From: Aedes albopictus
Taxonomy: Eukaryota; Arthropoda; Insecta; Diptera; Culicidae
Reading direction: 5' to 3'
Assembly (NCBI RefSeq): GCF_035046485.1
Contig: NC_085138.1
Coordinates: forward strand, 44,365,464 to 44,429,463
Length of the DNA stretch: 64,000 nucleotides
Shown here: positions 1 to 64,000 of the stretch, piece by piece
Position numbering within the stretch: the first letter of the stretch is position 1
How the letters are laid out: each line of letters opens with the position of its first letter
Program-made: the position numbers and the translations under genes
The notes under the pieces: model-generated
Told to the model about the DNA's origin: nothing
What the model saw: the letters and a program-made list of their open reading frames with translations, nothing else
The model's database searches: none

Positions 1-895
1 CTCCCACTGGGTACTCTAACCTCAACACCTCATCGTACATGACATTCCATAACACCGGACCCAGGATGGAACCTTGCGGGACTCCTGAGGTTATGTGAAA
101 GCACTTCCGACCCACCTCCGTGTCGTAAACTAGTACGCGATTCTGGAAGTAGCTTCCGAGAATCTTGTACAAGTACTCCGGTATCCCCAGACGCAGGAGC
201 GCATCGGCAATAGCAGCCCAACTGGCGCTATTAAATGCATTCCTTACATCCAGAGTCACTACCCCGCAGAAGCGAATTCCCCTCCTCTTAGGCTCGAGTG
301 CTTTCTCGGCGGTTTTTGTAACCGACAAGATAGCGTCTACGGTGGACCTCCCCTTCCGGAAGCCATACTGGTTGCTCGAGAGACCATTTACGCCCTCAGT
401 GAACTTCAACATTCTATTGAGGATGATCTTTTCGAGCACCTTGCCCGCCGTGTCAATCAAGCATATTGGTCTATATGCCGACGGGTCTCCGGGTGGTTTC
501 CCCGCCTTTGGCAATAGTACCAGGCTCTGCCTCTTCCAAGCTTCTGGGAAAACTCCCTCGTCCAGGCATTTCTGCATAGCAGACCTGAACATCTCGGGAG
601 CTTCTGCAATAGCTACTTTTAAGGCCAGGTTCGGAACTCCGTCCGGACCTGGGGCCTTACCTACGCTAAGGGACTTAGCTATCCCCGCAAGTTCCACATC
701 GGTGACCCTTTCCTCATCGCCAGCCCCAGTCCCCGGCTGTCCTACGAAAGGAGGCCAAGGACTAGGATCATGACGCGGAAAAAGTCCTCCAATGATCCCC
801 TCCAACATCTCTGGAGATTGCTCTGTAGGAGCCATCACACCTCTCGTCTTGGCCATAACGATCCTGTAGGCATCACCCCACGGGTTCGTGTCAGA
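1..895 (-). CDS. Reverse transcriptase domain of ORF2 (partial, after a frameshift)
   Basis: The minus frame that opens at 895 has no stop codon down to base 1. It reads SDTNPWGDAYRIV, then a linker, then conserved RT segments: GKAPGPDGVPN near 640-660, YRPICLIDTAGKVLEKII near 430-475, FRKGRSTVDAI near 320-360, the motif-A-like segment TLDVRNAFNSASW near 215-260, and GVPQGSILGPVLW near 55-95. The YADD-type catalytic box lies beyond the window. This frame is displaced by one base from the endonuclease frame that stops at 891, so ORF2 carries a frameshift near 893-910. The rest of the domain reads cleanly, which suggests a fairly young copy. Confidence 0.85.
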
Positions 896-1919
896 GTGCC
901 AGACAGAGACCCTCAAAGCAGGCCTTCTTGCTTGCTCTTATCTCGGTCTTGAGCGCGGCTTTTGCAGCGGCGAACACCACCCGCCGTTCGTTTCGCTCTT
1001 CCTCTGATCGTGCTCGCTGCATCCGCCGCCTAGCCCGTAGGCAGGCGCGGCGCAGGTCCGCAATCGCGTCGGTCCACCAGTAAGCCGGTGGCCTCCCATT
1101 TCTAGGGTGGACTCGCCTAGGCATGGTCGCATCACACGCACGTGAGAGCACCGCTACCAGCTCGTCGCCGTCTAAACCGAGTAAGTTTCGCTCACGGCGG
1201 AGCGCTTCCCTAAATACCTCTTCGTCGAAGTATGATGTCTTCCACCTACGAGGGCTTGGCCTTGGCCTAGCCGCCTCTTCTTCTATCCGCTGTCTGCTGT
1301 TGTTGTAGTCGATACTGTAGCGAACCGCCAGGTGGTCGCTGTGAGTGTAGCCATCATCTACTCTCCAGTTCGGACTACTTGTTAGGCCAGGACTACAAAA
1401 GGTCACGTCAATAATTGACTCCGCTCCATTTCGACTATAGGTACTCTTGGTACCGACGTTAGCCAAGTCGACATCTAAGATGGCCAGTGTTTCTAGCAGG
1501 ATCTGACCCCGCTGGTTCGTGAAACGGCTTCCCCATTCCACAGCCCAGGCATTAAAGTCACCCGCTATTACCACCGGCCTTCGCCCTGTTAGCACGGTCG
1601 TTAAGCGGTCCAGCATTTGCGTGAACCGCTCGATCGGCCACCGCGGAGGCGCATAACAGCTACAGAAGAAGACCCCGTTTACTTTGGCGACCACGAAGCC
1701 CTCATAGGTAGTAGACACCAACTCCTGCACGGGGTATTTACCCGTCGTCCATATCGCCGCCATTTTCCTGGTCCCATCCGAGGCCCAGTTGCCGTTGCCG
1801 GCGGGTACTCGGTATGGGTCCGAAATGATGGCGATATCCGTCTCCCACTCAGAAACCGCCTGACAAAGCAGTTGCTGAGCCGCATCACAGTGGTTCAGGT
1901 TCAGCTGCGTTACCTGCAC
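891..1919 (-). CDS. APE-type endonuclease domain of non-LTR ORF2
   Basis: The 342-residue frame starts MQVTQLNLNHCDAAQQLLC and shows the exonuclease/endonuclease/phosphatase fold signatures: an early Asn, a GDFNAWAVEWGS segment near residue 140, and a late THSDHLAV segment near residue 205 with the catalytic SDH. Enzymes of this family nick the target DNA to prime reverse transcription. The start overlaps the gag stop (1910-1912), as is usual between ORF1 and ORF2. The frame ends early at 891 by a one-base shift, and the RT continues in another frame. Confidence 0.88.
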   Translation of the reverse strand: MQVTQLNLNHCDAAQQLLCQAVSEWETDIAIISDPYRVPAGNGNWASDGTRKMAAIWTTGKYPVQELVSTTYEGFVVAKVNGVFFCSCYAPPRWPIERFTQMLDRLTTVLTGRRPVVIAGDFNAWAVEWGSRFTNQRGQILLETLAILDVDLANVGTKSTYSRNGAESIIDVTFCSPGLTSSPNWRVDDGYTHSDHLAVRYSIDYNNSRQRIEEEAARPRPSPRRWKTSYFDEEVFREALRRERNLLGLDGDELVAVLSRACDATMPRRVHPRNGRPPAYWWTDAIADLRRACLRARRRMQRARSEEERNERRVVFAAAKAALKTEIRASKKACFEGLCLAL

Positions 1920-2637
1920 TGTGATTTCTTGTTCACTGCGGCTTTCTTAAAGGCCGGGCACCCTGAACCACCCATCGCATGTCTGTTTTTCGAGGTTTTC
2001 CCGGTACAGATCATGCAAATGGGCGGACTCGTGCAGCTTTGGGCCTTATGACCTTCAGCGCCGCATCGCCTACACAGTTTGCGCCTGTCGGGGACTTTGC
2101 AGTCCCACGACTTGTGTCCAGGTTCCAGACACCTGAAGCAAACCTCTGGTGGCTCGTGAAATGTCAGGTGACATACACACCAGCCCACCTTTATCCGCCC
2201 TACTTTAACGGACTTTTTAACGTCCGCCACAGGTAGCTGAACCAGAGCTATCTGTTTCCCTGCTGGCCCCTTCCGCAGCCTGACGGCTGTGGCGGCCACC
2301 TGAACATCGCACTGTTGCCGCAGTGCCGTGACGAGCTCTTCCGCTTCGGTGATCTCGTCTAGGTCTTTGACCTTCAGAGTCGCCTCATGCGTAAGAGCCC
2401 TCACCTCCACTCCATCACCAAGGACCTCTTCTGCCAGCCTCTTGTAGGCGGCGCCCTTGTGATCCTTCTCGCGCTTAAGCTCCAGGATCATTTCGCCCGT
2501 ACGAGTACGTCTGATACTGCGTACGTCGGCTCCAAGACCCTCAAGCTTGGCGTCGCACCTCATCGCCTTCAAGACGTCCGAGTATTTCGACTGTTCGGTC
2601 TTGATGACGATAGCGTCACCTTTTTCGCGCCTGGCAC
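1910..2637 (-). CDS. Gag-like ORF1, C-terminal half with zinc knuckles (interrupted gene)
   Basis: The minus frame runs from the insert boundary at 2637 to a stop at 1910. It contains a CX2CX4HX4C knuckle (CFRCLEPGHKSWDC), a second one (CRRCGAEGHKAQSC) and a third CxxC-type motif, which are nucleic-acid binding modules of non-LTR gag proteins. The frame is open through the junction at 2637/2638, where it meets the 8-bp target duplication. The N-terminal half ends at the other copy of that duplication at 16947-16954 and is in the same phase, so the gene was continuous before the insertion. Confidence 0.87.
2630..2637. repeat. 8-bp target site duplication, left copy (CCTGGCAC)
   Basis: CCTGGCAC lies directly outside the left terminal inverted repeat. 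The identical octamer lies directly outside the right terminal repeat at 16947-16954. Eight bases is the length typical of hAT-superfamily insertions. Keeping a single copy restores the gag reading frame. Confidence 0.85.
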
Positions 2638-2775
2638 TAGACCTGTGCGCCGCCGCGCCACGCCGCCGCCGCCGACACTTTTTGTCCCACGCCGACGCCG
2701 ACCGAGGTATCGGCGGCGCGCCATACGCCGCTTTTTGTCACGCCGCCGATTTTTATTTTTCGCGCCGGTGATCAG
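2638..2775. repeat. Left TIR and GC-rich subterminal region of the hAT-like element
   Basis: The 15-bp inverted terminus (2638-2652) is followed by about 120 bases rich in CGCCGCC, CACGCCG and GGCGGCG motifs in both orientations, then an abrupt change to AT-rich DNA near 2776. The right end (16803-16946) has the same composition. Repeated short subterminal motifs are typical transposase-binding regions of hAT elements; here that role is inferred. Confidence 0.75.
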
Positions 2776-3253
2776 TGCACGAATAAAATTAAGTTAACAT
2801 AAAGTTGAGATAAAACAAATTCTCACGATAACTAAGGACTGTATCGGAAATTACCTAAAAACGTTCACAGTTGCCTAAAAAATAATCTGTTGGAAATAAA
2901 CATAACTTTTATGTTGGAGATACTATAAAAATCTTTTAAATAAAGAATGGCAGTTCTGATTATCAAAAAATATCATTTAACTTGGACTTGCATCTCAAAG
3001 ATTGCACATATGTTTTTAAAATTTTGGACAAATCCTAAAAATTTAAAATTACGAAAACTGTGGGAAAATATTCAATTTTTTCTCTTATTTTGCGCAAATA
3101 TATTCTTTTCCAGAATGCTCATGATATAGGAAAATTATTTTTATCATGAAAAATGCCCTCCGCAGTTTAGCGCAAATCTTAAAAATGAAAAAAAAGGCCA
3201 TTTTTCGAGGATTTTTTTTAAAGCGTCTCCAAAGAACGATAACGCAAATAAAA
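2776..3253. other. AT-rich DNA without recognised features
   Basis: The reading frames at 2947-3129 (+) and 3085-3345 (-) are short, AT-driven and resemble nothing I recognise. I see no repeat structure here. Confidence 0.5.
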
Positions 3254-3305
3254 AAAACCCTTATTAATCCACCTAGCGGTGATGGTGCCTTTCTCGTGCC
3301 ATAAA
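3254..3305 (-). repeat. 3'-terminal fragment of the 152-bp-satellite element family
   Basis: Read on the minus strand, this piece matches the terminal block also found at 19560-19605 and 60785-60831 (GAGAAAGGCACTATCACC followed by ACTAGGTGGATTAAT), with a few substitutions. It marks a minus-oriented 3' end of that family. A minus-oriented 5' end of the same family lies at 9745-10070. Confidence 0.7.
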
Positions 3306-5129
3306 ATATTCTTTCAACAAAACACAAGTGACAAATTAAGTCCATGGTATGGGAGCAAAGTTCAAAATTATTAAATAAGTTTCTCTCTGAACGATGACAT
3401 GCATTATCAGGAATCGATCAGTGCAATAATAATTGTTAATTTTGTTCTCATAACAGCGCCAGAGCCGGAAAAGTAACTGTGTACATTTGACACAGCGGTG
3501 AGGCTGATCTAGTAGTACACAAATCTGCACTCTTAAAAAATTAGGAATTTACACATGACGTAAACCATCAACATACGTAAACATTTCATGACTGAATGGC
3601 AAATTTGACTCAATTGCACAAGATGTCAACAAATCTATCTAACCAGATAGGTAGAAACAGTTTTACATTTATCATTTATTTTTCAACTCCGAGATACAGC
3701 CGAGAGGTATAGCACGTGCCTCTCAATCAGCAGATCAGATTTCAAATCCTGTTTGTTTTTTTTACATACGTATGTTTTATCTCTCGCTTCGGCTCTAGCG
3801 ATTGCTAGCTCGACTTTATTTGTGATAGAAGACGTAAATTTGTCTCAAACGGGCCGCTCCTTTTATGTGCATCCAAGTGAGCTTTAATTTACATGATTTT
3901 TTCTAAGAGTGTGGGTAGGACATATGGACTGTCCAACCCAGCATTTTTTGTGGGTAGGATAGGGTAGGATATGTCCTAGAAACTCCTCGCGCCACTTTTA
4001 AAGTCTTTAAAAATATCACATCACAAATACCACTTTGTCTGATGGGCCGAACCTGTGGAATAGAGAACATTGGGCTTGTGCCCAAACGAAAACGTATACT
4101 CATGCAGAAATATTTCCACTTGGCCAATGAGTTGGTCTTACTTAAATATCCAATTTAACGCCCAGATGTATGCAACTTAGCATTATCACTTACCGTTACC
4201 TGACGTGCCATTGCCTTACTACATTCATACACCGAGGTAAATTTCTACTCAGTCACTGAGTTGGTCCTACTCAGAAAAAGAAAAGACTTTTATTTTCTTA
4301 CTTAATTTCCGTTAAGTTAAAACTGAGACAACTCAATGAGTTGCCTCACTTCTAACTGAAACTGAGCAGGAAAAAAAAAATAATTTGAAATAAATCCATC
4401 TCAGTAACTGAGTAGAATTTTTTCTCTTAAAACATCTTAAAACCCAACGGCCAATAAGAACATTTATTTCTCTTATAAGAAAAATTATATAAGGGAATAC
4501 CCATAAAAAACGTAACGTTTGGAGTGGGAGGGGGGTTTGGGATAGTTTGACTCGTAAAAACGCACAGAAAACCCCGTGCGAGAGGGGGTGGGGATGTACA
4601 TTACCAATTTTAGCGTGACGTACGTAATGGATGCTCCATGATGACTGTTTTGATGATTAAACAGCATCCTGTTCGCCAGATACACGTTTGGGAACATGGC
4701 AAAAATTCTTGAGCGTATACATCACGCGTTGTTGGGGAGGGGGGCTTCAGCAAAGTGTGAAAGTGTGAGCATTTTTTTTAGAGTTCTCATACAAAAAGTG
4801 TGACATAGGGGGAACGGGGTTTGAAAATCGGCAATTTTCGCGTGACGAAATTTATGGACGTTCCCTGATATCACGTTTCCGAAAAATGATGACGGATGTT
4901 TGAGCCGTTTGCTGCACATGAAGTCGACTCGTAAGAGTGATGCACGAATTAGATCTTAACGCAGCAAATCAGCCGCCGCCGTTGAATGTGGGTCTAGCCA
5001 TCGCTAGAACCGGATCAATAGATGAATCATATATATATAATGTGGTCCATTCATTTAATAGCAGAATGACATTTAAAACTATCCTAGAATGACAATTAAA
5101 GGAATACGAGAAATTTTTATTTTTTATCT
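3306..5129. other. Unassigned DNA with MITE-like fragments
   Basis: There is no credible coding region. Around 3690-3750 a degenerate tRNA-like stretch (AGCCGAGAGGTATAGC followed 30 bases later by GATTTCAAATCC) could be an old SINE head. Around 4260-4420 the words ACTCAGTGACTGAG and AACTGAG recur in both orientations. At 4490-4580 and 4700-4880 there are G-tract stretches (GGGAGGGGGG) next to forms of CGTGACG and TTTATGGACG. They resemble the foldback MITEs at 19738-19897 and 8373-8538 but are too diverged for firm ends. Confidence 0.4.
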
Positions 5130-5150
5130 AAATTTAATTTGACTCTGAAT
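5130..5150. repeat. 21-bp target site duplication, left copy
   Basis: The 21 bases beginning AAATTTAATTTGACTC at 5130 recur exactly at 6358-6378. They flank a segment that ends in an ATC-repeat tail, the pattern left by target-primed reverse transcription. Confidence 0.82.
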
Positions 5151-6357
5151 CATCGTAGTGTGCTGTGGAAAGTGACGGACGTGAAGAAAATTGCTCACGT
5201 CAAAATAAGTGAAAATTTCTTTTACCGAGATGTCGGGCGAATGAAAAAATATCGACGAGGGACGAAATGGAAAGCATGGGAACTGCAGCGCTGAGAAACT
5301 GAAGCTACATTGTGCCATTGGTTCGTTGGGTCTGTTGCACGAAGGTTGCTGCCAAAACAATATACGGATGAGATGTGCGGTGGAGTCCAACTGTAAATTT
5401 TGGTGAGATCAATCCAGTATTTCAATTTAAAAGTTTCTGAATAAGACTTACTACCCAAGTAACACAACAAGCTATTTAAGAATGGCCATTGTTCGGCCGT
5501 ACACGAAATTTTGAATGGCGTCCTGGGCGTCCTGAAATTCAATAACAATTTGCCCATAACAAACTTTTCTCTGGCCATCGTCTACGGCGCCCTGCACAAA
5601 TTTTATTGCTAATGCAAATCTATCTCGACAATGTAGTCCGCGTCGGTGATCTTTCTGATCAATGGCAACCCAAATATGGGCCAAAAATTATGCATTAATC
5701 TGTGTTGAATTTTGCAATTATTCGGCAAACTTGAATTAGGCGCTGTTATAAAATAAAAACACTATTTCTTTCATGATTGATTTGCATGATTCTCCGGTTT
5801 TGTTATAGATTAGTTAAATTTACTCATTTAATACTTCGTGCAGACTATGATTTGTTTTTGCTGTTTGTAATCGGCCAACATTATTAACTCCAAAATATGT
5901 TTCCTGATACCAAAGAATAAAAATTATTATTATTCTTTACTGAAACACTTATATTACAGTTATAACATCTCTTGAAATTTTGATTTAAAAAAATGTTTTT
6001 TGTGTTACTTGGGTAGAGATATATCAATTGAGATTTATCTTATTAAATTTTCCATTGTTTTTGTATTACAATATATTACAATTTCCATATGTATATGACG
6101 GGGTTTACACACACACGGGGGGGGGGTAGCCTAAGGGAGTTAAATGAACTGATGCCCGGACTTAAGTTCGTGGAGTAGCCAGTCTTTTGTCATGAGTTAG
6201 CAACTTTATGTTGACTACCGAAGGAATTCAGGAATTTTAACTCACCCTGCTACAACAAACCATCAGGTAGATCATTCCCTCCCGGAGTGACTCTGCAGCC
6301 ATAGGTAATCCTTGCGCTGATGGTGGGTACACTTCAATCATCATCATCATCATCATC
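5151..6357 (+). mobile_element. 5'-truncated non-LTR retrotransposon copy with (ATC)n tail
   Basis: The segment lies between perfect 21-bp direct repeats and ends in a CATCATCATCATC tail at about 6339-6357, so it is a plus-strand retrotransposed copy. It carries a nested TA-flanked MITE at 5454-6013; without that the copy is about 645 bases. The 3' untranslated part (6100-6338) holds no reading frame, and the 5' part (5151-5453) shows no protein motif I recognise, so the clade is undetermined. Confidence 0.72.
5454..6013. mobile_element. TA-flanked MITE with CCCAAGTAACACAA termini
   Basis: The segment begins CCCAAGTAACACAACAAG and ends in the inverted counterpart TTTTTTGTGTTACTTGGG, directly flanked by TA on both sides (5452-5453 and 6014-6015). 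No transposase frame is present in the 560 bases. The terminus closely matches the short element at 63515-63669 (CCCAAGCAACACACATG), so both belong to one family that targets TA. It is nested inside the non-LTR copy at 5151-6357. Confidence 0.82.
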
Positions 6358-6378
6358 AAATTTAATTTGACTCTGAAT
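6358..6378. repeat. 21-bp target site duplication, right copy
   Basis: Exact copy of 5130-5150, placed directly after the ATC-repeat tail of the non-LTR insertion. Confidence 0.82.
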
Positions 6379-6616
6379 TTGTAGTAGAATCGCATTTGCC
6401 ACGTGGTTTAAATAAAATGTAATTTTTAATATTAGTTTCCTTAAATTACTGAGCTTGAATTTGCTTTAAATTTCTTTGCATATTCGCGACAATTCAAAAG
6501 TTCTGAAACCTTAAACATTCCGAGAAATGCCTGAAATTATGTAAAGTATCGAGAATTTCCAATGTCCTAGATGCATACGGATATAGGTATCTTTTACAGG
6601 TTTGGTTTTACAAACT

Positions 6617-6849
6617 CTGGACGAACATTTGAAAAGGGCCTATCTGCTTTTTGTAAACAAACATGTTTCTGTCTCTGTAGGGCCCATCTGCATCCACCCA
6701 CGCACATCAACACCCTTAACAGATAGCTTGAAGAACACTCTTTCTGATAAGGGTGTTGATGTGCGTGGGTGGATGCAGATGGGCCCTACAGAGACAGAAA
6801 CATGTATGTTTACAAAAAGCAGATAGGCCCTTTTCAAATGTTCGTCCAG
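6617..6849. mobile_element. Near-perfect foldback element (233 bp)
   Basis: Two arms of about 102 bases (6617-6718 and 6748-6849) are reverse complements with one mismatch seen by eye, separated by a loop of about 29 bases. The ends are CTGGACGAAC and GTTCGTCCAG, with AACT on both outer sides as a possible 4-bp duplication. Because the arms mirror each other, both strands encode almost the same 74-residue peptide, which is an artefact of the palindrome and not a gene. Confidence 0.85.
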
Positions 6850-6853
6850 AACT

Positions 6854-7729
6854 GATTTATACAAGCTGTTGCAGGCATGTGGCTAAACTTCCGACGTGGT
6901 GGAACTGCTCATGTAGTTCATTATGAATTTCGAGCTCGTTATTAATAAAAAGCTTAGAGCACGATTACATACCTATTAGGTAATATTTTGGAAACCATTA
7001 TGAACTGCATGGGAACTGTATGAAATGGTTATGTCTTTTGCTGCTTCATAAGGTTAGCCTTTTGTAATTCTCTAAATCAGTTTGCAGATCTTACGGTTGC
7101 GTTCTGGCGGAATCTGAAGCTACCCGTTTCCACAGTAGCCAGTATGAGAATCTAATAAAGCGCGTAAATAAATATTGCTTTTTTCACTGAAAATTTTCCT
7201 TGCTTCGCTGAACAACATGACGTTTTCTTCCAGCGAAGGCTTACGCGATACAGAATACAGAAAACGTATGCGACTCACTGAAAGCTGCGCGAATGCTATC
7301 GATCGCGGTCACCAAGACAATCTTTGTTTGTTATTTCCGCGCATCACCGCTGGCTGTGTGCGTGATCCTGATCCTGCCCGCGCGCACCAGTCTTTCGGTG
7401 GGCAAACAACATCATTCGCGAGTGACAACCATTTCGCTCGCATTATCCCAGCATTGATATTATATGATAATATCAATGTCAATATGTTGTCAACATATGT
7501 TGTATTGGTGCCGGTAGTGGGATGCAAGGTTTTTATATATTGTAAGGTTGAGCATGACGTTTAGTTTGTGGAGAAAAGCAGAGGAAGCGAAATTTCAAAG
7601 GAATTTGAGGTGGCGGGGGATTTGTTTTCTGAATTTCTCACGGTGAAAAAATAATGGCCGCTCAACCAGTTTTGACATCTAAGACTACCTTAGAATATGT
7701 AAATACCTTGGTGGGATGCACTTCAAAAC
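6854..7729. other. Unassigned DNA with one unsupported reading frame
   Basis: A plus-strand frame of 129 residues (7175-7564) has no domain I recognise and no codon pattern that sets it apart. A short palindrome (ATTGATATTATATGATAATA...) sits near 7453-7478. I treat the stretch as non-coding. Confidence 0.4.
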
Positions 7730-7731
7730 TA

Positions 7732-8124
7732 CACTGAAATAAATTTTGTTGTGGAAACTACCGATTCCATAGTAAAATTACTAACCGTACCTATGATTCT
7801 CAACCGACAACATTTTCCAGTTAATTCCACTAAAACACTGTCAACTTAACTAGCAGTGCAGTTAACATTACCAAAAATAATCTTAATTTAACAAATGAGC
7901 AATGTATTTTTAACCATACTGTTTTGTAAAATGCGTGTCCTGGAAAAATTCACAATGTTTTGTGTTGAGACGACTATGCTTTTAGTTGAATTTACTACAA
8001 TACATTGTAATTTCAAGCATATTTCAGCTTCCTTAACAGATTTTGTTGTCGGTTGAGAATCATAGGTACGGTTAGTAATTTTACTATGGAATCGGTAGTT
8101 TCCACAACAAAATTTATTTCAGTG
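7732..8124. mobile_element. TA-flanked MITE with 81-bp perfect inverted repeats
   Basis: The left arm starts CACTGAAATAAATTTTG at 7732, and the right arm (8044-8124) is its reverse complement over about 81 bases without a mismatch seen by eye. TA lies immediately outside both ends (7730-7731, 8125-8126). The 393-bp element has no coding capacity. TA targeting and the CACTG start are shared with the element at 8830-9653. Confidence 0.87.
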
Positions 8125-8372
8125 TAGGCCCAGTTTCGAACGTAGAACGCCCAGAACGTAATTTAAAACGAAAACCTTCGGCTGCCTCCCGTCCGTCACT
8201 GTCACTTAGCATCGCCATCGCTATCGAACCATGAATGGCAGTGAGGTTGGGTGCTATGCTCGATTAGCCACCTTCACCCAGCCCATGCACTCGGGTGGGT
8301 TTGAGTCGGCGTCGAAGCGCTGGGGGTGACGTATTACTTTAGGGGGAGGGGGGCAATCGGGGTCATTCCGAA

Positions 8373-8538
8373 GGGGCTGTTCATAAACCACGTATACCAA
8401 AATTTGGCCATTTCAGACCACCCCCCCCCCTCGTAGACTTATGTCCATACAAAAATTTTGAAATTTGTATAGAGCGTAGACTTTGGCCAGACCCACCCCC
8501 TTCGCCCCATAAAGTCTACGTGGTTTATGAACGGTCCC
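8373..8538. mobile_element. Short foldback MITE (GTTCATAAACCACGTA type)
   Basis: It begins GGGGCTGTTCATAAACCACG and ends in an inverted copy (read inwards, GGGACCGTTCATAAACCACG), with C-tracts and G-tracts between. It is 166 bp with no reading frame. A partial relative lies at 21520-21565, and a parallel family with GTCCATTAATTACGT ends at 19738-19897. Confidence 0.75.
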
Positions 8539-8829
8539 AAAACACGATTTTTGCCATCATCACACTCATACGTGGTTCGTTAGTGATGGGTGACAACTCT
8601 AGGCTTTGTTTGCTTATATGTATAGCACGTTAGCGCCGCTCTTTCGTCGTCGTCGTTTTCTCTCACATTCTCTCTTACTTTCGTTCTCGTGGTGTGCTAG
8701 GATAGGATACGACAACAAGTCAGCCCAAAAGAGACCAATTTGGGGACCAATAATCTTAGCAACGCGGAAAAACAAGACAGCAAGCTGTGATATTAGACAG
8801 AGAAGTTGCAGGTGTCACATCCTATCCTA
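8539..8829. other. Unassigned, pyrimidine-rich stretch
   Basis: It contains a CGTCGTCGTCG run and TCTC-rich DNA near 8637-8690. The frame starting at 8606 has no recognisable domain and runs into the next MITE. Confidence 0.4.
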
Positions 8830-9653
8830 CACTGCAAAAACTGCAAATATTCATTTTATGTTTCGTACACATATATTTTTGCAATTTGTCTAGACAAATA
8901 CTGTTTATGTGTGACACACATAACGAACTGTTTTTTGGTATTTATCGTTCTGATGTGTGATTACACATAAAAACAATACAGAATGACAAATATAATCAAT
9001 AGATGCGCTCAAATGGTTTTGATATGAGAGTATAGAAGTTTTACCGGGGATTAAAATTACAAATTTGATCCATAAAACTATAGAATTGATCTTGGAATTG
9101 ATTTTAAAACAAATCCAAGAGATCATTTAAAAAAAAGCCAAATATCGTATTGCACCGAAAAGTTGGTTGATTGTTAACCACCAGTGAGTGACCAATCGGT
9201 TAACTTTGCATACCAAGCTTTGCACCTCCGAGTTATGTTTCAAACTGTGAAAATTTCTAAAAATTCCCAAGTTTCCGATAATTTTTTGATTTCAAGCGAT
9301 TGAAGATGACTTTTTCATGCTCCAGTGCACATAACCGCTATGATTTTGGTCAAATTACTTCACTGGGAACTGCAACTCCTGCAGTTTTTTCTTTGTAAAC
9401 TGAAACGCGTCACCATTTTTTCACTTTGCAGATCGCGGACGGCTGACAACGACGCCATGCATCGTTATTATGTGTGTACACACATATTTTTTTGCTATGG
9501 GTGTTAACACATACCAACTATTTGTGAAACTAATCTAAAGCATAGATAACAAACATGTTGATTATATTTTAGGTAATAAAATTTATGTGTGGGAAGGTCA
9601 ATTGGATCGATGTGAATTTTCACATAGAATAAATATTTGCAGTTTTTGCAGTG
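8830..9653. mobile_element. TA-flanked TIR element (CACTGCAAAAACTGCAAATA termini)
   Basis: The left end reads CACTGCAAAAACTGCAAATA and the right end is the inverted counterpart, flanked by TA at 8828-8829 and 9654-9655. The 824-bp interior has no transposase; the frames at 8905-9126 (-) and 9325-9507 (+) match nothing I know. Several occurrences of ACACATA and TGTGT words lie near both ends. Confidence 0.8.
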
Positions 9654-9744
9654 TAGGTGGTGTGCTGCGAGCTGCGGCGTCCGTCGTGGCGGTCGTCGCG
9701 CACCAACTTAAGCAGGCTGTTACACCTGTCGCTCGGGTGAAAAA

Positions 9745-10070
9745 TGCTGGTCCGGATCACTAAATTGGCCATAATTCCGAAACGCCTTGACCGATCCGAA
9801 TCATTTTCAATAGCAAACAATGCGGTAAAATTCCGGTTCGATTCGAGCTATAATCCGAAAAATCGGCCAATGGGAAGTGCCTTAAAAGTGAGTGAACTTA
9901 TTTTGTTCACAGACACACATACATACACACATACAGACATCATCTCAATTCGTCGAACTGAGTTGATTGGTATATGCGACTTGACCCTCCGAGCCTCCTA
10001 TCGAAAAATTTTTTTTTGAGTGAACATATAGCCTTTCAGTTCACTTAGGTGAACGAGAAAGGCAAAACAT
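9745..10070 (-). mobile_element. 5' end of a 152-bp-satellite element copy (minus)
   Basis: Read on the minus strand it starts TTTTGCCTTTCTCGTTCACC, continues through the CAACTCAGTTCGACGAATTG segment and a short TGTGTATG stretch, then a block resembling the one at 55740-55815 (GGTCAAGGCGTTTCGG, AATTATGGCC). The satellite monomers are absent. It may be the partner of the 3' end at 3254-3305. Confidence 0.7.
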
Positions 10071-10894
10071 AAAGTTGAAAATTTACATTTTTTTCAATTG
10101 GGTATGTATTTAAATGTATTGAAGAGGTAGTTTTATCAGGGAATGGAATTTTATAACTTCTGAAGATATTTGAAATAAAGCGCCAAATTTTGAACAAAAG
10201 GTTGTTTTTTTGGGATAGACCTAAACATGGGAGGTTTTTCTATCCAAAATAAGAATTTTAAAAGTCGTTATTGAGTGATATGTTATGTGTACATAAATGT
10301 TAGTAATAATCATTATTTTCCAGATTTTTCCCCGTACATTTTTTTCGCTAGAAATTATTGAAACGTTAAAAAAATATTAAAAAATGCAGTTTGTATAGAT
10401 TGTTATTTTGTCTGGTATACTCATAGAACCATATTTTCAATATTACTAAACATTTTCCAAATTTCTTCAAGCTGTTCTAAAGTTAACTATATTGTGAAGA
10501 TTTAATAGAAGAACCAGAAAAAAAGACCAACCGTGCTTCGAGATAGAGCTTTTTGAACATTTATAGGTAATTTCCTATACAGTTCTTATCATAAGAATTT
10601 GACTGCAATACACTTCTCATCATCGATTTTTTCAATACTATGAGGAGAATATCAATAAAAAATTCAATCACTAAAGTTATGCCCTTATGATATTGATATT
10701 GAAAATAGTACGTTCTAACAATTTGAAATCCGGTCATTGAATCTTTGGTCTGTCTATTGCTTTAGACAAACTCTGCAGAAGACTCTTATTAAGAACTCCT
10801 GAAGAAATTTTCTGGGTGTCCATTCAAATACGAAACTCTAAGAACTTTTTTTACATTTTTCATTAGATTCCATTCATTATTCATCATTCACATC
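10071..10894. other. AT-rich DNA without recognised features
   Basis: About 820 bases of AT-rich sequence with many stops in all frames. I see no gene, RNA or clear repeat. The 24-bp array begins at its right edge. Confidence 0.5.
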
Positions 10895-12979
10895 TCTCCA
10901 GAAGTTTCTCCAAAGATTCTTCCAAAAAGATTCAGTGATACCTCCAGGAGATTTATCAGGGATTCTTCCAAAAAATCCTTCGGGGATGCCTCCAGGTTTT
11001 TTATTGATCCAGGATTGATTGTTTTTATTCAGACGATCTCTTAGGAAAATATCGACAGGAGAAGTTTCAGGTCAAACTCCAGGAGTTCCTTTATATTTTT
11101 TTAAGAGGATTCAGGGATGCCTCCTGTAAATACATCGGAGATTCATCCAGAAGATCCTTCATGTACTTCTATAGGAGGTGCTTCGGAGATTAGTCTGAGA
11201 GTTCCTTCAGGCATTCCTTCTGAAGCTCCTTCAGGAATTCCTACAGGAGTTTCTTCAGAAACTAGTAAAAGAATTTCCTCAGAGATTCCTCCAGGAGATC
11301 CATCAGAAATTTCTCTGGAATTCCTACAAGGCATTTCTACTGACGTTCTGTAGGGATCCTACAAAAAGATCCTTCAAATATCACTCCGGAAGTTTCATCA
11401 AGGGTTCTTACAAGAATTCCTTCTAGCACCCCTCCTAAAATTGCTTCGGGGATTCCTCTTGGAATTACATCGGAATGCCTCATGTAATTTTCCAAACATT
11501 CTTACAGGAGTTCTTTCAAGGATTGCTCCAGAAGTTTCTTCGAGGATCTTTCCAAGAGTTCGTTTAGGGAACTCCCCAATTGCTCCCGGAGGGATGCCAC
11601 CAGGTGTTCATTAGGAATTCATCCAGAAACTCGTTCAGGTGTCCTTCCAAAAGTACCTTCAGAGGCTTTCAGAAGGATTCTTAAATGTCTCCTGTAGATC
11701 CATCAAGAATTTCGTAAGAAGCTTTTCAAGTGATTCCTTCAGGAGGTCTTCAGAAATTAGTCTAGGAGTTCCTGCAGGGATTCATTCTGAAGTTCTTTTA
11801 GAAATTCTTACAGGAGTTCTTACAGAAATTAGTCCAGGAGTTCCTTCAGAGATTCCTCCAGGAGTTTCAGGGGTTCTTGCGGGTGTTTCTTCAGTGATTC
11901 CTCCTTAGTTTTTTTTTTTTCAGGGATTGCTACAGAAGTTCTCTCAGAGAATCTTATAGAAGAATCCAAGGACACCGAAGAAATTCCGTCGGGAATTCCC
12001 TCTGCAATTCATCCAGAGACTTATTCTGTAATATCTCCGGGGGTTCCCCTGAACTTCCTCTGAGGATTCCTCATGAAAAACTTCGGGGATTCCTCCTGAT
12101 ATTTCGTCGTGGATTCCTCTTGGAATTACTTCGCGGTGTTCTCCTGGAATTCCATTTGAGATTTTTCTGGTTTTTATTTCAGGGATTCCTCCTGGGCTTC
12201 ATTTAGGGATTCCTCCTGGAATTTCGTCGGAGATTCCTCTTTATATTCTTTCGGAGATTCCTCCTAGACTTTATTCTGGAATTTCTCCTGGGATTCCTTC
12301 GGGATTCCACCTGGACTTCCCTCATGGTTTTCTTATGAAATTCTTTCGGGAGTTCCTCCTGGTATTCTGTCGTGGGTTTCTCCTGAAATTTCTTCGGGGT
12401 TTCCTCCTGGAATTTCATTGATGATTTCTCTTAGAATTTCTTCGGAGATTCCTTATGGATTCCTCATGGATTTCCTCCTGGAATTCCTTCGGTGATTTTT
12501 CTTACAATTTCTTAGGGGATTCCTCCTGGAATTCGTTGGGAGATTTCTCTTAAAATTCCTTCGGGGATTCTTCCTAGAGTTCCTACGGGGATTCCTCTTG
12601 GAATTCCTTCGGGGTTGCTTCATGAAAATCCTTCGACTAATTCGCTTGGAAATCCTTCGGAGATTCCTCCAAGAATTCCTTCAGGGGTCCTCCCTGGGAT
12701 TTTTGCAGGGATTTCCCATGTTATTTCTTCGAAGATATCTGCTGGAATTATCCTCAAGGATAAAAAATCCTCCAGGAATTCCGTCGGGTATTTTTTCGAG
12801 ACTTCCTTCAGGAATGCCCCCTGCATTTCCTTAGGGGATTCCTCCTGGAATTCTTTCGGGGATTGCTTAGGTGATTCCTCTTGGAATTGCTTAGGTGATT
12901 CCTCTTAAAATTTCTTGGGAGATTTCATTCCTTGAATTTCTTCGGGGATCCCTCCTGAAATTGTTCGGGGATCTTGTCA
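10895..12979. repeat. Degenerate 24-bp tandem array, first block
   Basis: The stretch consists of diverged repeats close to GGGGATTCCTCCTGGAATTC followed by CTTC, a 24-base unit built of two similar 12-base halves. Because 24 is a multiple of three, several frames stay open and give peptides of the type IPSGIPSEIPPG. These are by-products of the repeat and not genes. The array is interrupted by the TIR element at 12980-14585 and resumes at 14586. Confidence 0.88.
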
Positions 12980-14585
12980 CACGGGGAAAAATCCGCTGCT
13001 TCAAACCTGCTATATGAGTCATGATTTCGCGTAAAATGTGTGTTTTCATGTTATAAATATACACCACAAAAAAAGGTCATACTTTCATGACTCATGTTGC
13101 CGTAACGTCACCTTGGCGTTACGTTTTTCATATTTATTGACAAAAATTTGTAAGTTGAGTCATGATATCATACCCATGAATACCAGCACTATTAACTTGA
13201 TTCATAAAACCAGAAGCGGTATTCATAGAACTAGTAGTTGTCATTTATGGTTCCAGTTTTATTAGCGAAATTTGGTAAGTCGGTTCATATTATCATGAAG
13301 TACGTACTCAAACTATGAACTAAATTTATGAAAGCTTGAGCATTACTCATAGTGCAAGTATTTGTCATTTATGGTACTGAATCGATTTGCGAAAAATGGT
13401 AGTACTGGTCATGTTATCATAAAGCATGTTCTTAATTTATTACCCAATGTTTTAAAAACATAAGCAGTATGCATGATTCTAGTATTTGTAATTTATACTA
13501 TCGGATTAATTGGTGCAAAGTGGCATTTAAGGTCATGTTATCGTGAAGCACGCACTCTGAAATCATTAACAAGGTTCCTGAATATTGAAGTAATTTTTAT
13601 GATTCTGGTATTTGTCATTTGGCTGCACGTTTTGAGATTTCTATTGTCTTGTTTGGCTGCAAAAAAACAAAGTCTATTCTTCATTACACCACGCAAGTCT
13701 ATTCTTTATTACACCACGAAACCTAACCTCGAAATGTTTGACATTAGCCAGGTCATTTTGACAGATCACACACATGCAAGAAAGACACGAACAATTTTCT
13801 TGCAGTTTGCCGACCTTTTCTTGCTCGTGTGAGATCTGTCAAAATGACCTGGCTCCATACTGTCAAATTTTCATTCATAAAATGAGCGATCAGTTGTTCT
13901 GAACCGTCTCGTAAAATGGTCCATAGACATAGGGGGCGTCCATAGATTACGTCATTCATTTAGCCAAAATTTTGTGCCGGAATTGTGCGTGAGCTTGATT
14001 GTTCTGCTGCTGATGAAGCTAACCGGAGTTTTGTGCCGGAATATGGAGTTTTTCTACTTTCAACTTCTGGAATGTAGTTCAATAATTATATAGTTTACTA
14101 CTATTTAAGTAAGAACAATTCACAACACTTTTTCGAAAAGCAAAAAAAATCTCACCGGAAAACACTGCCGCTCACAAAAGGCGCCTTGACAGAAGTGACA
14201 AAAATGGCGTAGGTGATTCTGCGCGAGGGTTTGCGTAACGCTTACAGTGCCCAAATTCGTTTGTTGTGATTCATGATTTTATGACTCTGCGTTATGTTTA
14301 TACGACTCAGCGTCTGGTTGAGATGACTCAGCGTCATAGTTTTGTGACTCAGAGCCATGCTACCATGACTCAGCTTTATAGTATTCAATTTATGAAAACG
14401 AGCTTAATTTTTTCATAACGCTTTTGACGGCCATGGCTTTTGTTGATGGAATCAGTTATTATTATTCATGATAATCGTTGTTAACGTCACGATATCATGA
14501 TTTGTAGTTACAATATCATGAAGCGACAAGTTTTATGATTTCATAACATTTTAGTCATGGATCCGGCAACGAATTTTTTCCCGTG
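12980..14585. mobile_element. TIR element with internal ~125-bp repeats, inside the 24-bp array
   Basis: The left end CACGGGGAAAAATCCGCTGC and the right end read inwards, CACGGGAAAAAATTCGTTGC, match at 17 of 20 positions. Array sequence lies on both sides. The interior 13010-13620 holds about four diverged units of roughly 125 bases sharing GTCATGTTATCATGAAGCA and TAGTATTTGTCATTTATGGT-type words, and 14270-14370 repeats GACTCAGCGTCAT. No transposase frame. The target duplication is unclear. Confidence 0.68.
13746..13854. mobile_element. Small foldback sequence (109 bp)
   Basis: AGCCAGGTCATTTTGACAGA at the left is mirrored by TCTGTCAAAATGACCTGGCT at the right, with a shorter imperfect inverted core (TGCAAGAAA and TTTCTTGC-like words). 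It is nested in the TIR element at 12980-14585. Confidence 0.75.
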
Positions 14586-16515
14586 CAGGGATTTCCTTAT
14601 GAAATTCCTTCGAGGATTCCTCCTAGAATTCCTTCGAGGTTGTCTTCTGAAAATCCTTCAGTGATTCCTCCTAGAATTCCCTCAGGAATTTCTGTTGGAA
14701 CTCCTTCAGAGATTCCTCCTGGATATTTTTCGTTGATTCCTCCTAGAAACGCTTTGGGGATTCTTTCTCGAATTTCCTTGGAATTCTTTTGGTGATTCCT
14801 GCTGGAATTGCTTTGTGTGTTATAGCTGGAACTCCTTTGAAATCCGTTCTGGATTTTTTCGGGATTTCCTCTTGGAATTCTTGCGGGGATTCCTCCTAGA
14901 ATTATTTCAGGGATTCGTCATGAAATTCATACGAGGATTTCTCTTGGAACTCCTTCGGAGATTCCTCCTTAAATGCCTTCACGGATTCCTCTTAAAATTC
15001 CTTCGGGGATTCCTCATGAAATTTATCCAGATGTTTCTTATGGAATTCCTTCGAAGATTCCTCCTAGATATTTTTCGATGGTTCCTCCTAGAAATCTTTT
15101 CTCGGATTTCTTCTGAAATTCCATGGATTTTTTTAATTCCTTTGGGGATTCCTCCAGGACGTACTTCGTGGATTCCTCCTGAAATTCTTTTGTGAATTCT
15201 TCTTGATATTCCGTCGTGGATTCCTCCTGGCATTTCTCCTGGATTTCCTTCTTGAATTTCTTCGGTGATTTCTCTCACAATTCCTTCGGAAATTCCTCCT
15301 GGAAATTGGGGATTCTTCTTAGAGTTCCTTCGAAGATTCCTTCTTGAATTTCTTCTTCAGGTCTTCCTATGGGTATTCCTCTTGCAATTCCTTCAGGGTT
15401 TCCTTTGAAAAACCTTTGAAGATGCCGCTTGTAATTCATTCGGAGATTCTTCCCAGAATGGCTTCGGTGGTTCCCTCTGGAATTCCTTCAGGGATTTCTC
15501 CTAGAATTCTTTCGAAGATTCTTCCTATAATTCTTTCAGGGATTCTTTTTAAATTCATTTTGAGATTCCTTATGGAATTCCTTCGTGCATTCCTGCTGGA
15601 ATTCCTTCGGGAATTCCTTTTTATTATTTTTCGGGGATTCCTTCTAATATTTCATCGGAGATTCTTTCTGGAATTCCTTAGGGATTTCCTCTTGAAATTC
15701 CTTAGATAATTCCTCTTCAAAGTTCTTCGGAGATTCCTCCTGAAATTCTATCTCGAGTTCCTTCGGGGATTCTTACTAGAATTCCTTAGAGGATTCCTCC
15801 TAAAATTCCTTCGGAGATTCCTCCTGGAGTTCCTTCGGGATTTCCTCCTAGAAATGTTTGGGGGTTTCCTTCTATGGTGATTCTGCCTTGAATTCCTTTA
15901 AACATTTCTTCTGGCTCAAAAGTTCTGGAGGATTTCTCCCAGAGTTCCTGGGGGAACTTCCATCGACGATTCCTCTTGAAATTCCTTCGGGGTTCCCTAT
16001 CGGAATTCCTCTGGGAATTCCTCTTAGTATTCCTTCGAGGATTCCTCGTGAAATTCTTTCGGCAATTCCTCCCGGAATTCTCTCAGGGATTTCTTTGGGA
16101 AATCCTTCAGAGATTCGTACTGGATATTTTTCGTTAATTTCTCCTAAAAATCCTTAGAGGATTCCTTCTCGGATTCCTTTAGAAATTCCCGTTAGAATTC
16201 ATTCGGGGATTTCTCCTGGAATTCCTGCTTGAATTCATTTGGGGAGTCCTTCGGGAATTCTTTCGATGATTCTTCCTGGATTTACTTATAAATTCCTCAA
16301 AAATCAAGGAATTTCTTCATAAGTTTCAGCAGGGATCTCTCCAAGAGAGATTTTAAACCACCAGAGATTCCTGGAGAAGTTCCTTCAGGGTTGAATACAG
16401 CAGTTCCTGCAGAGTCCAGAATTTCCTTCATGGATTCCTCCAAGAGTTTCCATGAGACGCCTCTTGGAATGCCTTCTGAGAATCCTCCCTGAAATCATTC
16501 GGGGATTCCTCAGTG
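14586..16515. repeat. Degenerate 24-bp tandem array, second block
   Basis: This continues the 10895-12979 array with the same GGGGATTCCTCCT and GGAATTCCTTC half-units, ending near 16515. The open frames inside it (for example 14815-15195 and 15344-15709) follow repeat phase and are not genes. Confidence 0.88.
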
Positions 16516-16802
16516 TAAATAATGCGACCTCAATATCAAATGTGATAGCTTCTGTAGGTTCGAAGAAAACAAAACAAAAACTGTAGCAAAGTCGATATTT
16601 TATAGCTCCTTATTTGAACTGCAGAAATGCAACATGCACTACACTAAGGATACGGGAAATGTGGTGGCTGTGACGGACCCGAACAGAAATAGAAAAGGCA
16701 TACAAACATTGATACGTAATAGTTTATGTCATCAATGGTCATGAAAAAGCTCAGACTACAAATTCATAAGCGTAATGACAACTTCTTTGCCAATGACATT
16801 AT
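16516..16802. other. Unassigned stretch between array and hAT right end
   Basis: About 290 bases with no reading frame or repeat that I recognise. It separates the 24-bp array from the GC-rich right terminus. Confidence 0.45.
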
Positions 16803-16946
16803 GGTAAAATTTTGGTAACGCCGATTCACGCCGCCGCCGCCGCCGCCGATAGCTGCCACCGGCGTGACGCCGATGACGCCGCCGCCGCCGGCCAAAAATG
16901 GCCCTCACGCCGCCGCCGAGCAAAATATAGTCGGCGCACAGATCTA
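16803..16946. repeat. Right TIR and GC-rich subterminal region of the hAT-like element
   Basis: CACGCCGCCGCCG motifs are repeated at about 16829, 16867 and 16906 in the same composition as the left end, followed by the inverted 15-bp terminus at 16932-16946. The last three bases, read on the minus strand, form the TAG that truncates gag. Confidence 0.75.
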
Positions 16947-16954
16947 CCTGGCAC
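16947..16954. repeat. 8-bp target site duplication, right copy (CCTGGCAC)
   Basis: Exact partner of 2630-2637, directly outside the right terminus of the hAT-like element and inside the gag coding sequence. Confidence 0.85.
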
Positions 16955-17930
16955 CTGCCTTCCTACGCCTTGGCTTGGCGACCTGCACTTCTGCCTGCGG
17001 ATTCACCTTCTTCTTCCTCTTCCGCTCTACCTTTGTCCAAGGAGGGTCCTCTCCTTGGATCGCCCTGCTCTGTGGCTGCTGAGAGCCCACCATTGGTCGC
17101 AACCCCTTGTTCCCATCATTCCGGGACGGGCCGGCCTTTTCAGGCCCACCCTTCCCAGCTTTCCGGGAACCCTGGCTGGGGTCCGACTTTCCGGCATAAC
17201 CACCGGCTTTCGGGGTTATTATGCGCCTGGCCTTGCGGGCACCGCCAGACAGCTCCTCACCTGACGGCTGCCTCGCCCGCTTCTGCGAATGCTTGTCACG
17301 AGCATTCGCTTCCACACTCTTCGGACTACCCGCGAAGGAGAAGGCCTCCGTTTGCGTAAGCTTAGACGCTTTCTCCTTTGCGGGTTCCGCCGCTGCCGCA
17401 GCCAGCAACGCGACCGCGTGCTCCTGCTTGGCCTCATCGACTGACGCTCTAAGCCGAAGCAAGGCCGTTTTCAGGTCCTTGCTTATATTCGACTTAGTTG
17501 TCGCGAAGTCAATAATCTTGCCAAGCTGCTGCTCAGCTACCTCCAATGCGGGCCGTCCTTTTCCTGCTACTTGGCTGATGGCCCTCAGCAACCATGCTCC
17601 GTCCATAACCTCCGCCGGCTGGCTTGCCGTGGAGTGGACAGGAGCTCCCACGCTTGAGCTGCGTAAGCAGCTTCCAGCACCTGACTCCTCGCTTCTCCTT
17701 GTTGGAGACCGCATCAACCCGCTTCTTGCGAAGGGGTTGATCGCACCACTACTTCCACCTAAGTTATTTGTTGCACGAGAAATAATGTCCACCACGCCAG
17801 AGCTCTGCATTAACGTGGTAAGGGACAGCATACTGTGGGGGGTGCCCAGGTACCCCACAGGCTCCGTTAAAAATCGGGCATCTTTTTCACCCCCTCGATC
17901 ACTCATTCCTCGGCACGGGTCGCTTGACAC
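16955..17930 (-). CDS. Gag-like ORF1, N-terminal half (interrupted gene)
   Basis: The minus frame begins with Met at 17930 and is open to the insert boundary; with the octamer and the first bases of the insert it stops at 16944-16946. About 325 residues are present. The region is rich in Ala, Ser, Lys and Arg, ends in a basic stretch (KVERKRKKKVNPQAEVQV), and has a helical, possibly coiled-coil segment near residues 140-185. The zinc knuckles are in the other half at 1910-2637. The stop codon here is supplied by the TIR of the inserted element. Confidence 0.82.
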
Positions 17931-18032
17931 CTTGAATTGGGGTTAGTAGTCCTATTCTTAGCCGGCAACTACGCGGCTGACTCGCAAGCGGGGGGGGTGC
18001 GTCAGGCCCCAGGACATCCGTCCCTGCTGCTG
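17931..18032 (-). other. Probable 5' untranslated region of the R1-type element
   Basis: This GC-rich segment upstream of the gag start differs sharply from the TG microsatellite that begins at about 18033, where another element takes over. Whether 18032 is the true 5' end or a truncation cannot be told from the window. Confidence 0.5.
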
Positions 18033-19605
18033 GTGATGTCTGTGTGTGTGTATGTGTGTGTGTGTGTGTGTATGTGTGTATGTGTACAAAAAAAACTCAC
18101 ATCACTTTTTGGCAGTAAACCTCAACCGATTTTAATGACCAATGGTTTATTCGATGCGGAATCTGGTCCCATTGTTTCCTATTGAAAATGGTTCGGATCG
18201 GTCCAGCCGTTCCGGAGTTATGGCCATTTACGTGTTCCGGACCAGTACCCTTGGAAGGAGTCATACATAAAAATGTAACAAACACATACATGCGACACAT
18301 CAAACTGCGGCATTTTGGATAACCTGATGAACAGTTAGCAAGAAAACAGTCTCAGACCATATCTGAACCGGTTGTGTTCCGGAACCGGTTCCGGATGTCC
18401 CGCCGGAAGTGGCCAAATATAAAAGTGAACCAAATCCATGCATGCGACACATCAAATTGCGGCAATTTCGATAACCTGATGGACAGTTAGCAAGAAAACA
18501 GTCTCAGACCATATCTGAACCGGTAGTGTTCCGGAACCAGTTTCGGGTGATCCGCCGGAAGTGGCCAAATATAAAAGTGAACCAAATCCATGCATGCGAC
18601 ACATCAAATTGCGACAATTTCGATAACCTGATGGACAGTTAGCAAGAAAACAGTCTCAGACCATATCTGCACCGGTAGTGCTTCGGAACCGGTTCCGGGT
18701 GTTCCGCCGGAAGTGGCCGTATATAAAAGTTGACAAAACTTTTGAATACGACACATCAAACTACGGCTTTTTCGACAACTTGATGACCGGTTTTTGAGGA
18801 AGTAGGCTAAGACCACATTATGGACTGTCAGTAGTGCTGAAACTAGTTCCGGGTTTCCCTCCGAAAGCGGCTAAATATAAAATTGAACCAAACCCATGGC
18901 TTTTTTGATAACCTAATAAACTTTAGCAAGCAAATAGGCTCAGACTATTTAAGAGATTATCGGTAGTGCTCCACAACCGGTTCCGGGCCGGAAGTGACAC
19001 CAAGCCCATGCATGCTATAGCTCAAATCACGGCTTTTTAGGTAACATGTTGGACAGTTGCAAGAAAATAGACGCAAGCCATATCAGTGTGTTACGGAACC
19101 GATTACGGGTGTCCCACCAGAAATGGTCAAATTAAAAAGAGAATCAATGCATATGCGAAATATCAATGACTTATTCAGTAACAAGATAAACGGTTAATCA
19201 ACAAATAATCTCAGACCATATTTGGGAGAACCGGTAGTGTTCCAGATCAGGTAACAAGACGAGTAACGCGTCGGAAGTGGTAAAATATAGCTGACGCTCA
19301 CCCCGCTACCGTAGCGGATGGAATGGGGTCATAATGACCCCAATACATGACTAGGGTTAAGGTGGTCAAGCAGTCATCTGAGAGGTCTGCTATTTTTCAG
19401 CTCTGTTTTGCTGTTGAACATAACATCGGAATATGTTTCATCAATAAGTTTCGAAAATCGATGATGGCTTTGTTAAAATGTTGCTTTTCTATATGAAATG
19501 TTTTCAGGATTCAGGAACATTTTGGCTAACGTCAACGAAAAGTTCATGAGTACATATTCGACGAGAAAGGCACTATCACCACTAGGTGGATTAATCTGGG
19601 TTTTT
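18033..19605 (+). mobile_element. 152-bp-satellite element, copy lacking the 5' end
   Basis: It starts abruptly at GATGTCTGTGTGTGTGTATG, followed by a TG microsatellite (18041-18083), the block with TCGGTCCAGCCGTTCCGG, then tandem 152-bp monomers and the terminal block at 19560-19605. The word TGCGACACATC recurs at 18291, 18443 and 18595 and as TACGACACATC at 18747, each exactly 152 bases apart. Monomers decay after about 18800. There is no coding capacity. The sister copy at 55459-60831 has both ends. Confidence 0.82.
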
Positions 19606-19727
19606 AACACTTCGCATGACTAAGGAAATTTGTCAAAAATATAAAACTGTATAGTTTAGTCATTGCTTGCACGGTAAAAATTATTTTCGATCAGCCATGC
19701 ATCGACTTAAATGGAGGTTTCAGTGTA
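19606..19727. repeat. Orphan terminus of a TA-flanked TIR family
   Basis: AAATGGAGGTTTCAGTG at 19709-19725 followed by TA matches the ends of the element at 47806-49206 (CCTCCATTTAG at one end, AATGGAGGTTTTGGTG at the other). I could not find the partner end to the left, so the copy is probably truncated. Confidence 0.5.
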
Positions 19728-19737
19728 TTTACCAAGG

Positions 19738-19897
19738 GGTTGTCCATTAATTACGTATAGGTTTGTGGGTGGAGGAGGGGGGTTTAAAATCTTACGAAGC
19801 ATACAAAAATATTAAGGGTTTCATACAAAAAAACCTTACATGGGGGGTGGGGCGTCGAAAAATTGTGAAAATTTCCTTACGTAATAAATGGACAACC
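19738..19897. mobile_element. Foldback MITE (GTCCATTAATTACGTA type)
   Basis: It begins GGTTGTCCATTAATTACGTA and ends with an inverted copy (read inwards, GGTTGTCCATTTATTACGTA), with G-tracts between. 160 bp, non-coding. Isolated left-end look-alikes occur near 13930 and 4860. Confidence 0.75.
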
Positions 19898-19974
19898 TTC
19901 AAAGAGAATAACTTATTCATTTTTAAATTTCAATTTTGTTAGAAGGAAAACCCCTTTGAGTGGTTTCCAAATTA

Positions 19975-20375
19975 TATTTGGCATAGAAAAGATGTCCGGA
20001 GACCCAAAAAGGGTGACCAAAATATACAAGATGGTGGCCCAAAATTCAAAATGGCGGTTGTTTCAAGGAGTTTTGGGCTCTTAAGCCATGCAATAAGGGT
20101 ATATTTGATATGGAAAGATGTTTAGAGTTCAGAAATGCTGACCAGGCCTAAAATCCAAGATAGCGGCTCAAAATTCAAGATGACAGCTGTTTTAAGGAGT
20201 TTTAAGTTCTAAACCCATGCAATATGGGTATATTTGGCATACAGATGATGTCCGGGAGTCCAAAAAAGGCGACAAGAATGTTCAAGATCTCGACCGAAAA
20301 TCCAAGATGGCAGCTCAAGATTCAAGTTGGTGGTAATAAGGTGTTTTAGTCTCTAAAAAGCATGCAATTTGGGAA
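19975..20375 (+). repeat. ~130-145-bp tandem repeat (AAGATGG type), three units
   Basis: Successive units share TTCAAGATGGCGG-like words, AAGGAGTTTT, CATGCAATATGGGTATATTT and GATGTCCGG. The CATGCAAT word recurs at about 20086, 20217 and 20362. The same repeat appears in the opposite orientation at 47700-47805 and 49209-49365. No coding capacity. Confidence 0.75.
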
Positions 20376-20377
20376 TA

Positions 20378-21922
20378 CACTAAAACCCCGATTTACACTC
20401 ACTTTATTATTTGCTCCAAACTCAATTTACACCCAAACCCCCTCCAGCATTTACGCACTAATTCCCAAATAGCGCTCCACCAATTTACGCACCTTAAGCG
20501 TAAATTGGGGTTCTAGGTATTCGGAAACAACTAACATGTGATACATTGTACGTACATATAATGGAAATTTGAAGTTGTTTCTCAAATTGCTCGTCGCACT
20601 ACCACCAGCAGTGTTGCAAGCTTTTGTGGTTTCCAATCTTGAGCGACGGATCACGCGAACTTACCAAGATCCGAAAATCCTAGGTGAGGGTAAGATTTTT
20701 TTCTGATTCCACGTCTCAAGGAGCATGTACTTTAAAGTAAAGTGGGGTTGCACAGATCAGTAGTTCCCAAGCAGAAGCCACGGGCCATACTAATTTCTCG
20801 AGTACCGAAAGTGCGATTGGAAAGTGAAAAAGGTTTTCCGATTCTGCGTCTCATGAAGCATTTATCACAGTGTAGTGGCGTTCAAAATTTCAGTGGCTCT
20901 CAAGCTGGGGTCACGGGCCATGCTAATTTTGCAATTATTGAAAGTCCGAGGGAAGTCTGGAATGATTTTGGATGCTATATCTGAAGAAGCACTAATTGCA
21001 TTAAAGTGATGTTGTAAAGCTCAAAGGTTTAACATCTGGTGGTCACGGGCCATGCTAAATTCTCAAGAATTTAGAGTGCCACGAGAAAGTAAAAATGGTT
21101 TTTAAATTCTACGTCTCAAGAAGTAATTGTTACAATAAAGTGGCGTTTCAAAACTCAGTAATTCTCAAGCTGGGGTCATGGGCCATGCTGAATTAGCAAG
21201 AATCGAAAGTCTGAGGAGAAGGTGTGAATGTTTTTAAGATTTTGCGTTTTAAGTAGTACTTATTACAATGTACTGGTGTTGTAAACTTCAGAGTTTTCCA
21301 ATCTGGGGTCACGGGCCATGCAAATTTCTCAAGATTATAAAGTGCGATGATAAAGTTAAAATGTGTTTTGATCATGGAATCAGTGGTTCCCAATCTGGGA
21401 TCACCGGCCATGCTAGTTTCTCAAAAGCCGAGGAGTCCTCAAGGATCACTTCTTACAATAAAGAGGTGGTAAAAGCTTTGTGATTCCGGTAACGGTCTAT
21501 TTGACGTATAATAATCTAGTATGAGTCTGTTCATTAACCACGTTGACCAAATTTTGGCCATTCAGATGCTCCTCGTCCCTCTTAAGTGCCCATGAGGCCT
21601 TTTGAGATCTCTCAAACCCCCTGAGAACCCCTGAGATAAGTGCGCCCTGAAGTGCTAAACTGAAAAACTTTTTCACTTCATCCTCACACCTTCGGTTTTT
21701 GACCGTAGGTTGGGAACTACTGGACTTAGCAAAACTGCTAAAATAATTGATTTAATCAAATAACTTACAACCTTTTCACAGGTTTCAAACTTTGTAATGT
21801 GATTCTTCACAAACAAATTATAAAACTGAAAAAAAATATCTCCCCGATTTATGCATCAATTCCCAAATAGCGCTCCCCCAATTTACACTCCCCGGTTTTG
21901 AGCGTAAATTGGGGTTTAAGTG
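20378..21922. mobile_element. TA-flanked TIR element with internal tandem array
   Basis: The left end CACTAAAACCCCGATTTAC and the right end read inwards, CACTTAAACCCCAATTTACG, are flanked by TA (20376-20377, 21923-21924). Near each end CCCAAATAGCGCTCC and GCGTAAATTGGGGTT recur as subterminal inverted copies. The middle, 20740-21480, holds about five diverged units of roughly 135-150 bases containing GGTCACGGGCCATGCTAA and CTCAAGAAT words. No transposase was seen. A partial MITE related to 8373-8538 lies at 21520-21565. Confidence 0.78.
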
Positions 21923-21965
21923 TACTAGAACTCTAGCCCCATCCATGTCTGGCTTCTAGTTTAGT

Positions 21966-22217
21966 TATAAAATAACGAAGCAATATTTTCAAAATCGGTT
22001 TTCGTGCGCATGGATCAAGGTATCTCCTGATTTTTTTTTTCAGATGGAAAATGTTTTTGGTTTTTGCAGAATCCATTTTAAATAAAATTTCACAAAAAAA
22101 TGGTTTCTGCAAAAACGAAAAACATTTTCCACCTGGAGAAAATTCAGGAGGTACCTTGATCCATACTCTACATGTGAACGAAAACCGATTTTGAAAATAT
22201 TGCTTCATTATTTTATA
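21966..22217. mobile_element. Foldback element (~252 bp)
   Basis: TATAAAATAACGAAGCAATA at the left is mirrored by TATTGCTTCATTATTTTATA at the right. Inner words (CGGTTTTCGT, ATGGATCAAGGTA, TGGAAAATGTTTTT) are also mirrored, giving arms of about 115 bases with several mismatches. Non-coding. Confidence 0.78.
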
Positions 22218-22589
22218 AAAAATCAAAAACCAAAAAAGTGAGGAAAAGCTTCCAGTTTCGCCTTAAGTCCTTGAATTACCAGAACTTAACAGCCCTTAAG
22301 AGTTTAGTACGCAATACGTAAGGCATGTTCGTTTTCCGAACATCAAGTGTAGTCTCGGGTAGGCAAAGTCCGAGGCTTAAACTATCAGCAAGGCAGAATA
22401 AATGCAATTTTAGAAACTGTCACCAGAAACAAGGACTTTGTACTATGAATCCTTATTGCCAAAACACATTACCCCAGCTTGACAAACCGGATGTCACTAG
22501 GGTTTGTTATGATAGATCTTTCACCATAACGCAACACAACAAGTTGATCTACCTACGTTACGAGCTCCGTTAAAGATCGGGAAGCTTTT
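22218..22589. other. Unassigned stretch
   Basis: A short plus frame at 22325-22573 shows no recognised domain. I see no repeat. The RTE-like coding sequence becomes recognisable from about 22590. Confidence 0.4.
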
Positions 22590-23282
22590 AAACCCAGCGG
22601 CAGAATTACTATGAGCACCTCAATGGCGACGTTGCAAGCACCGAAGGTGGCGTGGTAACAAATCTAGGAGTACGTGCGCAGGACGAGAGATTTCCAGCCC
22701 CTAACCTCCAAGAGATTGAGGAGGAGGTTGGCCGGTTAAAAAACAACAAAGCCGCTGGAGCAGATCAACTACCAAGCAAGCTTCTGAAATACGGTGGAGA
22801 AGCACAGGTGAGAGAACTGGGTCATTACCAAGATTTGGGAGGAGGATGTATTACCGGAGGAATGGATGGAAGGTATCGTGTGTCCCATCTACAAAAAGGG
22901 CGACAAGTTGGATTGCGGGATCACACTACTGAGCGTTGCCTACAAGATACTCTCTCAAATTTTATGCCGCCGTCTATCACCGATTGTAAGAGAGCTCGTG
23001 GGGCAATATCAGGCTGGATTCATGGGTGAACGCGCTACAACGGACCAGATGTTCGCCCTTCCGCCAGGTGTTGCAGAAATGCCGCGAATACAACGTGCCC
23101 ACACATCACTTGTTCATCGATTTCAAATCGGCGTATGATACAATCGATCGAGAACAGCTATGACAGATTATGCACGAATACGGATTCCCGGATAAACTGA
23201 TACGATTGATCAAGGCGAAGATGGATCGAGTGATGTGCGTTGTTCGAGTATCAGGGACACTCTTGAGTCCCTTCGAATATCG
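22590..23282 (+). pseudogene. RTE-type non-LTR ORF2, first fragment (RT N-terminal part)
   Basis: Across shifting plus frames one reads EHLNGDVAS, EIEEEVGRLKNNKAAGADQL, a segment EGIVCPIYKKGDKLDCG, then ITLLSVAYKILSQILCRRL, GQYQAGFMGERATTDQMFAL, and FIDFKSAYDTIDREQL (RT motif A with its Asp). Several frameshifts and a stop break the frame, so this copy is dead. The element is cut at 23282 by the LTR retrotransposon and continues at 33407. The C-terminal style of the second fragment fits the RTE clade (JAM1-like elements are known in Aedes); the clade name is inference. Confidence 0.83.
23279..23282. repeat. 4-bp target site duplication of the LTR element, left (ATCG)
   Basis: ATCG precedes the first LTR and recurs directly after the second LTR at 33403-33406. 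The length fits Ty3/gypsy integrases. Confidence 0.85.
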
Positions 23283-24805
23283 TGTAACGGGACTGGGAAA
23301 AAGCGGAAGATAAGGTTCGGAGAAAAACAACCTTCACTTAAGCGCCAGGTGGCTATCAACCACCGCGAAGGAGCGTGTCCACAACTCTATCGGAAAGTCC
23401 CGTACCCGGCCAGGAATCCTCAGGGCGAGTCCTTTCTTCAGTCCTTAACCCAACAATCGAAACTTCAGCGCAACCGAAACCGAACCGAAGGAATAGATTA
23501 ACTCAAAATATGTACAACTTACAGGGTGGTCCGGTTACCAATAAGGAGTCCCTTTCCAGAGCCTATTCTAATCCAACGAGAAAAAAAAAAACGAACTGTG
23601 TTGAAACTTCTCAGACACTAAAACTGCAACAACTAAGAATTGCTTAAAAAATGCGTTTGCAGAGCTCTTCGTTTATTTCCCTAATAACTTGTGGAACTAA
23701 AATGGCAATTTACGATCTTTGTCTTAGCGCTTTCTTATAATATATACATTGGTATAGGGGGGGTTAGTATTTACAAAATGGGTCGACCTTACTTGGTTTA
23801 CGGCTACCAGGAACGATGGCGTGGTCCCACGGAGTCCAGCGGAGGATGGTAAGTGCACTTACTGGTCATCAACGTGGTCAAACTTACGCCTTTGACCGGT
23901 CACGTGGCGTATACGCAGGTGATGGCGAGGCGTGCAATCTTTCATGCAACAAACCGCCGGGCTTGCATGCGACAGATCGTGTTGGATGGTGACGAGTCGC
24001 CCTCTATCGGTTGCCCGTGGAAACGCTTGCGGTTGGTGGCTTGGACAGACCGCGTGGTGAGTTGAACTGACACACCAGCGAGTGACGTCACGATTTATGC
24101 TGCACGATGTATGCTTCGTCACCGCCTTATCGGTCCAACAGAATGACGCAAACGATCAGTTCTGTGATGTCACGCCGTCCGGGCCCTAGGGGTGCACCCT
24201 CGTTTGAAGGGATCTGTATGATTTTGATCGGTTGGTTCGAAAAATTCGTTTCTATTACAGATTCTCGCTTGCACACGAGGGTTGCAGCGTTAACGGCCTC
24301 TGCCTTACTAGGCACACGTGGTTTTGTAATAGCACTTTTTTAATATACTTCTGGTATAAAAGGAAACTTCTACTTTTAAAACTTTTGACTCCCTTCTCAC
24401 ACTCTATAATTTTTCTTCTATCACGGTTTGCCACTAGACTTCTGTAACTGTCGACAGTCGGAATGAAAGAGAATCTTCAACCCAGATTTTGGTTATAACA
24501 AACCTACGCGCGACCCGATTCTAATCATTCGGCTATTTTCGGAGCCTAATTTGAAAGTGAGCTAATTTTTAAAGACCGAACTCATTTATCGGATTCTCTA
24601 GGTACGTTCGTTAAGTCAGAGACACGGAACGCCAACTTCGCTTCTGACAGTAAAGGCTCTATTTCAAATACTTTTTAAGGTCAAATATTTTTTTAGCTTT
24701 TATTTCCATTTTTGTTATTTGTATTTGTTTTTGTTTTTCGGGTGATGGGATTGCAAAGTAAAATTTAAATTTAAGTTTTTTATGAATTACTGTAACCTTG
24801 TTACA
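23283..24805 (-). repeat. LTR, low-coordinate copy (3' LTR of the element)
   Basis: It begins TGTAACGGGACTGGG and ends CCTTGTTACA on the plus strand, so it has the TG...CA ends of LTRs in both readings. 1523 bp. The short frames inside it (for example 23375-23647 and 23853-24065) recur identically in the other LTR and are not genes. A TATAAAAG word occurs on the plus strand at 24355-24362, antisense to the element. Confidence 0.95.
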
Positions 24806-24816
24806 TTACCCCCTAC
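24806..24816 (-). other. Polypurine tract
   Basis: Read on the minus strand, GGTAGGGGGTAA lies directly against the 3' LTR. A purine run in this position primes plus-strand DNA synthesis in LTR retrotransposons. Confidence 0.75.
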
Positions 24817-26305
24817 CAACGGTTAAAAAAAATAAATGAAGATTTCTGAATTTATTTTTTTTTTATGTTAAAAAATAAAACAGTTTTTCTTTAATGCTTC
24901 TATTAATGTTAGTTGATTTGGTTTAACTCAACTGACCGAAATAGTACTTAAATTATATAAAGAAGAAAAACAAATGAACTCATTTAATTCTACGTATCAT
25001 CTAATTACTTATATATTTTTTTAAATTTTAACTGTAAGAACCAATAAGAAAAAAATGAACTACAAAATCTAATTCCGGGATACCACTACGGTTGCCAAAA
25101 TTACACCTCTATAACCCAAAGTCTCATAAGACCCGTCCTAGTATTCTAGAACATAAATCTGGCCGCTTCCACGACCAACATATCTCCACCAGGGAGCCGT
25201 CAAGAACATTCTCGACAAAATCCTCTAATCCAAACTGAAACATTTTATGTACTTTCAGATTTATCCGAACAAAATTCTATTGAAATTCTCATTTATAATC
25301 ATAACATTTTACTCAAACGCAATCGCGCTCTAAATGACCTTAACTTTCATGGTATCCCTACTTCGACAGCCTCTACTGTAACTGGCCGACGACTACAAAC
25401 GATAAATTGCGTTTGACGTTTCTCTGAATTATCGGATTTGTTTTGGTTTGATTTCCTCTGAAAGTGGTGAAATGAAAGTGAAAGCGAACAAAAGTGAATC
25501 TACTATTAAAAAGTGCCAAAATTTGAAGAAAAAACAGAAACTATTGCTTGTGTGATGTAAACGGCTACGGAAATCCTGAATGCTGCCAAGTGTGATGTTG
25601 TAAGTGTGCCAAAACTGATACCAAAACTGTTTCAATGCTGTGTTTAGTGGACCCAAAACTCATTGAACTATTGTAAATATTGTGTTTTCTGATGCGGCTA
25701 TTGAACGGTCTAAAGTTAACGAGTATAAAGTGCTACTTCTAGGCTATTTACAACCGATATGTACAGTGTTTACTTGAATTATCCTGCGGCAAACTCACAG
25801 TGTTTTCTTTTCTTTGTGTACCTACATAGCTTAATATTGTGAACATTGACCCTGTTTGTAGTGTTTTGGTGTTCTTCAACGTTGTGTTATGGTGTGTACA
25901 AGTATATTTTGAGTTCGAATCTCAGCCTGGTCATCATCTGGCCCTGCAGACTCGCACTTCCTTCCATAGTACTCTCCCTTCACAGTTCACCTCGGTGAAC
26001 TCCGGGCTTGGGTGGGTAAGCTGGCTGATGATTCTAGGGCGACAAACTATACTTGTACTCCATCCTATACATAGCTGTATCTACATTCTCAGGACTAACG
26101 CTTGTTTTTCTTTTAGGTTTCAACCAGCCCTGAGAATGGATCATCGAGAGGCGAAGAGGGAACTGCTTGTAGTATGGAATCGTTTTTGAAGCCAGCCCCT
26201 CCCGCTCTGCTCGGAGTAACCAAACCGTAAGTTTGTGTTTTATTGGAACGAAATCTCATAGTAACTGTGCACTTGGCCTCAGACATAGCTTTAAAAGGAA
26301 GTTGA
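24817..26305 (-). other. 3' non-coding region between pol and 3' LTR
   Basis: About 1.5 kb without an envelope-like frame. A plus frame of 116 residues (25839-26189) and a minus frame of 72 residues that overlaps the pol end (26113-26331) have no recognised domain. A long 3' non-coding part is seen in some gypsy lineages. Confidence 0.6.
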
Positions 26306-29300
26306 TTATTTTTTCTGGAGATGTGAGGCATGAAAAACTCCTAAACGGTTGCCTTGCACATCTTCTAGGTCATAACAAGCTGACCCTATTTTGCCTACAA
26401 CCTTTGCCAATGAGAATGGATTCGCTAATTTCGCGGAAAACTGTTTACTCTTGCTCGACAGAAAGAAGTTCTTTTTAAGCACTATTTCCCCTATTTCGTA
26501 GCTTGGGATGGTTTTGCTCGACCGTAGATTATAGTGCTTTGCATAACGGTCATAGGCCTTCTTCAAATTTATTTTAACCGCCTCAAAGATTGATTTCAGG
26601 TTTTCATTGAGTTCTAATGGATCATAGCCAGCATCATCGTTAGTCTCCCTGATGCGTTTATATTCTGCACCTGAGCTAATAAAATTCCTCCCATAATTTA
26701 CAAAATATGGCGTGAAAGAAGTTGATTCGTGGACTGAGGTTCTTATAGCCATGGCCACCTTTTGGATATCCCGATCCCATTCCTTATGGTCATCTTTCAC
26801 GTATGTCCTAATCGCTGCTCCAATCACTCGGTTAACCCTTTCCGTCGGGTTATTTGCCGGATGGTAATTAGCATTTTTCCAATGAGTGACATGGTAGTTG
26901 CTTAAGAATTTCTCAAATTCCTTTGATTTAAATTGGACACCGTTGTCGGATATAAGTATTTCCGGGACTCCGAACAGCAAAAACACCATATTTTCTAAAA
27001 AAGAAATTAGTGGTTTTGTTTTGGCATCTCTTAAGGGTTGAATGATGACAAATTTGGAAAACAAATCTGTCACTACCAACAAAACTGAGTTTCCAGATTT
27101 TGAACGAGGAAACGGGCCCACAAAATCGACAGAAATTGTCTGCCATGGCAGTGATGCAACTTTTTGTTTCCCCATCAACGGTGTTCGATTTATGTTGGGA
27201 TACTTTGTTTTTTTACACGTATCGCATCCTTGACAATACTTTCTGACGTCATTTTCCATTAGTGGCCAGTAGTATTGTTCTTGTAATTTCTTTAAAGTTT
27301 TAAATCTACCGAAATGCATGGCATCATGGGTTTCCTGAATTAATTTTATACGTTCTCGAGTCAGAGGGACATATTTCCATTCAAACCTAGGGTCAATAAA
27401 CTTTGATGTCACAATTTTGTAAATTTTGTCTTTTACCACTCTAAAATCTTTGAATTTGACGTTATTTGATAATATTTTGTTTTTTAGGTCCTCATATTCC
27501 GGATCCACCGAATCCACGGTCAACACTGATCGTGATAGGGCGTCGGCAGTAATGTTCAACGACCCCTTTCTGTACAGCAGTTCAAAATCGTACTGCTGGA
27601 GCTTCAGGGCCCACCGGACCAATTTAGCCGAGCCCCCTTCGGCGCTAATTCTTCGCAGCCAAATGAGGCTTTGGGCATCGGTAACTACTGTAAACCGGGA
27701 GCCTTCTACGTAGTGCCGAAATTTTTGGATGGCCAATATTACTCCCAGGCATTCTTTCTCCGTTGGGGCGTATTTCCGTTGGGTCGCGGACAGCTTCCTG
27801 GAGAAAAAAGCTATTGGCCGTCTTATCCCGTCGATCACCTGGACTAAGACTGCGCCCACTGCAACATCCGAGGCATCCGATTCAATTATGAAGGGAAGCT
27901 GGAAGTCGGGATTCGCTAAAACGTTTGGAGAGGTAAGTACTGATTTAATTTTTAGGAACGCCTCGTCTGCTTCTTTTGTCCAACAGATCTTCCCCTTTGT
28001 CCCCTTTAATAAGTCCGTAATAGGGGCTGTTAGGTCGCTGAAACGTTCAATAAATTGCTTGTAAAAGCTTACCATGCCAACGAACCGACGTACTTCTTTA
28101 GGTGTTTTTGGAGTTGCATACTCCAAAATTGGCTGAATTTTTGTACTGTCTACGGCCAGGCCTTGTTCCGATAAAGTATACCCTAAGTAGCTTATTGTCT
28201 TTTGACAAAATTTGGATTTCTCCAAGCTAATTGTTAAATTAGCTTTTCTCAGCCTTTCGGCAACCAGTCTTAAAAGACGAAAATGTTCTTTTAGACTATT
28301 TGACGTTATTATTATATCGTCTAAATACACATAAACGTAAGGTTCTAAGTCTATCCCTAGGACCTTGTTCATAAGTTTGGTTTGAGTCGTTGGCGCTCCT
28401 TTGAGCCCAAAGGGCATAACTTTAAATCGAAATAATTGCTTGCCGGCTCTAAAAGAAGTGTAATCGCGGCTTGATTCCTCCAGGGGAATCTGCCAATATG
28501 CCTTCGATAGATCGATCACCGTGAAGTATTTTGCTCGTTCGATTCTCCCAAGAATGCCTAGCATGTCCGGGTAAGGATATGCTTCATTCTTCGTTATGTC
28601 GTTAATACGACGGCAGTCTAGGCATATTCGCCATTCTCCCGACGTTTTTTTAACAGGCAATAACGGATTGCACCAATCAGAGGTGGACTCCTCAATCACG
28701 TCCAACTCAAGCATCCTCGCAACCTCTTTGTCTACCTCCTTTTGGATATGAGGAGAGCACCTATATTGGGGTGGCTTTTTTGGTTGAGCTCCCTCTATCA
28801 ACTGTATTCTATGACTTAACAAGTTTGTTCTCCCCAGCTTGCCCCCGTTAGTTGCTTTAAACATCTCTATAATTTCGTTCAATTCGGTTCGCTCTTCGGC
28901 TGATAAGTCATGTTCGGTCGTAATGTTTTGAGCCTTATTGTTTTCCACATCTTCGATAAACGGTAGATCTAAGCTGTTATCTTCGACCCTTTCATCTTCC
29001 ACACACTGTGGGTGACCCTGGGGTTCAACGGACAACACGATAACTTCCTCTTCTTCAGCAAAAAAGTCTTCAATCATGTTAATGACATTTCCCTCAATGC
29101 TTGGGATTGGTCTAACTGCATCGCCTTTTACAAAGGCTGGGGCAATTTTAAATGCGTCCCAAAAATCCATCCCTAGAATTAACTTTTTGGAAATTTGGGG
29201 AACAAGTAATGTAGGAACAACATTAGTTACGCCATTGAACGTATAGGGTACTTGTATTACACCCTCACAGTTATGGGCTGTCTCGTCAGCTGTTTTAATT

Positions 29301-29518
29301 ACCAAATTTATCGGATGGATCTTAAAGCCATGTTTGACTACCAGGTCTCGTGAGCTCAAAATGCTCACACTCGCTCCCGAATCTAATAAAGCGACAATTG
29401 GACTTCCCAGCACTTCAACATTTATGTAGGGGCATTTACTGGGTCTGGTATTAATATAACAGGTTGTCGCGTATTTGGAATACGGTTGGTTATCGGGAGT
29501 TTTTTCTTCTGGCACCAA
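26306..29518 (-). CDS. pol: Pol polyprotein (protease, RT, RNase H, integrase)
   Basis: About 1070 residues, intact. Protease: ALLDSGAS near residue 43. RT: VIDLSKAYWQI (motif A) near 333, then MPFGLKGAPTTQ and the catalytic YLDD near 398. RNase H: ESDASDVAVGAVL near 546 and TEKECLGV near 592. Integrase: H-H-C-C zinc site near 731-772 (ETHDAMHFGRF, CQGCDTC), and the D-D-E core with SVDFVGP near 797, ISDNGVQF near 857 and NPTERVNR near 890. The frame is in -1 relative to gag and opens upstream of 29518 in the gag overlap, so translation is expected by -1 frameshifting at 29578-29584, not by a separate start. Confidence 0.95.
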   Translation of the reverse strand: MVPEEKTPDNQPYSKYATTCYINTRPSKCPYINVEVLGSPIVALLDSGASVSILSSRDLVVKHGFKIHPINLVIKTADETAHNCEGVIQVPYTFNGVTNVVPTLLVPQISKKLILGMDFWDAFKIAPAFVKGDAVRPIPSIEGNVINMIEDFFAEEEEVIVLSVEPQGHPQCVEDERVEDNSLDLPFIEDVENNKAQNITTEHDLSAEERTELNEIIEMFKATNGGKLGRTNLLSHRIQLIEGAQPKKPPQYRCSPHIQKEVDKEVARMLELDVIEESTSDWCNPLLPVKKTSGEWRICLDCRRINDITKNEAYPYPDMLGILGRIERAKYFTVIDLSKAYWQIPLEESSRDYTSFRAGKQLFRFKVMPFGLKGAPTTQTKLMNKVLGIDLEPYVYVYLDDIIITSNSLKEHFRLLRLVAERLRKANLTISLEKSKFCQKTISYLGYTLSEQGLAVDSTKIQPILEYATPKTPKEVRRFVGMVSFYKQFIERFSDLTAPITDLLKGTKGKICWTKEADEAFLKIKSVLTSPNVLANPDFQLPFIIESDASDVAVGAVLVQVIDGIRRPIAFFSRKLSATQRKYAPTEKECLGVILAIQKFRHYVEGSRFTVVTDAQSLIWLRRISAEGGSAKLVRWALKLQQYDFELLYRKGSLNITADALSRSVLTVDSVDPEYEDLKNKILSNNVKFKDFRVVKDKIYKIVTSKFIDPRFEWKYVPLTRERIKLIQETHDAMHFGRFKTLKKLQEQYYWPLMENDVRKYCQGCDTCKKTKYPNINRTPLMGKQKVASLPWQTISVDFVGPFPRSKSGNSVLLVVTDLFSKFVIIQPLRDAKTKPLISFLENMVFLLFGVPEILISDNGVQFKSKEFEKFLSNYHVTHWKNANYHPANNPTERVNRVIGAAIRTYVKDDHKEWDRDIQKVAMAIRTSVHESTSFTPYFVNYGRNFISSGAEYKRIRETNDDAGYDPLELNENLKSIFEAVKINLKKAYDRYAKHYNLRSSKTIPSYEIGEIVLKKNFFLSSKSKQFSAKLANPFSLAKVVGKIGSACYDLEDVQGNRLGVFHASHLQKK

Positions 29519-29540
29519 CTGAGGTGAGTTCTGAAGTGGA

Positions 29541-29584
29541 TCAGAAAGATTACTCCCTACAATCTTCCTGACTCCTCGTTTCCC
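29541..29584 (-). promoter_or_regulatory. Probable -1 ribosomal frameshift signal between gag and pol
   Basis: On the minus strand the heptamer GGGAAAC (29578-29584) lies in gag phase as G GGA AAC, the canonical X XXY YYZ form. A 6-base spacer GAGGAG follows, then an 11-bp stem (TCAGGAAGATT, 29561-29571, with AATCTTTCTGA, 29541-29551, one G-U pair) closed by a 9-base loop. The gag stop codon (29557-29559) lies in that loop. The -1 frame is open from just upstream of the heptamer into pol. Function is inferred from the arrangement. Confidence 0.8.
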
Positions 29585-31569
29585 TGTTGACTACTTGGAA
29601 AACGATGATTGTTGGGGCAGTTCGCGGTCAGATAGTTCATTTGCCCGCAGAAGTGACAGAAAATTTTCTTCTGCCTGTCGCAGTTACGCCAGAAGTGGCC
29701 ATACTGGCGACAATTCCAACAAAGTATGTTATTTTCGACCTCTGGGACATTTTTAGGATTTGCATTCGCGAGCTCTTTTGGCTTTTCACTAATTTTGTTT
29801 CTACGCATTGCTTGACCGATAGCATTCAACTCTTCTTCCTGATCTACTTCTTCTTCCCAAGCTTGTTCAGCCTCATCTACATTGTTCACCTGTGGCATTC
29901 TATTTCTAGGATAATTGCTGTAAGTTCGGTACATGGACTTGTCTAAGCCATGACAAATAGTCGTGAGCTCTTCAATCCGTTCAATTCGGTAAATGGTCAA
30001 AAAAGGCTTATAGGAGTCCCTCATGTTTTCAATTAGAATATTGAGCTTTCTTTCCTCTGAAAGGGGTTTTGTTAATTGTTGCGCCAATTTTTCAATTGAC
30101 GACAAAAAAGCATTGAATGTTTCATTCGGCTGCTGTCGTCTATCGAGAATCTGGCGCTCGATAACCATATCCTTGTTAGGTTGTTCAAATCGTAATCTCA
30201 AAAGGTGTTTGAAACCCGCCCACGTTGTAAACTTACTACAAAATGTGAAATACCACTCTTCGGCCTCAGAATTTTCTTTGAAGAAGAAGTTTGCTTGACT
30301 TAGTAGTTCCTGATCGCTAATTTTGTTGTTCCTCGCTAGTATTTCTACTTTATTAAGGAATTGAGTGACTGTCGGACCTCTAGAATCTCCGCTAAAGTTT
30401 ATCCGCCATTTACTCACCGGAACTTGCCAGCGGTTGCGTGAATCATAATTTGGTCGATCGGCTTGTACTGGCTCAAAATCTCCCGCCAATGACACGTGTG
30501 ATGCAATTGAATTCGGACAAACCCGATTTCTTTGAAATAAGGCTGGATTCTCAAAGCGTTGTTGTGGTCGTGTTGGTTCCAAATTCACTAAATATGGAGC
30601 TGTAGTGGGTTGATTATGAGGTTGTTGGGCGGATGTAATATTTGGTTGCGGATCCACTGGGGGTGGTGGTGGTAGTGGTGGAGACGGTGGTGGAACCGGT
30701 GTCGAAGCTCTTTGATTGGTTAGTATCGGATTCAAATTTGCCATCAATGCTGACATCTGTTGTTCCAGAGCTTGTTGGATGTAACGATTAATCTCTTCTT
30801 TCCAGTTTTCTCCCTGTACCCCTGTAGGATTTTGTGGTACATTTTGATTTCTCCTGTAAGGAAGAAGCGGTTCCTGTACAATCTGTTCTTGCCTTTGAGA
30901 ATTGTGGCGGAATTCCGCAAAAAGCAAATTTAGGTCTTCATCGAAGCTCGTTGAAGATTCTTGTCCTCCCACCGCTTCATCAAGCAATCCTGACTCATTT
31001 TGATCATTTCTATCAAGACCCACTGTGTTTTGATTTTGAATATGAACTGAGTGGTTTACACCAGATATTTGAGAAAAATTCAACAAGGATTTCGCATCTA
31101 CATTCTGTCCCGCCACTTCTGATATGTCAAAATTCAGATTTGGTGGCAACTGACTCCCTCTTCTGTCAATTGGGTTTCCATAACGGTCCAGCAAGTTTTC
31201 AATTTCTGCCAAAAAATCATCTTTCATCCTTTTCTGTTCCCTAGTCATTGCATTCGATCGAATAACTCTCAATCTGCAATGTCTCAGGCGAGAAATATAC
31301 TTTGGCTCAGGGAAAAATTGAATCGCGTGCTTAATGTCTTGAACCTTCCCCTTAATGGCTTCGACCTCTTGAACGATTGATAATTTTGCTCGTAAGATTT
31401 TCGGCTTCCGAACTTCTTCCATTTGAGCATGTTTTAAAAGCTGACGTTTAGTTTCTTGCGATCCATCTATTGGCAAACATCTTATCTTTAATTCGTAGTC
31501 GAGTTCATCATTCAGCAAATCGTTAGGATTTATATAGTAATCCAATTTATCACCTCCTTGAGACTCCAT
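29557..31569 (-). CDS. gag: Gag polyprotein of the LTR retrotransposon
   Basis: 670 residues, starting MESQGGDKLDYYINPNDLL and ending at a TAG at 29557. It contains a proline-rich linker (PPPSPPLPPPPP) near residue 295, a retrotransposon-gag-like capsid block (NFSGDSRGPTVTQFL... and RFEQPNKDMVIERQI) between roughly 390 and 540, and near the C-terminus a CX2CX4HX4C knuckle (CWNCRQYGHFWRNC). A second Cys array (CHFCGQMNYLTANC) has Tyr in place of the usual His. The last codons overlap the pol frame through the frameshift site. Confidence 0.92.
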   Translation of the reverse strand: MESQGGDKLDYYINPNDLLNDELDYELKIRCLPIDGSQETKRQLLKHAQMEEVRKPKILRAKLSIVQEVEAIKGKVQDIKHAIQFFPEPKYISRLRHCRLRVIRSNAMTREQKRMKDDFLAEIENLLDRYGNPIDRRGSQLPPNLNFDISEVAGQNVDAKSLLNFSQISGVNHSVHIQNQNTVGLDRNDQNESGLLDEAVGGQESSTSFDEDLNLLFAEFRHNSQRQEQIVQEPLLPYRRNQNVPQNPTGVQGENWKEEINRYIQQALEQQMSALMANLNPILTNQRASTPVPPPSPPLPPPPPVDPQPNITSAQQPHNQPTTAPYLVNLEPTRPQQRFENPALFQRNRVCPNSIASHVSLAGDFEPVQADRPNYDSRNRWQVPVSKWRINFSGDSRGPTVTQFLNKVEILARNNKISDQELLSQANFFFKENSEAEEWYFTFCSKFTTWAGFKHLLRLRFEQPNKDMVIERQILDRRQQPNETFNAFLSSIEKLAQQLTKPLSEERKLNILIENMRDSYKPFLTIYRIERIEELTTICHGLDKSMYRTYSNYPRNRMPQVNNVDEAEQAWEEEVDQEEELNAIGQAMRRNKISEKPKELANANPKNVPEVENNILCWNCRQYGHFWRNCDRQKKIFCHFCGQMNYLTANCPNNHRFPSSQQGNEESGRL

Positions 31570-31866
31570 TTTAAAAACAAACTTTTCTGATCTATTTTCA
31601 GGTATTCTACCCCGGACTCAAGAGTTGGCAAAATCTGAAATCTAATAGTAATCCTAAAGCCGATGAAAAATAAAATCAATAAATGTCTTACAAAGCTAAA
31701 TCTATTATTACCAAAACCAATTTCAAACCAAATCCGAAAATTCACTATAATCTATACTTTGAGTTCATAATTATTTCATCAACTAAGCACTAAACCAATT
31801 CAACCAATATTCAATTACTAAGTACACTAATTCTAATATTTACAAATTTTACAAACCAAACCGTTG
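31570..31866 (-). other. Leader between PBS and gag
   Basis: AT-rich leader of about 300 bases on the minus strand between the primer-binding site and the gag start. No feature other than the start region was seen. Confidence 0.6.
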
Positions 31867-31877
31867 GTTGGGCGCCA
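31867..31877 (-). other. Primer-binding site, tRNA-Lys type
   Basis: Read on the minus strand, TGGCGCCCAAC begins two bases inside the 5' LTR. It is complementary to the 3' end of insect tRNA-Lys (GTTGGGCGCCA), the primer used by gypsy-type elements. The match is at least 11 bases. Confidence 0.82.
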
Positions 31878-31879
31878 AA

Positions 31880-33402
31880 TGTAACGGGACTGGGAAAAAG
31901 CGGAAGATAAGGTTCGGAGAAAAACAACCTTCACTTAAGCGCCAGGTGGCTATCAACCACCGCGAAGGAGCGTGTCCACAACTCTATCGGAAAGTCCCGT
32001 ACCCGGCCAGGAATCCTCAGGGCGAGTCCTTTCTTCAGTCCTTAACCCAACAATCGAAACTTCAGCGCAACCGAAACCGAACCGAAGGAATAGATTAACT
32101 CAAAATATGTACAACTTACAGGGTGGTCCGGTTACCAATAAGGAGTCCCTTTCCAGAGCCTATTCTAATCCAACGAGAAAAAAAAAAACGAACTGTGTTG
32201 AAACTTCTCAGACACTAAAACTGCAACAACTAAGAATTGCTTAAAAAATGCGTTTGCAGAGCTCTTCGTTTATTTCCCTAATAACTTGTGGAACTAAAAT
32301 GGCAATTTACGATCTTTGTCTTAGCGCTTTCTTATAATATATACATTGGTATAGGGGGGGTTAGTATTTACAAAATGGGTCGACCTTACTTGGTTTACGG
32401 CTACCAGGAACGATGGCGTGGTCCCACGGAGTCCAGCGGAGGATGGTAAGTGCACTTACTGGTCATCAACGTGGTCAAACTTACGCCTTTGACCGGTCAC
32501 GTGGCGTATACGCAGGTGATGGCGAGGCGTGCAATCTTTCATGCAACAAACCGCCGGGCTTGCATGCGACAGATCGTGTTGGATGGTGACGAGTCGCCCT
32601 CTATCGGTTGCCCGTGGAAACGCTTGCGGTTGGTGGCTTGGACAGACCGCGTGGTGAGTTGAACTGACACACCAGCGAGTGACGTCACGATTTATGCTGC
32701 ACGATGTATGCTTCGTCACCGCCTTATCGGTCCAACAGAATGACGCAAACGATCAGTTCTGTGATGTCACGCCGTCCGGGCCCTAGGGGTGCACCCTCGT
32801 TTGAAGGGATCTGTATGATTTTGATCGGTTGGTTCGAAAAATTCGTTTCTATTACAGATTCTCGCTTGCACACGAGGGTTGCAGCGTTAACGGCCTCTGC
32901 CTTACTAGGCACACGTGGTTTTGTAATAGCACTTTTTTAATATACTTCTGGTATAAAAGGAAACTTCTACTTTTAAAACTTTTGACTCCCTTCTCACACT
33001 CTATAATTTTTCTTCTATCACGGTTTGCCACTAGACTTCTGTAACTGTCGACAGTCGGAATGAAAGAGAATCTTCAACCCAGATTTTGGTTATAACAAAC
33101 CTACGCGCGACCCGATTCTAATCATTCGGCTATTTTCGGAGCCTAATTTGAAAGTGAGCTAATTTTTAAAGACCGAACTCATTTATCGGATTCTCTAGGT
33201 ACGTTCGTTAAGTCAGAGACACGGAACGCCAACTTCGCTTCTGACAGTAAAGGCTCTATTTCAAATACTTTTTAAGGTCAAATATTTTTTTAGCTTTTAT
33301 TTCCATTTTTGTTATTTGTATTTGTTTTTGTTTTTCGGGTGATGGGATTGCAAAGTAAAATTTAAATTTAAGTTTTTTATGAATTACTGTAACCTTGTTA
33401 CA
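31880..33402 (-). repeat. LTR, high-coordinate copy (5' LTR of the element)
   Basis: 1523 bp, the same length as the first LTR and identical wherever I compared them. On the minus strand it would carry the promoter for gag-pol. Confidence 0.95.
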
Positions 33403-33406
33403 ATCG
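33403..33406. repeat. 4-bp target site duplication of the LTR element, right (ATCG)
   Basis: Partner of 23279-23282. RTE coding sequence resumes immediately after it. Confidence 0.85.
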
Positions 33407-34370
33407 CAGAGGGTGACGGCAAGGTGATGGTCTTCCGTGCTTGCTGTTCAAAATTGCTTAAGAGGGTGTAATAAGGAGAGCGGGGATAAACACGAGTGGG
33501 ACGATTTTCAAGAAGTCCGTTCAGCTGCTTGGTTTCGCTGATGATATTGACATTATTGCTCGTAAATTTGAGACGATGGCGGAAACGTACATCCGACTAA
33601 AGAGTGAAGCCAAATGAATCGTATTAGTCATTAATGTGCCGAAGACAAAGTACATGATAGCAAGTGGCTCCAGGGAGGAATCACCGCGCCCGCCACCCCG
33701 AATATATATCGACGGTGATGAAATCGACGCAGTTGAAGAATTCGTGTACTTGGGCTCACTGGTGACCGCCGACAACGACACCAGCAGAGAAATATAGAGG
33801 CGCATTTTGGCAGAAAATCGTGCTTACTTTGGACTCCGCAGAACTCTACGGTCGGACAAAGTGCGCCGTCACACGAAGTTAACCATCTACAAAACGATGA
33901 TTAGAGCGGTCGTCCTCTATGGGCACGAAGCATGGACCCTACGTGCAGAGGACCAACGCGCCCTTGGAGTTTTCGAACGGAAGGTGTTGCGTACCATCTA
34001 CGGCGGAGTGCAGATGGAAGACGGGACTTGGAGAAGGCGAATGAACCACGATCTGCATCAGCTGCTAAGAGAACCAACCATCGTCCATACCGCGAAAATC
34101 GGGAGGCTACGGTGTGCGGGTCACGTCATCAGGATGTCGGATAGCAACCCGACTAAAATGGTTCTCGATAGTCATCCGACCGGTACAAGAAGACGTGGAG
34201 CGCAGCGAGCTAGGTGGGTCGACCAAGTGGAGGACGATCTGCGGATCCTACGCAGAGTGCGGAACTGGAGACAAACAGCCATGGATCGAGTGGAATGGAG
34301 ACGGCTACTATGTACAGCAGAGGCCACCCCGGCCTTAGCCTGATCGGTAAGGTAAGTAAGTAATCATGTT
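33407..34370 (+). pseudogene. RTE-type non-LTR ORF2, second fragment with 3' end
   Basis: After the LTR insertion the RT resumes with RQGDG-like sequence (a TGA already present), then LLGFADDIDIIARKFETMAE carrying the catalytic FADD, PPRIYIDGDEIDAVEEFVY, and after another in-frame stop a clean 178-residue frame (33807-34343): RAYFGLRRTLRSDK, VVLYGHEAWTLRAEDQRALG, RLRCAGHVIRMS, ending TAEATPALA. The 3' tail is GGTAAGGTAAGTAAGTAA at 34347-34364. A truncated sister copy with a target duplication is at 51022-51606. Confidence 0.85.
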
Positions 34371-34999
34371 ATGCACTAACGTCCGTTTGAATCGCTGATC
34401 CCGCACATACGATATATTTTCTCACGGCTTTTTCGTTATCACCAAACATGTTCATGTGGTCTTCAACGTCGTCGCTACAATGCAAACAAATCCACCGGAG
34501 AGGTCACGTCGATTGACTTTGCAATGATTACTGGTCGTCGTTGACCGTTGGACGAAGGTCACAAACATCATCGTCTACATGTTGAAACCTTACTATAGAT
34601 GAAACAGTATGGAAGGGTCAACTGTGCGTGGCCGTCCGTAGTTAGCATCCAATCAAAGGAAGATTTATCCGACTGACAGGTTGAAAATTTATTTGCGAAA
34701 AACAAACACTTCTATTTCTGTACATCTAGCACTAGCATACAGTGCATAGAGAGTGCAAATGCGTGGGAAGCGTTTCGCGATCACCCAATACCGGTTTGAT
34801 CGAAGAATCATACCGTATTGGATCCTGCCACGCTGATACAAACCACGCTGCATTTGAATTAATCAAATTATTTTTTCCCTCGTTGATTCCCACCAAAGAT
34901 GAACTTTTGGTAATAAATAACGCGACTCCTTGCGCGAGTCATAATAACAGTTAATTCCTCGATATTACAACTATATCAAGCCGGGCCTCCGGAAACCGG
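34371..34999. other. Unassigned stretch
   Basis: No recognised reading frame, RNA or repeat. The plus frame at 34742-34954 has no recognisable domain. Confidence 0.4.
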
Positions 35000-35735
35000 G
35001 TGCCCCTCATTCGATCCAAATTGATCGCCTTTGGATGCCGAAATCTCCGTCGAGTACGGTTCAAAACGAAACGCAATGATTTATTGCCGAGCAATTTCAG
35101 CAACGATCTGCGTATCCTCTCGGAGCATCCCGAAGACCGGCGAAGATCGGCGAGCCTGTGGCGACGACGCGACGGACATCTTCATACCCGGCCGTATGCA
35201 TTTTTGGCCAACCCACGTCGAAAAGGTGGCTGCACCGACCAAACCGCCGCGCCGCCGTCCGGAGCAAGGTGAGAATATACGAGCTGAGAAGTGTTATCGA
35301 AGATGCTTCATAAATCCATATTTTTCCCCGCCTCGCCTTCACCAAACGTTTTTCCGAAAGCAAAATTGACGTCTTCTTTAGCTTGTCCTGCACCGGCTTT
35401 GCCATCGAGGATCTCCAAGAAGCACTGGCACAGAGAGGCAGGATTTGTTTGGTTTGCCGAAGACGGGGTGATTATTTTTGTTTTAATTTATATGGATCGA
35501 TTCGAGCTCGAGTTCACCGGGAAGACGATGTGGAGCTGGGTTCTTGGAGGGGAGGAATCACGGCAGCCAGCAATTGAGATCTGCCCACGTCTGCTACTCT
35601 TTTTTGGATGAATCGATTCCAGATTTTGTCGGTCTGTCGGATGAAACTGAGCGTGATCTGACAGCGGAGACTTCTGTTTCTGATCGACATCGTTCGGATC
35701 ATTGCAAAATTGAAACAGGAGTATTCTGAAGTGCA
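35000..35735 (+). pseudogene. Possible degenerate spliced coding sequence
   Basis: A plausible 5' splice site (GCAAG then GTGAGAAT) lies at 35268/35269 and a 3' site (TCTTCTTTAG) ends at 35381, giving a 113-base intron. Downstream, a frame reads FAIEDLQEALAQRGRICLVC then RRRGDYFC; the spaced Cys pattern is reminiscent of a MYND or other zinc-binding start. A stop follows at 35575, and a neighbouring frame continues SFLDESIPDFVGLSDETER. Upstream, the most coding-like frame (PGRMHFWPTHVEKVAAPTK) is one base out of phase with the downstream frame. I do not recognise the gene; frame breaks suggest a decayed copy. Confidence 0.3.
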
Positions 35736-36168
35736 AGGATCGCAGTTTGCTCGGCAAGAAACTGCAATATATGGAGAACAATTCAGGATTCCGGAACACT
35801 ACCGCTAGTTTTAAATGTGGTCTGAGCCTATTTTCATGCTAACCGTTCATTAGATTACTGATAGAAACGCTATTAATGTGCTGTATGCATAGGTTTGATT
35901 CACTGTTACATTTGGTCTCTTCCGGTGGGACACCCGGAACCGATTCCACGATCCTATTGGTTGTCCCAAATATGGCCTGAGACTATTACATTGCTAGTTG
36001 TTCACCACGTTACCTAAAGAGCCGCGATTTCATGTTTCGCATGTATGGGTTTGGTTCACTTTTACATTTGACCACTTCTAGCGGGACACCCGGAACTAGT
36101 AACACTACCAGTAGTAGCTTATGTGACCTGTGTCTATTTTCTTATTATCCGTTCATCAGGTTAAGTTC

Positions 36169-36365
36169 CACCGGGGCAAGTGGAAAGTGAACAGCGGGTT
36201 GAAATGATGTTTTTTTTTTTAATGTTGATATACAATGTGATTGCCATAACACATTGTTTTTGTTCAAGCAAACTTTTAGCGGAGGATAAATTTCCAAATT
36301 TTATTGAACTCTATTGCAAAACTTCGCGATTCATCTTGCCCCAGCCGTTTTAACTTGCCCCTGTG
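36169..36365. mobile_element. Small MITE with CACCGGGGCAAGT-type ends
   Basis: CACCGGGGCAAGTGGAAAG at the left and, read inwards from the right, CACAGGGGCAAGTTAAAAC interrupt the satellite monomers of the surrounding element. Satellite sequence continues on both sides. The target duplication is not clear. Confidence 0.55.
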
Positions 36366-36958
36366 TACCTTACTAAAAAAAGCCAATTGATGTATGGGTT
36401 TGGGTCATTTCTGCATTTAACCAATTGGGTCTGCATTGTATGGGTTTGGGTCATTTCTGCATTTAACCAATTCCGGCAGGACACCCGGAACCTGTTGTGG
36501 AATACTACCGGTAGTCTCTAATGTACATGTGATCTGAGACTACCGGTTGTCCCAAATATGATCTGAAGCTATTTTTCCTAGCCGTTATCAGGTTATCTAA
36601 AGAGCCGCGATTTGAGATGCTGCATGCATGGGTTTGGTTCACTTTTATATTTGGACACTTTCAGTGGGACACCCGGAACTGAATCCGAATCACTACCGAT
36701 AGTTTCTAGTGTAGTCTGAGACTATTTTCCTGCTTACCGTTCATCAGATTATCAAAAATGCCGCAATTTCATGGGTCGCATGCATGGGTTTGTTGCACTT
36801 TCAACCGCTTTTTTGGAGTACCGGTCCGGAACACCTTAATGACCATAATTCCGGAACGGCTGGACTGATCTGATATATTTTCAATATGAAAAAATGGAAT
36901 AAAATTCCACGTCGAATGAACTATCGGTCGTTTGAATCGGTTGATATTTACTATCTAG

Positions 36959-36965
36959 AAATACA
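36959..36965. repeat. SINE target duplication, left (AAATACA)
   Basis: AAATACA recurs at 37250-37256 and brackets the SINE. Confidence 0.7.
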
Positions 36966-37249
36966 AGGGCCCATATAGCCGAGGCGGTAAACGCACGGGT
37001 ATTCAGCATGACCATGCTGAGGGTGACGGGTTCGATTCCCGGTCGGTCCAGGATCTTTTCGCAAAGGAAATTTCCTTGACTTCCTTGGGCATAGAGTATC
37101 TTCGTGCCTGCCACACGATATACACATGCAAAATGATCATTGGCAGAGGAAGCTCTCAGTTAATAACTGTGGAAGTGCTCATAGAACACTAAGCTGAGAA
37201 GCAGGCTTTGTCCCAGTGAGGACGTTACGCCAAGATGAGAGATGAGAGA
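36966..37249 (+). mobile_element. tRNA-derived SINE (Feilai-like)
   Basis: The head resembles a tRNA: an A-box-like region (TAGCCGAGGCGGTAAACGC), a hairpin CAGCATGACCATGCTG, and a B box GGTTCGATTCCCGG. The body includes AACTGTGGAAGTGCTCATAG and AACACTAAGCTGAGAAGCAG, as in abundant Aedes SINEs. The 7-bp direct repeats on both sides show the copy ends. Transcription would be by RNA polymerase III from the internal A and B boxes. The family name is from memory. Confidence 0.8.
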
Positions 37250-37256
37250 AAATACA
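37250..37256. repeat. SINE target duplication, right (AAATACA)
   Basis: Partner of 36959-36965. Confidence 0.7.
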
Positions 37257-37434
37257 TAGACACTGACATCATCTCAACTCGTCGAGCTGAGTTGATTGGA
37301 ACATAAGACTTGACCCCTCCGAAGACTTTATCAAATTTTCGATTTTGGAGTGAACATATAACCTTTACGTAAACCTTGATGTACGAGAAAGGCAAAAACC
37401 GGATTTTTAATTATAAATACATTGAATTTTGCTT

Positions 37435-40025
37435 GGTCGCAGTTTGCCCAGGAATTTCTTCAAGCATTCTTCCAGGAGTTCTTCCAAATATACCTACAGC
37501 ATTTTTCCAACGATTCCTACAGGGATTCTTTCAAAGATTCCTCCAGGAGTTCCGCCACCAATGCTGGAGGAATGTAATTCTTCCAATGATGCCTCCGAGA
37601 ATTTACACAAGGATTCTTGCAGGTTTTTTTTAATCATTCTTCCAGGAATTCTTTCGAGAGTTTCTCTAGGATTTTTTTCAAGCATTCCTATAGGACTTCT
37701 ATCCAGGATGCCTCTAAGAATTTATCCTAACGTTCATACAGGAATTCATCCAAGTATTCTTTTTCAAGGATTCCTTCAGGATTTTCCCAAAAGATTCCTC
37801 CAAGAATCGTTTCAAAGATTGCTCCAGAAATTCTTCCAAGAATTCCTTCAGTAATACTTTCAAAGATTCCTTCACGAATTCTTCCAAGATTTTTACAAAA
37901 ACCATCTACAAATTCTTTTAAAAAGACCTTTAGAAATTTTCCCAAGAATTTCGGTCAAAAATTCCTTCAAAATTTTTTCAAGAATTCCTCCTTGCTCTGC
38001 GGATTTTTTTTTTCAAGAATTCTTCAAATAACTCCTCAAGGAATTATTCCAATAATACCTCCAAAAAATTCTTCGAAAGATTCCTCCATGATTTTTTTCA
38101 AAGATTTTTTCAGCAAATCTTCCAAGGAATCTTCCAAAAAAAAATATTCCAAGCGTTCTTTAAGATGTTTATCATTTAGGGATTTCTATAGAAATTCTTC
38201 CCAGAGCTTCTCCAGAAATCTTTCAGGGATGACTCCAGAAATTCTTCCGAAGATTCTCCACAGATGCTTCAGGGAATTTTCCAAGAATTTCTTCAGTAAT
38301 TCTTCCAAAGATGCCCAAAAGAGTTCTTTCGAGTATTTCTCCAGAAATTCTTCCAAAAGCCACTCCACGAATTTTTCCAAGAATTATTTCAGAAATGCTT
38401 TCAAGGGTTTCCAGGAAATTTTCCAAGCATTACTGCAGAAGTCCTTTCATGTATTCCTCCAGAAAATCTTCCAAATACTTTTGATGGAATTATTTCTAGA
38501 ATTTCTCCAGAAGTTCTTCCAAAGATTTTTCAAAGAATTCCTTATGGGATTCTTTCAAGGATTTCTCCACAAATTCATCCATGGATTTCAATCTCTTCCA
38601 AGAGTTCCTGTAGGAAATCTTCCAAGGATTTCTCCAAAAATGCTCTCAAGGATACTTTTGAAAATTCTTCCAATTATTTCTGATAAAATTCTATCAAGAT
38701 ATCTTCAGAAATTCTCACACAGATTCCAAATAATTATTCCAAGGATTCTTCCTAAAACTCTTCCAAGGTGTAGCGGGTTGTGATATATAAAGTTATTGAG
38801 GTGTCACAATAAAGAACACTGAAGTACAAACTGCACGTCTTTCTTTGCAAGTCCCTACAAAGGATTTGTCCAGGATTTCTCCAAGAATTTCTCCAGTATT
38901 TTTTTTTTCAAAAGAGCTATAAAGGATTCTTTCAAGAATTCCTGCAGAAATTCTTCCAGAAACTCCTCAATGAATTCCTTCATTCATCCTCCACAAACTC
39001 TCCCAAGTGTTCTTCTAGGAATTCTTCTAAATATTACTCCAGAAATACTTCCAAGCAATTCTTTCAAAGATTCCTCCAGAATTTTTCCAAGAATTTCCAC
39101 AATATTTCTTCCATGGATTCATCGAATAGTTTTTCCAAAGAATTTATGAAGTATTTTTTTTAAGAATTTCTCCAGAAATTCTTCAATGAGTTCGCCTAGG
39201 AAATTTTCCAAGGATTAATCCAAAAACGCTTTCAAGAATTCGTCCAGAAATTCTTCCAAGGACTACTTCAGGATTTTTTTGCAGAGACTCATCTAGGAAT
39301 TATACCAAAGAATCCTCCAGAATTTTGTTCGAAAATTTCTCCAGGATGTTTCCATGGATTACTCCAGGAATCCTTCCAAGGATTTTTCCAAAAATTCTTC
39401 CAAAAATTCATCTAGGAAATCTTAACGGATTACTCAAAAAAAAAATTTCAAGGATTCCTCCTTATATTCACCCAAAACTTCCAGAAATTCTTCCAAGCAT
39501 TCTTCCGGGAATTCTTCCAAAGACTCCTCATGGAGTCATTTCAAGAAATTCTCCAAAAACTTATCAAAAATTCTTCCAGGAATTTGCCACGAGATTCCTC
39601 CAGTAAATTTTCCACAGTATCTATCAAGATTTTTTCTTCATAGGATGTATAGAAAATTCTTTACAGGATTTTCAAAGACATTCTTCCAAGCATTCCTCCG
39701 GAAGTTCTTCCATGAGTTCCTGCAGAATTCTTTGAAGGATTACTTAAAAATTCTCCCAAGGATTCTTTCGAAAATACTTTCAAGGATTTGTTCACAAATT
39801 CTGCCAAGGACTCCCACAAAAATATCATCTAATGTTTCTCCAGAAATTCTTCTACAGATTTCTCAAGGAGTTATTCCAAGGATTCCTCCTATTTGAAATA
39901 ATTCCAAGGATTCTTCTTGGATTTTTTTTCACGAATTCTCTCTGAAGTTTTTTTTTTCAAAAGATCTTCTTCCAAGGACTACTCCAGAAGTTCTTCCACA
40001 GACTCCTCTCGAAATTTCTCCAGGA
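37435..40025. repeat. Degenerate 24-bp tandem array (TTCCAAGGATTCCTCCAG type)
   Basis: The stretch consists of units close to GGATTCCTCCAGAAATTCTT followed by CCAA, 24 bases built from two similar 12-base halves. It is the same general family as the 10895-16515 array but a different sub-type (CCAAG in place of CGGGG). The long plus frame at 37992-38783 and its neighbours follow the repeat (SSKDSSKESSKK-like and FFQEFLQ peptides) and are not genes. Confidence 0.87.
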
Positions 40026-40168
40026 CTCAGGTTTTTTGAAATTTTAGGAGGAGTCTGGTGATTTCTGGTGATTTTTTTTTTGGTACTTTGCCTGGATGGA
40101 GTATAAGAGTAGTTCCTGAAGCATGACTCGGAAGAAATTCTGAAATTTATTGAAGGAGGAACTTAGGT

Positions 40169-40349
40169 AGGAGTTCACGAAGGAATCTTTGTGAGAAATT
40201 CTTAAGGAATCATTCGACAAAATGTTGAAGTAGCTATCAGGAATTTCTTGCAAACCCCCAAAAATCTTGGGGGAACTTTTCTTAAAATCCCAGGAAGTAT
40301 TTTTTCAAAAAATCCTGAAAGTTTTTTGAAGAAATTCTAGGGAAATTCT
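40169..40349. repeat. ~181-bp direct repeat, left copy (putative target duplication)
   Basis: It starts AGGAGTTCACGAAGGAATCT and ends GGGAAATTCT. The copy at 44825-45006 is the same except for one substitution and one extra A in an A-run. The two copies sit precisely at the outer ends of the Lian-like element. Confidence 0.85.
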
Positions 40350-43300
40350 CTCGGCTGTTCGAGTCCGTATGAAGTTGATCATCAATATTAACTTCTTTTC
40401 TCGATCAGCCTAGATAGCTGTGTAGTGTCGGTAGCGATTGTCTCAATTGGCTAAGAATAACACTACGGACCGCCTGTTCCGGTGGTAAGAATCCACCAAC
40501 AGGTGACCCCTAATTCATGGTGTGATGCGGCTTTATGCTTACCGTGCCTAGGAATGAATGGCTAGGGGGGTCTAATAAAAACCTAACCGCTAACGGAGCC
40601 TGTGGAGTACCAGGGCGCCCTCCACAGTATGTAGCCCTTACTGCGCTAACCGGAGCAATGGTGCAGTGGACCTTGTGTTTCTCCGAGACAATCAGCTGCC
40701 CTTCTTTAGTCTCACTTGAGGCTAAATAAGGGCGGGATTATGAAGATGTTGTTAATTAGTTTAAATTTTCACCTATATGGTTTCGCATTATGCGATTTAC
40801 ACAGTGTATTCTGTGTATCCTCGCCTTTGGCGTTTTCCAATCGATACCGATTTGGTTTTATTGTTGCTGTTCTTTGTTGTGCTGTTGTTGTGAAGAGTTT
40901 AATCTTACCTAGTTTGGGTAGTGGCTACGGTTAGGATAGCTCAGATCAATCTTCAGAATAAAAGAACAGCAACGATCAATCTTTGCAGACTTATGCAAAA
41001 TGGTACAGCCCAAGTGGCCTTGGTACAAGAACCTTACTTTCGTAAGGGAAATTTCTATCTAGGAAACCTTGTGAACCCGGTGTTTGCCACTTTCAGTAAA
41101 CATGAAATGGCAAACTCGCGTGTCATGCCTCGAGCCTGTGTGCTTGTCAACAACGCAATAGTTGCTACACTCATCTCTGAACTAGCCACCAGAGATGTAT
41201 GTGCTATCACAATTGATGTATCTGTTGGAAACCTCAACAGGAAATACGTCTATTGTTCTGTGTATTTACCACATGATGAACCATCCCCTACGGATGCTTT
41301 CAAACAAGTCATCGCATACTGCACTTCAAAAGGCCTTCCGCTAATTGTTGGCAGTGATGCTAATGCTCACCATATCATCTGGGGCAGCTCAGACATTAAC
41401 TTGAGAGGCTCCAGTTTGATGGAGTACTTAAGTAGTACAGATCTTGCATTACTTAACATAGGCAACCGCCCAACCTTCATGGTATCTGCTAGAGAGGAAG
41501 TGTTAGATATAACGCTTTGCTCTAGCAGAATTAGTCACGAGCTGACCAATTGGCATGTGTCAGATGAAGAATCTTTATCTGACCATTGCTACATCTTTTT
41601 TGAACATTTAAATGTTACTTCGCAAACATTGCGTTTCAGAAATCCTCGGTCAACAAACTGGGATCTTTATACTGATTTGGTTGCAGCCAAATTTCATGGA
41701 TATTCACCATCCATTGACACTCCAAGTGATTTAGATGATGCCGTTGATACTACAACGACCTTCATCATGGAAGCTTTTGAAGAAGCATGCCCTCTACGGT
41801 CTGTGAAGATCACAAGAGGAACCCCTTGGTGGAACTCTGATCTGGCGAAACTCAGGAAACAATGTAGAAAGAGTTGGAACAGACGACGTTCGGCTTGTTC
41901 GGAGGCTTTCAGGTCGGCTCGCAAGGCCTACAGGAAAGCTCTCCGGTCTGCTGAACGATCCGGCTGGAAAAACCGTTGTACAAATGTTTCCAGCTTGAGT
42001 GAAGTCAGTCGGTTAAACAAAATCCTTGCGAAATCTAAGGATTTCCGGGTGAACGAACTTCGTTTGCCAAATGGCGATCTGACTTCCTCTGATGAGGAAG
42101 TTCTGGAATGCTTATTCAGCACACACTTCCCTGGATGTGTGGATATTACATCTTCGGATGATCCTGATGTCTTTTCTTGTAGTTATGATTCTTTAGCTTC
42201 GGCTCGGAGTATTGTAACTATAGAATCGATTGAGTGGGCTCTTAATAGCTTTGCTCCTTTCAAATCTCCTGGGGCAGATGGGATTTAGCCTCTTTTGCTT
42301 CAGAAGGGATTTGATCATTTCAAACATGTTTCGAAACAACTACTTATTTGCAGTTTTGTTGCAGGGTATATTCCCAAATCCTGGCGGGATACTTCTGTAA
42401 AGTTTATTCCGAAAGTGGTTTGTGCGTCGTATGAAGAAGCAAAGAGCTTCAGACCTATCAGTTTGACCTCTTTTCTTCTGAAATGCTTAGAACGCATTGT
42501 GGATCATCACATCCGTGATGTTTATCTGGCCAATGTGCCTCTTCATGTGAACCAACATGCTTACCAATCTGGAAAGCCCACTGTGACTCTTTTACACAAA
42601 GTTGTTTACGATATCAAGAAAGTATTCCCTCAAAGCAATCCTACTTGGGTGTTTTCTTAGATATCGAGGGTGCCTTTGACAACGTGCCTTTCGATGCCAT
42701 ATTGGAAGCCGCACGGGGCCATCGTATATCTCCAATGATTTCCAATTGGATTCACCAAATGCTCAAAAACCGACATCTCTTCTCGAAGTTGCGTCAAGCG
42801 GCGATTAGGAAATTGAGTGTTTGTGGATGCCCCCAAGGGGGAGTCTTATCACCACTTTTGTAGAGTCTCGTAGCAGATACGCTATTGAGGCAACTCAGTA
42901 ATAGCGGTTTTCCTACTTATGGTTTTGCCAACGACTACCTAACATTGTTAGTCGGTATGTGCATCAGCACCTTTTTCGACCTGATGCAAAACGCTCTTCA
43001 AGTAGTTGAGGGTTGGTGTCACCAATATGGCTTTTCGGTAAATCTGAGTAAAACATCTATTGTTCTTTTCACGGAAAGGCGAAACCGTAATGGCGTTCGA
43101 CCTTTGCGTCTCTTTGATTCTGAAATCGATGTGACTGAACAGGTAAAGTACGTTGGAGTCATTCTTGATTCCAAGCTTTCCTGGACACCTCACATTGAGT
43201 TCAGAATCAAGAAAGCTTGTATGGCCTTCGGGCAATGCCGGCGTACTTTTGGTACAACTTGGGGTCTAAAACCCAAGTATATCAAATGGATTTACACAAC

Positions 43301-44824
43301 TGTGGTTCGGCCAATATTGGCTTATGGATGTCTTGTGTGGTGGCAAAAGGGTGAAGTGAGAACGGTCCAATCAAAATTAGGCCATCTCCAAAGGATGTGC
43401 TTAATGGCGATGTCTGGAGCGTTCTCTACAACTCCTACGGCAGCGCTAGAAGTTCTCTTTGACGTTGCCCCACTACACATTCATCTCAAACAAGAAGCCC
43501 TTTCTTGCACTTACCGGTTACGGGTACTCGGTCTACTAGAGGAAACTCCTGTGAACCGCAGTTCAACACACACCTCGTTGTTTCCACTTTTGGTGAATTG
43601 GGACAAAATTGTCCAAGTGATCTTACAATTGCTTGTAATTTTCCATATAGGACATTTTCCACGAAATTCCCTTCCCGGGAAGTGTGGACATCTGGTTATC
43701 TGGAAAGAAGTATTTCAGACGGCATCGTATGTTACACTGATGGCTCCCTTCTCGAAGGTCGAGCAGGTGCTGGTGTTTATTCTCGTGAGCTAAGGCTGTA
43801 TCAGTCTTATTCACTTGGTAGACACTGTACCGTTTTTCAGACCGAAATCTTTGCTCTTATGTGCGGAGTGCAATCAGCACTTCAGCAGCACGTAATGGGC
43901 AAAGTAATATACTTCTGTTCAGATAGCCAGGCTGCTATTAAAGCACTTGCTTCGGCCAACTCCAGGTCGAAGATAGTTATCGCTTGTCGAACTCAAATCG
44001 AGGAGCTGAATTCAGCAAACGCTGTTCACCTTCTATGGGTACCTGGTCATTCTTCCATCGCTGGAAATGAATTGGCTGATGAGTTAGCTCGCTCTGGAGC
44101 ATCACATGACTTCATTGGCCCTGAGCCAGCTATTCCGATATCGAAGTGTTGGATTAAGCTTCAGATTCACACCTGGGCTGTCACTCAACACAGACAATAT
44201 TGGTATAGTTTGGAGTCATGTCGTCAAACCAAATTGTATAGTGCTGAGCCATCTCTACGGGTGGCGAAATATCTAACTAATCTGTCTAAGCAGAATTGCA
44301 GCATGTTGGTTAAAGCATTGACTGGCCACTGCCGACTCAGCTATCACATGGCGAATATTCAGCAAGCTGATTCATTTGCCTGCGATAGCTGTGAATCCGA
44401 TTATGGAACTTCGTATCATTTGATATGTAACTGTCCAGTTTTCGCGCAACTGCGTTTCCGAGTATTATTCGGTAAACACTTATTAAGTGAAACTGACTTC
44501 AGAAACCTGAATCTTCAGGATATTCTGTTGTTCTTAACCCGCTGTAGTAAAGAGCTATAGGCTCTCTTTCGCTTTATGCGTTATTACAGTGCCCTTCTCA
44601 GGGCGCTGTTTGAACCCATTGTGGTACGCTTGTGCGTTAGTACCCTCTTCCAGGGTATTTTTCCTATTTCCCTACCTGTCCCTATCCCCATGCAAATCCT
44701 TTTTCCTTCCTTTTCCTCAGGTAGATGATGAAATAGGCTGTTATTTTGGCGATGGCACAAATGTCCCAAATGGAGGATAACGTGCCTCTGGAGCCGGCCT
44801 TCTGATACCCTATCAGGTTCACGA
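40350..44824 (+). mobile_element. Lian-like (LOA-type) non-LTR retrotransposon, decayed
   Basis: The element comprises a 5' leader (40350-40920), one long broken ORF with endonuclease, RT and RNase H, and a 3' untranslated region (44561-44824). No gag-like ORF1 with zinc knuckles is present; the leader has only a 65-residue frame (40535-40729). A single ORF with RNase H at the C-terminus fits LOA-clade elements such as Lian of Aedes. The flanking direct repeat of about 181 bp is exceptional in length. Confidence 0.82.
40921..44560 (+). pseudogene. Endonuclease-RT-RNase H polyprotein of the Lian-like element (broken)
   Basis: The endonuclease reads from 40921 (VRIAQINLQNKRTATINLC, VGSDANAHHIIWGSSDI, SLSDHCYIFF). 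The RT follows: KSFRPISLTSFLLKCLERIV, FLDIEGAFDNVPFDAIL, CGCPQGGVLSPLL. The catalytic box reads GFANDYLTL, so the usual FADD has Asn for the second Asp. RNase H: CYTDGSLLEG, FQTEIFAL, FCSDSQAAI, WVPGHSSIAGNELADEL. A C-terminal Cys/His stretch (CDSCESDYGTSYHLICNC) closes the protein. Breaks: in-frame TAG at 42286-42288 and 42861-42863, frameshifts near 42640 and 43610. The copy cannot make the enzyme. Confidence 0.88.
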
Positions 44825-45006
44825 AGGAGTTCACGAAGGAATCTTTGTGAGAAATTCTTAAGGAATCATTCGACAAAATGTTGAAGTAGCTATCAGGAAT
44901 TTCTTGCAAACCCCCAAAAAATCTTGGGGGAACTTTTCTTAAAATCCCAGGAAGTATTTTTGCAAAAAATCCTGAAAGTTTTTTGAAGAAATTCTAGGGA
45001 AATTCT
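44825..45006. repeat. ~181-bp direct repeat, right copy (putative target duplication)
   Basis: Near-identical to 40169-40349 (182 versus 181 bases). It follows the element's 3' end directly. The preceding TTCACGA word may reflect slippage at the 3' junction, since TTCACGAAGGAG is tandemly repeated there. Confidence 0.85.
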
Positions 45007-45165
45007 TTCAGGAATTCTCACAAGAGTTTATAGAATTTATAGGATTACTTTGAAGCCGGAATTTTTCCAAGCGTTATTCTGAAGTTTATCTACGTTTTTC
45101 TGTATTTTTTGTATTCAATTGTATGAAAACGGTAGAATATTATGCGGTATATTTTTTATGGACAT

Positions 45166-45540
45166 CCTAGGTCATCCAAACTGTTCTTGAGTTTGGATCC
45201 TAAAGTCTACGGGTGTAACGGTAACTTGTTTCATTATACAAAGCTGCGATTTGTAATCTATCATGTCCAGTAAGTCTCCTGAAAGGTAAATAGGCACTAT
45301 CAGATCAGTCGGGATAATTATCCTTATCCTAGGACATCCAAACTGTTCTTGAGCTTGGATCCGAAAGTCTACGGGTGAACAGTGACTTCTTTCATTATAC
45401 AAAGCTACGATCATGTCCAGTTAGTCTTCTGAAAGTTCAATAGGCAGTATCAGCTCAGTCAGGATATCCTAGGTCATCCAAACTGTTCTTGAGTTTAGAT
45501 ACTAAAATCTACGGGTGTAAAAGTAACTTATTTCACAGGT
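45166..45540. repeat. ~160-bp tandem repeat, 2-3 units
   Basis: Units start with CCTAGGTCATCCAAACTGTT at 45166, 45328 (GGACATCC variant) and 45468, and share AAAGTCTACGGGTG, TTTCATTATACAAAGCT and ATCATGTCCAGT words. Spacing is 162 and 140 bases, so one unit is shortened. Non-coding. Confidence 0.82.
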
Positions 45541-45599
45541 TTGGGCGTGGCAAGGCGTTCAAAATGTACAAAAGTGATCGGACAGTGGCACGCGTGTGG

Positions 45600-46375
45600 C
45601 ACGGATCTCATCAGATTATGCTATGCTATTATTTATGGTGGAAACACATAAAGTTTTTCTTGTAGATTTTATGGACTTCATTATAGAACAGTTTAGATGA
45701 TCGTGAATGTCCCAAAGTTTTATAATAAAAAAGTAGACTTCAGATTGCTCCAGTAACTGCGGCTGATTATGCAGCGTTACTCAGTATAACAGATATGAAT
45801 ACAGTTACGGGTGTAGACCTGCAGCTCTGAACTCCAAGGTAGTTTGGATGACCTGGAATATCCCTGTAGTGCCTCCAAATGACATTTAAGATTTCAGAAG
45901 CTTAGCGAATCCCAGCAGGTTATGAAATACTATTATTTATGGCGAAAGCACATAAAGTTATTCTTGTGTAGATTTGCAGGACTTCATTATAGAATAGTTT
46001 GGACGAACCTGAATGTCCCAAAGGTTAATAATAAAAAAGTAGACTTCAGATTGGTCCAGTTACTACGGATAAATATGCAACGTTACTCAGTATAAAAGAT
46101 ATGGCTGTTGTTACGAGTGTAGACCTGAAGTTCTGAACTCATAGATAGTTTGGCTGACCTGGAATATCTTTGTAGTGTCTCTGAATGACATTTGAGATTT
46201 CAAGAGCTTCGCGGACCCCATCAGATTATACAATACTATTATATTTGGTGAAAACACATAAAATTATTCTTGTTGATTTGAAGGACTTCATTATAGAACA
46301 GTCTGGACGACACTAGATGTCCCAAAGGTTTATAATAAGCAAGTCTGTTATGCAGCGTTCCTCAGTATAACATAC
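45600..46375. repeat. ~305-bp tandem repeat, about 2.5 units
   Basis: GACTTCATTATAGAA recurs at 45674, 45980 and 46284 (spacing 306 and 304). Other shared words are AAACACATAAAGTT, GTAGACTTCAGATTG and GCGTTACTCAGTATAA. Non-coding; the units differ by scattered substitutions and the last is truncated. Confidence 0.82.
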
Positions 46376-46379
46376 ATGG

Positions 46380-46660
46380 ACCCGCTGAGACACTATTGAG
46401 GCACCCTTTAACGCCTCTGAGACCTCTTGGTACCCCTTGAAATGCCCCTGAGACCCGCTGGAACTCAACTAGAGCTCCTCGACATTCTTTAAAGCGCCAA
46501 TGAGGCTTTATTCTCTGGAGCCGGCCTTCTGATACCTGAGGCTTCCTGAAATATCATAAAGACTCCCTGAAACGCTCCTGAGACCTCCTGGTTTCCTCAC
46601 TGAGACGCCTTGAGACCCCCTGAAATGTCCCTGCTACCTCCCTTTACTATCTCCTATAAA
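46380..46660. repeat. CCTGAGACC-type degenerate array, block 1
   Basis: Short diverged units of the form CCCCTGAGACC and CCTTGAAACGCC. Within it, 46513-46536 exactly repeats 24 bases of the 3' end of the Lian-like element (44786-44809), which is foreign to the array. Confidence 0.75.
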
Positions 46661-47699
46661 CGCTCCCTGGCCACCGTTGCTATAGTTTCCATCATTATCA
46701 CATCTTCTTATGCATTATTTTGGGTCTGAGTAGATGTTCCTCTTTTTAAGCAGGGTGCAAAAAAGGTGCATCAATTAAAAGTGCATAAAAATAACCTACA
46801 TTAAAAGAAGTTCTAGTGTAAATGTACATATATGGATGGTAATTGAAGCTAGAAGAATAAAAAGAAATTTCCTTTTATTATTTACTACATATACTTTGAT
46901 AGGTAGTTTCAAATATCCTTTGAAGCCAGAGCTAAAACAGGAAATTCCTCGTAAGAAAGCGTTATAAAGATAAAACAAAGACCCAAGCACTGTGACCGGT
47001 TAGAACCAATAATTACTTTGACGATGAATAATGAGCAGAGAAAAAATCTGACAAATTCCACTCCAGATCCCAACTTTGAGATAACGAATTGCCTGGAGCT
47101 GGCAATTTCTCAATTCAATCATGCAAATAACCTGAGACTCTGTGGGCCCACTGACTGACTGCGACTGGAACCGAAACAAGTAGCACCGGAACCTTTTCCC
47201 TTTGAAATCTGCGAGGGTGATCAGTAGGAGCAGCAACAGCAGCAGCAGCAGCAGCAGCAGCACCAGACTTGCATCTTTCTTGATTTTCGACACAAGAACA
47301 GGTATGTAAATTAGAGTGCAACCAAGCCAAGCGACCGAACAACTTGGTTGAGCGGAGATGTTGGAGGTTGCTTCTCAATCACGGAGCACGACGATGGCGA
47401 TGCGCGATGGGAGGAAGATTTATTCTCCTCGCACTACATTAATTCCGCATAAATCAAGCAATTATTTCATTTTTCAACGTCATTTTGTTTAACGAAATTT
47501 GACATTATGAGGTCTTTATTATCGATATGGAGCTCGCTTGCCACGAACGGATCGTATGGTTTGAAGCTACTACCAGGCAGCCAACGTAATTACAGAGTCC
47601 GCGTTCGCATAAATTCCCAGACTTACTATGGTTTGCTTGAGACGGTTTGCAGAGGGATGAACTGTTTGATGCATCCATAGTATACATCAACATCAAGTG
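46661..47699. other. Unassigned DNA with a (CAG)n microsatellite
   Basis: An interrupted CAG run at about 47230-47262 produces poly-Leu and poly-Ala stretches in overlapping minus frames (47000-47378). I see no domain that supports a gene. The rest is AT-rich and unrecognised. Confidence 0.45.
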
Positions 47700-47805
47700 A
47701 AACAAAAATGAGCTATCTTGATCATTGGGCCGCCATCTTGGATTTTGAGTCGTCATTCTGGATATTTTGGTCGCACATATTTGGACTCCGAACAACTTCT
47801 CAATA
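47700..47805 (-). repeat. AAGATGG-type repeat, part before nested TIR element
   Basis: GGGCCGCCATCTTGGATTTT and following words are the reverse complement of the 19975-20375 repeat. The repeat resumes at 49209 after the TIR element. Confidence 0.7.
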
Positions 47806-48029
47806 CACTCAAACCTCCATTTAGGTCGAATCCATTCAGGTAAAATATATTTAGGTCCATCAATTTAGGTAACATTATCTAAATGGAATCTGATTCTGTT
47901 CATAGCAGTTTTAGATTAGGGATAAGGTTGGTTTGAGGGAATTGAGTTGCAAGTGGAGTTAAGGGGAGTTAAGGGGAGTTGAGAGCCGAAATGTATTTTC
48001 AGAAATTGTAAGTCCACGTAACCCCTTTC

Positions 48030-48300
48030 AAAATCCCCTGTTACAACCCTGAGACCCTCAGAAACCCCCGAAACCGCCTACGTAACGCCTGAGTAACACC
48101 TCTGAAACTCGCCAAAAATCATCTGAAGCTGTTCGAAATGCCTTCGAAATCCCCTTAAAACCCCCTTGGACTCCATGTAACGCACCTGACACCCTTCGAA
48201 ATTCCCCGAAACACCCCTGAAGTCCCCCCCCCCTCCCGGTGTAACGCCTCTGACACCCGCCCCCCTCCTGAAACTCCCATTAAATCCCTCTGAAACCCGG
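48030..48300. repeat. CCTGAGACC-type degenerate array, block 2
   Basis: Units such as CCCTGAGACCCTCAGAAACC and CCTCTGACACCC with long C-runs. It lies between the left end of the TIR element and the foldback. Confidence 0.7.
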
Positions 48301-49055
48301 CGCACAGTGGAAAAAAAATAGGTATAAAACGCGAATAAATTCAATATCTTTGCTCGGAGTGGATGGATTTGAATGAATTTTTGACACAAACTGCAAAAAT
48401 CTCTACAGTTTTAGATAAGGAGGGTGTCATTCACCGCACGATGCTGGAAATCAGTAAATTTAGCTCGTTTTACCCCACTCTCTCTATCATACACCTTTTT
48501 GAGTGTGAAGAATTAGCATTAAGTTAAAATTCACAAATACAAAGAAATTAAAAAAAAAAAACTTTTTGAGAAAATCCTCATCTATTCCCGATTGGCGCGC
48601 AAAATAAATGACTTATTTAACTCGTATTTGTGTAAAAACTTCCATGGTATCGGCAATTTAACATAGGGTTGGTCCTGCTCTAATCGATTGCGTTCCATTC
48701 TGGGCGGAGATACATGTGAAATTTCAAAGAAATAGGGGATATCGGGGTTATTTGAAGATATTTAAATTTTTAAAGCCGTTCGGTGAGCCAAATCAGCTCC
48801 ATTCGATACTACGGACGACTTAAAAAAACATTTATTTTGCACTTCAGAAATTTTCGAAAAAGGTGAAAAAGGGAGAGAGTGAGGTAAAACGAGCTAAATA
48901 CATTGACTTCTAGCATCGTGCAGCGAATGACACGTTCCTAATCTGAAACTATAGAGAATTTCGTAGATTGTGTCAAAAATTCAATCAAATCCATTCACTC
49001 CGAGCAGAGATATTGAATTTATTCGCGTTTTATACCTATTTTTTCCCATTGTGCG
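48301..49055. mobile_element. Foldback element with ~190-bp arms
   Basis: The left arm starts CGCACAGTGGAAAAAAAATA; the right arm ends with the mirrored TATTTTTTCCCATTGTGCG. Further mirrored words are AAAACGCGAATAAATTCAAT, CACGATGCT, AAAACGAGCTAAAT and CTCTCTC. The arms are about 190 bases each with moderate divergence, around an interior of about 350 bases without coding capacity. Confidence 0.82.
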
Positions 49056-49208
49056 GCGTGGCACCTTTTAAATCTCCAGGTCACTCGTCCTTCTTAAACT
49101 TCATTGCAATCTTCAAATAAATTTAGCTAATGAACTGAATCTATCTATTTAGGTAAAAACTCTATTTAGGCAGTCCCGAGTCGTTACCTCAATGGAGGTT
49201 TTGGTGTA

Positions 49209-49365
49209 CCAAATATATCCATATTGCATGGTTTTAAAACCAATAACTCCTTAAAACAGCCGCCATGTGGAATTGTGGGCCGCCATCTTGAATATTATGG
49301 CTGTCATTTTCAGACCCCGGACATTTTATCTGCACTAAACATACCTTTATTGCATGATTCCATGT
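49209..49365 (-). repeat. AAGATGG-type repeat, part after nested TIR element
   Basis: ATATTGCATGG, CTCCTTAAAACAGCCGCCAT and GGGCCGCCATCTTGAATAT are the reverse complement of the 19975-20375 units. It continues 47700-47805. Confidence 0.7.
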
Positions 49366-49744
49366 AACCTCAGGGTCTCATCAAGGGATTCCAGGGAGCT
49401 TCAGGATGTTCCAAGACATTTCAGTGGCATTTCATGGAGGACCCATGGGCTCTCAGGCAGGGTGATACCAGGAGGACAAAAAAATGTTTCAAGGAGGTCC
49501 CAGGGAGTTTCATGGAGGATACCAGGAGAACTCAGGGCCATTTTTGGAGGTCCCAGGGGGTTCAAGGAGCTTTAAGGAGTCTCAGGGATTCCAGGGGAGC
49601 ACCTGCAGATCCCAAGAGATCCCAGGGGGATTTTAGGAGGCCTCATGGACACTTCAAAGGCTGTCACGGAGTTCCAGCGGGTTTCTAGAGGCGCTTCAGG
49701 GGGATCAGGACTGTAACAAGAGGTTTCAAGAGTATACCAGGAGA
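49366..49744 (-). repeat. CCTGAGACC-type array, block 3 (reverse orientation)
   Basis: Units read CAGGGAGTTTCATGGAGG and GGGGGTTCAAGGAGC, the reverse complement of the other blocks. Open frames of 73-84 residues here follow the repeat. Confidence 0.75.
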
Positions 49745-49918
49745 TTTCAGGGTCGACGTAAAAACTTGAAGCATTTGAAAGCAAAGTGCATTCAATTGAC
49801 ATGAGTGATGTAGAGATGAATTAATGAAGAAATTACCACTAATTTGGTGGGATTCGAACCCACGTCTTCGTATCACAAGTCCAGCGCTTTAACCATCTAA
49901 GCCACATAACAAGTAATG
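49745..49918 (-). mobile_element. tRNA-derived SINE, minus copy of an inverted pair
   Basis: Read on the minus strand: TGGCTTAGATGGTTAAAGCG (A-box region), GGACTTGTGATAC (anticodon-like loop), GTGGGTTCGAATCCCACC (B box), then a body with TAATTTCTTCATTAATTCAT and GCACTTTGCTTTC, ending TTTTTACGTCGA. A degraded sister lies head-to-head at 49975-50155. The tRNA fold is incomplete, so it is not a functional tRNA gene. Confidence 0.7.
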
Positions 49919-49974
49919 GTTCTACTTTAAGTTAGGTCTACCTTTTACAACTGGATTTCTCCGTCGGCTCTTAG

Positions 49975-50155
49975 ATGTCAATCACCTGCACTCTTGCGGC
50001 CAACAAATATCGTGTAGGACCAGCGATATGGAATAGTGGATTCGAATTCCACCAAAAAAAAAAAACTGGTAATTATTTCATAAATTTATCTCTCAATTTG
50101 TCAGTTAAACGCACTTTGCCTTTAATTGTTTCATTTTCTTACGTCTATTTTACAC
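49975..50155 (+). mobile_element. tRNA-derived SINE, plus copy of an inverted pair
   Basis: The B box is degraded (GTGGATTCGAATTCCACC at 50037), followed by an A-run and the same body as the minus copy (GGTAATTATTTCATAAATTT, GCACTTTGCCTTT, TTTTCTTACGTCTA). The head region is diverged. Confidence 0.62.
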
Positions 50156-50199
50156 ATACTAGCCGACTGGTAGAGCAGGAAATGGGCTATTTATTACAT

Positions 50200-50760
50200 G
50201 ACCCCAGGATTTCTTCAAAAGGGGTCCTGGGGAGTTTCAGGAGTACCAAGAGATCCAAGGGCGTTTCCAAGGGGTCCCAGGGTGTGAGAGGTGGTACGAG
50301 GAGGTCTCAGAGGCGTTTGAGGAAGTCTCGGGGTGTTCTCAAGGGGCTCAGGGAGTCTCAGAGACGTTTCAAGGGATTTCAAGAAGGCTCCAGGGGGACC
50401 TCAGGTGGCTCCAAGGGGTTTCAGGATCTACTGGTAGCCCCTGAAGAATCCTAAAACATCTCAGAGACCCCTGAGTCAATCTGAAACATCCCTGGAACTC
50501 TGTCAAACATTTTGAAGCGTCCATGAGGCCACATGAAACCTCTAAGACCCCTTGAAGCACCTCAGCGGCTTCATGATACCCCTTGAACCCCCTGGGACCC
50601 TCTTGACATGCCCCTTTGATCTCCTGGGATCTTTTTGAAACATGTGTGAGATCTACTGGTACTACTTGAAACCCTCTGAAACGCCCCTGAAACTCCTTGA
50701 AACGCCCCTGAGACTCTCTGGAACTTTCCTGGAACTCCCTGAGACCCTTTGAAGCGTCTC
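50200..50760. repeat. CCTGAGACC-type array, block 4 with internal orientation switch
   Basis: From 50200 to about 50425 the units read GGGGTCTCAGAGGCGTTT-like (reverse orientation). From about 50426 onward they read CCCCTGAAACTCCTTGAAAC-like (forward). The switch makes the block a large imperfect inverted repeat. Confidence 0.72.
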
Positions 50761-50869
50761 AACCAAACAAACATTGTAGCCGTGCAACAGATAAACCGCT
50801 CTTAAATCAAGTTGTTTTTAGCTAAATAAGCTATTATTCAGCTTTCATTGTCAGTTGAGAAAGCACCAC

Positions 50870-51013
50870 ATTGAACCTCCCTGCGAGCCCATGAAACGGC
50901 CCTGAGAATCCCTAAGATGCCTTGAACCTTTCGAACCTCTCTGGGACCCCTTAAAACGTGTCTGACACCTCCCACAACTCTCCCTAAACCCTGAGACCTC
51001 CTAAAGTACCCTG
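50870..51013. repeat. CCTGAGACC-type array, block 5
   Basis: Forward-oriented units (CCCTGAGAATCCC, CTGAGACCTCC) leading up to the RTE insertion, whose 8-bp target duplication starts at 51014. Confidence 0.7.
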
Positions 51014-51021
51014 AGATTCAT
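51014..51021. repeat. Target duplication of the truncated RTE copy, left (AGATTCAT)
   Basis: AGATTCAT recurs at 51607-51614. Confidence 0.75.
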
Positions 51022-51606
51022 ACTTACCTAACCGGTCAGATTAAGGCCGGAGTGTTCTCTGCTGTACGTAGGAGTCGTCTCCAGTCTACTCGGTCCATGG
51101 CTGTGTGTCTCCAGTTCCGCACTCTGTGAAGGGTCCGCAGATCGTCCTCCACTTGATCGACCCACCTAGCTCGTGGCACATCACGTCGTCTTGTACCAGT
51201 CGGAAGACTCTCGAGAACCATTTTATTCGGGTTGCTATTCGACATCCTGATGACGTGACCCGCCCACCGTAGCCTCCCGATTTTCGCGGTATGGACGATG
51301 GATGGCAGCTGATACAGCTCATGGTTCATTCGCATTCTCCAAGTTCCGTCATCCATCTGCACTCCGCCGTAGATGGTACGCAACACCTTCCGTTCAAAAA
51401 CTCCAAGGGAGCGTTGGTCCTCTGCTCGTAGGGTCCATGCTTCGTGCCCATAGAGGACTACCGGTATAATCAGCGTTTTGAAGATAGTCAACTTCGTGTG
51501 ACGGTGAGCTTTGTTCGATCGTAGAGTTCTGCGAAGTCCAAAGTATGCTCGATTTCCTGCCACAATGCGTCTCTGAATTTCTCTGCTGGTGCAGTTGCTG
51601 ACCCTT
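51022..51606 (-). pseudogene. 5'-truncated RTE-type non-LTR copy (C-terminal part)
   Basis: About 190 codons on the minus strand encode the same C-terminal region as 33780-34343: TSREIQRRIVAGNRAYFGLR, VVLYGHEAWTLRAEDQRSLG, KIGRLRWAGHVIRMS and RRLLRTAENTPALI, ending at a stop at 51036. The short 3' tail (GGTTAGGTAAGTAT) resembles the tail of the other copy. It entered the CCTGAGACC array, with an 8-bp duplication on both sides. The coding part has no internal stop; it carries no catalytic RT motifs. Confidence 0.85.
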
Positions 51607-51614
51607 AGATTCAT
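51607..51614. repeat. Target duplication of the truncated RTE copy, right (AGATTCAT)
   Basis: Partner of 51014-51021; the array resumes after it. Confidence 0.75.
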
Positions 51615-52135
51615 GGAACTCCCTGAAACGCCCATGAGATACTTTGAAGTGTCCCTGAGACCTTCTGGTGTCCTTTGAAACCCCCTGGGTTCCCGTTGGC
51701 ACGTCCTTGAAATGACCTTTGATCCTATTTGGAACGACCCTGGGCCTTATGGTACCCTCTGAAATCCCCTGAAATGTCAACATCTCTGAGACTCTCTGGA
51801 ACTTCTATGGAACCACCTGAACTTTTTGAAGCGTCCCTGAGCTCCTTAAGGCCTCCTGCCATCCCCTGTAGTGCCCCTGAGACCCATTTAGCGTCCTTGG
51901 GCCCCCAGAAAACCCCCGGAAACTCTCTGAAACGCCCCTGAGACCCATTAAGAACCACTGAGACCCCCTGGAATCCCCCAAACCACCTGGGATGACCCTG
52001 AGACTCCCTTATACGTCTCTGAGTTATCATGTGACCACCTGAAACCCCCTGAAACCCTCTGAAACGCTCCTGAGATCTCCTAGTACCTCTCTGAAGGCAC
52101 CATAAACGCTCGTGATACTCCCTGAAATGCCCCTG
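51615..52135. repeat. CCTGAGACC-type array, block 6
   Basis: Forward-oriented degenerate units (CCCTGAGACTCCC, CTGAAACGCCCCTGAGACCC). Open frames on both strands follow the repeat. Confidence 0.75.
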
Positions 52136-52146
52136 AGATCCTTTCA
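52136..52146. repeat. SINE target duplication, left (AGATCCTTTCA)
   Basis: The 11-mer recurs at 52413-52423 directly after the AAG tail of the SINE. Confidence 0.82.
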
Positions 52147-52412
52147 GGGGTCTCCAGTTAGTCTAGAGGTTAAGGCTATGGATCGCCAATCCGGAGACGG
52201 CGGGTTCGATTCCCGTTCCAGTCGGGAAAAATTTCTCGACTCCCTGGGCATAGTGTATCATTGTTCTTGCCTCACAATATACAAATTCATGCAATGGCAG
52301 GCAAAGAAAGCCCTTCAATTTATAACTGTGGAAGTGCTCAAAGAACACTAAGTTGAAGCGAGGCAGGCCAAGTCCCACTGGGGACGTAGAGCCATAAAGA
52401 AGAAGAAGAAGA
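52147..52412 (+). mobile_element. tRNA-derived SINE with (AAG)n tail
   Basis: The tRNA-like head has TAGTCTAGAGGTTAAGGCTA (A-box region), a GGATCGCCAATCC arm with a possible GCC anticodon, and GGGTTCGATTCCCG (B box). The body shares AACTGTGGAAGTGCTCAAAG and AACACTAAGTTGAAGCGAGG with 54682-54907 and, more distantly, with 36966-37249. The tail is AAGAAGAAGAAGAAG. A perfect 11-bp duplication frames it. Confidence 0.87.
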
Positions 52413-52423
52413 AGATCCTTTCA
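52413..52423. repeat. SINE target duplication, right (AGATCCTTTCA)
   Basis: Partner of 52136-52146; the array continues afterwards. Confidence 0.82.
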
Positions 52424-52730
52424 AGTGTCTTGAAGCTCCCTGGAACCACCTGAAACTTGTAGAAACATTTCCTAAAACCCTGTCAGACCCCCTTGAAAGC
52501 CACTGAAAACCTTTTGAAACCGTCTGAGATGACCCTGAGGTCCCCTGAAACACCCCTGAGGCTTCCTGGGACGTGCTAAACCCCCGTGACTCCATTGAAA
52601 CGCCCATGAGATCTTCTTACAGCCCCCCGAAACCACCATAAACGTCCGTGAAACTTCCTGGAACGTACCTGAGACCTTTTGAAGCGTACCTTAGGTCCCT
52701 TGGAACCCCCTGAGGAATCCCACCAGGCGA
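52424..52730. repeat. CCTGAGACC-type array, block 7
   Basis: Last block of this array (CCCTGAGGTCCCCTGAAACA-type units) before unassigned DNA. Confidence 0.72.
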
Positions 52731-53854
52731 ATATTGTATTTTTACCTTCATTATGCTGCAGACCAGTCGTTTAAATAGTGCAAAAACCTTCTACCCTTTG
52801 AAGATCCGCACCGAATTTTCAGTTGTACGCTGTTGTTCGTAGCCAAAAAAAAAACTTCGAATAAATCATGCAGTCGCTTGTTCTCGGCTTTTGTTACATA
52901 CCGGGTGATGTTATTGATACTTTGCAATTGTATCTGCTCGGAAAATGCTCTACGCTTGGTTACACGATCTTTATCAGCGCCGCCGGTTGATCTGTGCGAC
53001 TGCGATGCAAACCAACCAATCAACCAGCCAACGAACCAACCGCAGCACCACCACCAATGGGTTGACTAGGACTGGAAATTAAGAAATTACGATTTAATGA
53101 CAGATAACAGTGCGTCATAAATTTGCACTTTCCCAGCCCTGTTTGCGGGTATGATGCGACAAGATGGAGGATTGGCGGACCGACCGCGGCGGATGGTTTT
53201 CAACTTAAGGTGCATGGCGAATTGGGCGCGCGATTCGCCGATATGCGTGACCATGTTTGTTTTATTCCGATTGCTGCAGTTGGGCAGGGGGCTGGGTTTT
53301 ACATGCAGGCTGATATTGCCCTGCGGTTTTTTGTCCATTTCGTGTTTCGGGTTGTTTTGGTTTTGTTTCTGCTGAATCTGAATGGCAAAGCGTAGTTGAA
53401 TGTGTGTAATTAAAGGGAAACATCGGTTCGATTCGAGACTCCGGGAAGTTGGCAGTTCGTGGTTGAGCATTCTCCGTTTGAGCGTATTGTGTCGTGCTGT
53501 GGAATTACCAGTTCAGGAAATAATTAATGATTATTAAAACGGCTGAAGTCGGTGAATTTAACAAGTTCAATTTCAGGTTTTGTCACGATTTTGGCAGATA
53601 CGGGAAAAAATGTTGATGCTGTGAATGTATAATGATTGAACTAGCAGAGCATTGATGTACGAAGATAGTTGTAATCAATTATGAAGTCTCAGGAGAAATA
53701 GAAAACTGGAAAGTTTTGAAGTAACTATTTGAACTATTTTACTAAAATCACGGATTGCATTAAACAAGTTGATCGATTGGTCTCCACCAGCGGGTTCCAC
53801 TAGTCAATCACTGCTTTTGGCAGTCGAACTAGTTATTTACCTTACATGTTTTGC
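52731..53854. other. Unassigned, possibly single-copy DNA
   Basis: This is less repetitive than its surroundings. Frames at 53123-53395 (+) and 53087-53470 (-) overlap on opposite strands and show no domain. A CCAACCAATCAACCAGCC-like microsatellite sits near 53010-53045. I cannot assign a function. Confidence 0.4.
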
Positions 53855-54370
53855 CCATCAATATGTCCACAGGTCACCGGGTGTATTCCCTCCTTTGAAA
53901 TGACATCAAGTTTTGTCTATGCAAAAACTCCGGGAAGACTCCTTTGTCCAGAAATGTTTGCATATTATACATCTGAACAACTCGAGAGTTCTGCAGGACA
54001 GGCTCGAAATTCCATGCGGACCTGGGGCGTTTCCTACGCTGATTCTGCAATCCCCCAAGTTCCTAATCAGTGACCCTCCCTTGCTCTATAAAAGAAGGTC
54101 AGGTACTCAAGTCATGATGCGGAAAGAGCCCCCGATGATCCCCCTATGCTATCGTGGTGCGAAAAACTGAACATCTAAGGAGGGTTAAATACCCCGTTGT
54201 TGAAGTATGATGACTTCCACCTGCAACGGTTTTGCCTCCAGTAGGTCGCCCCTTTTTCCACCCGCTGCCTAGGGTTGCCATAGTCGATACTGTAGAGAGC
54301 CACCACGTGATCACTGTGATTGTAGGCAAACTGAACTGCCCATATTCGCATAGCCGATGTAACCACCAAC
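53855..54370 (-). pseudogene. Degraded fragment of the R1-type non-LTR ORF2
   Basis: The segment aligns by eye with the element at the left edge: 53855-54150 with about 450-800 (shared words CGGACCTGGGG, GATGATCCCC, ATGCGGAAA), and 54200-54370 with about 1210-1390 (minus reading DHVVALYSIDYGNPRQRVEK beside the intact DHLAVRYSIDYNNSRQRIEE). Roughly 400 bases between the two parts are deleted, and no frame runs through. It is an older copy of the same family. Confidence 0.75.
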
Positions 54371-54671
54371 GTCTGCTCTGATGGGAAAACACAATTTTAT
54401 AGATTTTTTCCGGATTTACATATGCACCGACTATTTGAGTGAAATAATCTGTCAGTTTTGTGGATTACAGCTACAAAAAGTGAGCCGCAATGATTTAAAG
54501 CTGTTTCATGTAATTTTTCCATATTTAAAACGTGTACGTCAATTTATGCGACCATTCAGTCGTTTTGATGAATGATTACACGGATAAGTTGACGTAACAA
54601 CCAAATTGCTATGACCGTTATGTTAGCTATTACGGTACCCGTTTTCTGAACACGTGTTAGATTTTTTTCCG
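54371..54671. other. Unassigned stretch
   Basis: AT-rich; the 64-residue plus frame at 54381-54575 has no recognised domain. It ends at the duplication that brackets the next SINE. Confidence 0.4.
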
Positions 54672-54681
54672 GAATGTCCGT
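54672..54681. repeat. SINE target duplication, left (GAATGTCCGT)
   Basis: The 10-mer recurs at 54908-54917. Confidence 0.82.
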
Positions 54682-54907
54682 CTTCTTCTTCTTCTTCTAT
54701 GTGGCTCTACGTCCCCACTGAGACTTGGCCTGCCTCGCTTCAACTTAGTGTTCTTTGAGCACTTCCACAGTTATTAATTGAAGGGCTTCCTTTGCCTGCC
54801 ATTGCATGCATTTGTATGTTGTGAGGCAAGTGCAATGATACACCATGCCCAGGGAGTCGAGAAAAATTTCCCGACCGGAACGGGGAATCGAACCCGGGTC
54901 TCCGGTT
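54682..54907 (-). mobile_element. tRNA-derived SINE, 5'-truncated
   Basis: On the minus strand it begins inside the tRNA-like head just before the B box (GGGTTCGATTCCCCG), so the A box is missing. The body and the AAG tail match the SINE at 52147-52412. The exact 10-bp duplication proves that 226 bases were inserted as a unit, so truncation preceded or accompanied insertion. Confidence 0.87.
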
Positions 54908-54917
54908 GAATGTCCGT
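54908..54917. repeat. SINE target duplication, right (GAATGTCCGT)
   Basis: Partner of 54672-54681. Confidence 0.82.
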
Positions 54918-55458
54918 ATTCGTGCGTTAAATACATTTTTTGTTGATAAGCAGCAGTCCCGACTCGAAAGAAGATGTACTAACCGTGGTTTCAGAAAAAA
55001 AGCTAACACTTCACATTCTGAAAATGTGAACTATCTGATAGTGCGGTCGAGCGTACCATAAAGCGTGGGCATCGTAGTAAGATTCACAGTTGGTCGGATT
55101 TAAATCAGACCGGACCAACTGTTTTCAATGATTATGGAAAAATGTCCTGCAAGAAATTAGGATATCAAAGCATGTGCATTATTTCTTGAAATACTATGAT
55201 TCCTTGGCTTATCTTTACCTGTCCAAAAAATCGCCTAGTCCAATTGGGCTTTACGCCGACCAGTTTTCTTATTTCGTTTAATGTGTGCAAAATACCTGAA
55301 TTAACATTAATCCCCAGGTTCTGCGATGGATCCTAACGGCTTCTTCCAATGCACCTTGCAATTAAGGCAGTCTATGTTGAAAAAATTATTTTATGCCTTA
55401 TCCAAAATATGGTGTTGTACGTAACTATTTATTAAGAAATACCTTAGTAATATTTACA
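54918..55458. other. Unassigned stretch
   Basis: AT-rich sequence with no reading frame, RNA or repeat that I recognise. Confidence 0.45.
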
Positions 55459-55598
55459 TTTTTGCCTTTCTCGTACACCAAGGTGTACCGAAAGGCTATA
55501 TGTTTACTCCAAAAATGAAGTCTTGATAGAACCCCCGGAGGGCCAAGTCTTATATACTATTCGACTCAGCTCGACGAGTTGAGATGATGTCTGTGTGT

Positions 55599-55652
<54 letters not shown>

Positions 55653-56303
55653 GTATGCGTGTATGTGTACAAAAATGTCACCTCACTTTTGGATAGTAAA
55701 TATCATCCGATTTCAACACTTTTGGTTTCAATCGAAGCGGAATATTGTCCCATTGTTTCCTATTGAAAATGGTTTGAATCGGTCCAGCCGTTCCGGAGTT
55801 ATGGCCATTTAGGTGTTCCGGACCGGTACCCCAGGAAGGGGCCAGATATGAAATTGCAACAAACCCATGCATGCGACCCATCAAACCACGGCATTTTCGA
55901 TTATCTGATGAATAGTAAGCAGGAAAATAGTCGCAGACTATACCTGAACCGGTAGTGTTCCGGAACCGGTTCCGGGTTTCCCGCCGGAAGTGGCCAAATA
56001 TAAAAGTGAACCAAACACGCAAAACAAGAAAAGCTACCAAAAATTGAGATATGCCTTTTCTACCAATTTATGTATTAAAAACGTACAGAAAATGTGATAA
56101 ATCATAATCCATTCGTTGTATTAAGATGCGCTACACGGTTCCATAGCTTCCATACCACTACACACAAACACCTCCATTCAAACCCGAGAAGTTGAACCGG
56201 GTTGCGTCTAAAAATAACTTTCGCTTCGCTGCTGAGCTTCGCGTCCTATTGTCTACATGGAATTTTCCACTTGCAAACAGCAACCTGCTGGATGCGGGCT
56301 TTT

Positions 56304-57518
56304 CAGTGCACAATGGGTCTAGAGTCGTATTTACGAAGACAAAAATGTTTCTGCTAAGTTCTGTCATTTCTTTTTTTTTTCATTATTGTGAAATGATTAC
56401 GGTCAATCAAGTGTGGCTTATCCAAAAATCTGCTGATTAATTATTCTCTATACAATATCAGAATGTTTTACAAAGTTATAGCAAATTTACAAAATTAAAA
56501 CATTCGATTGATTTGATTGATTTGTCTTTATTCAAGAGACTTTCAGCCCTTGGATAAAACATTCGAATCATTAGAACTTTTCGAAAAGTTTTCAATAAAT
56601 TGCAACTTTTTTGCCTTTGGTTATATTTTAGTCGAGTCCAACGATACATGAAGACCAATACATTAGTCACAAACTTTCAAAATTTAATATAATTCGGTTC
56701 GCTTAGTCCTAAGGTACAGTAATGTGATAAACGGAAGTCAAAAACTAGATATAGATAGAAGGGCTCTAATTTCGTGTAAAGTTGAATAATCAATCAAGCC
56801 CAAATTTGCACCAATTAAATCAAACTCGTTGAGGAACAAGTAATCAAAATTTTTCCTGCCAGTTGCACAACTAGTAAGCTATAAACGGTACAAATTTGGG
56901 CTCGATTGGATAACTTTACATAAAATTGGAGCAACTCTAATAAAGTAGTTCATATTTGAGTGTTCTTCGTTTAATTGCTATATCTCTGGATCAAGTGAAC
57001 CGAATGAAATGCGACATTGCACAATTATGACTAATACATAGCTCTTTGAAAAACTTTTGACTTGACTTAGACACGTTCAAAGAAAACAAACTTACAGCTT
57101 GTTGATTAATTCACGAAAAAATATCAATCATTTGAATGATTTTGCAAATGTGTAACTAGCGCCACCTAGTGGACCATTAACTGTAAGCCCTTGACTCACT
57201 TAACAACGTTGTCGAAGACACCAACTTTCTAAGTGGTGAGAGTCCTGAGATATATGAAATTTAGAATTTGCCGTTTATTGGTGGAATTTCTAATTAAACG
57301 ATCCATCACCATCCATCATGGCATCGCAAATAAAATTATTAGAATGCAGATTTTTGAATCAGTTTAACCAGACGAACCACCCTAACATAACAATAATAGG
57401 GAATAGGGTCAACAATTGAAAATAAACTTTCTCAAACACAATATGCGTCAAAAAACTTAAGGCTGAAGCATAAACAGTTTTGTCTTCGCAAATACGGCTC
57501 TGGACCCATTGTGCAGTG
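56304..57518. mobile_element. TIR element (CAGTGCACAATGGGTC termini)
   Basis: The left end CAGTGCACAATGGGTCTAGA and the right end read inwards, CACTGCACAATGGGTCCAGA, continue with the shared words CGTATTT and CGAAGACAAAA, giving TIRs of about 40 bases. No clear target duplication and no transposase in 1215 bp. Words such as AGCGCCACCTAGTGG and GTTGTCGAAGAC near 57160-57220 show no coding context. Confidence 0.68.
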
Positions 57519-57598
57519 TGGCGGCTGTATCACTTCCATCACCAAGCCACGTTTGTGTTGATCATGATGGCATTCAGCCTCTTGTCTATTCATGTGCA

Positions 57599-57668
57599 GT
57601 TATAGCCGTGCTGGTTAGAGCGCAGGATACTGTGTATTACCATGATAGTGTCTCGGTTCGATTCCCGC
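57599..57668 (+). repeat. tRNA-like sequence (possible SINE head)
   Basis: TAGCCGTGCTGGTTAGAGCG resembles an A box and GGTTCGATTCCCG matches the B box at normal spacing. The anticodon and acceptor stems do not close well, so a functional tRNA is unlikely. Confidence 0.5.
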
Positions 57669-58509
57669 CGCCGCCCGTATTTCTTTTTATACATGTATTG
57701 GTATTTGATGCCGCCGCTGCTGCCATGATCAGTCTAAAAATAGAACAAATAATGAGAAACCAGTGCGACAGAGCACACGCACACACGCGAAATTTTCCTT
57801 TTCCAGATTCTAGGAAGCCAATACAATTTTTGGTATACTGCCATCTACCAATTTTGTATTTGCAAGGCCCTAATACAATATTTGTATATGTTTCATACCC
57901 AATTGTATTAGAATCTGCCAATCTCAGGTTGCGTGAACCCATGCATGCGACACATCAAATCGCAGCTTTCTCCATAACCTGATTAACGGTAGACAGGAAA
58001 ATAGTCTCAGACCATATCTAAACCGGTAGCATACCGGAACCGGTTCCGGGTGTCCCGCCGGAAGTGGCCAATTACAAAAGTGAAACAAACCCATGCATGC
58101 GACACATCAAATCACCGCTTTTTCTGTAACCTGATGAATGGTAAACAGGAAAATAGTCTCAGACCATATCTGATCCGGTAGTGTTCCGGAACTGGTTCCG
58201 GGTAACCCGCCGGAAGTGGCCAAATATAAAAGTGAACCAAACCCTTGCATGCAACACATCAAATCGCAGCTTTTTCTATACCCTGAGGAACGGTAAGCAG
58301 GAAAATAGTCTCAGATCATATCTGAACCAGTAGCATCCCGAAACCGGTTCCTGGTGTCCCGCCGGAAGTGACCTAATTCGTACATGCGACACATCAAATC
58401 GTGCCCTTTTCGATAACTTGTACGATCAGGAAGAAAATAAGCTAAGCCCACAATAGAAACTACTGATAGGAATCGGTTCGAGGTGTCTCGCTGAAAGAGG
58501 CCGAATGTA

Positions 58510-59456
58510 AAGCCTGTATCCGCAATAATCGGGACACAGAAATATATCTGTAACTCCGTATTAGATACACTAAAATTGCTCAATTTTGGCCTAATAAAAT
58601 CTTAAGATATGTTCATCTCACCTACAAAATTTCATGTGAATCGGTGCAGTACTTTTTGTTGTAGCAATGAAAGAGTAGAATGTGCGCCATTGAATTTTGT
58701 ACAGCCCCTAGCTTTGCTTGTCAGCGCTGCAACTTTTGAATTCGTCAAAGGAAATGGCTGAAATTTCGAACACAAACCTCTCAATCTACATTCGTTGCAT
58801 AGGCAAAGTTTCAAAAAAATCGATGCACTATCAACTATTTTATAATTGAAACATGTATTGGGACTGAACGTGATTTTAGCCCCTCAGACAGCAATTAGTC
58901 AGCACCCTTTATTGTATCGATTGTACTATTGAAAGTACTTTACCAATAATCATCAAATTTTGCAGACATAATATACACATAATCAACTACCTTCTGTAAA
59001 AATTTCATGAAAATTGGCAAAGAAATTTAAAAGTTATGAATAGGCAAACATCGCACATGAAAAACACGAAAAATTTTCACTAACACTCACCCATATAAAC
59101 ACCAGTAGTTTTCGAACCAATTGATAAAAGTTGATGAAATTTTGCAAGAAAGTGTCGCTATAAGTATCATAACTGCTAACGAAATTTAATAATTATCATC
59201 ACAGAACGTTGAACTGGAGCGTAAAAGAACCATCTACTATGCGAATGGAATTTGGTCATGATTGTACAAAATTCTTAAAACCACGTCTGTTTGTTTTTCA
59301 TCCACAGTTAAAAGTAATGCATCGATTTTTATGAAATTTGGCACAAATAATAAACATACACCAAATAGTTCTCAGTCAATTATTTAGCCAATTTTACCGA
59401 TTCATTCCAGAGCTACAGCCGTACTTCTGTGTCCCGATTATTGCGGATACAGGCTT
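58510..59456. mobile_element. TA-flanked TIR element inserted in a satellite monomer
   Basis: It begins AAGCCTGTATCCGCAATAAT and ends in the exact mirror ATTATTGCGGATACAGGCTT; the mirror continues through CGGGACACAGAA. TA lies outside both ends (58508-58509, 59457-59458). Joining the flanks with one TA gives GGCCGAATGTAAAAGAGAGC, which matches the uninterrupted satellite words GGCCAAATATAAAAGTGAAC nearby. The 947-bp interior has no transposase. Confidence 0.87.
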
Positions 59457-60831
59457 TAAAAGAGAGCCAAAAAATATTCGCGACAAATCAAATGGCTTTT
59501 AAGGTATCCTGATGAACGGTTACCAAGAAAAAATATCTCAGTTCATGCTTGGGAAAACTAGTAGTGTCCCGGAATCGGTTCCCGGTGTCCCTCCGGATGT
59601 GGTCAAATGTAGAAGGGAACCGAACTTCATGCATGCGCTTCATCAAATCGCGGTTTTTTCGATAAGCTGATGAACGGTTTTCAAGAAAATCAGCTCAGAT
59701 TACGTTAGAGACCACCGGTAGTGTTCCACAACCGGTTCAGGTGTCCTGCCGGAATTGGTCAAATGTAAAAATGAACCATGTAAATTTTCCGGATCCGGTT
59801 AAGGGTGTCCCACTGGAAGTGGACAAGTATAAAATTGCATCAAACCCATGCTTGCGATACATCAAATCGCTTTTTTGTCAGTAACCTGATGCATGGATAA
59901 TAAGAAAATAGCCACAGTCCACCGAAGTTACTACCGGTAGAATTTTTAGTTGCGGGGGTCTCGTAAGCAATACAAAATAGACTCAGACTACATAAGAGGC
60001 GGTGGTGTTGCAGAAGCAGGCAGCGTTTGGGTTCTTCAGCGGAATTACGAAAATGAACTAAATCAATGCAAGCGATGGATATGTGTAAGAGATGCAAAAA
60101 CCTATAAAAAAAACAAAAGTGATCTCATCAAATCACACCATTTTGGATTCCTGAAACGTAAATTTACAGTAGGATGGGTCAACGTTGTATGGAAAAATTG
60201 AAATTCAAGCGCATCAGCCCCGAACATTCTTTTAAATCTTTATTTGCGTCTAAAATTACTGCACAAAATTTTGATGTGACTGGAGGGCGAGATCTTTAAT
60301 GTGGTTGATATTTGAATGTGATATAGCATTGGCAATTCAAACTAATTACTTCATAAAAAAATTTACATGAATCTTGTAACCAATGATAATAAAATATAGC
60401 ATAAAGTGTGCAGATAAAACTTTGTCAAAGTGATTTCTGTGAAAAAAGTTTAATCCTGGCTAGTAATTGTCATCTTGGTATGAAACAGTCTCCAGTGATG
60501 GTGGTCAAGCAGTCAACTGAAAGGACTGATACTTTCTGCTCTGCCCATACGTTGAACATAACGTCGGAAGAGGTGCCCTAATTCGATAATGGCTTTGATA
60601 AAATTCTGGATTTTCTAAATACAGTATTCTCATGATTCCGAAACTCGTAAGTGGTACAGTCCCAGATCGCTGTTATGAGCATTTCCTCCTTCTCGTTCGT
60701 TACCAAAGCACAGAGATTTGGGGCTGATCACTGACTCTAAGGCAAGATTGATTGCATCGACTGAAAGATCATGAGTACATATTCGACGAGAAAGGCACTA
60801 TCACCACTAGGTGGATTAATCTGGGTTTTTT

Positions 60832-61078
60832 AGATTTACTTGATAAACTAAAACATTAAGTGTCACCCACGGGCCTCATTTATTTTTTCTCATATTCGAC
60901 AAATTACGGATTGTTACGAAACTAATTTCATTTTAATAACCTTGTACTATTCCTCTACACTAAGTTTTTACAATTAAACTAGTAAACATCAAAAGCTCAT
61001 ACACCCAACGCCTAATCAGATAGATATGGATTTAATTTATCTAAGTTTTGGAGGATGTTTACGACTGGGAAGAAATGT
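60832..61078. other. Unassigned AT-rich stretch
   Basis: No gene, RNA or repeat was recognised. Confidence 0.45.
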
Positions 61079-61176
61079 TGAACTGTTGTGGCTTTCTCAG
61101 TCTAACAGGATTAAAACGGCTATGCCAAACTTCTGACCGTTTCACTTTTGTTAGACTGAAAAGCCACAACAGTTCA
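61079..61176. repeat. Imperfect hairpin (98 bp)
   Basis: TGAACTGTTGTGGCTTTCTC then AGTCTAACA at the left is mirrored by TGTTAGACTGA and AAAGCCACAACAGTTCA at the right, arms of about 29 bases around a 40-base loop. It is either a small foldback element or a structured RNA. Confidence 0.65.
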
Positions 61177-61739
61177 GTAGTATTGTTTCAATGATGGTTT
61201 TGAAACAGAACGTAAAACTTATAATATAGTTTTGCTGTGGAATGATTTTACTCGTAGCTAACCATGAGTTTACTATTTCATTAATCAATCACAATGCCAC
61301 AAAAACTCACGTTTCGGGTTTCAATGAGTTTGCTTCAAGCACTTAGTAAGTAGCTGAAAGGGGGTTTGAGGAGTTTACGTCGTAATTCAGAGGAAGCGAT
61401 AGAGATCTACCACAACCATCCATACAAAAAATATAACTGTTCATACATGAGGTGTTTGGATTCTATACTTAGGAGATTTGACAAACACCCATTTTAGAGT
61501 AATTTAAAGTAAGCACGTTACCTGCGAACAATACTCGCCGCTAACCAAGATCACGGCATATGGCGGTGTTGCATGAACTACGAATTGTACCAAGTATGTA
61601 AATAAATCGATACAGTATGAACCCTATCAAACTTTAACTAATTCAATCATGGTCATCACTAAACTACTGCTTGAAAATCTACTTAGATATTTAAGGAGAA
61701 CAAAAAATGTGTCCCCGAAACAGGCTGACAAAATCCGTT

Positions 61740-62040
61740 AACTGATGTATAATGAAGCGGATAAAACACGGCAGGCTGCGGTGGGCTGGGTACGTAGCTC
61801 GTATGCTAGAGAAATGACAAACTTATACCATATTAGCAGAGAACCAGGAAGGAGCCGTTGGCTTCGTAGTAGGGTGCGCACGTTGGCCTTTTACGTCTTC
61901 CTCAACTGCATTTTGCGGCCCTAAGGGGCTCCAAAGTCTCAGAGCGACTGGAAGCGATTGATCCAGCACTAAGACCAGTGGAAACGATTGCTTTAATCGG
62001 CGTAGACTCACCATTACGAGTTGTAGGCTTTCAAGTATCA
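61740..62040 (+). pseudogene. Possible non-LTR ORF2 C-terminal remnant
   Basis: The plus frame near 61758-61821 reads KRIKHGRLRWAGYVARMLEK followed by a stop, the conserved C-terminal HGRLRWAGHVARM-type motif of RTE-like elements. Downstream one frame continues LHFAALRGSKVSERLEAIDP. It is a short, broken and separate relative of the copies at 33407-34370 and 51022-51606. Confidence 0.5.
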
Positions 62041-63035
62041 ATTTGTTAAATTATTCGCATATTGTTGTCAAAGCATCATAAATGTTTCAGTATCTACATT
62101 GCATCCATAATAACTATTAAACATAATTGATAATATTCACTATGAAAGTTGTTGATATTGAAAATGATTTTCATGCATCTGAAATCAAATAATTAGATAT
62201 TTCAAATATAAATTATGTTTATGTCAATAAATTATCCCAATAAATTGTGTTCAATAACGTTTTATGGGGAGATTTTAGTTTTCTTGTACACAGACGTCAG
62301 TATTGCGACCACATGGTGGTTACGTCAAAACGTTCTTTTCAATATACTCACATGTTTTAGAACAAACACATTTTTTCAATAATTGGAGCATATGCTATAC
62401 ATGGTGTAGGATATGTTAAGCTAAAAAAGTGGATTTTGACCTATGTGGCGTTTACGTCACCTATGCGAATATAGGCAGTGAAGCAGCTTTCCCTTTCTAC
62501 AACCAAGAAATTACCACAGCTGGTGCCATCTAGTCAACTCTACTGTCATCATCGGACTACTAATCCCTAGCCGCTCAAAACCAGGGCGTTAGGCAAAGAG
62601 GTCGTCGTTGTGATTATGTTGTTCAATTATGGCCCACTGTTAATTTCAACTTCTATTCAATTTTTCTCGTCGCACTCTTGCGATTCTATCCACAGTTTCT
62701 TTCGTTGCTTTCCCCTGCCTGTATTACTTCTCTCTCCTTCTTTGAGTTGTATTAATATCACCGAGAAAAGGCAATGCAAATTAATTATCAGTTTTAGAAA
62801 AAGCCTTCGTTCATATTGACGACCACAAAGTGCTCGGGAGGTGTTCACACCAACTCATACACTGGATTAACCCATTGCCCATGTTGCCGCCATTTTGGAC
62901 TCGTCCGCAACCCAATTGGCTTTGACGGTAGTAAAAATGCACACACTTCAACGGAAGATTCCTTTTGTATCTGTCATCGTGTGCGTGAAGAAGTATAAAA
63001 TAAACAATCGTGTTTTGTCTCGTTTTTTTTCTCAG
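62041..63035. other. Unassigned DNA upstream of a possible exon
   Basis: The short plus frames at 62610-62819, 62816-62998 and 62895-63146 have no recognised domain. A pyrimidine-rich run leads into a strong 3' splice-site-like sequence at 63019-63035. Confidence 0.4.
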
Positions 63036-63142
63036 GCGGCAGCACTGTCTGTGGCGCCATCAAGGCCTATAACTGTTTCCGGCTCGTACGAAGTAAGGAT
63101 CGCTAGGATGTCGATAGGGCATAGCATGCCGCTGTTGCTAAG
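63036..63142 (+). other. Candidate internal exon (107 bp)
   Basis: TTTTTTTTCTCAG ends at 63035 and GCTAAG followed by GTAAGTGT starts an intron at 63143, both close to the insect splice consensus. One frame is open throughout (AAALSVAPSRPITVSGSYEV and onwards); the second and third frames have stops. There is no recognised domain, and the next stretch is a repeat array, so this may be untranslated or fortuitous. Confidence 0.3.
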
Positions 63143-63224
63143 GTAAGTGTTGATGTCTTTGACGTTTCGTGGCCTTGTTGTTTCGGATTGTGGCTTAGAA
63201 AAATTTTGCCAGCTTCCATGGGTG

Positions 63225-63472
63225 TTTCCTTCTGGGTTTAAACAGGAATTCCATCCAGGAATCTTTCAAAAGTTTCTTCTGGGATTTCTAGGGAGTTCTT
63301 CATATTTTTTTCCGAAGGTTCATTTAGGATTCCTCCAAAAGTTTCCTCTAGGGTTCTTCCAGGAGTTTCTTCTGCTCCGTCTGGGATAACTTCAAAAACT
63401 CTTGCCAGGATTCTTCCCTGCAGTACTTCCGGGATTTTTCCAGAGATTCTTTCTGGGATATCTAAAGGAATA
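63225..63472. repeat. 24-bp-type degenerate array, short block
   Basis: Units such as GGAATTCCATCCAGGAATCT and TTCTTCTGGGATTTCTAGGG resemble the arrays at 10895-16515 and 37435-40025. It is cut by the foldback element that follows. Confidence 0.7.
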
Positions 63473-63966
63473 CTCGGAGTTTTCGGCTATTCAGTCTTAT
63501 GATTTCAAACGGTACCCAAGCAACACACATGTTATATATTAGTTACGACAGCGCAAGTATTGGTTGTATAGAAGTTAATTTGACGTTATTCCAACACAAT
63601 GTTAGAATTACGTAAAATTACCAAAACTTGCGCTGTCGTAACTTTAATATAACATGTGTGTTGCTTGGGTAGTTTGTTAACTGCCCGACGTTTCGGCTGT
63701 TCTTGGCAGCCTTCTTCTAGGGGAAATTAGATCTTAAACAGTGTCCGTGATCAGTGGTGAAAACGTAGAAAATTAGTAGCAAACTAAAACCACCCACAAC
63801 TATTCACGCTAAAAATGTACGACAAGCCAACACACGATATATGTTCACAAACGTAAACGATAGATCTAATTTCCCCTAGAAGAAGGCTGCCAAGAACAGC
63901 CGAAACGTCGGGCAGTTAACAAACTACCGTTTGAAATCATAAGACTGAATAGCCGAAAACTCCGAG
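63473..63966. mobile_element. Foldback element with ~105-bp arms, left arm interrupted
   Basis: The left arm runs from CTCGGAGTTTTCGGCTATTC (63473) to GGGGAAATTAGATCT (near 63735), interrupted by 63513-63669. The right arm (63862-63966) is its uninterrupted mirror. TA lies outside both ends. The uninterrupted arm gives the exact pre-insertion sequence of the other arm. Non-coding. Confidence 0.85.
63515..63669. mobile_element. 155-bp MITE nested in the foldback arm
   Basis: It begins CCCAAGCAACACACATGTTA and ends in the mirror TAACATGTGTGTTGCTTGGG, flanked by TA (63513-63514, 63670-63671). Inner words TTACGACAGCGCAAG and CTTGCGCTGTCGTAA are also mirrored. Same terminal family as 5454-6013. 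The opposite arm shows a single TA at this site. Confidence 0.88.
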
Positions 63967-64000
63967 TAACAGAATCTACCAGTCGAAAACCACTGTAAAG

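Follow-up and report, generated by a model that had tools for sequence, protein, structure and literature searches.

The window examined here, a 64,000-nucleotide stretch of the Aedes albopictus genome, contains the gag gene of an R1-like retrotransposon that is cut in two by a 14.3-kb insert (Table 1). Together with its duplications, the insert spans C3:44368093-44382417. When the flanks of the insert were joined with a single copy of the 8-bp duplication, one open gag frame of 571 codons was obtained on the minus strand, with the junction at residue 329, so that the original prediction of one split gag gene with an empty site readable in frame was borne out. Relatives of the gag protein were then compared at the junction (27 found, 12 aligned). 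As expected, the aligned sibling gags run through the junction as the interrupted gag does after joining, and the closest of them, an Ae. albopictus protein with 92% identity, is gap-free there. No stop occurs in the interrupted gag frame itself; ORF2 of this retrotransposon copy, however, shifts frame near 891-937.

Table 1. Features of the 14.3-kb insert and its target in the window
Feature	Position	Strand	Basis
Downstream part of the R1-like gag frame, with CCHC zinc knuckle, to the stop codon	1910..2637	-	Open frame, flank joining, gag alignment
8-bp target duplication CCTGGCAC, left copy	2630..2637	+	Sequence
Left terminal inverted repeat, TAGACCTGTGCGCCG	2638..2652	+	The more frequent form at the 100 places listed
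Left-type end: subterminal stretch rich in GC, reaching about 2775, followed by an AT-rich part up to nested insertion 1	2638..2834	+	Composition, sibling alignment
Nested insertion 1 (7,752 bp), with inverted ends that match imperfectly (AGGACTGTAT...) and TA duplicated at 2833-2834 / 10587-10588	2835..10586		Sibling comparison
Hairpin-like foldback element with AACT flanks, inside nested insertion 1	6617..6849		111-bp arms, 97%
Small TA-flanked element with inverted ends, inside nested insertion 1	7732..8124		84-bp perfect arms, 7729-7812 / 8044-8127
Second TA-flanked element with inverted ends, inside nested insertion 1	8830..9653		Inverted-repeat analysis
24-bp degenerate tandem array, first part, family core	10800..12979 (start approximate)	+	Repeat analysis, sibling matches
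Nested insertion 2, 1,606 bp, inside the array; ends CACGGGGAAAA..., CA/CA flanks	12980..14585		Sibling comparison
24-bp degenerate tandem array, second part	14586..16515 (end approximate)	+	Repeat analysis, sibling matches
Right-type end: AT-rich filler (about 300 bp), then a GC-rich subterminal stretch of about 130 bp, then the TIR	16516..16946	+	Composition, sibling comparison
Right terminal inverted repeat, TAGATCTGTGCGCCG	16932..16946	-	Sequence
Right copy of the 8-bp target duplication, CCTGGCAC	16947..16954	+	Sequence
Interrupted R1-like gag frame, upstream part, from stop to stop	16955..17942	-	Open frame, flank joining, gag alignment

The predicted 8-bp direct repeat is present at both borders of the insert. 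By itself the 8-mer is unremarkable, with 2 matches in the window against 1.2 expected. A scan of the whole window for 8-bp direct repeats directly outside an inverted repeat of at least 14/15 positions returned five cases, of which the 14.3-kb insert is one; the other four are palindromic 8-mers (CATGCATG or TGCATGCA), which on reading appear to come from copies of a 152-bp satellite in opposite orientation. Because the same scan of 40 dinucleotide shuffles gave no case, and because the other four cases in the window are palindromic, the 8-mer and the inverted ends are jointly remarkable. The two terminal inverted repeats (TIRs) are identical at 14 of 15 positions, in agreement with the single mismatch noted originally, and TAGAYCTGTGCGCCG is matched exactly at the two ends of the insert and nowhere else in the window. 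The GC-rich subterminal regions were likewise confirmed, extending over about 120-140 bp at both ends, and the outer 130 bp of the left end are 98.5% identical to those of a sibling copy (L262). The AT-rich filler (~300 bp) of the right-type end varies between subfamilies. A six-frame Pfam scan of the insert, with stops read as X, gave no domain of any kind, transposase included, above the cut-off (one DUF5610 match had an E value of 0.15), which supports the earlier description of an unusually long hAT-type unit without its own transposase. Elsewhere in the window, at 37.4-39.9 kb, lies an unrelated 24-bp array of the same general type, outside the hAT family.

The terminal 15-mers were found as exact matches at 1,163 places in the Ae. 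albopictus genome (597 + 566), while a reversed-pattern control gave none. The 15-mer was also matched 105 times among viral and at least 120 times among prokaryote sequences; these matches were taken as chance, and none of the loci retained from them aligned to the insert. Pairing was analyzed for the first 100 of the 1,163 places, 68 of which form 34 facing pairs against a random expectation of 0.8 (largest value in 500 trials, 3). All pairs but C1:23540173-23546884 were fetched, and 32 of these 33 combine one left-type with one right-type end, as the window copy does, so that copies of the TIR keep the same partner ends. The exception, L267/L268, has two right-type ends facing each other and no array; it represents an inverted duplication of 1.28 kb surrounding a single end, and was excluded ahead of the counts of arrays and duplications, leaving 32 siblings of the window copy. 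The left- and right-type ends have the 15-bp TIR in common and diverge beyond it. Pairs range from 2.2 to 14.5 kb with a median of 5.6 kb, and 29 of the 34 measure 4.3-6.8 kb, supplying the shorter version of the insert that had been sought. No MITE-like short copy, that is, none under 2.2 kb, occurs among the 34 pairs.

Perfect 8-bp duplications flank 25 of the 32 siblings (26 of 33 with the window copy), and 27 of the 32 match at 7 or more of 8 positions; the seven copies without a perfect duplication comprise two at 7/8 and five at 0-4/8. Other copies with the same ends and 8-bp duplications, for which the original prediction had called, are thus common in this sample. Ac-type hAT elements favor targets of the form nTnnnnAn, and hAT TIRs tend to have A at position 2 and G at position 5. 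The target bias was found here, with T2 in 12 and A7 in 16 of the 26 perfect duplications (pooled p = 9e-5, in a test made after the duplications had been glanced at), although the window copy's own duplication has A7 and lacks T2. Taken as a whole, the duplications show no palindromy (self-complementary at 26 of 104 positions, with 26.4 expected), and TA at positions 4-5, which corresponds to the nnnTAnnn bias given for TcBuster in passages of PMC3499496, was seen in only one of 26. The TIR has A2, and its position 5 in the window copy is C (left) or T (right) rather than G; the siblings have C or T there by construction, as the search pattern demanded it.

Comparison with the siblings accounted for the length of the window copy. 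The first 20 siblings lack nested insertion 1, apart from a single 128-bp match in L236 (4908-5035, 82%), and the empty site of this insertion, with TA present once, was found in all four siblings aligned (L236, L238, L246, and L252); BLAST alignments cross the site in only 3 of the 20. Nested insertion 2 is absent from the same 20 siblings. Smaller nested elements sit within nested insertion 1 (Table 1). Without the two nested insertions the window copy measures 4.95 kb, an ordinary size for the hAT family, and the unusual 14.3-kb length is therefore due to the 7.75 kb and 1.6 kb they contribute. The original prediction had attributed the enlargement to nested elements and to the 24-bp array; the first part holds, but the array is present in all 32 siblings and enlarges nothing. 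An unusually long class II insertion can thus be an ordinary element plus nested insertions. The length might also suggest a macrotransposon, in which two hAT copies moved together with the DNA between them, or an assembly artifact. Yet no inner copy of the TIR was found in the insert within 3 mismatches, the size without the nested blocks is normal, and the same anatomy recurs at the 32 other sites read, so that the macrotransposon was rejected and we regard this pair of explanations as the most improbable of those considered.

Throughout the copies read, the array forms a constant core. Its length lies between 2.9 and 4.2 kb in 31 of the 32 siblings, all 32 carry it in a single orientation with respect to the ends, and a shuffled-array control gave no matches in the siblings. 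An array was also found behind each of three single ends examined from the 32 unpaired TIRs among the 100 places. Between the subfamilies compared, the array sequence is only 65-70% alike, which, together with the occurrence of a same-type array outside the family, could be taken to mean that each copy acquired its array separately, through tandem expansion following insertion. This is very unlikely given their uniform orientation, and it is already contradicted for the young subfamilies, in which full-length copies at separate sites, each with its own duplication, are about 97% identical over global alignments of 4.9-5.6 kb that include the array. The hAT family appears to carry already formed repeat arrays to new places in the genome.

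We then asked which transposase gene lies between such ends. Downstream flanks were read for 20 of 138 hAT domain matches, mostly the best-scoring. Element A (C3:274545561-274561115) has both TIRs exact, a perfect duplication (GTGTCAAA/GTGTCAAA), and an array followed by hAT exons, with a Dimer_Tnp_hAT match of 6.6e-17; it is 15.6 kb long, or about 11 kb without its own non-LTR insertion of about 4.7 kb. The hAT transposase gene anticipated between the same ends was thereby found, albeit broken, since it is interrupted by the non-LTR insertion and its middle exon matches relative B in two frames. In relative B, the Dimer_Tnp_hAT match is 3.5e-19, the best solved match is Hermes (2.3e-18), and there are ZBED4-like relatives; an N-terminal exon with a partial finger-like motif, recognized by reading, is matched in element A, with no Pfam zf-BED match at E 0.01. 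A right-type end lies 3' of the gene in A, B, and relative C, three of the four closest transposase matches; none was found in the 2 kb read beside the fourth, a 44-residue fragment at C1:166243194. TIR position 5 is G in the end of B and C in the end of relative C, and neither array nor left end was present in the stretches read for these two. No intact autonomous copy was seen among the relatives examined. Element A shares only 82% identity with the family at its left end and 88% at its right, and is therefore not the recent source of the family. Its array lies upstream of the hAT gene in the same orientation as in the family and, judged by alignment scores, appears similar to the family arrays, which it matches at 109-180 bits, although its match to the unrelated window array is not much weaker (89 bits; family arrays against the latter, 45-54 bits).

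Target duplications of 8 bp are also made by other superfamilies, and the hAT gene could be adjacent to these ends by accident. According to passages of PMC5225508, Aedes aegypti MULEs produce duplications of 8-9 bp, carry subterminal repeats, and include non-autonomous derivatives; Anopheles gambiae P elements also make 8-bp duplications, as given in part of PMC1562414. We consider either assignment very improbable, as the gene between both exact ends with a perfect duplication is a hAT gene rather than a MULE transposase or THAP gene, and a right-type end recurs beside its close relatives. Moreover, T2/A7 is enriched here whereas the MULE Muta1 lacks apparent target preference in the passages cited, and the TIR is 15 bp rather than the 27-31 bp of An. 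gambiae P elements.

The insert is a hAT element. Its ends and duplications, the shared anatomy of the siblings, the nested insertions, and a broken transposase gene flanked by these ends were all observed. We consider it highly probable that the insert is a non-autonomous copy of a high-copy family that is mobilized in trans by cut-and-paste, carries the array as cargo, and holds two nested insertions. In the copies read, the family anatomy comprises the 15-bp TIR, about 130 bp of GC-rich subterminal repeats that differ between left and right types, and degenerate 24-bp repeats that make up the core, mostly over 3-4 kb. A hAT transposase, presumably supplied in trans, would bind the GC-rich subterminal repeats, and copies would move by cut-and-paste, making 8-bp duplications. 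The window copy inserted into the R1-like gag gene and gained the 7.75-kb and 1.6-kb insertions before or after this jump, and the array would be carried passively and dispersed as cargo by the hAT family.

It is possible, though we hold it only tentatively, that the array is instead a cis-acting part on which mobility depends, such as a spacer, an enhancer, or a chromatin signal, and that copies losing it stop spreading. Its retention in every sibling and single end, the narrow range of its length while its sequence drifts, the lack of MITE-like copies among the 34 pairs, and the like-oriented array of element A are consistent with this. A founder effect from few master copies would give the same picture, however, and the search from one exact TIR at 100 of 1,163 places is blind to short copies with other ends; furthermore, relatives B and C are without an array where read, and the array sequence itself is not conserved. 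A several-kilobase tandem array could then be a required structural part of a hAT transposon, with selection for transposition keeping and dispersing satellite-like arrays, a proposal we advance with equal reserve. Were the array required in cis, satellite arrays would be kept in existence by transposition itself. Probably several hundred dispersed arrays of a large mosquito genome are tied to one mechanism, hAT transposition, and the question of whether a transposon-borne satellite is passenger or part becomes directly testable, with ends, a transposase-bearing relative, and many array copies in one assembly.

Searches of the literature with the TIR 15-mers and these themes gave, in titles, abstract beginnings, and passages, no description that we recognized as this hAT family, and none of the four full 15-mers occurred in the papers listed. 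Known hAT elements have TIRs of 10-25 bp and a quoted length of 2.5-5 kb (PMC3942097). The present family shares with hATs the 8-bp duplication, the short TIR, and the presence of a hAT transposase gene flanked by its ends, and with Ac-type hATs, of which Hermes of the house fly is the best solved relative, the T2/A7 bias, repeated subterminal motifs, and a transposase with the hAT dimerization region. It is unlike them in the great length of its transposase-bearing relative, in having a several-kilobase array as part of the element, and at TIR position 5 of the window copy. Like the hAT MITE family Mar of Drosophila, as described in part of PMC3517528, it is non-coding with hAT ends; unlike those short elements, it has a tandem array as its core. 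With Muta1 and other Ae. aegypti MULEs it shares the duplication length, subterminal repeats, and heterogeneous non-autonomous derivatives, but those have a MULE transposase and, in 12 of 14 families, TIRs above 100 bp (passages of PMC5225508). The fungal ToxhAT/ToxTA element (PMC12506042) is similarly about 14 kb, non-autonomous, bears nested insertions, and was once labeled hAT; it differs in its TA duplication and 74-bp TIRs, and its authors now place it nearer Tc1/mariner. Tetris of Drosophila virilis is likewise a non-autonomous DNA transposon with tandem repeats that links transposons to satellite DNA, although its repeats of about 220 bp sit within long foldback TIRs and no transposase was found for it, according to passages of PMC4079207. 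In the family described here, by contrast, the 24-bp repeats form the interior between 15-bp TIRs, and a transposase-bearing relative is in hand.

The terminal features of the original prediction were all seen as stated in the window (C3:44365464-44429463 of the 1.344-Gb assembly): an 8-bp duplication, 15-bp ends that differ at one position, and subterminal regions rich in GC. An 8-bp repeat directly outside an inverted repeat matching at 14 or more of 15 positions was found in none of 40 shuffles of the window and in five cases in the real sequence. Four of these five were palindromic 8-mers, CATGCATG or TGCATGCA, which on our reading probably stem from opposite-orientation copies of a 152-bp satellite, those near 36.6 kb being the probable source. 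Removal of the insert together with one copy of the duplication left a single open gag frame of 571 codons. The expected continuity of related gag proteins across the junction was borne out, as the nearest of 27 relatives (Aedes albopictus, 92% identity) crossed it with no gap and conserved blocks lay on both sides of it in the 12 aligned relatives. The restored frame and this continuity indicate that one insertion struck one gag frame.

The exact 15-mer of the terminal inverted repeat (TIR) occurred 597 + 566 times in the assembly, and the reversed control sequence did not occur. The first 100 places listed, which all lie within the initial 66 Mb of C1, were used for pairing; 68 of them formed 34 facing pairs, where 0.8 pairs would be expected at random, with a spacing of 2.2-14.5 kb (median 5.6 kb). 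Thirty-three pairs were fetched, and one was excluded as an inverted duplication, leaving 32 siblings of the window copy. The excluded pair (C1:63574201-63588946) is a 1.28-kb inverted duplication of 99.9% identity that carries the right-type end. Each of the 32 siblings had one left-type and one right-type end, the same partnership of ends as in the window copy.

The 8-bp duplication was perfect in 25 siblings, matched at 7/8 positions in two and was poor in five. Among the 26 perfect duplications, window copy included, T stood at position 2 in 12 and A at position 7 in 16 (pooled p = 9e-5, the duplications having been glanced at before the test). An overall palindromic pattern was looked for in these 26 and was absent, and a central TA was present in just one. 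The T2/A7 bias agrees with the target preference of Ac-type hAT elements. It does not agree with the nnnTAnnn preference described for TcBuster (PMC3499496).

The length of the window copy is accounted for by nested insertions. The first 20 siblings left approximately 2.84-10.6 kb and 13.0-14.4 kb of the window uncovered, except for a single 128-bp match in one of them. At the site of nested insertion 1, the four siblings chosen and aligned each had a single TA versus two in the window, and BLAST alignments spanned the site in 3 of 20 siblings. This 7.75-kb element yielded no Pfam domain and contains smaller elements, namely an AACT-flanked foldback and two TA-flanked elements. The site of nested insertion 2 was spanned in 20/20 siblings, a count weakened by slippage within the array. 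Without both insertions the window copy measures 4.95 kb, the usual family size.

Features of the window and of related loci (positions without a chromosome are window positions)
Feature	Position	Strand	Description
Nested insertion 1	2835-10586		7,752 bp; imperfect inverted ends, TA on each side
Nested insertion 2	12980-14585		splits the 24-bp array
Left-type end			TIR followed by CCGCGCCACGCC or a variant of it
Right-type end			TIR followed by ACTATATTTTGC or a variant of it
152-bp tandem repeat	18267-18785; 57936-58378		two distant arrays
LTR-type retrotransposon	26306-31617	minus	a gag-like open frame of 686 aa and another of 1094 aa that encodes protease, RT, RNase H and integrase domains
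Second 24-bp-type array	37426-39896		weakly similar to the family array
Second non-LTR element	40542-44560	plus	endonuclease, RT and RNase H domains
306-bp tandem repeat	45602-46338		2.4 copies, 83% matches
A	C3:274545561-274561115	minus	15,555 bp; holds the exact right TIR
B (L278/L291/L295)	C2 360.43 Mb		hAT transposase copy with right-type end; TIR position 5 is G
C (L292/L297)	C2 320.69 Mb		hAT transposase copy with right-type end

In the second non-LTR element of the window, a short stretch is similar to the beginning of the element whose gag is interrupted.

The 24-bp array was found in all 32 siblings, and its orientation relative to the ends was identical in every one. Measured as BLAST coverage by the array of the window copy, it amounted to 2.9-4.2 kb in 31 siblings and 1.35 kb in one; a shuffled array gave zero matches to the siblings, and the other 47 kb of the window matched over 255 bp. 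Three of the 32 unpaired TIR ends, chosen by availability, were examined, and all three led into array. In six sibling pairs picked as most alike and globally aligned, five pairs of separate insertions were approximately 97% identical over 4.9-5.6 kb, array included, and the sixth was 93% identical; the array therefore travels with the element. Between subfamilies array identity dropped to 65-70%, and the 130-bp ends held a median of 95-96%. Arrays of the 24-bp type occur outside the hAT family too. No hAT ends were seen beside the second such array in the window.

The transposase exons had no match in any sibling. The Dimer_Tnp_hAT domain had at least 138 matches in the assembly. Within 1.2 kb downstream of 20 of these matches, the right TIR was exact in one and had two mismatches in another; the best TIR match in the remaining 18 flanks had 4-6 mismatches. 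The element with the exact TIR, A, has both TIRs exact, the duplication GTGTCAAA at both sides, and left- and right-type subterminal parts. Its interior consists of an approximately 4.7-kb array, in the family orientation and with one short gap, followed by hAT exons, within one of which lies a non-LTR insertion. The non-LTR element between the arms of the excluded inverted duplication is 98.7-98.8% identical to this insertion. With the last exon of A as query, the close matches were B (55%), the degraded C and a 44-residue fragment, D, all others being far weaker. A right-type end stands behind the gene in A, B and C, with 0, 2 and 1 TIR mismatches, respectively; none was present in the 2 kb read near D, and neither array nor left end was found upstream of B (5.2 kb read) or C (9 kb read). 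The coding pieces of B matched Hermes (2.3e-18) and insect ZBED4-like proteins. A is not the recent source, for its ends match those of the family at 82% (left) and 88% (right) identity and its gene is broken.

The data show a unit that has hAT ends and leaves cut-and-paste footprints. Its non-coding copies are numerous, and the same ends flank the hAT coding exons of a related element. A transposase of this kind would move the non-coding copies in trans. Repeated subterminal motifs are bound by the BED domains of Hermes, and their arrangement there differs between the two ends (PMC10368747); the GC-rich subterminal motif CACGCCGCCG is a natural candidate for transposase binding here. It occurs four times in the window, two per end, always on the plus strand; the TIRs are inverted, yet the motif points the same way in the two end regions (2638-2790 and 16815-16946). 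Most simply, the array would be cargo already in the founding non-autonomous copies. A requirement for the array in cis seems to us unlikely, though it would fit the constant presence of the array in siblings, its narrow range of lengths and the absence of MITE-sized pairs from the sample.

No earlier description of this hAT family was found in the literature searched. Tetris is a known transposon with tandem repeats (PMC4079207), and transposons that carry or seed such repeats have been reviewed (PMC9659126). What is new here is that a hAT element with a tandem array as its constant core has reached high copy number and has a relative of the same architecture that bears a transposase gene.
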